Below are positions 1 through 27,676 of a stretch of DNA of 27,676 nt, piece by piece; the first letter of the stretch is position 1, and every line of letters starts with the position of its first letter. Source of the stretch: a virus. The stretch covers positions 1 to 27,676 of IMG/VR virus record IMGVR_UViG_3300044833_000024; one strand, written 5' to 3'. The notes beneath the pieces were generated by a model. That model was given only the letters and a program-made list of their open reading frames with translations, was not told the DNA's origin and ran no database searches. The position numbers were made by a program, and so were the translations under genes.

Positions 1-43
1 CTCGCACCGTTTGCACACACGGGCCAAATTTCTTGGGGGTTTC

Positions 44-89
44 GTTGTGGCACAGTGCATTTGAGATATGGAAGTTGTTGTGGCACAAC
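44..89. promoter_or_regulatory. Pair of TTGTGGCACA dyad sites upstream of the terminase genes
   Basis: The 11-base sequence GTTGTGGCACA occurs at 44-54 and again at 77-87, 33 bases apart (about three helical turns). The second copy extends into a perfect inverted repeat, GTTGTG-G-CACAAC at 77-89. The first copy is symmetric only in its core (TGTG-G-CACA). They lie just upstream of the first structural gene, so a repressor/activator operator pair or a packaging-protein binding site are both possible. No convincing -35/-10 promoter was recognised in bases 1-108. The function is inferred. Confidence 0.4.
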
Positions 90-108
90 TGATTACGGGG
101 GGTTGGGG

Positions 109-372
109 TTGTCTCTAGTTGATGTTGCTAAGGCCAATGACCGTCTCTCCACCTTGCATGAGTTGCGTGATCGGCTGGCCGCGGTCTTGGACGCGGCTGA
201 TGAACCGCGGGATGTTGCCGCGCTCGCACTGCGCCTGACGGATGTGTTGGCGCAGATTGATGCCATGCCAACAAGTAAGCAGGTAAGTGCCGCCGATGAA
301 ATCTCGCAGCGTCGTGCTGCCCGACGGGGTGGTGGTGCCAAGGATTCGGCACGTGCCCCGCGTTCGGGCTAA
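109..372 (+). CDS. Small terminase subunit-like protein
   Basis: This 87-residue helical protein lies directly before the large terminase. It carries the pattern seen in short actinophage small-terminase-like proteins: an N-terminal SLVDVA, a helix with ELRDRLAAVLD, then RDVAALALRLTDVLAQIDA, then ADEISQRRAARR and a basic, disordered tail. I chose the TTG at 109 because a GGGGGG stretch at 97-102 sits 6 bases upstream and the family motif starts right there. An ATG at 55 in the same frame would add 18 residues of cysteine-rich sequence that does not look protein-like. It overlaps the start of the large terminase by about 80 bases in another frame. The expected role is recognition of phage DNA for packaging. 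The family call is moderate because these proteins are short and divergent. Confidence 0.6.
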   Translation: MSLVDVAKANDRLSTLHELRDRLAAVLDAADEPRDVAALALRLTDVLAQIDAMPTSKQVSAADEISQRRAARRGGGAKDSARAPRSG

Positions 373-1738
373 TGCGTGGGAGGACGTCGTTGAACTGTCG
401 ACTTCTTATGGCCTGGAGTTGTTGGCGTGGCAGGAGAATGTTCTTGAGGCGGCGATGGGGGAACGATCGGATGGTTTGTGGGCGGCCAAGCATGTGGGGT
501 TGTCGTGTCCTAGGCAGAACGGTAAGGGCAGTTTGTTGGAGGCACGTGCGCTTGCTGGTTTGATGCTGTTTGACGAGCAGATGATTATTCATTCTGCGCA
601 TGAGGTTCGCACCGCACAGATCGGGTTTCAGCGGCTTAAGAGCTATTTCGAGAATTACGACGATTTGCGGCGCAAGGTTGTAGGTATCGGTAACGCGGTT
701 GCCCGTGAATATATCCGGTTGCGTTCGGGTCAGGAAGTACGTTTTGTGACCCGCAGTAAGAGCGCTATCCGCGGGTTTTCGGCGGATTGCTTGCTGCTGG
801 ATGAGGGCCAGATTCTGGGTGATCAGCAGTGGGAAGCGATTCTGTACACGGTGAGTGCTCGGCCGAATCATCAGATTTGGTTGGTGGGGACTCCGCCGGT
901 GTCGCTTGAGGAGGGTGTGGTTTTCGACCGGTTCCGAACTCGGGGGATTGACGGTAAGGATCACCGGTTGGCGTGGTTGGAGTGGTCGGCGGAGCCCGGA
1001 TCGGATTTGGATGACCCGGCGGGGTGGGCGCAGGCCAATCCGGCGTTGGGTGAGTTGATTAGTCACGAGACTGTGGTGACGGAGCGGGCTGCTGCTTCCG
1101 ATGAGGGTTTTGCGCGTGAACGATTGGGGATGTGGGGCGCCGGCGATTTGAGTCCGGTGTTTGATTTAGTGAGGTGGCTGTCGCTAGCGAACCGGGACGC
1201 ACCCCCGCCGGCGAAGGCATGCGTAGTGGTTGATGTATCCCCGGATTGCGCTTGGTCGACGATCGGGGTTGCCGGCGCGGTTGAGGGCAAAACCTTGGTG
1301 ATGTGTCATTCGGGTCAGGGCACTAGTTGGGTCGCCCCGAAGGTGGCTGAACTCGTCGCTGGCGGCCAGGTTGTTGAGGTGGCATTGTTCACTTTCGGGC
1401 AAGCTAGGTCTTTGCAGCCGGATTTAGTTAAGGCCGGTGTCGAGTTTGAGAAACTGTCTCAAATTGATATGGCGGCTGCGGCGTCCGCGATGCGGCAAGC
1501 AGTGACCGACGGCGCCATTACCCATGTTGGGCAAACTCAATTGGATGCGGCGGTGGCCGGGGTGCGCACCCGCCGGGCTGGGGAGCAGGATGTTTTTGAC
1601 CGCCGTGATGGTGGCGTCGATATTTCACCGTTGGTGGCCGTATCGGGCGCGTTGTGGCGGTGGGGACTATTAAAGCCCGCCAAAGCGCCGCAAATTCATG
1701 CGTGGCCCGAGGATTTATTGGAGGAAATGACGACATGA
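287..1738 (+). CDS. Terminase large subunit
   Basis: This is the 483-residue packaging motor ATPase and nuclease, which translocates DNA through the portal and cuts it. Visible motifs are a Q-motif-like LLAWQENVL (about 45-53), a deviant Walker A SCPRQNGKGS (73-82), Walker B LLLDEGQ (169-175) with the catalytic Glu, and a coupling motif GTPP (201-204). The C-terminal RNase H-like nuclease has a first acidic residue in VVVDVSPD (Asp316) and a last one in DGGVDISPLVA (Asp445). The length is normal for the family. The start could be GTG 287 or ATG 296, three codons later. Position 296 is better spaced from the AGGT at 281-284. The gene overlaps the small terminase at its start, and its TGA stop overlaps the next ATG as ATGA. 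No intein interrupts it, although this gene is a frequent intein target in related phages. Confidence 0.95.
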   Translation: MPPMKSRSVVLPDGVVVPRIRHVPRVRANAWEDVVELSTSYGLELLAWQENVLEAAMGERSDGLWAAKHVGLSCPRQNGKGSLLEARALAGLMLFDEQMIIHSAHEVRTAQIGFQRLKSYFENYDDLRRKVVGIGNAVAREYIRLRSGQEVRFVTRSKSAIRGFSADCLLLDEGQILGDQQWEAILYTVSARPNHQIWLVGTPPVSLEEGVVFDRFRTRGIDGKDHRLAWLEWSAEPGSDLDDPAGWAQANPALGELISHETVVTERAAASDEGFARERLGMWGAGDLSPVFDLVRWLSLANRDAPPPAKACVVVDVSPDCAWSTIGVAGAVEGKTLVMCHSGQGTSWVAPKVAELVAGGQVVEVALFTFGQARSLQPDLVKAGVEFEKLSQIDMAAAASAMRQAVTDGAITHVGQTQLDAAVAGVRTRRAGEQDVFDRRDGGVDISPLVAVSGALWRWGLLKPAKAPQIHAWPEDLLEEMTT

Positions 1739-1899
1739 AGTTGATTGTGGCGGCATTCCTCGAAATAGCTGGTGTCGGCTCCATCGCGGCCGGATTATGG
1801 ATGTTGACTCCGTGGCTGGGGGTTGTGGGCGCAGGTGTGGGGCTGGTGCTGTGCGGTTTGGCTGTCGACCCGCCCCGACGCGCTCAGGTTGATCCGTGA
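1735..1899 (+). CDS. Two-helix membrane miniprotein between terminase and portal
   Basis: This 54-residue protein starts at the ATG of an ATGA overlap with the terminase stop. Its own TGA overlaps the portal GTG (GTGA). Both junctions imply translational coupling, which supports it as a real gene despite its size. It consists of two hydrophobic segments, about residues 3-24 (rich in Ala, Ile and Leu) and 27-45 (Gly/Val-rich), joined by a Thr-Pro-Trp turn. It ends in a short hydrophilic tail containing PPRRAQ. The topology is that of a small hairpin membrane protein. No family was recognised. A holin-like or head-assembly membrane tether role is conceivable from topology alone, but neither is supported by a motif. 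Confidence 0.7.
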   Translation: MKLIVAAFLEIAGVGSIAAGLWMLTPWLGVVGAGVGLVLCGLAVDPPRRAQVDP

Positions 1900-3140
1900 G
1901 TTTCCTGTCACGGATTATGGAGCGTCCCGCCGAGCGGCGATTCTTCGCTGACTCTGCGTTCCCGACGAGCATCGATCCGTCGAACGTGGATGGGCATTGG
2001 TCTGATACTGGCGATTGGGTTACCGAGAGAACTGCGCTGCAGTTGATCGCAGTACAGGCCTGTGTGCGGATCTTGGCGGATTCGATCGCGTCTTTACCGC
2101 TCGATGTGTTCCGCAAGGTCGGCGGTACACGTACAGAAGTCACACCAACCCCGCCGCTAATCTTGCAGCCGTATGCGAAGCTGACTGCCTTTGAGTGGAA
2201 GATGCAGGCGGTGACTTCGCTGGCGTTGCGCGGCAATTCGTATCACCTCATTGTCGAGCGTGACCGGTTAGAGTATCCGACGCAGGCGATACCGATCCAC
2301 CCTGACTATGTTCGGGTCCAATTCAATTACGACACATATCAGGTTACTTACTGGATTCATGGTGAGCTCGTTCCGACTGCGGACATTATTCATATCCGCC
2401 GGTTCACGTTGCCGGGGTCGCCGGTAGGGTTGTCGCCGATCAACGCGGCCCGCCAGGGTATCGGGCTTGGGTTGGCCGCGGAACGGTATGGCGCCAGATA
2501 TTTTGGGGATTCGGCGAACCCGTCGAGCGTTCTGGAAACCGACCAGGAATTGTCTCCGGAAGCGGCGCGCTACGCGCAGCAGCAATGGTTATCTTCACAT
2601 GGCGGGCACCGGCATCCGGCGATGTTGTCGGGCGGGTTGAAGTGGCGGCCGATTCAGATCACTCCGAACGAGTCGCAATTTTTGGAGACCCGAAAGTTTC
2701 AACGCTCCGAGATCGCGATGTTGTACGGCATCCCGCCGCAGATGATCGGCGACACGGAGAAATACACGTCGTGGGGAACGGGTATTGAGCAGCAGTCGAT
2801 CGGTTTTGTGACGTATACGTTGCGGCCTTGGCTGACGTGTATTGAGTCGGTTCTGTCGAATTTGTTGCCGCGCGGCCAGTACGCCCAGTTTAATGTGGGC
2901 GCCTTGTTGCGCGGTGATCAGAAGGCCCGCTACGAGGCTTATCTGCAGGCCCGGAACGCCGGTTGGATGAACGTCAATGAGATCCGCGAGCTGGAGGATA
3001 GACCGCCGGTCCCGAACGGTGACGATTTCCTGCAGCCGTTGAATTATGGCCCGTTGGGGTCGGATCCGCTCGCTGCCGGGCCGGCGCCCGCGTCGACATC
3101 CCCGAAAACGCCTGAGGCCGGCCCCGACCCGATTACATAG
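1896..3140 (+). CDS. Portal protein, HK97 family
   Basis: This 414-residue protein forms the dodecameric ring at the capsid vertex through which DNA enters and leaves. Family-typical segments are seen in order: VQACVRILADSIASLPLDVF (about 52-71), ALRGNSYHLIVERD (about 107-120), IIHIRRFTLPG followed by GLSPINAARQ (about 165-187), and the clip/stem region IPPQMIGDTEKYTSWGTGIE followed by a long helix with TLRPWLTCIESVL. The C-terminus is a Pro/Ala-rich tail. It starts with GTG at 1896, overlapping the stop of the membrane miniprotein. It is followed by the prohead protease, the standard HK97-type order. Confidence 0.95.
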   Translation: MSFLSRIMERPAERRFFADSAFPTSIDPSNVDGHWSDTGDWVTERTALQLIAVQACVRILADSIASLPLDVFRKVGGTRTEVTPTPPLILQPYAKLTAFEWKMQAVTSLALRGNSYHLIVERDRLEYPTQAIPIHPDYVRVQFNYDTYQVTYWIHGELVPTADIIHIRRFTLPGSPVGLSPINAARQGIGLGLAAERYGARYFGDSANPSSVLETDQELSPEAARYAQQQWLSSHGGHRHPAMLSGGLKWRPIQITPNESQFLETRKFQRSEIAMLYGIPPQMIGDTEKYTSWGTGIEQQSIGFVTYTLRPWLTCIESVLSNLLPRGQYAQFNVGALLRGDQKARYEAYLQARNAGWMNVNEIRELEDRPPVPNGDDFLQPLNYGPLGSDPLAAGPAPASTSPKTPEAGPDPIT

Positions 3141-3149
3141 GAGGTCAAA

Positions 3150-4097
3150 TTGAGCAAGAAGAGTTTGTTGATCGACGCGCCTGAGCGCCGCGGGATAGCG
3201 GCTTCTGATTTCGAGTTGCGCAAAGCTGGCGATGATGGACTGACCCTTACCGGATACGCATCCGTGTTCAACACCCCCTACGAAATCCGCGGCGGCCCGC
3301 CGATGGGCTGGAATGAGGTGGTGGATCCCGGCGCCTTCAAGACGACGTTGGCCGCGAACGCGGATGTGCATCTGCTGATCAATCATGATGGTCTTCCGTT
3401 GGCGCGGACCAAGTCCGGCAATATGCGTCTGTCCACCGACAAAAAAGGCCTGAAGGTCTTGGCCGATCTGGACCGCAGGGATCCTGATGTGCAGAGCCTG
3501 GAAGTTAAGATGGCCCGTGGGGACATAGACGAAATGTCAATCGGGTTCTGGATAAAAGACCACGAGTGGAATGCGGACGAAACCGAACGTCGCATCACCG
3601 AAATATCTCTGCACAAAGGTGATGTGTCGGTGGTGAATTTCGGCGCGAACCCGGCCACCGGCGCCCAGTTGCGTAGCCTGCTGTCCGCGTTGGCGGATGT
3701 GGACCCCGAGCAGGCACTGGCGCAAGTGCGTTCCATCGGATCCGACAGGCTCACGAGAGCGCATACCGTGCTCGGCAAGCTGCTGTACGCGACTAAACGC
3801 GCTGACCTGGATGACGATCCAATGGCGCTGCTCGCCGGCCTGGACGCAACCCTCGATGAGGCGGTCAACTTGATCGCCGTGTTCAACCGCGACGATGTGG
3901 ATCCGGCTGTGCTTCAGGTGTTCGACCTGGTGGTAGCCGCGGAGTCCGTTGTCGATGAACTGATGGAACTGATGGGTGTGGTTGACCCCGACGACGACGA
4001 GGCCGGCGAGAGTACAGGTTTGCGCATTCCGACGTCGACAGCGAGCAAGGTTCTGACCCGTAAGCAGCGGCTCGTATTGCTCGACGAAATCTCATGA
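3150..4097 (+). CDS. Prohead protease (HK97-type, peptidase U35)
   Basis: This 315-residue head maturation protease is expected to remove the scaffolding delta region of the capsid protein and then degrade itself. The N-terminal domain has the family landmarks: LTGYASVFN (about 33-41), catalytic His79 in LLINHDGLPLAR, catalytic Ser130 in DEMSIGFW, and the EISL-x-DVS segment (151-160) that completes the active site. The domain ends with FGANPATGA. Residues beyond about 180 form an acidic helical extension of about 135 residues ending in TRKQRLVLLDEIS, which is longer than the minimal protease and may contribute to scaffolding. It uses a TTG start at 3150, 4 bases after a strong AGGAGGT (3139-3145). 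Its stop overlaps the next ATG as ATGA, coupling it to the Ntn hydrolase. Confidence 0.92.
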   Translation: MSKKSLLIDAPERRGIAASDFELRKAGDDGLTLTGYASVFNTPYEIRGGPPMGWNEVVDPGAFKTTLAANADVHLLINHDGLPLARTKSGNMRLSTDKKGLKVLADLDRRDPDVQSLEVKMARGDIDEMSIGFWIKDHEWNADETERRITEISLHKGDVSVVNFGANPATGAQLRSLLSALADVDPEQALAQVRSIGSDRLTRAHTVLGKLLYATKRADLDDDPMALLAGLDATLDEAVNLIAVFNRDDVDPAVLQVFDLVVAAESVVDELMELMGVVDPDDDEAGESTGLRIPTSTASKVLTRKQRLVLLDEIS

Positions 4098-4636
4098 CCT
4101 GCATCGTCGGTATTGAGCACGATGGCGGTGTCGTCATTGGGGGAGATTCCGCTGGTCTAGCGGGATGGTCTAAGACCATCCGCGCTGATGAGAAGGTGTT
4201 CACCGTCGGCCCGTACGTCATGGGATTTACCACGTCGTTCCGGATGGGGCAACTGCTGCGCTACCGTCTCGCTGTGCCCGAGCCCGACACATGGGACACC
4301 GATCGATTCATAGCCACCACATTCATCGACGCGGTACGCGGCACCCTCAAAGCTGGAGGGTGGGCCAAGGTGGACAGCAGCCAGGAAGCGGGCGGCGATT
4401 TTCTTGTGGGAATCGCCGGGCGGCTCTATCGAATCAGTGAGGACTACCAGTTCGGCCGTAGCACAGCGGGATACCAAGCGGTCGGATGTGGTGCCGACAT
4501 CGCGCTGGGTTCGCTGCACACCAGCGCGACGTACGACATGGAGCCGAAGTGCCGCGCCGAGTTGGCGCTTGAGGCGGCAGCCGCCCTATCAGGTGGCGTT
4601 GCAGGGCCGTTCGCCATCATCGATCACCCGAGTTAA
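4094..4636 (+). CDS. HslV/proteasome-beta-like Ntn hydrolase
   Basis: This 180-residue protein begins MTCIVGI. After removal of Met the new N-terminus is Thr1. Counting from it, Asp17 falls in GGVVIGGDS and Lys33 in RADEKVF, the same spacing as the Thr1/Asp17/Lys33 catalytic set of HslV and proteasome beta subunits. Further fold markers are a GFTTS segment matching the HslV GFAGG strand, VGCGADIALGSLH matching the SGGxxALxA helix start (with Cys for the usual Ser), and a terminal helix ELALEAAAALSG followed by an FAII strand. There is no propeptide, as in HslV and unlike PrcB. It is coupled by ATGA to the prohead protease and lies just before the capsid gene. A head-maturation or protein-quality role is inferred. 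The fold assignment is strong; substrate and oligomeric state are unknown. Confidence 0.82.
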   Translation: MTCIVGIEHDGGVVIGGDSAGLAGWSKTIRADEKVFTVGPYVMGFTTSFRMGQLLRYRLAVPEPDTWDTDRFIATTFIDAVRGTLKAGGWAKVDSSQEAGGDFLVGIAGRLYRISEDYQFGRSTAGYQAVGCGADIALGSLHTSATYDMEPKCRAELALEAAAALSGGVAGPFAIIDHPS

Positions 4637-4651
4637 CCCCCCCAAATTCTT

Positions 4652-4743
4652 CCCGACCTTCCCCTGGCACTGGGGCAGGTTGGGCACGTCCGCGCGCCCC
4701 TGGCACTGGGGTGCGGCGGCTGAACGGGCCTGGCACTGGCCGC
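4652..4743 (+). promoter_or_regulatory. Three tandem RNA hairpins with a shared apical loop, capsid leader
   Basis: The 142-base gap before the capsid gene contains three copies of CCTGGCACTGG, each as the tip of a hairpin with loop TGGCACT. Copy 1 is CCCC-loop-GGGG at 4661-4675 and extends over a 1x1 mismatch by CCCGACCT pairing with AGGTTGGG (4652-4684). Copy 2 is CCCC-loop-GGGG at 4697-4711, extended below by four more pairs including one G-U (4693-4715). Copy 3 is GGCC-loop-GGCC at 4727-4741, where the outer two pairs changed on both sides. The compensatory change and identical loops point to a conserved RNA element, such as a protein-binding leader, processing signal or attenuator. None is followed by a U-run. 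Confidence 0.6.
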
Positions 4744-4778
4744 AACAACATTCACTCCAAACAGAAGGAGGCTCAGCC

Positions 4779-6197
4779 ATGGCTATGGATGAGCGACTGA
4801 AGCGGCTTATCGCCCGACGGACAGCTGCAAACGAAGAACGCGAAAAGATCATCGCGCAGCGACAGGCGATTCACGACCTCGCCGACGAAGAGGCCCGCGA
4901 AATCTCCGAGGAAGAGGACACCGAATTCCGCAGCCTCACTGAACAGATCAAGCTCAAAGCGATCGAGGTCACCGGCTACGACGAGCGGATCAACGAACTG
5001 TCCGACGAGGTCGAACGCGACGCGAAGATCACCGCCGGCGAGCTCGCGGTACGTCGGGCGAAGGTTCGGGCGACCTCAGTGAACGAGGCCCGCACCTACG
5101 AGAAGGAAAACGGCAGATCCTACGTTCAGGACTTGATTCGGCACCGTCTCGGCATGGACGGCGACGGGCTGGCACTCCAGCGGCTTCAACGCCACGGTGA
5201 GGAAGTTCAAACCGACAAGGAATACCGTGCGCTGCTCCGAACGGACGGCAACGGTGGCTATTTCGTTCCGCCGATCTGGCTGATCGATCAGTTCGTGGCG
5301 TTGGCCCGCGCAGGCCGCGCCTACGCGAACCTGTCGTCGACCTCGCCGCTACCGCCAGGGACGGACTCGATCAATATCCCGAAGGTGGCCACAGGTACGT
5401 CGACGGGTATTCAGACCGCGGACAATACGGCGGTCTCGAATACTGATCTGACGGATACGTCGATCACCGCACCGGTGCGCACCATCGCTGGCGAGCAGGA
5501 TCTGCCTCTGCAACTGTTGGATCAGTCGCCGATCAACTTCGACGAGGTGATCTTTCGGGATCTGACGGCGGATTACGCGACGAAACTCGACCTGCAAGTC
5601 ATTTCGGGCTCCGGCGCGTCCGGTCAGGTGTTGGGTGTTCGTACTACGCCGTCCATCGTCACCATCGCATACACCTCTGGTTCGCCGACGGTGGCGCTGC
5701 TGTATTCGAAGATCGCCGACGCGATCCAGCGTGTGCACACGTCGCGATTCCTGGCACCGACCGCGATCGTGATGCACCCGCGGCGCTGGGCGTACTTCCT
5801 GGCGGCGGCTGACACGACCGGGCGGCCGCTGGTTGTCCCTAGTGCGGGCAATCCGATGAACGCACTCGCTACCCTCGGCGAGGTCGGATCACAAATGGTT
5901 GTGGGTGAAATGCAGGGCCTGCCAGTCGTGACAGACCCGTCCATGCCGACAACGTTGGGTGCGTCGACCACGGAGGACGTGATCCACGTCATCCGGGCAT
6001 CCGATCTGCTGCTGTGGGAGTCGAGCGTGCGGACCCGCGTGCTCAACGAGGCGAACACGGCTGGCGCGGCGTCTCAGGGCTCCAACACGCTGACCGTCAG
6101 GCTGCAGGTGTACGGCTACCTAGCCTTCACCGCCGCCCGTTATCCCCAAAGTATCGTGGAAATTGGCGGCACCGGCATGGTAGCGCCATCGTTCTAG
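4779..6197 (+). CDS. Major capsid protein, HK97 fold, with N-terminal scaffolding (delta) region
   Basis: This 472-residue protein is the main shell subunit. Residues 1 to about 130 are a charged coiled coil rich in Glu, Arg and Lys (for example NEEREKIIAQRQAIHDLADE), typical of the delta scaffolding domain removed by the prohead protease. From about residue 150 the HK97 core follows: LLRTDGNGGYFVPPIWLIDQ, the E-loop region with NIPKVATGT, the spine helix LQLLDQSP followed by DEVIFRDL, the P-domain segment TAIVMHPRRWAYFLAAADT, then GLPVVTDPSMP and the final strand YGYLAFTAARYPQSIVEI. The start ATG at 4779 follows AGAAGGAGG (4763-4771) at good spacing. An in-frame reading upstream of it is just open sequence through the hairpin leader. 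Confidence 0.95.
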   Translation: MAMDERLKRLIARRTAANEEREKIIAQRQAIHDLADEEAREISEEEDTEFRSLTEQIKLKAIEVTGYDERINELSDEVERDAKITAGELAVRRAKVRATSVNEARTYEKENGRSYVQDLIRHRLGMDGDGLALQRLQRHGEEVQTDKEYRALLRTDGNGGYFVPPIWLIDQFVALARAGRAYANLSSTSPLPPGTDSINIPKVATGTSTGIQTADNTAVSNTDLTDTSITAPVRTIAGEQDLPLQLLDQSPINFDEVIFRDLTADYATKLDLQVISGSGASGQVLGVRTTPSIVTIAYTSGSPTVALLYSKIADAIQRVHTSRFLAPTAIVMHPRRWAYFLAAADTTGRPLVVPSAGNPMNALATLGEVGSQMVVGEMQGLPVVTDPSMPTTLGASTTEDVIHVIRASDLLLWESSVRTRVLNEANTAGAASQGSNTLTVRLQVYGYLAFTAARYPQSIVEIGGTGMVAPSF

Positions 6198-6219
6198 GGG
6201 GTAATTGCGCCCACCTTTT
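6196..6219 (+). terminator. Candidate intrinsic terminator after the capsid gene
   Basis: AGGGGG (6196-6201) can pair with CCC-a-CCT (6210-6216) with one bulged A and an 8-base loop. It is followed directly by TTT. The stem is only six pairs, so it is a weak candidate. Its placement right after a highly expressed gene, and before a probably transferred HNH gene, makes partial termination plausible. Confidence 0.35.
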
Positions 6220-6233
6220 GATACCATGGGGAG

Positions 6234-6896
6234 ATGGATCAGAGATGTGGGTCATGCAAGAGAGAGTTACCGCTGAGTTCCTACTCGCCTTCGTATCGGG
6301 GGCGAGTAGGAACTTGGTGCAGGGAGTGTTTTGCTGCGTATTTTCGCGGTAGACGTAGTGCGGTGCCATATAAGCCGGTACCACATGATCCGCTGGTTTG
6401 TATTCACTGCGGCAAGAGCTATGTGCCACAGCAGAGAAAGCCGAAGGCGTCGTTTTGCTCCCGTGAATGTAAGGATCGGTCCAAGAAGGATCGGCTCATC
6501 GCCGAGCGTCTGGCTGCCAAGCCAGACCGTCAATGTTTGCACTGCGCGGGGCCACTTCCCCGGAAGGCCCGGGCCGATGCGATCTTCTGTTCGGAGGACT
6601 GCAACTCCAAAGCTCATGCACTGCAACGCAAGTTGCGGCTGCGGACGGGACAGGATGAGAAGCCTGGATACTTGCGGGCTGCGATCTGCAAGCGTGATAA
6701 GTGGCGTTGTCAGATATGCGGTCAGCGGGTGAATCCGAAGTTGGAGCATCCGCATCCGAGGGCTGCAAGTCTCGATCATGTTGTCCCCGTTGCCGAGGGC
6801 GGCATCAGCGAGCCCGGCAATCTGCGGCTGGTGCATCTGGTCTGTAATCTTCGTCGCCGGAATGTTGGTGGATGGGAGCAGCTTGCTTTCTTCTGA
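6234..6896 (+). CDS. HNH endonuclease with multiple zinc-ribbon pairs
   Basis: This 220-residue protein is probably a free-standing homing-type nuclease. It has three CxxC...CxxC/CxxxC sets: Cys5/8 with 29/32, Cys56/59 with 75/79, and Cys101/104 with 119/123. A C-terminal HNH domain follows, with Cys159/162, LDHVVPVAEGG (His182 the catalytic His) and NLRLVHLVCNLRRRN (Asn196, His201, Cys204, Asn205). The domain is complete, so activity is plausible. It sits immediately after the capsid gene. The ATG at 6234 directly abuts GGGGAG, leaving almost no spacing for ribosome binding, so expression may be low or the true start may differ. HNH genes inserted beside head genes are common in phages. In some phages such an enzyme next to terminase also helps packaging, but here it is far from the terminase. 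Confidence 0.85.
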   Translation: MDQRCGSCKRELPLSSYSPSYRGRVGTWCRECFAAYFRGRRSAVPYKPVPHDPLVCIHCGKSYVPQQRKPKASFCSRECKDRSKKDRLIAERLAAKPDRQCLHCAGPLPRKARADAIFCSEDCNSKAHALQRKLRLRTGQDEKPGYLRAAICKRDKWRCQICGQRVNPKLEHPHPRAASLDHVVPVAEGGISEPGNLRLVHLVCNLRRRNVGGWEQLAFF

Positions 6897-6916
6897 TATT
6901 CGCTGGGGAGAACTCG

Positions 6917-7471
6917 GTGCATGAGAGTGTGCTCAATTTTGTTGAGCGAATGCTGACAGTCGCAGATGTCTCCGGGAAACGGATCCTTGAAGTGGGCAGT
7001 TACGACGTGAACGGTAGCGTCCGCCCGTATATTGAATCCCTGTCTCCTGCACAGTATCTCGGCGTGGATGCCAGTTCCGGGCCACGGGTGGATCAGGTGG
7101 TGGATTGCACGCAGCTGTGCGCAGCGGTGGGCGACGGCTGGGACGTTGTGGTGAGCACCGAGATGCTTGAGCATGTACGAGACTGGCAAGCCTGCGTGAC
7201 ACATCTGGCCGCTGCTGTCGCACCGGATGGTCTGCTACTCGTCACTACCCGCTCCCCCGGCTTCCGGTACCACCCATATCCCGAGGATCACTGGCGGTAC
7301 ACAACTGAGGCGATGCTGCAGATACTTGACGCGCTGAATTTGAGCTGTCTGAAGCTGGAAGATGATAGCCAAGCGCCGGGTGTGTTCGCGCTGGCCCGTA
7401 AGGGGCTGGGATGGCAGCCGCATCCGGAATTGCTGGCTGGCGTCGCGATGGAACAGGTTTATGGCGATTGA
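6917..7471 (+). CDS. SAM-dependent methyltransferase (class I), probably sugar-modifying
   Basis: This 184-residue Rossmann-fold enzyme has the SAM-binding loop in ILEVGSYDVNGSV (about 24-35), an acidic residue after strand 2 in YLGVDASSG, and strand 4 with WDVVVSTEMLEHV (about 75-87). The region FRYHPYPEDHWRY resembles glycan or glycolipid methyltransferases. I chose GTG 6917 because GGGGAG at 6905-6910 is 6 bases upstream. The frame is open further upstream only into the HNH gene. It overlaps the following glycosyltransferase by 11 bases. A role in methylating a sugar placed on the virion by the neighbouring glycosyltransferases is inferred from context. DNA methylation is unlikely because no DPPY/NPPY-type motif is present. 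Confidence 0.8.
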   Translation: MHESVLNFVERMLTVADVSGKRILEVGSYDVNGSVRPYIESLSPAQYLGVDASSGPRVDQVVDCTQLCAAVGDGWDVVVSTEMLEHVRDWQACVTHLAAAVAPDGLLLVTTRSPGFRYHPYPEDHWRYTTEAMLQILDALNLSCLKLEDDSQAPGVFALARKGLGWQPHPELLAGVAMEQVYGD

Positions 7472-8735
7472 CCTGTCGGTGCTCGTCTGCTCGACGCACA
7501 CCCGGTACCGGACGTTCGGGCCAGCCATTCAACGCCAGGTATTCGAACAGTACGAGGCGCTACCGGCGAGCTACCAGGACCGCATCGAGATTCTGATCTT
7601 GACCGATACGAAAAGCATGATGCTGGGGCACAAGCGCAACTGCATGGTTGATATTGCACAAGGCCGCTACGTGCAATTCGTTGACGACGACGACCGCATA
7701 GCACCCGACATGTTCAGCGCAGTCCTTGATGCCACCACCAGTGACGCCGATGTGATCACCTTCCTGGCATCGGTAACGCTGAACGGTGGCCCGCCGAAGA
7801 TTTGCCGGTTCTCCAAGGACCACGCCGACGACTATGAGACGCCCGAAGAGTATGGGCGGCTGCCCAATCACATCTGCTGCATCCGCAAAGAGTTAGCGGC
7901 TAAGGTGTCGTTCCCGCACGTGGCGCGCGGCGAGGACGCGGGATTCTCCAAACTGCTGCATCCGCACCTGCACAGCCAGCACCACATCGACCGGGTGCTG
8001 TACTTCTACGACTATTCAGACGAGACCACCGAGACGCAGCTGCACCGGCCTGCTGCGGTGCGGCGGCGGCAACAGCCAGCCATCGTTGACGTGGTGGTGC
8101 TTTCCTACGCCAAGACCCCCGAGCTAGCAGCGATGACGCAAGAAACCGTGCGGTCCTGCGTGGCCACCGCCGACTCGCTACCCGTCAACGTCACAGTGCT
8201 TGAGCAGGAGGCGGGATACACCTACGACTACGCGCAGACAGTCCACGTGCCAGCCGCGTTCAACTACAACGCATTCGCCAATCGCGGCGCGGACCTCGGG
8301 TCGGCCGAATGGATCATGGTTGCCAATAACGATCTCGTCTTCCACGACGGCTGGCTGCACCACCTGCTGGCAGCCCAGCACCCGGTGGTGTCCCCGAAAT
8401 GCCCGCACGACGAGCGGCAGAGAGACATCACTGTCAATACCACCGGTTACACGATCGGTCGCCATTTATCGGGCTGGTGTTTCATGCTGCGTCGCGACTT
8501 GTGGCGCGCGATTGGGGGCTTCGACGAGTGCGTCAGCTTTTGGTATTCGGACAACGTGGTAGTCGAGCAGGTGCGGGCGGCTGGTGTGACACCGATGCTG
8601 GTGGTGGACTCGGTGGTGGAACATCTACGGTCTATGACGCTGAACCAGATGGCGAATTACGACGAGTTGACGCGGCAGCAGCAGGCTGTATTCGAGGCTC
8701 GGTATGGAGCGGTGACGCCGAGGGTGGATGGGTAG
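7461..8735 (+). CDS. Two-domain family-2-like (GT-A) glycosyltransferase
   Basis: This 424-residue protein appears to be two GT-A glycosyltransferase domains in one chain. Domain 1 (about 1-200) has LSVLVCSTHTR at the nucleotide-sugar strand, the helix MLGHKRNCMVDIAQGRYVQF, the metal-binding DxD in VDDDDR (74-79) and an acceptor-side GEDAGFS (157-163). Domain 2 (about 207-424) restarts with VDVVVLSYAKTPELAAMT, then has VANNDLVFHDGW (287-298, NND in place of DxD), a GWCFMLRRDLWRAIGGFDE segment (338-356) and an acidic SDNVVVEQVRAAG. The ATG at 7461 follows GAACAGG and overlaps the methyltransferase end. Substrates cannot be read from sequence. Virion glycosylation is known in some mycobacteriophages and fits this position downstream of the capsid gene. 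Confidence 0.82.
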   Translation: MAIDLSVLVCSTHTRYRTFGPAIQRQVFEQYEALPASYQDRIEILILTDTKSMMLGHKRNCMVDIAQGRYVQFVDDDDRIAPDMFSAVLDATTSDADVITFLASVTLNGGPPKICRFSKDHADDYETPEEYGRLPNHICCIRKELAAKVSFPHVARGEDAGFSKLLHPHLHSQHHIDRVLYFYDYSDETTETQLHRPAAVRRRQQPAIVDVVVLSYAKTPELAAMTQETVRSCVATADSLPVNVTVLEQEAGYTYDYAQTVHVPAAFNYNAFANRGADLGSAEWIMVANNDLVFHDGWLHHLLAAQHPVVSPKCPHDERQRDITVNTTGYTIGRHLSGWCFMLRRDLWRAIGGFDECVSFWYSDNVVVEQVRAAGVTPMLVVDSVVEHLRSMTLNQMANYDELTRQQQAVFEARYGAVTPRVDG

Positions 8736-8747
8736 CGGCTGGCTGGG

Positions 8748-9437
8748 ATGGCATCCATGAAAGTGGTTGCGCTGCTGTCCTGGTATGAGGAGCCGGCATC
8801 ATGGCTCGCGGAATGCGTTGCCAGTACCGCGAAACTGTGCGACCACATCATCGCAGTGGATGGACCTTACGCACTGTTTCCGGGTGCGTTGCGTAAACCT
8901 GCGAGCGGCACCGAGCAGGCTGAGACGATTCTGCACACTGCGGCAGGCGCTGGTATCGGCTGCACCATCCACGCCTCGCGTCAGCCGTGGTGGGGCAACG
9001 AAGTCGAGAAGCGGGCCTACATGTTCCGCCTCGCCGAGGGTATGGCCACCGCAGATGATTGGCTGCTGCGCATCGACGCCGACGAGGTGTTGACCACCGT
9101 CCCCGGTGATACCCGCGACAAGTTGGCGAAAACATCATTGGATGTGGCGAACGTGATCATGTGGGAGCGCGACGATTCACAGTTCCCGATCCGCGTGCTA
9201 TTCCGGGCGTTACCCGGAATCACTGTGCAGCAGGCACATTACGTGGTGACGGCACCGACCGACACCGGGATCAAAGTGTTGTGTGGGCATGAGATCAAAC
9301 ACGATATGGAACCGGCAGAGACTCTGTGGGATGTGCGTGTCGAGCACCGCAGTCAGCAGCGCTCTGCGTGGCGGCGGCGTCTGAAAGATGAGTATTACGT
9401 GAAAATCCCGGCGATAGAGCAGGTGAGTGAGCTATGA
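8748..9437 (+). CDS. Glycosyltransferase, GT-A/family-2-like
   Basis: This 229-residue single-domain glycosyltransferase opens with KVVALLSWYEEPASWLAECV, continues with HIIAVDGPYALFPGA, and carries the metal/nucleotide-sugar DxD in LLRIDADEVL (Asp110 and Asp112). A later GHEIKHDMEP may supply the catalytic or acceptor site. The start is ATG 8748 or ATG 8757. The second begins exactly at the first beta strand and is equally plausible. The stop overlaps the following ATG as ATGA. It forms a cassette with the upstream methyltransferase and double glycosyltransferase. Both glycosyltransferases are likely cytoplasmic, because no membrane segment is visible. Confidence 0.82.
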   Translation: MASMKVVALLSWYEEPASWLAECVASTAKLCDHIIAVDGPYALFPGALRKPASGTEQAETILHTAAGAGIGCTIHASRQPWWGNEVEKRAYMFRLAEGMATADDWLLRIDADEVLTTVPGDTRDKLAKTSLDVANVIMWERDDSQFPIRVLFRALPGITVQQAHYVVTAPTDTGIKVLCGHEIKHDMEPAETLWDVRVEHRSQQRSAWRRRLKDEYYVKIPAIEQVSEL

Positions 9438-9691
9438 AGCCAACTGTGAGAAATTTCGACGCAGATTTTGAGGCGGCGCTAGTCGACGAGTACGAAGGCT
9501 ACAAACGGGCAGGCCGCACCGAAGCCGCCGACGCGGTGGCTAAAGTGCTTCTCGATCAGTTCGACCACGATGTGACGCCGAAACGCAAACCGGGGCGCCC
9601 TCCCAGGGAAGAGACCCCTGAACCTGAGCGCGCGGACGTTAAGGCACCTGAGACCGCGGTGCCGCCGAAGCCGCAGGCGCATAAAGGCTAA
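9434..9691 (+). CDS. Small acidic/basic protein with AT-hook-like KPGRPP segment, unknown function
   Basis: This 85-residue protein has an N-terminal helical part, FEAALVDEYEGYKRAG followed by EAADAVAKVLLDQF (about 12-47), and a disordered Pro/Glu/Lys tail. The tail contains KRKPGRPPRE (50-59), whose GRP core with flanking basic residues resembles an AT-hook. It is coupled by ATGA to the upstream glycosyltransferase, and AGGTGAG (9421-9427) serves as its ribosome site. Short proteins of this kind are common between capsid and connector genes in actinophages and are usually left unnamed. DNA binding is a guess from the tail only. Confidence 0.75.
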   Translation: MKPTVRNFDADFEAALVDEYEGYKRAGRTEAADAVAKVLLDQFDHDVTPKRKPGRPPREETPEPERADVKAPETAVPPKPQAHKG

Positions 9692-9693
9692 CA

Positions 9694-10272
9694 GTGGCTG
9701 AACCCACCACCGCCGACGTCGAAACCTACACTGGCGGGCGACTTGTCGACGGCGACGACGACACGGCCCTGTTCCTTGCGTCAGCGTTGGCCGCTGCCCG
9801 CAAGTATTGCGGCTGGCATGTCACACCAGTCAAAACCGGTGACGTGGTGAAGGTCGACGGGCCGGGCCAGCCGGTGCTGATGCTCCCAACCCTCAAGCTG
9901 GTGACATTGACCGCGGTCACCGAAGACGGTATATCACTCAACATCGCCGACCTGGATGTGTCGACCATCGGGCAGGTACGTAAGAAGTCGGCCCTGACGA
10001 GCATCTGGCCTTTAAGGCATTGGTGGTCAAGCAATTACGGCGCCATCATTGTGACGATGACGCACGGATTTGCTGACGTGCCGGACTGGAATATGGCGGT
10101 CCTGTCCATGGTCGACCAGATGTCGCTGAGCATCGGAGGCGGCGGCAGCGGCAACTTGATCGATAAGACCGTTGATGATGTCACCCTCCGCTGGTCCGAC
10201 AAGGCACCTGTGACTGCGCTGGGTGAGGCCACGCACCTTCTCGACAAATACCGGCTCTTTCCGATCGCGTGA
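9694..10272 (+). CDS. Head-to-tail adaptor (connector) protein
   Basis: This 192-residue protein is the first of the connector set and should sit under the portal ring. It shows the adaptor pattern: an N-terminal helix with ADVETYTGG, then DDTALFLASALAAARKYCGWHV (a helical hairpin typical of HK97 gp6/SPP1 gp15-like adaptors). A central beta domain (LMLPTLKLVTLTAVTEDG) follows, and a C-terminal helix ends at LLDKYRLFPIA. The GTG start at 9694 follows AAAGG. Gene order (capsid module, adaptor, stopper, gp10-like, terminator, major tail) supports the call. Confidence 0.8.
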   Translation: MAEPTTADVETYTGGRLVDGDDDTALFLASALAAARKYCGWHVTPVKTGDVVKVDGPGQPVLMLPTLKLVTLTAVTEDGISLNIADLDVSTIGQVRKKSALTSIWPLRHWWSSNYGAIIVTMTHGFADVPDWNMAVLSMVDQMSLSIGGGGSGNLIDKTVDDVTLRWSDKAPVTALGEATHLLDKYRLFPIA

Positions 10273-10292
10273 TCCTCTAAGAAGGATATGTG

Positions 10293-10625
10293 ATGCATTT
10301 CGGCTCCCAAACGGTTGGGTTTGTGACGATCACGGCGGGCACCAGGGATCGGCTCGGCGCCCCAACCCCGGTGCGCACCACGGTCAATGTGACGGGCTGC
10401 CTTATGCGCCCGGTCGCGGTCACTGAACTCGTCACCGAAACCGATGTTGCTACCGAGGCTTGGCGGTGCACGGCCCCGCCGGTCGCCGCGGCTTTGGCGG
10501 CGACAGCGACCGGTGAGCTGGTCTTCAACGGCAACACCTATCTGATCAATGGTGTGCAGTCGTTCCGGGGTTTTAACGGCATCATCGATCATGTCCGGGT
10601 GACATGTGAAAGGCAGGTTGGCTGA
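10293..10625 (+). CDS. Head-to-tail stopper
   Basis: This 110-residue beta-rich protein is expected to plug the connector after packaging. It has the short-strand layout of stopper proteins: VTITAGTRDRLGAPTP, a central VTGCLMRPVAVTELV, then GELVFNGNTYLINGVQ and a terminal strand DHVRVTCERQ. The ATG at 10293 is 6 bases after GAAGGA (10281-10286). A GTG one codon earlier is less well spaced. Its stop overlaps the next start as TGATG. Confidence 0.72.
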   Translation: MHFGSQTVGFVTITAGTRDRLGAPTPVRTTVNVTGCLMRPVAVTELVTETDVATEAWRCTAPPVAAALAATATGELVFNGNTYLINGVQSFRGFNGIIDHVRVTCERQVG

Positions 10626-10873
10626 TGGCCGAGGTTTACCGCGCGCCAGCGGGTTTCACTTACACAGACACTGATGGTGTGTCGACGAGTGTGGCCGGGG
10701 GGGCGCTTATGTCCGATGATCATCCCGATTTCAAGGGTCTTTCTCACATGTTCGTGCCGGCCGAATCCGGCCCGGTCGAGGTTGTGGCTGCTGAGCCTGC
10801 GCCGGAAACGGATGTGGCTGCTGAGCCTGCGCCGAAGACGGTTAAGCGTAGGCCCGAGAAAGCTGATGGATAA
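10625..10873 (+). CDS. Small protein with a tandem AAEPAP repeat, unknown function
   Basis: This 82-residue protein starts within TGATG. The first 50 residues (VYRAPAGFTYTDTDGVSTS, then SDDHPDFKGLSHMF) look folded. The rest is an acidic-to-basic linker with a duplicated VAAEPAP unit, encoded by a 22-base perfect direct repeat at 10783-10804 and 10813-10834, ending in a KRRPEK stretch. It sits among connector genes, so it may be a connector accessory protein. It overlaps the next gene by 8 bases. Confidence 0.7.
   Translation: MAEVYRAPAGFTYTDTDGVSTSVAGGALMSDDHPDFKGLSHMFVPAESGPVEVVAAEPAPETDVAAEPAPKTVKRRPEKADG
10783..10834 (+). repeat. 22-base tandem direct repeat within a connector-region gene
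   Basis: TGTGGCTGCTGAGCCTGCGC plus CG occurs at 10783-10804 and again at 10813-10834, period 30, in frame. It duplicates ten codons of a disordered linker. It is probably a slippage or recombination product without separate function. Confidence 0.85.
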
Positions 10874-11210
10874 TCCGTTCTCGGATTACGGTGTCTCGGA
10901 CGCCGAGCTCGAGAAGGTGTTGAACAGTTCGGAGGTCAAGGCCGGGAAGGTCAAGCTGGCTGAGGAGGCGGCCGTCTACTGGCGGTCGATCAGCCCGGTC
11001 GGGACTCCTGGAAAGCCTGATGATGATCCTCACCCGGGCCGATATCTCGCCTCGATCGAGGTCAAGGTTACTGACAAGGTGAGGGTCGGCTCGGCGCTTG
11101 AGGAGGCCGTCTACCTCGAGTACGGCACGGTGGACACCCCGGAGTTCGCGCTGCGCATTAAAACGCAGGAGCACTTCGGGGGTGGCGTGACGGATGGGCG
11201 GGGTTGGTAG
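10866..11210 (+). CDS. Tail completion / HK97 gp10-like connector protein
   Basis: This 114-residue protein has the features of the gp10-like family: an N-terminal helix through VKLAEEAAVYWRSISPVGTP, a loop with DDDPHPGRYLASIEVKV, and the hallmark final segment ALEEAVYLEYGTVDTPEFAL. It probably joins head and tail or completes the tail end. The ATG at 10866 lies inside the end of the preceding gene. The stop overlaps the next gene's GTG as TAGTG. Confidence 0.75.
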   Translation: MDNPFSDYGVSDAELEKVLNSSEVKAGKVKLAEEAAVYWRSISPVGTPGKPDDDPHPGRYLASIEVKVTDKVRVGSALEEAVYLEYGTVDTPEFALRIKTQEHFGGGVTDGRGW

Positions 11211-11629
11211 TGACCGAGTCTTTCGCTTTCGCCCCGCCCGACGTTGAGGAGTTCGTCATCTCCTGGCTGGCGCCCCTCGGCCCGGCCGGCAGTGCGGGTG
11301 CGGAACGCCCGTCAGGGGCTGTGCTGCCGTACCGGATGGTGACCCGCGTCGCCGGCACCGACGACCTGTTCTTCGATGATCCTGTCGTGTCGGTGCACAC
11401 GTTCGCCGCCACCCGAACCGCAGCAGCTGATGCCGCCAAGGTCACCCATCTCCGAATGCTTGTGCTCATTAACGATCCGTTGACCGATGTGACCATGTTC
11501 GACGGCAGTCTCGCCAACGCTGATCATGTCGAAACGGTTGAGAAACCGTATTGGGTCGACTACAAGGATGTTGCGATCAGGCGTTACGTCGCCCGTTACA
11601 GGCTCGGCCTGCACTTCGCCGCGGTCTAG
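11210..11629 (+). CDS. Tail terminator
   Basis: This 139-residue protein should cap the tail tube and set its length together with the tape measure. It starts at the GTG of TAGTG at 11210, with GGGCGGGG upstream. The layout is typical: an N-terminal helix DVEEFVISWLAPLG, strand VLPYRMVTRVAG, DDLFFDDPVVSVHTFAAT, a long helix AAADAAKVTHLRMLVLIND, then VRY-type end strands RRYVARYRLGLHF. It is the last gene before the major tail gene, as expected. Confidence 0.8.
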   Translation: MTESFAFAPPDVEEFVISWLAPLGPAGSAGAERPSGAVLPYRMVTRVAGTDDLFFDDPVVSVHTFAATRTAAADAAKVTHLRMLVLINDPLTDVTMFDGSLANADHVETVEKPYWVDYKDVAIRRYVARYRLGLHFAAV

Positions 11630-11638
11630 CACCACACA

Positions 11639-11692
11639 TTTCGCGGCCCGACGCCGCAAAGACAGCCCATCACTGCCGGAATTTCCTTCCGG
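11639..11692 (+). promoter_or_regulatory. Two short hairpins upstream of the major tail gene
   Basis: The 93-base gap holds TTT-c-GCGGC, loop CCGAC, GCCGCAAA (11639-11660; eight pairs, one bulged C), and CCGGAA, loop TTTCC, TTCCGG (11676-11692; six perfect pairs). Neither is followed by a U-run. They may be attenuators, processing sites or 5' stabilisers for the major tail message. Confidence 0.4.
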
Positions 11693-11722
11693 TCTATTCA
11701 CCATCCCCGAAAGGAAATGCAC

Positions 11723-12718
11723 ATGCCTCTACCCTCAACCGGCACTGCATGGAAGACGAGCGGGCTCAACAGCTACAAGGGTGCGCGGGTACGCCGCGGT
11801 GGCCTCGTGGCAGCGTTGGTCCGCGACTACGCAGGTGCCGCCACCGATCTGAGCCCCGCCGCGTTCTCGTCGCCGTTCGCCTTGGACGGCACACTGCGCA
11901 CCGACCTGCTGGCCACCACGGCATCCCCCAACCAGGGCTGGTATCTCGTCGGTGCTCTGCACAAGAAGGGTGTGGACATCACCCCCGACATTGCTGTCGA
12001 CAACCTGGAGATTCTGCAGTCGAACCGTGAGATCCGCTCCGACATCACCAAAGAGGGCGGCATGGTCGGTTTCACCGCTCTGGAGTCGACACCGCTTATC
12101 GACTGCCTGGACTACAACCTTCCGTTGACGTCGCTGCAGGACATCGGCACTGTCGGGTATTTGATGAGTAAGGCTGTTGATGCTGATCTGGTTGAGCGGC
12201 AACTGATCCTGATCCGCTCCGACAAGTCGGTCGGCAACCCCGAGTTGACTGCCTACGGGTATCCGCGTCTGACGTTGGACAAGATCAATAAGCGGACGTG
12301 GGATAAGACGAACCCGGACGCGCTCGATATCAGCTTCCGTAAACTGCTCGACCCGTTCGCTGTTGATGCGAGCCTTGTTCCGGCGGCTGAGTTCAAGTGG
12401 CGTGAGGGTTCGGGCTGGCGTGCCGGCGGCGTGTTCGGCAACGTGGCACCAGTCGCGCTCGCGGTCACCGGCGCGAAGGCCACGATCACATTCGCAACGC
12501 CTGCCGGGGATCCGCCGGTCTACACGGTCACCAAGACGACCGGTGGTACTCCTTCAGCAGCGTCGATCCTCGGTTCGCCTGCAGTTGTTGGTTCTACCAC
12601 GGTGATAACGGTGCAGACGCTGACCATCGGCACCGCCTACACCTTCACCGTGACCGCCACCGGGCACGGCATCGTGGCGACGTCGCTGTCGACGAACGCG
12701 ATTACCGCCATCGCATAA
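11723..12718 (+). CDS. Major tail protein with C-terminal Ig-like domain
   Basis: This 331-residue protein is the tail tube subunit. The tube domain (about 1-235) includes RRGGLVAALVRDYAG, GWYLVGALHKKGVDITPD and SYGYP-like TAYGYPRLTLDK. A final WREGSGW marks its end. From about residue 240 an Ig/fibronectin-III-like domain follows: VALAVTGAKATITFATPAG, YTVTKTTGG, TVITVQTLTIGTAYTFTVTA. Such domains decorate tail surfaces and can bind carbohydrates. The ATG at 11723 is well spaced from GAAAGGA; the in-frame ATG at 11717 is too close to it. The gene is flanked by hairpins on both sides, which suits a highly expressed, separately controlled message. Confidence 0.92.
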   Translation: MPLPSTGTAWKTSGLNSYKGARVRRGGLVAALVRDYAGAATDLSPAAFSSPFALDGTLRTDLLATTASPNQGWYLVGALHKKGVDITPDIAVDNLEILQSNREIRSDITKEGGMVGFTALESTPLIDCLDYNLPLTSLQDIGTVGYLMSKAVDADLVERQLILIRSDKSVGNPELTAYGYPRLTLDKINKRTWDKTNPDALDISFRKLLDPFAVDASLVPAAEFKWREGSGWRAGGVFGNVAPVALAVTGAKATITFATPAGDPPVYTVTKTTGGTPSAASILGSPAVVGSTTVITVQTLTIGTAYTFTVTATGHGIVATSLSTNAITAIA

Positions 12719-12725
12719 ACAGTCC

Positions 12726-12777
12726 CCCGCCGGGGCAGGCGATGGGCTGTCGTCTGCCTCGGCGGGTTCAGCCCATC
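12726..12777 (+). terminator. Strong hairpin (possible pseudoknot) after the major tail gene
   Basis: CCCGCCGGGGCAGGCGA (12726-12742) pairs with TCGTCTGCCTCGGCGGG (12750-12766) over 17 positions, two of them G-U. The seven-base loop TGGGCTG (12743-12749) is fully complementary to CAGCCCA at 12769-12775, so the loop can pair downstream as an H-type pseudoknot. The 9-base match GATGGGCTG/CAGCCCATC gives an alternative stem. There is no U-run, which is not required by all actinobacterial terminators. It is a terminator or mRNA-end stabiliser between the major tail and chaperone genes. Confidence 0.7.
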
Positions 12778-12815
12778 CCCTGCAGCCCGTCAGCCCGAAA
12801 GGAAAGCAGACCACA

Positions 12816-13295
12816 ATGTCTGAACCAAACGGAGACACCCCAAAGATCCGCCCAATGAAGCCTGTGGAAGCACGCGAGCAGGCCGCCGAATACCTCGGCT
12901 TCATGGCGGGAAAATCATTGGATTTGGGTGACGGTGAACCGTTCGAAATCCCCAACCCCGGACTACTCGATGACGATCAGCAGGTCGCCTACGACGAGCT
13001 GCAGGCCAGCCTCGAAGACCTTGACCAGGAGGATGTCGAGATTCGCCCCGGGATCACTGAAAGCCGACCGAAGGATCCGCACCGTATCGACGGGAAACTC
13101 CTCGAACCGTACAACATTCGGCTGTGCAAAGCCCTGTTCGGTGAACAGGGGTATCAGCGGTTCAAGGCGGCTGGTGGGCGGTCGGCTGACGTGGGTATTT
13201 ATTGGACGCAGATGAGTAGGCAGTTGACGGAGCGGATCAAATCCGACTCGAAAAGTGCTGATGGCGGCGGCGCTGTGGGCGCGGTATCCGACTGA
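12816..13295 (+). CDS. Tail assembly chaperone, short form (gpG-like)
   Basis: This 159-residue protein is made when no frameshift occurs. It coats the tape measure before tube assembly. It has an acidic N-terminal half (MAGKSLDLGDGEPFEI, then LLDDDQQVAYDELQ), a conserved helical part PYNIRLCKALFGEQGYQRF, and a region ending GIYWTQMSRQLTERIK that is typical of actinophage chaperones. A low-complexity SADGGGAVGAVSD end follows after the frameshift point. The ATG at 12816 lies after GAAAGGAAAG (12796-12805). Confidence 0.85.
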   Translation: MSEPNGDTPKIRPMKPVEAREQAAEYLGFMAGKSLDLGDGEPFEIPNPGLLDDDQQVAYDELQASLEDLDQEDVEIRPGITESRPKDPHRIDGKLLEPYNIRLCKALFGEQGYQRFKAAGGRSADVGIYWTQMSRQLTERIKSDSKSADGGGAVGAVSD

Positions 13296-13647
13296 GATCG
13301 AATTCGATCTCTCACATGAACATCACCGCCATATCCGCGAGTGGCACCAAGGCCAGATGAGTAGCCGCGAGCTCCTCGTGCTGATCGTCAACCAGCCTGA
13401 GGATGGAGACTCGGCGTACCAGAGGGAGCGCCGCGATGGTGACTGGACGGTGCACCAGCACATCGCTAAGACGACGGCTAATGCGCTGCTGGACTTGAAC
13501 GCCAGCAGCGGCGGCGAAGGCTATGTGCCGGAACACTTCCAGTCGCCAGCAGAAATGGCGGCGGAAGAAGCTGAAGCCGAAGCCGATGAATGGCTCGACG
13601 ATGAACGCGACCATGTCGAAGCGCAGCTGCACGGCGAGACAACATGA
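12816..13647 (+). CDS. Tail assembly chaperone, frameshifted long form (gpGT-like)
   Basis: The downstream frame is open from 13228 (after a TGA at 13225) to 13647 and encodes the T portion: ALWARYPTEIEFDLSHEHHR, REWHQGQMSSRELLVLIVNQ, then an acidic, Glu/Ala-rich tail. It has no plausible ribosome site of its own. The two frames are joined across 13228-13293. The G frame starts at positions divisible by 3 (12816), while the T frame starts at positions leaving remainder 1. The shift is therefore +1 or -2, not -1. With a +1 slip at 13251-13254 the product is 276 residues. The long form recruits tube subunits to the tape measure. Confidence 0.75.
13248..13257 (+). other. Proposed +1 ribosomal frameshift site TCG AAA AGT G
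   Basis: In the G frame the codons are TCG AAA AGT. The A-run at 13251-13254 lets the P-site Lys tRNA move from AAA to the overlapping AAA one base on, after which GTG CTG ATG GCG is read. It is the only place in the 13228-13293 overlap where I found perfect re-pairing for +1, and I saw none for -2. The exact site is inferred. Confidence 0.5.
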
Positions 13648-13660
13648 TAGGTGGTGATCC

Positions 13661-16600
13661 GTGCCGATCTGGCTTGACGTAAATTCAAGATTCGATGAGC
13701 CTTCGGCGCGCCGCGCCGCGGAAGATGCGCAACGCTATTTTCGGGACGCCTCAACCCATATCGATGTAGAGGCTCGGCTCGATGAATCATCGGTACGCAC
13801 TGCGGCTGAGCGTGCGCACCGGATTTTTGCTGATGCCGGTCGTGATGCTGGGGATGACTTTCACCGAAATCTGTCCGGCGGTATCACTCGGGCAGCATCC
13901 GACGTTGAGCGCGCCTCAACAGATATGGCGAGCTCGCTAGGTAAGGCATCCGGCGCCGCCAGCGGCCTTGCCGGCGCTGTGACGCAGGTGGGGTCCAGCG
14001 CGGCTAGTTCGTCGGCTGCGCTGGGTCCGGTCGGCATGGCTGCGGCAGCGATGGCGGCGTTTGTCGCGGTCACCGACTTGGCTGGTATCGCTGCATCAGC
14101 AGCGCAAGCCTTGTGGCTTCTCCCCGCGGCGGCCGGGGCGGCGGGTGCAGCGCTCGGCACACTGAAGTTGGGCATGTCGGGTTTCGATCAAGCGCTCAAA
14201 GACATGAGCGATCCGAAGAAGTTCGCTGACGATTTGAAAGAGCTGTCCCCGAACGCGCAGCAGGCCGCTCTGTCCATTCAGGCATTGATGCCTGCGTTTG
14301 ATCGGCTCAAGAACGCCACGCAGGATGCGTTGTTCGCCGGGGTTGGGCAGCAACTCAATTCGCTGGCGAACCAGTATTTGCCGATGGTGCAGCAGTTGAC
14401 GACCGGCATTGCGGGGGCATTCAACACAGCATTCAAGGGTGTCACTGATCAGTTGCTGAAACCCGAAACCCAGTCCGCTCTGCAGACTTTCATGTCTAAC
14501 GTCACGGCGGCGTTTCAGCAGTTAGCGCCGGCCGCGGCGCCGCTGGCGAAAGCTCTCGCCGACATCATGGCGGTGGGTTCAGGTTTCCTACCGCAACTCG
14601 CACAGGCAGCCTCGCAGGCCGCGCAAGCATTCTCCGACTTCATCACTCACGCAAGGGAATCCGGCGATCTGAAGCGGTGGCTCGGCGAAGGCTTGGACAC
14701 GATCAAGCAGCTGCTGCCGGTGGCGGGCGAGCTTGTTAAACAGTTCATGGCTTTGGCGCCGATCGGGCAAGCAGTGTTGCCGGATATCGCCCGGTTTTTG
14801 AAGGACATCACCCAAATTATGCCGCTGATAGGGCAGGCGGCGCTGGCGCTGGGGCCGCATTTCGGCGTCATAGACGTCGCGGTCAAAGGTATCAAGAACG
14901 GGGTGGACTTGGTCAGTTCAGCGTTCGAGGCGATCAAAGGCGTTGTGCAAGGCGTCGCCAGCACTGTGGTTCCCATTATTAACTCGATCAGCTTCGCGGT
15001 AAACACGATGCTGGAACCGATTCGGGCTGCCATCGGCTTGGCGAACCTGGTGCCCGGGGTCAACCTCCCCAACATCCCGAATATTCCGAGTGCGACTCAG
15101 ACGACCGGCGGAACGGCTGTCGTGGCGCCACCGATTGCATTAGGCGGCGAAGCGAATGCCCAGCGCGAGCGCCGTGGCCTACCTCCGATAGGACCGCCTC
15201 CGCTTCCGACCGCGGGCCTACCGCCGGTCCCGGCGGGCGGGTACACAGTCCCGCTACCACCACCCCCCACGAGCGGCGGTGGTGGCGGCGGGGGTGGGGG
15301 TAGTTCGGCGGTGCCGGCGGCCGCGGCTACGCCGGGTGTGATGGTGGCACCCACCAATGCGGCGGCGGCGATCGCCTACGCGCAGCAGGCCTCCGGAACC
15401 CCATACCAGTTGGGTGGCGTCGGCCCACAGACCTTCGACTGCTCCGGCTTCATCAGCGATCTGTATGCGATTATGACCGGCAAGCCGTACACGGGCACCG
15501 AGCGATATTTCACGACGGCAAGCAATTTCGAGGCACTGGGCTTCCAGCCGGGCTACCAGTCTGGGGCGTTCAACATCGGTGTGCACCAGGGCGGCCCCGC
15601 CGGTGGTCACATGGCTGGCACTCTGCCCAACAACGTCAATGTTGAGGCCGGCGGCGCGTACGGCGGTGTGATGTATGGCGGCAAGGTTGGGGCGAGAGAC
15701 CCCCAGTTCGAGTCGGTGTATCACCTGCCGATCGATAAGGCGTTCAACCCGGGGGGCCCGCTAGGCTCACTAAGCACGCAGACCACCGGCACCCGGGCGT
15801 TAGGTATGTCGGGTGGTGGTCCGTCGGGTACCCAAACCGATCCGATCTATGTCACTCTCACTGGGCCGGGTTCGGGTAGTGGGCTGGGCGCGCTGGGCGC
15901 CGGCGCCCCCGGCCAAGGCGGCCCTGGCGGTGGCGGCGTAGGTTCTGTTGGCGGTCTTGGCGGCACGTTCCTCAACAGTTTCAAAGCCAGCGGAGGCTTG
16001 CCGGGGACTATCGCCGCTGCGGTCGGGAATATCGCGAACATTGCGAGTGGCACCTTCGACGGGCCCGGCCCCGAATGGTTGCAGCCGGGTACGACGGTGG
16101 CGCAGAACAACACTGGACAACCGCAGCAAGTTCTGCCGCCGGGGATGCCGACCGTCATGGGGCCGAACCTTCCCGGCGGTGGTGGTCCTGCGCCGGGCCC
16201 CCCGGGGGGTCAGCAGGGGTCGGTGCAATACGGTGCGGCGCCGGGCGCCGGGCCGCCCTCACCGGGTGGTTTCACCGGTGCCGGTGGTGGTGCCGTCGGG
16301 GCGGCCACCGCGGCGCTGGGCTCCATGTTCCCCGGCTCCCAAGTGGTCGCACAGTTGGCTCAGCGCGCCATCGGCTACATGGGTCAGGTCGCCGGCATCG
16401 GGATTATGGGCGCGATGGAAACCTTCCTGCCGGGTGGCGGCGGCGGGGTGGGCGACCCATCGAAGTCGTTGATCGGGCGCATCGCCACCGGTTTCGCCGG
16501 TGCCCGCCCGGCGCAGCCCAACGCTGCGGGTAAGGCGCAACCCCCGCAGCCCAAGCAGCTACCCGATCAGCCGCATGCGGGTAGCGGCGCACCCCCGGGG

Positions 16601-16729
16601 CCGGGCGGTCCGGCCGGCCCGATGGTCGTCATGAACAACCCGGTCTTCCAGAACGGCACCGACGGTCAAGCCGTCGCCCGTGACATCGCCCGCCAGCACG
16701 CACAGTACGGGGCAGGCCAACTCAGGTGA
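13661..16729 (+). CDS. Tape measure protein with embedded NlpC/P60-type peptidase
   Basis: This 1022-residue protein sets tail length and is ejected with the DNA. The N-terminus has an internal duplication: FDEPSARRAAEDAQRYF (11-27) and LDESSVRTAAERAHRIF (40-56). Then come long Ala-rich helices and hydrophobic segments (about 118-175). After a Pro/Gly linker with a polyglycine run (about 505-550) lies an NlpC/P60-like domain: AIAYAQQASGTPYQLGG, FDCSGFISDLY with Cys594, and GGHMAGTLPNN with His650. It probably cuts peptidoglycan peptides during DNA entry. The C-terminal 320 residues are Gly/Pro-rich with a few helices and end near ARQHAQYGAGQLR. The GTG at 13661 follows AGGTGGTGA. At about 1.5 angstrom per residue the length predicts a tail of roughly 150 nm. 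Confidence 0.92.
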   Translation: MPIWLDVNSRFDEPSARRAAEDAQRYFRDASTHIDVEARLDESSVRTAAERAHRIFADAGRDAGDDFHRNLSGGITRAASDVERASTDMASSLGKASGAASGLAGAVTQVGSSAASSSAALGPVGMAAAAMAAFVAVTDLAGIAASAAQALWLLPAAAGAAGAALGTLKLGMSGFDQALKDMSDPKKFADDLKELSPNAQQAALSIQALMPAFDRLKNATQDALFAGVGQQLNSLANQYLPMVQQLTTGIAGAFNTAFKGVTDQLLKPETQSALQTFMSNVTAAFQQLAPAAAPLAKALADIMAVGSGFLPQLAQAASQAAQAFSDFITHARESGDLKRWLGEGLDTIKQLLPVAGELVKQFMALAPIGQAVLPDIARFLKDITQIMPLIGQAALALGPHFGVIDVAVKGIKNGVDLVSSAFEAIKGVVQGVASTVVPIINSISFAVNTMLEPIRAAIGLANLVPGVNLPNIPNIPSATQTTGGTAVVAPPIALGGEANAQRERRGLPPIGPPPLPTAGLPPVPAGGYTVPLPPPPTSGGGGGGGGGSSAVPAAAATPGVMVAPTNAAAAIAYAQQASGTPYQLGGVGPQTFDCSGFISDLYAIMTGKPYTGTERYFTTASNFEALGFQPGYQSGAFNIGVHQGGPAGGHMAGTLPNNVNVEAGGAYGGVMYGGKVGARDPQFESVYHLPIDKAFNPGGPLGSLSTQTTGTRALGMSGGGPSGTQTDPIYVTLTGPGSGSGLGALGAGAPGQGGPGGGGVGSVGGLGGTFLNSFKASGGLPGTIAAAVGNIANIASGTFDGPGPEWLQPGTTVAQNNTGQPQQVLPPGMPTVMGPNLPGGGGPAPGPPGGQQGSVQYGAAPGAGPPSPGGFTGAGGGAVGAATAALGSMFPGSQVVAQLAQRAIGYMGQVAGIGIMGAMETFLPGGGGGVGDPSKSLIGRIATGFAGARPAQPNAAGKAQPPQPKQLPDQPHAGSGAPPGPGGPAGPMVVMNNPVFQNGTDGQAVARDIARQHAQYGAGQLR

Positions 16730-16735
16730 CCAACC

Positions 16736-18025
16736 GTGGGTGACACATCCATAGTCGTTGCTGTCGGCTTCACCATCACCGGGGTAGTCGCCGCAACCGG
16801 CACCTCCACAGCGACAGCCGCCACGGTCGGGCTCACCGCCGGCGGTGTGGCTGCGGTCGGGAAAACCACCACCTCAACAACCACCGCAGTCACAATCGGA
16901 TTGACCGCGGCCGGCACCATCTTCGGGGTTTCCGCCACAACGGTCACAGTGGTGTGTAAAGCCAACGGTTTCGTCGACGCGGGCCTCACCTGGCCGCCCG
17001 GCCAAGTAACCCCGTACGGCGACAACATGATGCTCAAAACAGTCGAACCGATGATGACGTACATCAGCGGCGACCTGACCAGACGGTTCTACATTCGTGG
17101 TGGCCTCGCACCCATATCGGGTGTGCAGGACGGCATTACGATGCAGGCGCTGCGCGGAATGCACGCACCGTTCAAACACCTGGATCAGCAGGGCGCCCAC
17201 CAAGACGGTGTCACCTGGAACGACACCGTCTACGATCCCGCCGAGATCGACATGACGTTGACGGCGTGGGCGTCGACCGCGGCGAAACTATCGCAATTGG
17301 TGCGCACATGGATCGCCTCCTGGGATCCGAAAAAGCCCGGCATCCTCGAATACTTCACCTTTGAGATGGGTTGTTGGTGGTGCAACGCGAGACTGTTCAG
17401 GTCGTGGCCTGATGAGATCAAAAAGTCGCCGCGGCAACACAAAAAGCACATATTTACGCATGCGATGCGCAACGACGACGCGTTCTGGCGCAGCGTCGAC
17501 AGTGTGTCAACATTTCAGCCGGGAGGCACCGGCGGCACCGGGTTCACACCCTTAACCAACATAGGCAGCGAGGACGGCTGGCCCCGCTACCTGGTCTACG
17601 GGCCCGGCACATTCGCTTTCGGCGACGGGCCGGGCAGCACAAACATGATCACGTTCGGACCGCTGCTGGCCACCCAAATCGTGTTAATCACAACACTCCC
17701 CAGGTTGCGGTCGATTGTCGACCTGTCACCCACCCAGCTGCCGCAAACCCTGTCCCAGGCTCAGTCGTTCATTCAGATGCTGATCAACTTGGTGACCAAC
17801 AACAACACCCCGCCACTGCTGCAGTGGTTCGAGTCGCTGTTCGGTATCCGGCCGCCGCAAGGCGCCCTGTACAGCTTGCTGAACGGCCGGTTCAGTAAGC
17901 CGATACCGGGTGTGGTGCAACCATCTGAAGCTGTCACATCCAACATTGCTGTCTCGATCACTGGCGGTAACAGTGCCAGCAAAATCGTTTCGGCCCTAAC
18001 CCCTCTGCGACGATGGCCCGAGTAG
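16736..18025 (+). CDS. Minor tail protein, Dit-like distal tail protein, with N-terminal GLTAAG repeats
   Basis: This 429-residue protein is the first gene after the tape measure, the usual place for the distal tail protein. Residues 5 to about 80 are three to four degenerate repeats around GFTITGVVA, VGLTAGGVAAVG and IGLTAAGTIFG, matching repeats in the glycine-rich protein at 24458. The following body includes RRFYIRGGLAPISGVQDGI, VTWNDTVYDPAEIDMTLTAW and EYFTFEMGCWWCNARLFRSW, as in mycobacteriophage minor tail proteins of this position. The C-terminal part includes SLFGIRPPQGALYSLLNGRF. It has a GTG start and overlaps the next ATG by 13 bases. Confidence 0.82.
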   Translation: MGDTSIVVAVGFTITGVVAATGTSTATAATVGLTAGGVAAVGKTTTSTTTAVTIGLTAAGTIFGVSATTVTVVCKANGFVDAGLTWPPGQVTPYGDNMMLKTVEPMMTYISGDLTRRFYIRGGLAPISGVQDGITMQALRGMHAPFKHLDQQGAHQDGVTWNDTVYDPAEIDMTLTAWASTAAKLSQLVRTWIASWDPKKPGILEYFTFEMGCWWCNARLFRSWPDEIKKSPRQHKKHIFTHAMRNDDAFWRSVDSVSTFQPGGTGGTGFTPLTNIGSEDGWPRYLVYGPGTFAFGDGPGSTNMITFGPLLATQIVLITTLPRLRSIVDLSPTQLPQTLSQAQSFIQMLINLVTNNNTPPLLQWFESLFGIRPPQGALYSLLNGRFSKPIPGVVQPSEAVTSNIAVSITGGNSASKIVSALTPLRRWPE

Positions 18026-20793
18026 TGATCGGAGATCAGGCCAAACTTTTGGCCGATCTCAACTCTCCCAGCCCCTACATCTCGGCCACCGCCGCGCAGA
18101 TGGCTGCCGCCATCGAACAGCACCCGCCCACCGACATTGTGGTCAAACTGTACGGCAACACCTACAAGCCGGCCGGCGAAGTCCGCGACTACTTATCGGT
18201 GCAATGCGCATTCCCGCGGGAAACCGTGCCAGCCGGGACGATCGTATTAAAAGGTTCGGATCCGTTGGCGGACTTGGCGTTGACGTGCGAGACGACGGTG
18301 GTGCCCATCACCATCGAGGTGGGGATGCTGCGCTGGTCCGGGCGCATCGACATCGCGCACGACCGCTACAAAGACGGCCAGTACTGCCTGGATTCTGAAA
18401 CGGAGATCCTCACCTCAGGGGGATTCAAGCGGAACGAAGAACTGCGCGGCGATGAGCAGGTTCTCACGCTCAATATGGAGACCGGGCTCTCTGAATGGCA
18501 GCCGATGCTGTCCGTGCACCGCTTCGATGTGCAGGATATTGAGGCTCTGTCGATGGAGGTAAGGGGCCACTCCTCGCTTTCCACCATGAACCACCGCTGG
18601 CCTGTGCGTGTTGCCCATGAATCGAGGTGGCAATCGGCCGATGAGATAACCATTCGTGAGTCGGCGGAACTAAACCTGAACCACCGCCTTATCCCATCGG
18701 CTGCTTGCGGATCGCTACCGGCAGTGGCGAAATACGAAGACGCGCAAGTTGAGCTTGTCGCCTGGTTCATCACCGAAGGCACCATCCGCAAGAACAACAA
18801 CGGCACAATGTCAACAGGCGTGCGGATCGGCCAGTCGGCCAAGGTAAACCCTACCTACGTTGACCGCATTCGTGCCTGCTTGACCACCTTATGGGGATCA
18901 CCCACTGAGGTAATGACCCGTTCTCGCGGAACGCACAAGAAGGACTGGCAACCCGAGTGGCGTGAGCGTTCCGGCCAGAACGGCGGCATGACCTGCTTCG
19001 ACCTGAATACCGTCGCCGGACGAACACTGATCGAGATCGCTCCCGACCGGGTGGCATCTGGAGAATTCATCGCTGCGCTCACGGCTGCCCAGCTGCGGCT
19101 CTTTGTTGAGACATGCATAGACGCCGACGGATCGCGTAACTCCGGGAACGGACAAGTCTCCTTCACCCAGAAATCTGCGGACCGGGTTGCCCCTGTTCAG
19201 ATGGCGGCCACGCTATTGGGGATGCCGACCGCGATTGCGTACCAGAGCCGTGGCATTTTCGCGATGACCTTCTACCGAGGACGCGGGACCACTCAACCGC
19301 AAAGGCACACTGAATCATCGCGGCGGGTTCGATACTCGGGAACAGTTTGGTGCCCAAAGACCGAGAACGGCACATGGCTGGCCCGGCGTAACGGGACGGT
19401 CTACTTCACCGGTAACACGGTGGAATGTGAGCTGCTGCATGACAAGGCGTGGCTGACCCGTATCCTCTGCTGGCCCAACTATCTGCTACCCATCCAAGTC
19501 CAGTTCGGGTCTGTGGCGGCGTTCGGGGTTCCCGGTGTGCCGATCGGCGGTAACCGGGCGGTGTTCATCGGCCCGGCGATCACCTGCATTAAAACGTTGG
19601 TGGCCGAGCAGGCGTTCCGAATCCAGTCCGGCTTGTGGGAGCTGGTGAACAACCTTGTTAGTTTCCCGCCTAACCTGAACGTGCAGGCCTGGTTCGGCAC
19701 ACTGTTGATGCAGGGCGGCTTGTCTTTCAACGATTTTATGCGGTCGCTCACCACACCGATCTATGTGGTGCCCACCAACCCGATATTCGATACGTCGCCG
19801 TGGGTGTCGTTCAACGGCCGCATGGACGAGATTTTCGCTTTGATCAGCCCGACGGTCAAGGACTGCGGCCTCACCGTTGACGTCAACTTGTGGCTACCGG
19901 GGGAGCCGCAACCGGATGCGTTCGCCGCGGCACTGAATTTGTTGCAGGTGCCGACGATCGTCGTCGATGTCCACGACCGCATGGGCGTTACCGGAGCTAC
20001 CGGCACGTTTTTGGACGGCCTCGAGCGTGACCTGGTTGACTTGCAGGGCAGCATGTTCGGTGAGATCACCGCACCCTTCCTCAACCCGAACAACGAGTAC
20101 GCGCCGCCCGGCATTAACATCGCCCCGCTGCTGGGTGTGCATTTCCACAAGCCGTGGTGTCTATTCACAGATCATCCTCGTGGTGGCTTGCGCGAGTTCG
20201 ACTTCGCGCACCATCACCCGCTGGCCTACACGACGATCACGGGCGGTAAGAGTCCAAAGTGGATGAACGACTTGATAAACGCCACACTTGAGTGGTTGGT
20301 AGACAGTCTAATGATTATCATCGGTTTCACTGGGGTCCCCGGAAGCATATTTGACGGAATGTTCAATGATATATTTTTAGCCTTCCAGCTCACCGAAAAC
20401 TTCGGTCGCAGAGTCAAACTCGGCCCCTACGGGTTCCCTGAAAAGTTCTTCCCCACCGGTTCCGGCTCCTACACATTGGATGCTTTCTTCTCGCAGAAAG
20501 CCGCCATGTGGGACACCAGAGGCTATGTGTCCGCACAGTTTTGGTTCGACAACGGCTACCCGTACGAGGTTGGACGGGATTGCTTCCCGGGTGCGTTGGC
20601 GTCGTGTGTGCGCCGCGGGAAGCTGTACACCGACTACATCGAGAACGTGACCATCACCGATGACCGCCAAAACCGGGTGAAAGTCCTGATTCAGGTCGGC
20701 GACGGCAAAGCACTGGAGGCGCCGATCACGAAGATCCAGCGCAAACTCACCGGCTTCATGGAGGCGGCGAACATTCTGATGATGAGCCAATAG
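18013..20793 (+). CDS. Minor tail protein, Tal-like, interrupted in frame by an intein
   Basis: The 926-codon frame encodes a 582-residue mature tail protein plus a 344-residue intein. Extein N (1-124) ends RYKDGQY and extein C (from 469) begins TVECELLHDKAWLTRILC. Joined, they read DGQYTVECELLHDK, a continuous segment typical of mycobacteriophage minor tail proteins. The C-extein contains NPIFDTSPWVSFNGRMDEIF, HDRMGVTGATGTFLDG, FAHHHPLAYTTITGG and a terminal NVTITDDRQNRVKVLIQVGD. Its position after the Dit-like gene suggests a tail-hub/tail-associated protein. The ATG at 18013 overlaps the upstream gene end. Splicing must occur before assembly to yield a working tail tip. Confidence 0.9.
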   Translation: MARVVIGDQAKLLADLNSPSPYISATAAQMAAAIEQHPPTDIVVKLYGNTYKPAGEVRDYLSVQCAFPRETVPAGTIVLKGSDPLADLALTCETTVVPITIEVGMLRWSGRIDIAHDRYKDGQYCLDSETEILTSGGFKRNEELRGDEQVLTLNMETGLSEWQPMLSVHRFDVQDIEALSMEVRGHSSLSTMNHRWPVRVAHESRWQSADEITIRESAELNLNHRLIPSAACGSLPAVAKYEDAQVELVAWFITEGTIRKNNNGTMSTGVRIGQSAKVNPTYVDRIRACLTTLWGSPTEVMTRSRGTHKKDWQPEWRERSGQNGGMTCFDLNTVAGRTLIEIAPDRVASGEFIAALTAAQLRLFVETCIDADGSRNSGNGQVSFTQKSADRVAPVQMAATLLGMPTAIAYQSRGIFAMTFYRGRGTTQPQRHTESSRRVRYSGTVWCPKTENGTWLARRNGTVYFTGNTVECELLHDKAWLTRILCWPNYLLPIQVQFGSVAAFGVPGVPIGGNRAVFIGPAITCIKTLVAEQAFRIQSGLWELVNNLVSFPPNLNVQAWFGTLLMQGGLSFNDFMRSLTTPIYVVPTNPIFDTSPWVSFNGRMDEIFALISPTVKDCGLTVDVNLWLPGEPQPDAFAAALNLLQVPTIVVDVHDRMGVTGATGTFLDGLERDLVDLQGSMFGEITAPFLNPNNEYAPPGINIAPLLGVHFHKPWCLFTDHPRGGLREFDFAHHHPLAYTTITGGKSPKWMNDLINATLEWLVDSLMIIIGFTGVPGSIFDGMFNDIFLAFQLTENFGRRVKLGPYGFPEKFFPTGSGSYTLDAFFSQKAAMWDTRGYVSAQFWFDNGYPYEVGRDCFPGALASCVRRGKLYTDYIENVTITDDRQNRVKVLIQVGDGKALEAPITKIQRKLTGFMEAANILMMSQ
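18385..19416 (+). mobile_element. Intein with LAGLIDADG homing endonuclease
   Basis: The intein is 344 residues, inserted between Tyr124 and Thr469 of the tail protein frame. Block A is CLDSETEILTSGGF, with Cys1 as nucleophile. Block B is STMNHRWPVRV, the TxxH motif being TMNH (191-194 of the full frame). Two LAGLIDADG helices are LVAWFITEG (248-256) and LFVETCIDADG (363-373). The C-terminal blocks are TVWCPKTENGTWLARRNG and YFTGN, with terminal Asn and a +1 Thr. The usual penultimate His is replaced by Gly, a variant tolerated in some inteins. The first LAGLIDADG helix has Glu in its acidic position and the second Asp, so the nuclease could be active. Confidence 0.93.
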
Positions 20794-20803
20794 GAGGCCT
20801 GCG

Positions 20804-21667
20804 GTGCCGATTTCGATTGACGGGAACTCGCTGGTCCTCACCGGTTGTAACATCACGATCCCAAATGCGTTCGCCCCGGTGACGGGTGTCGCCACGATCA
20901 TCATCACCCCGGCCGGTGGTATCGCCAACATTCCCGCGCTGCTCGCCGGGGTGGCTGGCCAGCCCGCGCTGATCGACAGCATCACCACACCCGAGTACGC
21001 CGCCGGTGCGGCTCTCCCGGCGCCGACGGCCGTTCAGGTGTCGCCGGGTAGCGCGGGCGTGGCGTCGCACTACGCCCTGACGATCCCCATCCACGCGGGC
21101 AGCCAAGGCCCCGCTGGTGTGTTCGCCATGCTCGCCGCAACCGATCTACTCGCGTCGCCGCCGCCCACCGACAAATACATGCTTTCCTACAGCCTGTCCG
21201 ACCTGAAGATGAAGTTTGTGCCCCCCAAGAACGGCGGCGTCTACACCGCGGTGTCGATCCCGGCGACCGCGAATACGGCGGCGTCGCCGCGCGTGCTGAT
21301 GGGCCTCAGTATTCCGTCGCAGCTGTTCGACTGGTGGCCGGTTGTTAACGCGCAAGTAGTTGTGACCGGCAGCGCCGACACCCGCGTCGATCTGGTTGCG
21401 CGTGTCGGGCCGACAATTGGCACCCCGTCAGGCAATGCGACGACCGGTGATCAGGTCGGGTACGGCTGGGGCGTCGTCGGTGCCGCGCCGCCACCGGTGT
21501 TGATCAACGGCTGCGGTTACGGCAATGTGCTGTCCGGCAACTACGCCAGGGTTCCCGCCGGTTCGGCCGCCACCGTCTATCTGGTGGCGCAACAGGTAGC
21601 GAATTCGAGCAACAACTGGGCTACGGGCGCCGCGGCGTTCGACGTTGAGGTCAACCCCGTGCCATGA
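20804..21667 (+). CDS. Minor tail protein
   Basis: This 287-residue protein of beta-rich, Ala/Gly/Pro composition lies in the tail-tip cluster. Recognisable segments are ISIDGNSLVLTGCNITIPNA at the start, a short collagen-like HAGSQGPAGVFAML near the middle, then DKYMLSYSLSDLKMKFVPPK, which resembles other actinophage minor tail proteins. The last 130 residues form a beta domain ending in AFDVEVNPVP. The GTG at 20804 follows a strong TAGGAGG (20791-20797) that overlaps the previous stop. The exact role is unknown; it may form part of the tip or a fibre base. Confidence 0.78.
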   Translation: MPISIDGNSLVLTGCNITIPNAFAPVTGVATIIITPAGGIANIPALLAGVAGQPALIDSITTPEYAAGAALPAPTAVQVSPGSAGVASHYALTIPIHAGSQGPAGVFAMLAATDLLASPPPTDKYMLSYSLSDLKMKFVPPKNGGVYTAVSIPATANTAASPRVLMGLSIPSQLFDWWPVVNAQVVVTGSADTRVDLVARVGPTIGTPSGNATTGDQVGYGWGVVGAAPPPVLINGCGYGNVLSGNYARVPAGSAATVYLVAQQVANSSNNWATGAAAFDVEVNPVP

Positions 21668-21685
21668 CCGAGCCTCAACTGAAAT

Positions 21686-24454
21686 ATGCCATTCCCGTAT
21701 AGCCTTCCGTTCACGTTCGGGGACCCATCTACAACGGTAACTACGGGACCTGCCCCCGGCGGGGTTGGCGCGACCTGGCCGCCGCCGACCAGCGTCAACC
21801 CAATGCCGGGTATCGGCGCCATTCCGCCGTCGATGCAGCCGACGAAAATCACGTCTCAACAAGTCAACGCGTGGCGCATACAGTTCATCGAAACCATTCT
21901 GCAAACCGTGGTGCAGGCGATCACCGGCACCTTTCTGCCGGGCGGCGGGTCGGCGTTCACCCAACTGATTTCGGTGTTCGGCAGCCTGTTCGGGGCGGCC
22001 GGCGGCGCAACCGGGCTCGGTCAGTTCACCAACTTCTTCACGAACCTGCTATCCATCTTCGGGGTTTCCGGTACGGCGCTCACCGGGGCGCCGGGGGCGT
22101 TCAACCCGACATCGGTGTTGGGGTCGCTGGGCAGCATCCCAATCCTGGGGCCGATCTTCAGCCTGTTCGGCGGTGCCACCACCTCGACGCAGGCCGGGAA
22201 CTTCTTCACCAACCTGCTGTCAATGTTCAACACGCCCACCCTCACCGGGTCGCCCGGATCGTTCAACCCGACGACGGTGCTCTACGACTGGATCACCATC
22301 CTGGTCCAGCCTTTAGGATTGCTCCTCGGCCCGACCAGCCCACTCAACGCCCTCAACCTGTTCGGCCTCTTACCTACCAACCTGTTCGGGCTGTTGCCGT
22401 TATCGTCGCTTGGCAGCGTAAGCCCGAACCTGTTGGCCAACCCGACCTTCGACACCGCGGCGTCCATGCTGGGCGAGACTGTGTGGAGTTGGGACGGCAC
22501 CCAAACCCACACCGGCACGGGCGGCTCCGCGTTAGCCACAGCCGACGGGTCGAACAAAAATCTGCTGTCCAACGCGATCTCGGTCGTCGCCGATCAGCAG
22601 TTGCCGATGTCGGTGTGGACGAAATGGTCTGGATTGACTTCGACCGGCAGCCCCATCTCGTTGGGTATCACCGCCTTCCTGAACGGCACCCAGGTGGCCA
22701 GCTCAACCCTCGCCAGTATCGCATCGCCCGGCGCGTCGGGCGGCTGGCAGCAGCTCACCGCCACCTACACTGTGCCGGCCGGCGTCGACGCAGTGCGGAT
22801 GCAGACGCACGTCGACGCCACCGCGACAGCAGGATCGGTGTGGTTCGACGACGGGTCGATCACCAAAACTCTCGGCCAGAACGTGGTGCCGCAATCATTC
22901 GTCACCGGGCTGCCGCAGCAATTCCTCGACATCTTCGCCGTCTTCGGCGGCGCCGGCGCGGGTCTGACGCAACTCACCAACGCCTGGACCAACCTTCTGC
23001 AACTGTTCAACATCGGCAGCCTCGGAACGCTCACCGGGTCGCCGGGATCATTCAATCCCGCGACGATCTTGACGAGCATGATCACCGGCCTGATTAATCC
23101 GCTGAACCTGCTAGCCCCCCTTTCCGGCGGGTTCCTCTCCCTCGGCAACATCCCCACGCTGACGGACGCGAAAGTCCCCGGCGTCGGCACCATCGTCGAT
23201 AACATCGTCGGCCAGTTGACCGGTCTGATCGGTTCGGGGTTTCCCCAGTCAGCCGCCGCGTCCGCGCTGGGCGGCACCACCAGCGCGATAGCCGCGAACT
23301 CTGCGGCTATCACCCGCATCGAGGGTGCTGCGACGGCCGCCGCCAACTCGGGGATCAGCGCGCTCGAGCCATTCGAGTACGTCAATGCAACCTCGCTGGA
23401 CCCCACCCAGTGGAGCACCACCTATCTTGAGGGTGGTTCAGCCGGCGGGTTCCTCGCCGTAGCCGATGGGCATAACGCCGGATTAGTGGCCGGGAACGGC
23501 AGCAACACCACCCACATGGCCCGCTTCGTCGGAACCGGCCAATATTCCCTCACCGACTACCAGCAGAAAACGGTGGTCGTCGCGACCACAATGGCAGACC
23601 CGGGATGGTGGGGCTCCGGGCAGGCCGCCATCGACGTGTACGGGCGGACGAATGATGCTCAAACGCAGTGGGTTCGCGCCCGATTCCAAAACAACGGGCA
23701 AGTACTCATCCAATACCAGAACGGCGGCGCTGTAACCCAACTCGGGTCGACCGGCTCCATCTCCAACCCGCCGGTCGGAACCAAGCTGACGTTGGAGGCG
23801 GGCACTTCCGGCGGTGCGCGTATCTACCGCGCCCTCTACAACGGTGCTGTGGTGGCAAGCGGCACCGATGCGGGCACGGCCACCGCCGTCGGCGCCACTA
23901 ACCGCGGGTGGGGATGGGGTCAACGTTACGCCGGGAACAGCCCCGGCAAGGTCACGCAATGGTCAGCGACCGACAACGCCCCAGTTGCGGTGCAAGGCAC
24001 CACAATGCGTGTCTATCGGGCAGCCACATCAGGTGTCAACAAGACAGCCGGGGATAACATTCTCGGGGCCAACACCTTCGACACTGTCGACTGGATTACA
24101 CCCGACCTGACCTGGGATGCCTCAACCAGCACGCTAACCGTCGGGAAGGCGGCCACCTATCTGTTCTCTGCCCGCATCCAGGTGGCCAGTACCCTCACAT
24201 GGTCTGAGGCGTGGGCCCCGTTGCTGTATGTCGGCGGTGTCTTGAAGGCCAGGATGGGGGCCCGCGCAGGTATCACCGCGGCAGCTTTCGGCGCCCCATC
24301 CTTCCCGACCGATAAGGCGGTCGGCGGCGATTCGCCGCTGTGGTACTGCCCCGCCGGTACAACCATCCAGCTCGGGATGGCTGGTAACGCCGAATCGGTT
24401 GTTGGCGACGCCGGCGGCACCATCACCTGGTTCACCGCCGCGAAGCTCGGATAA
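21686..24454 (+). CDS. Large multidomain minor tail protein with carbohydrate-binding-like modules
   Basis: This 922-residue protein starts with a Pro-rich MPFPYSLPFTFG segment. It has three copies of a module with NLLxxF followed by LTGSPGSFNP (ends near residues 145, 199 and 462). Residues about 245-395 look like a beta-sandwich carbohydrate-binding module: LLANPTFDTAASM, an MSVWTKWSG strand and VWFDDGSI at its end. Residues about 561-768 form a second sandwich, resembling concanavalin-type folds: EPFEYVNATSLDPTQW, then WVRARFQNNGQVLIQYQNG. The final 150 residues (TMRVYRAATSGVNKT to TITWFTAAKLG) resemble a C1q/TNF-like trimeric knob. This suggests a trimeric receptor-binding tip protein. 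The ATG has a weak ribosome site. The domain calls are from pattern only. Confidence 0.78.
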   Translation: MPFPYSLPFTFGDPSTTVTTGPAPGGVGATWPPPTSVNPMPGIGAIPPSMQPTKITSQQVNAWRIQFIETILQTVVQAITGTFLPGGGSAFTQLISVFGSLFGAAGGATGLGQFTNFFTNLLSIFGVSGTALTGAPGAFNPTSVLGSLGSIPILGPIFSLFGGATTSTQAGNFFTNLLSMFNTPTLTGSPGSFNPTTVLYDWITILVQPLGLLLGPTSPLNALNLFGLLPTNLFGLLPLSSLGSVSPNLLANPTFDTAASMLGETVWSWDGTQTHTGTGGSALATADGSNKNLLSNAISVVADQQLPMSVWTKWSGLTSTGSPISLGITAFLNGTQVASSTLASIASPGASGGWQQLTATYTVPAGVDAVRMQTHVDATATAGSVWFDDGSITKTLGQNVVPQSFVTGLPQQFLDIFAVFGGAGAGLTQLTNAWTNLLQLFNIGSLGTLTGSPGSFNPATILTSMITGLINPLNLLAPLSGGFLSLGNIPTLTDAKVPGVGTIVDNIVGQLTGLIGSGFPQSAAASALGGTTSAIAANSAAITRIEGAATAAANSGISALEPFEYVNATSLDPTQWSTTYLEGGSAGGFLAVADGHNAGLVAGNGSNTTHMARFVGTGQYSLTDYQQKTVVVATTMADPGWWGSGQAAIDVYGRTNDAQTQWVRARFQNNGQVLIQYQNGGAVTQLGSTGSISNPPVGTKLTLEAGTSGGARIYRALYNGAVVASGTDAGTATAVGATNRGWGWGQRYAGNSPGKVTQWSATDNAPVAVQGTTMRVYRAATSGVNKTAGDNILGANTFDTVDWITPDLTWDASTSTLTVGKAATYLFSARIQVASTLTWSEAWAPLLYVGGVLKARMGARAGITAAAFGAPSFPTDKAVGGDSPLWYCPAGTTIQLGMAGNAESVVGDAGGTITWFTAAKLG

Positions 24455-24457
24455 CTA

Positions 24458-25888
<1,431 letters not shown>

Positions 25889-25913
25889 GGCGAGATGGAT
25901 TTAAGGAGAACGG

Positions 25914-26228
25914 ATGTCAACTAAGTGGGCTCCCAAAGACCCCGACGACATATCCGACTATCTGTTCGACTGGGGCAGCAGCAACATTGTCCCCGTCCAG
26001 CAGTTCCTGCCCGCCGCCGAAACCATCACCACATTCACCATCACCATCGACCCTGGCCTAACCCTCGTGTCCTCCGCGCTCACTTATGCGGCGAAAGCAG
26101 TCACTTTCCGGGTGTCCGGCGGCACCGCCGGCACCGGCTACGCCGTCGAATGTGTCATCAACACGAGCGCCGGCCAAAGGTTCGAGGTCACTAAAACCCT
26201 ACAAGTCGCAGAACGGATTTCCCCATGA
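25914..26228 (+). CDS. Tail/fibre adaptor-like small structural protein
   Basis: This 104-residue protein begins with WAPKDPDDISDYLFDWGSS, the opening typical of small proteins described as fibre-to-tail adaptor or neck/tail decoration proteins in many tailed phages. The rest is an Ig-like beta sandwich: ITTFTITIDPGLTLVSSALT, then VTFRVSGGTAGTGYAVECVI and TKTLQVAERISP. The ATG at 25914 has a good AAGGAG at 25903-25908. Its stop overlaps the next ATG as ATGA. It probably links an appendage to the tip. Confidence 0.75.
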   Translation: MSTKWAPKDPDDISDYLFDWGSSNIVPVQQFLPAAETITTFTITIDPGLTLVSSALTYAAKAVTFRVSGGTAGTGYAVECVINTSAGQRFEVTKTLQVAERISP

Positions 26229-26323
26229 CCCAAGCATTCGGGATCGCATTCACCGCCGCGGGTGTGGTGACAGATGTTGACGGCAACGTCGTCGACAACA
26301 ACGAAGAGAAGGACGATAACTGA
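26225..26323 (+). CDS. 32-residue miniprotein carrying one FTAAG repeat unit
   Basis: The ATG of an ATGA overlap starts a 32-residue frame, MTQAFGIAFTAAGVVTD continuing into an acidic Asn/Asp/Glu tail. Its own TGA overlaps the next ATG (TGATG). Coupling on both sides supports translation. The core IAFTAAGVV resembles the GLTAAGVV repeats of the Dit-like and glycine-rich tail proteins. Function is unknown; it may be a remnant of a longer repeat protein. Confidence 0.6.
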   Translation: MTQAFGIAFTAAGVVTDVDGNVVDNNEEKDDN

Positions 26324-26715
26324 TGGTAGTCGGGGTTTCTCAGACGAACCTGTCACACCAGTGGCTTAACTGGATTCGCGCTGTAGCGACCACAGCGCCG
26401 GCCGCAACGTATGTGAAGCTGCACACCGCTGACCCCGGCTCGGCGGGCGCAACAGCTGCCGCTGTGGGTTCGGCGACGCGGGTGGTGGCCACATTCTCCG
26501 CGGCGGCATCCAGCGCCATCGCGTTGACTGGTACTAACCCGGTGTGGACGAACGGCGGCACAACAGAAACGTTGACACACATCAGCGTTTGGGATGCGAT
26601 CACGGCCGGCAACTTCCTCTGGTCCGCCGCGCTCACCGCATCGCAAGCCTGGAGTTCCACGAATACATTTACCCTCACCACACTCGGCGTATCCATCACA
26701 CCTATTGCGGCGTAA
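26323..26715 (+). CDS. Minor tail / tail fibre-like protein
   Basis: This 130-residue beta protein belongs to a family common among small actinophage tail proteins: VGVSQTNLSHQWLNWIRAVA at the start, then YVKLHTADPGSAGATAAAV, and a later HISVWDAITAGNFLWSAALT segment and TFTLTTLGVSI end strand. It starts within TGATG. It is likely a virion surface or tip component; the precise location is unknown. Confidence 0.75.
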   Translation: MVVGVSQTNLSHQWLNWIRAVATTAPAATYVKLHTADPGSAGATAAAVGSATRVVATFSAAASSAIALTGTNPVWTNGGTTETLTHISVWDAITAGNFLWSAALTASQAWSSTNTFTLTTLGVSITPIAA

Positions 26716-26732
26716 CAGAATACGGTGCCGCG

Positions 26733-26864
26733 ATGCCTTTCCCGTTTACGTTTCCGTTCACGTTCTCTGTCGCGGTTCCGCCGCCCCCCACCTGTGTGAT
26801 ACGGGCTGAATCCCGAACCGCCAACATCAAACCCGAATCTAGAACTGTCAGCCTGCGCCGATGA
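26733..26864 (+). CDS. 43-residue protein with MPFPF start and ESRT repeat
   Basis: The short frame reads MPFPFTFPFTFSV, a poly-Pro stretch, then RAESRTANIKPESRTVSLRR, with the ESRT unit repeated twice. Small proteins with PFPF starts and ESRT repeats occur among actinophage tail genes. Its first codons closely match those of the large minor tail gene at 21686. It sits alone between two tail genes with short gaps. It is probably real but of unknown function. Confidence 0.6.
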   Translation: MPFPFTFPFTFSVAVPPPPTCVIRAESRTANIKPESRTVSLRR

Positions 26865-26877
26865 ATGAGAGGAACAT

Positions 26878-27676
26878 GTGACACTCCCAAACACGTGGGT
26901 TACCGGCCAAACGTTCACCGCCGCTGACGCCGACAATGTTGCTAACGCGGTGAACGCCGCCACAATAGCGGTCGCGGCGGCGTTGCCCAGCTCTGCGGTG
27001 GTTGATAACGCTGACGGCACAATCTCGGTCGGTTCGGTCATCGGCATGGAACCCCTCACCCCGGCCACGGCGATCCAAACCACCTCGGCTGCACCGGCTA
27101 TCGGGAAGATAACCCTCTACAACGCCACATCAGGCAACCTGACACCAACCCTGCCGGCGCTGTCGGGGATCGCTGCTGGACGCCGGTTGGCGGTGCGGCG
27201 TGACCCGGCGGACGCGTCGGCGAACACGGTCACGTTCGCCACCAACGGGGCGGACACGTTCTATTCGTCGGGTTCAACATCGTTCACGTTGCCGCTGGCG
27301 GGTGAACAGCGTGAGTTCCAAATTGTGTCTGTGTCGGGGACTAAATATTGGGTGCCTGCGGGCTCATTGAACCCGTTGATGGGGTTGGATGCGCGTTACG
27401 TGTTGCAGTCTGCTGCAACGACCGCTCCAACAGCATTCGCGCTCGCCAAGCGTGATGCCCAGGCCAACCTGTCGGCCAACGCCTTCATCCCCAGTTTCAC
27501 GACGACGGTTACCGCCGCTGGCACGACAACCCTCACCGTCAATTCGACCGAGGTGCAGGTATTCACTGGCTCCACGACGCAGACGGTCGTGTTGCCGACT
27601 ACCGGAATTGCTGCCGGACAACGGTTTACGATCATCAACCAGTCGACGGTTGGCATAAATCTTTTTGCCTCGGGCG
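26878..27676 (+). CDS. Minor tail / fibre protein, cut by the window end
   Basis: The frame is open from GTG 26878 to the last base (266 codons, no stop) and has GAGAGGA upstream at 26867-26873. The N-terminus LPNTWVTGQTFTAADADNVA is typical of mycobacteriophage minor tail or fibre proteins. Later segments are LTPTLPALSGIAAGRRLAVR and FTLPLAGEQREFQIVSVSG, then a second similar unit LTVNSTEVQVFTGSTTQTVV, suggesting repeated beta modules. The 3' end lies outside the window, so the total length and C-terminal domain are unknown. Confidence 0.8.
   Translation, partial: MTLPNTWVTGQTFTAADADNVANAVNAATIAVAAALPSSAVVDNADGTISVGSVIGMEPLTPATAIQTTSAAPAIGKITLYNATSGNLTPTLPALSGIAAGRRLAVRRDPADASANTVTFATNGADTFYSSGSTSFTLPLAGEQREFQIVSVSGTKYWVPAGSLNPLMGLDARYVLQSAATTAPTAFALAKRDAQANLSANAFIPSFTTTVTAAGTTTLTVNSTEVQVFTGSTTQTVVLPTTGIAAGQRFTIINQSTVGINLFASG

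Follow-up and report, generated by a model that had tools for sequence, protein, structure and literature searches.

What would a proteasome-like hydrolase be doing between the prohead protease gene and the capsid gene of a phage? The question is raised by an open reading frame of the window, by which we mean the whole stretch of viral DNA analyzed here (27,676 nucleotides), whose product, read from an ATG start, begins with Met-Thr (Table 1). A previous sequence-only reading of the locus had proposed an HslV/proteasome-beta-like protease which might help head maturation or interact with the actinobacterial proteasome/Pup system.

Table 1. Features of the head region of the window, in window coordinates
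Feature	Position	Strand	Evidence or remark
Large terminase subunit	287..1738	+	PHROG phrog_9 8.5e-64; nearest phages mostly actinophages
Portal protein	1896..3140	+	Pfam PF04860 1.3e-91
S78 prohead protease (head maturation), with an uncertain start codon	3150..4097	+	Pfam PF04586 1.4e-31, TIGR01543 2.1e-25
Putative AAH-type Ntn hydrolase of 180 aa (proteasome homologue)	4094..4636	+	ORF, profile matches, predicted fold, alignment
ATGA, overlapping the prohead protease stop codon	4094..4097	+	Probable translational coupling
Thr1 codon (ACC)	4097..4099	+	126/126 Thr; predicted nucleophile after Met removal
Asp17 codon (GAT)	4145..4147	+	126/126 Asp
Lys33 codon (AAG)	4193..4195	+	126/126 Lys
Capsid-gene leader, three CCTGGCACTGG hairpin-like repeats (4663, 4699, 4729)	4637..4778	+	
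Major capsid protein, HK97 fold, N-terminal delta-domain-like region	4779..6197	+	Pfam PF05065 1.8e-20; start best placed at ATG 4779

Predicted fold and active site

The AlphaFold2 model of the window protein was built with alignment A3, which comprises 126 sequences taken from contigs of phages and bacteria, and shows a confident Ntn/proteasome fold (mean pLDDT 96.2, pTM 0.91). It has the alpha-beta-beta-alpha order of proteasome subunits, with helices H1 (residues 49-58), H2 (69-87), H3 (134-144) and H4 (151-165), a beta-hairpin at the pore-loop position after H2, and a chain that ends in a strand; residues are numbered with the Thr after the initiator Met as residue 1. The elements in which the sequence-only reading had recognized the fold are all present in the model, the GFTTS strand as strand 41-45, the VGCGADIALGSL turn as strand 127-131 plus H3, and the last helix as H4. 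As a single-sequence search of PDB with the protein returned marginal matches only, the fold was decided by profile search and fold comparison. The A3 profile reaches HslV (PDB 1m4y, 2.2e-7) and BPH (2.7e-7, full length), and Foldseek ranks BPH (TM 0.83) ahead of HslV (about 0.7) and the 20S beta subunits, so that both the profile search and the comparison of the predicted structure with HslV and PrcB speak for an Ntn hydrolase. The Pfam Proteasome model scores the window protein just under its cut-off (19.3 vs 22.4 bits), PHROG phrog_1040, labeled "peptidase HslV family," is matched by 126/126 homologues, and models of anti-phage defence gave zero matches. Alignment A1 (21 sequences) was too diverse for the collection scan, for which the narrower A2 worked.

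Thr1, Asp17 and Lys33 occupy the positions that had been claimed for them, those of the proteasome and HslV, and each is invariant across the homologues (126/126), as are Gly43, Gly130, Gly132 and Gly138. Fold and active site are, in our judgment, very probably right. Three other positions, equated with the proteasome by sequence alignment, appear to be replaced: that of Gly47 in the oxyanion hole is Thr in the window protein and Thr/Ser in 116/126 homologues, that of Ser129 is Cys in the window protein and in 103/126 homologues, and that of Asp166 is Ala in the window protein and Glu in most homologues. The oxyanion contact of the proteasome is made by the backbone, and proteolytic activity of the window protein is therefore plausible despite the apparent loss of Gly47. 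This replacement, seen in most of the family, would also suit an Ntn enzyme with a task other than general proteolysis, such as a specific peptide amidase or a connectase-like ligase, given that Ntn folds serve several chemistries and that connectase is a ligating proteasome homologue (PMC8665760). We consider such an enzyme unlikely, as the helical S3/S4 insertion of connectase is missing (short strands are found there, and all of H1-H4 are present) and the full proteasome triad is retained. In architecture, in its relatives and in host range the window protein agrees with AAH, a subfamily of proteasome homologues, and on these grounds of distribution and architecture we infer that it is a member.

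The head module and its cluster J relatives

The gene is located where it had been placed, with a canonical S78/HK97 protease gene upstream and an HK97-type capsid gene downstream. According to Pfam, the Peptidase_S78 domain is found solely in the upstream gene and is absent from the window protein, and the description of the latter as an apparently intact second hydrolase, of the Ntn type, unrelated to the prohead protease and ATGA-coupled to it, holds good.

The window is related to mycobacteriophage cluster J. All phages matched by its capsid (57/57) are Mycobacterium phages, and the top matches of terminase and portal are mainly actinophages. With cluster J (Omegavirus) it shares the series terminase, portal, S78 and capsid, followed by a methyltransferase and glycosyltransferases (as seen after the capsid of Superphikiman), a capsid of 58-62% identity, and repeats in the capsid leader that are common to Omegavirus members. 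The difference lies in the hydrolase: the genomes of prophiGD43A-5 and of Superphikiman (cluster J) lack any homologue of it, and their S78 protease gene is directly followed by the capsid gene. As these relatives pass from S78 to capsid without a homologue, the gene is most simply read as inserted into a cluster-J-like head module. No Mycobacterium phage is among the best places listed for homologues of the window protein.

A gene that adjoins and couples with S78, adjoins the capsid gene, and in three other loci (L044, L045 and L054) is found between portal and S78 might be expected to encode a second protease of head maturation, one that is packaged into the prohead and makes a site-specific cut in capsid or scaffold. 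However, AAH-free cluster J phages cleave a delta domain of the same kind from their capsids (PMC3706429), the window capsid aligns with those of its cluster J relatives with no domain gained or lost (alignment A6), and most intact AAH-bearing cassettes keep S78. The suggestion that the protein helps maturation is weakened by the first two observations, and we regard a second maturase as quite unlikely. Replacement of S78 by AAH was likewise rejected, since S78 usually stays alongside.

The region carries several other features. In the capsid leader (4661-4740) each CCTGGCACTGG copy is flanked for a possible hairpin with the loop TGGCACT, and the third copy has an altered stem that is still complementary. 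CCTGGCACTGG occurs twice each in Superphikiman, where the copies are located in the capsid leader, and in two IMG/VR contigs of cluster J size (G097, 110764 b; G098, 110865 b), on a single strand and nowhere else in the genome. The repeats might act as an RNA operator for the capsid gene; the fold of the whole leader RNA is no more stable than those of shuffled sequences (z -0.74). After the capsid gene, positions 6234-9437 encode an HNH endonuclease, a methyltransferase and two glycosyltransferases. A long protein with a short NlpC/P60 match lies at the tape-measure position (13661-16729), and a tail protein (Sipho_Gp37-like, 18013-20793) is apparently split by a putative intein that begins CLDSETEILT, has a weak LAGLIDADG_3 match and ends VYFTGN before TVEC.

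Placement of homologues and the role it suggests

Terminase, portal, S78 and capsid genes were located around the homologues by iterated local profile searches, in loci picked because their homologue resembles the window protein, a choice that may favor a head-type context. The homologue lies before terL in 30 loci, between terL and portal in 7, after the capsid gene in 7, between portal and S78 in 5, between terL and S78 in 4, between portal and capsid in 1, between capsid and portal in 1, and between S78 and capsid in the window, counts that include some near-duplicate contigs. All head-gene matches near AAH (187/187) share its strand, and couplings similar to ATGA are found in L044 and L045 (portal-AAH) and in L075 (AAH-portal). 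The test of portal proximity covered 30 contigs, each 25 kb or longer and with a portal recognized by Pfam. In 17 of them the portal lies within 5 kb of the gene, compared with 7.7 expected under uniform placement (p=2.2e-4), and after removal of the window and one near-duplicate in 15, compared with 6.9 (p=8e-4). A combined Fisher test on the portal distances reaches only p=0.012, since the gene lies far from the portal in a minority of contigs; the stronger of the two statistics is the count within 5 kb. On the tree, the state "head gene within 3 kb" needs 30 changes, at least 7 of which are forced by well-supported branches. The claim that a second head protease is unusual stands for this phage group but not overall, as the arrangement recurs across many other phages.

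The linkage to head genes is not universal, since in large phages (MTATph1, E3, OC, T5-like) the gene is surrounded by early genes or genes of nucleotide metabolism; around many of the bacterial copies, a stretch of 8 kb contains no head gene. Clustering of neighbors did not reveal an obvious partner family common to different bacterial genera, with many clusters consisting of spurious reverse-frame ORFs of GC-rich DNA. Diverged relatives occur in Arthrobacter, Microbacterium and uncharacterised actinophages. We also noticed that in eight viral loci, apparently of large phages, a gene that by eye looks like a RelA/SpoT-type HD hydrolase (7330-8004 in L060, with similar genes in 7 others) lies directly upstream of the proteasome homologue and shortly overlaps into it. 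Two Streptomyces prophage-like loci, L133 (AAH at 3465-4016) and L137 (AAH at 8001-8540), carry AAH upstream of terminase, portal, S78 and capsid, at a distance of about 2.2 kb.

None of 36 AAH-bearing viral contigs has an AAA_2 unfoldase above cut-off, in line with the survey of 2021, which found no AAA+ partner (PMC8665760); the window contig, which is a fragment, also has no AAA_2 match, and a host unfoldase could serve. That an AAA partner was not found in this contig is one of the points against a protein that would combine with, or take over, the host 20S proteasome/Pup-Mpa system. The nearest phage relatives infect mycobacteria, which do carry a 20S proteasome, and the idea of such an interaction is understandable on that ground. 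Yet the predicted structure is nearer to BPH and HslV than to PrcB, the family is also common beyond Actinobacteria, in phages and in bacteria that for the most part lack a 20S proteasome, and a Pup/Mpa link was not found; we regard this explanation as highly improbable.

It is possible that the gene is a moron-like accessory on a strong late operon, its product acting on host or defence proteins or serving protein quality control in general, and not particularly tied to head assembly. The variable slot, the copies in early or metabolic regions elsewhere, and the full head modules kept by the AAH-free relatives of the window phage are all in keeping with this, whereas the enrichment near the portal over uniform placement and the repeated, tight interposition between head genes argue for a closer relation. 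Recurrence in head modules suggests a role late in infection.

The explanation that we prefer, tentatively, is an AAH threonine protease that acts as a late accessory factor, separate from the maturation protease, and digests material of morphogenesis. In this view the gene entered a cluster-J-like actinophage between the genes for prohead protease and capsid; it would be translated with the head genes, and its product made late alongside the head proteins. Removal of the initiator Met would expose Thr1 as the nucleophile of a site that Lys33 and Asp17 complete, with no propeptide to be cleaved. By analogy with BPH, the subunits would probably form a closed, ring-shaped chamber able to work without an unfoldase from the phage, and the substrates would most likely be unfolded or peptidic, such as released delta-domain fragments and surplus or misfolded structural protein. 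Several points speak against this explanation. Besides the copies that lie away from head genes in large phages and in bacteria, the head region also receives accessory genes, such as the HNH, methyltransferase and glycosyltransferase genes after the window capsid, and the positions of Gly47 and Asp166, as aligned, differ from the proteasome. The accessory late protease and the general accessory gene are close in probability, the former being the best supported. A wider proposal, about which we are doubtful, is that proteasome-type chambers are a recurrent and selected part of the head-assembly module of tailed phages, a "head proteasome" gained several times independently, made together with terminase, portal, maturation protease and capsid, and clearing or processing structural proteins during morphogenesis.

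As far as the literature was searched, the repeated presence of AAH among the head-building genes of phages seems to be newly described and its occurrence in an actinophage appears to be a new point; experimental work on phage members was not found. Phage proteasome homologues have no known function, for which the link to head genes provides a concrete and testable hint, and cluster-J-like mycobacteriophages offer well-studied capsid processing, a laboratory host, and matched heads with and without the gene.

Comparison with known proteasome homologues

The kind of protein described here is already known, as a family of proteasome homologues seen in bacteria and phages, and 22 proteasome homologues were described by Fuchs, Alva and Lupas in 2021 (PMC8665760). 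The likeness to HslV and proteasome beta subunits that was first proposed was confirmed, but membership of either group was not supported. PrcB (20S beta) was rejected on a TIGR03690 score of 15.7 bits against a cut-off of 191.9 and on the Thr that directly follows Met, with no propeptide. PPH proteins are about 140 residues long and have no H2 (PMC8665760). The window protein, with 180 residues and H2 at 69-87, is for this reason not a PPH. Short Ntn proteins of Caulobacter phages (131-146 aa), which we take to be PPH-like, reach a TM of 0.53-0.54 against the window model.

With HslV (ClpQ) the window protein shares length, compact fold and Thr1/Asp17/Lys33, but the identity is about 16%, an HslU-type AAA_2 partner was not found in the contig fragment, and membership was rejected as no NCBIfam HslV model matched. 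The label of phrog_1040 overstates the kinship with HslV; it is also carried by T5-like, Vibrio and other phage proteins, and the annotated members examined lie outside head modules, unlike the window gene. The beta-proteobacterial BPH (PDB 5ovs/5ovu) is the top match of solved structure and likewise has an insertion at the pore-loop position, but it is only 19-20% identical to the window protein, whose family is of phages and Actinobacteria.

The closest agreement is with AAH, a group I homologue that is commonest in Actinobacteria, is named also for alpha-proteobacteria and occurs in phages (PMC8665760). The window protein has the compact group I fold with H1-H4, no C-terminal H5, no propeptide (the start is MT) and the Thr1/Asp17/Lys33 triad of this subfamily. 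Among the best 80 genome loci and the viral loci, its homologues come from Actinobacteria, alpha-proteobacteria and phages; the best cellular relatives are from Actinomadura (63%) and Frankia (59-63%), then Plantactinospora and Dactylosporangium (Micromonosporaceae) and Streptomyces, then Rhizobiales and Azospirillum, which corresponds to the published range of AAH. The difference is one of setting. The survey of 2021 had no actinobacterial phage with AAH and found its gene context uninformative (PMC8665760), whereas the copy in the window sits in the head operon of an actinophage, and together with the two Streptomyces prophage-like loci it changes that picture.
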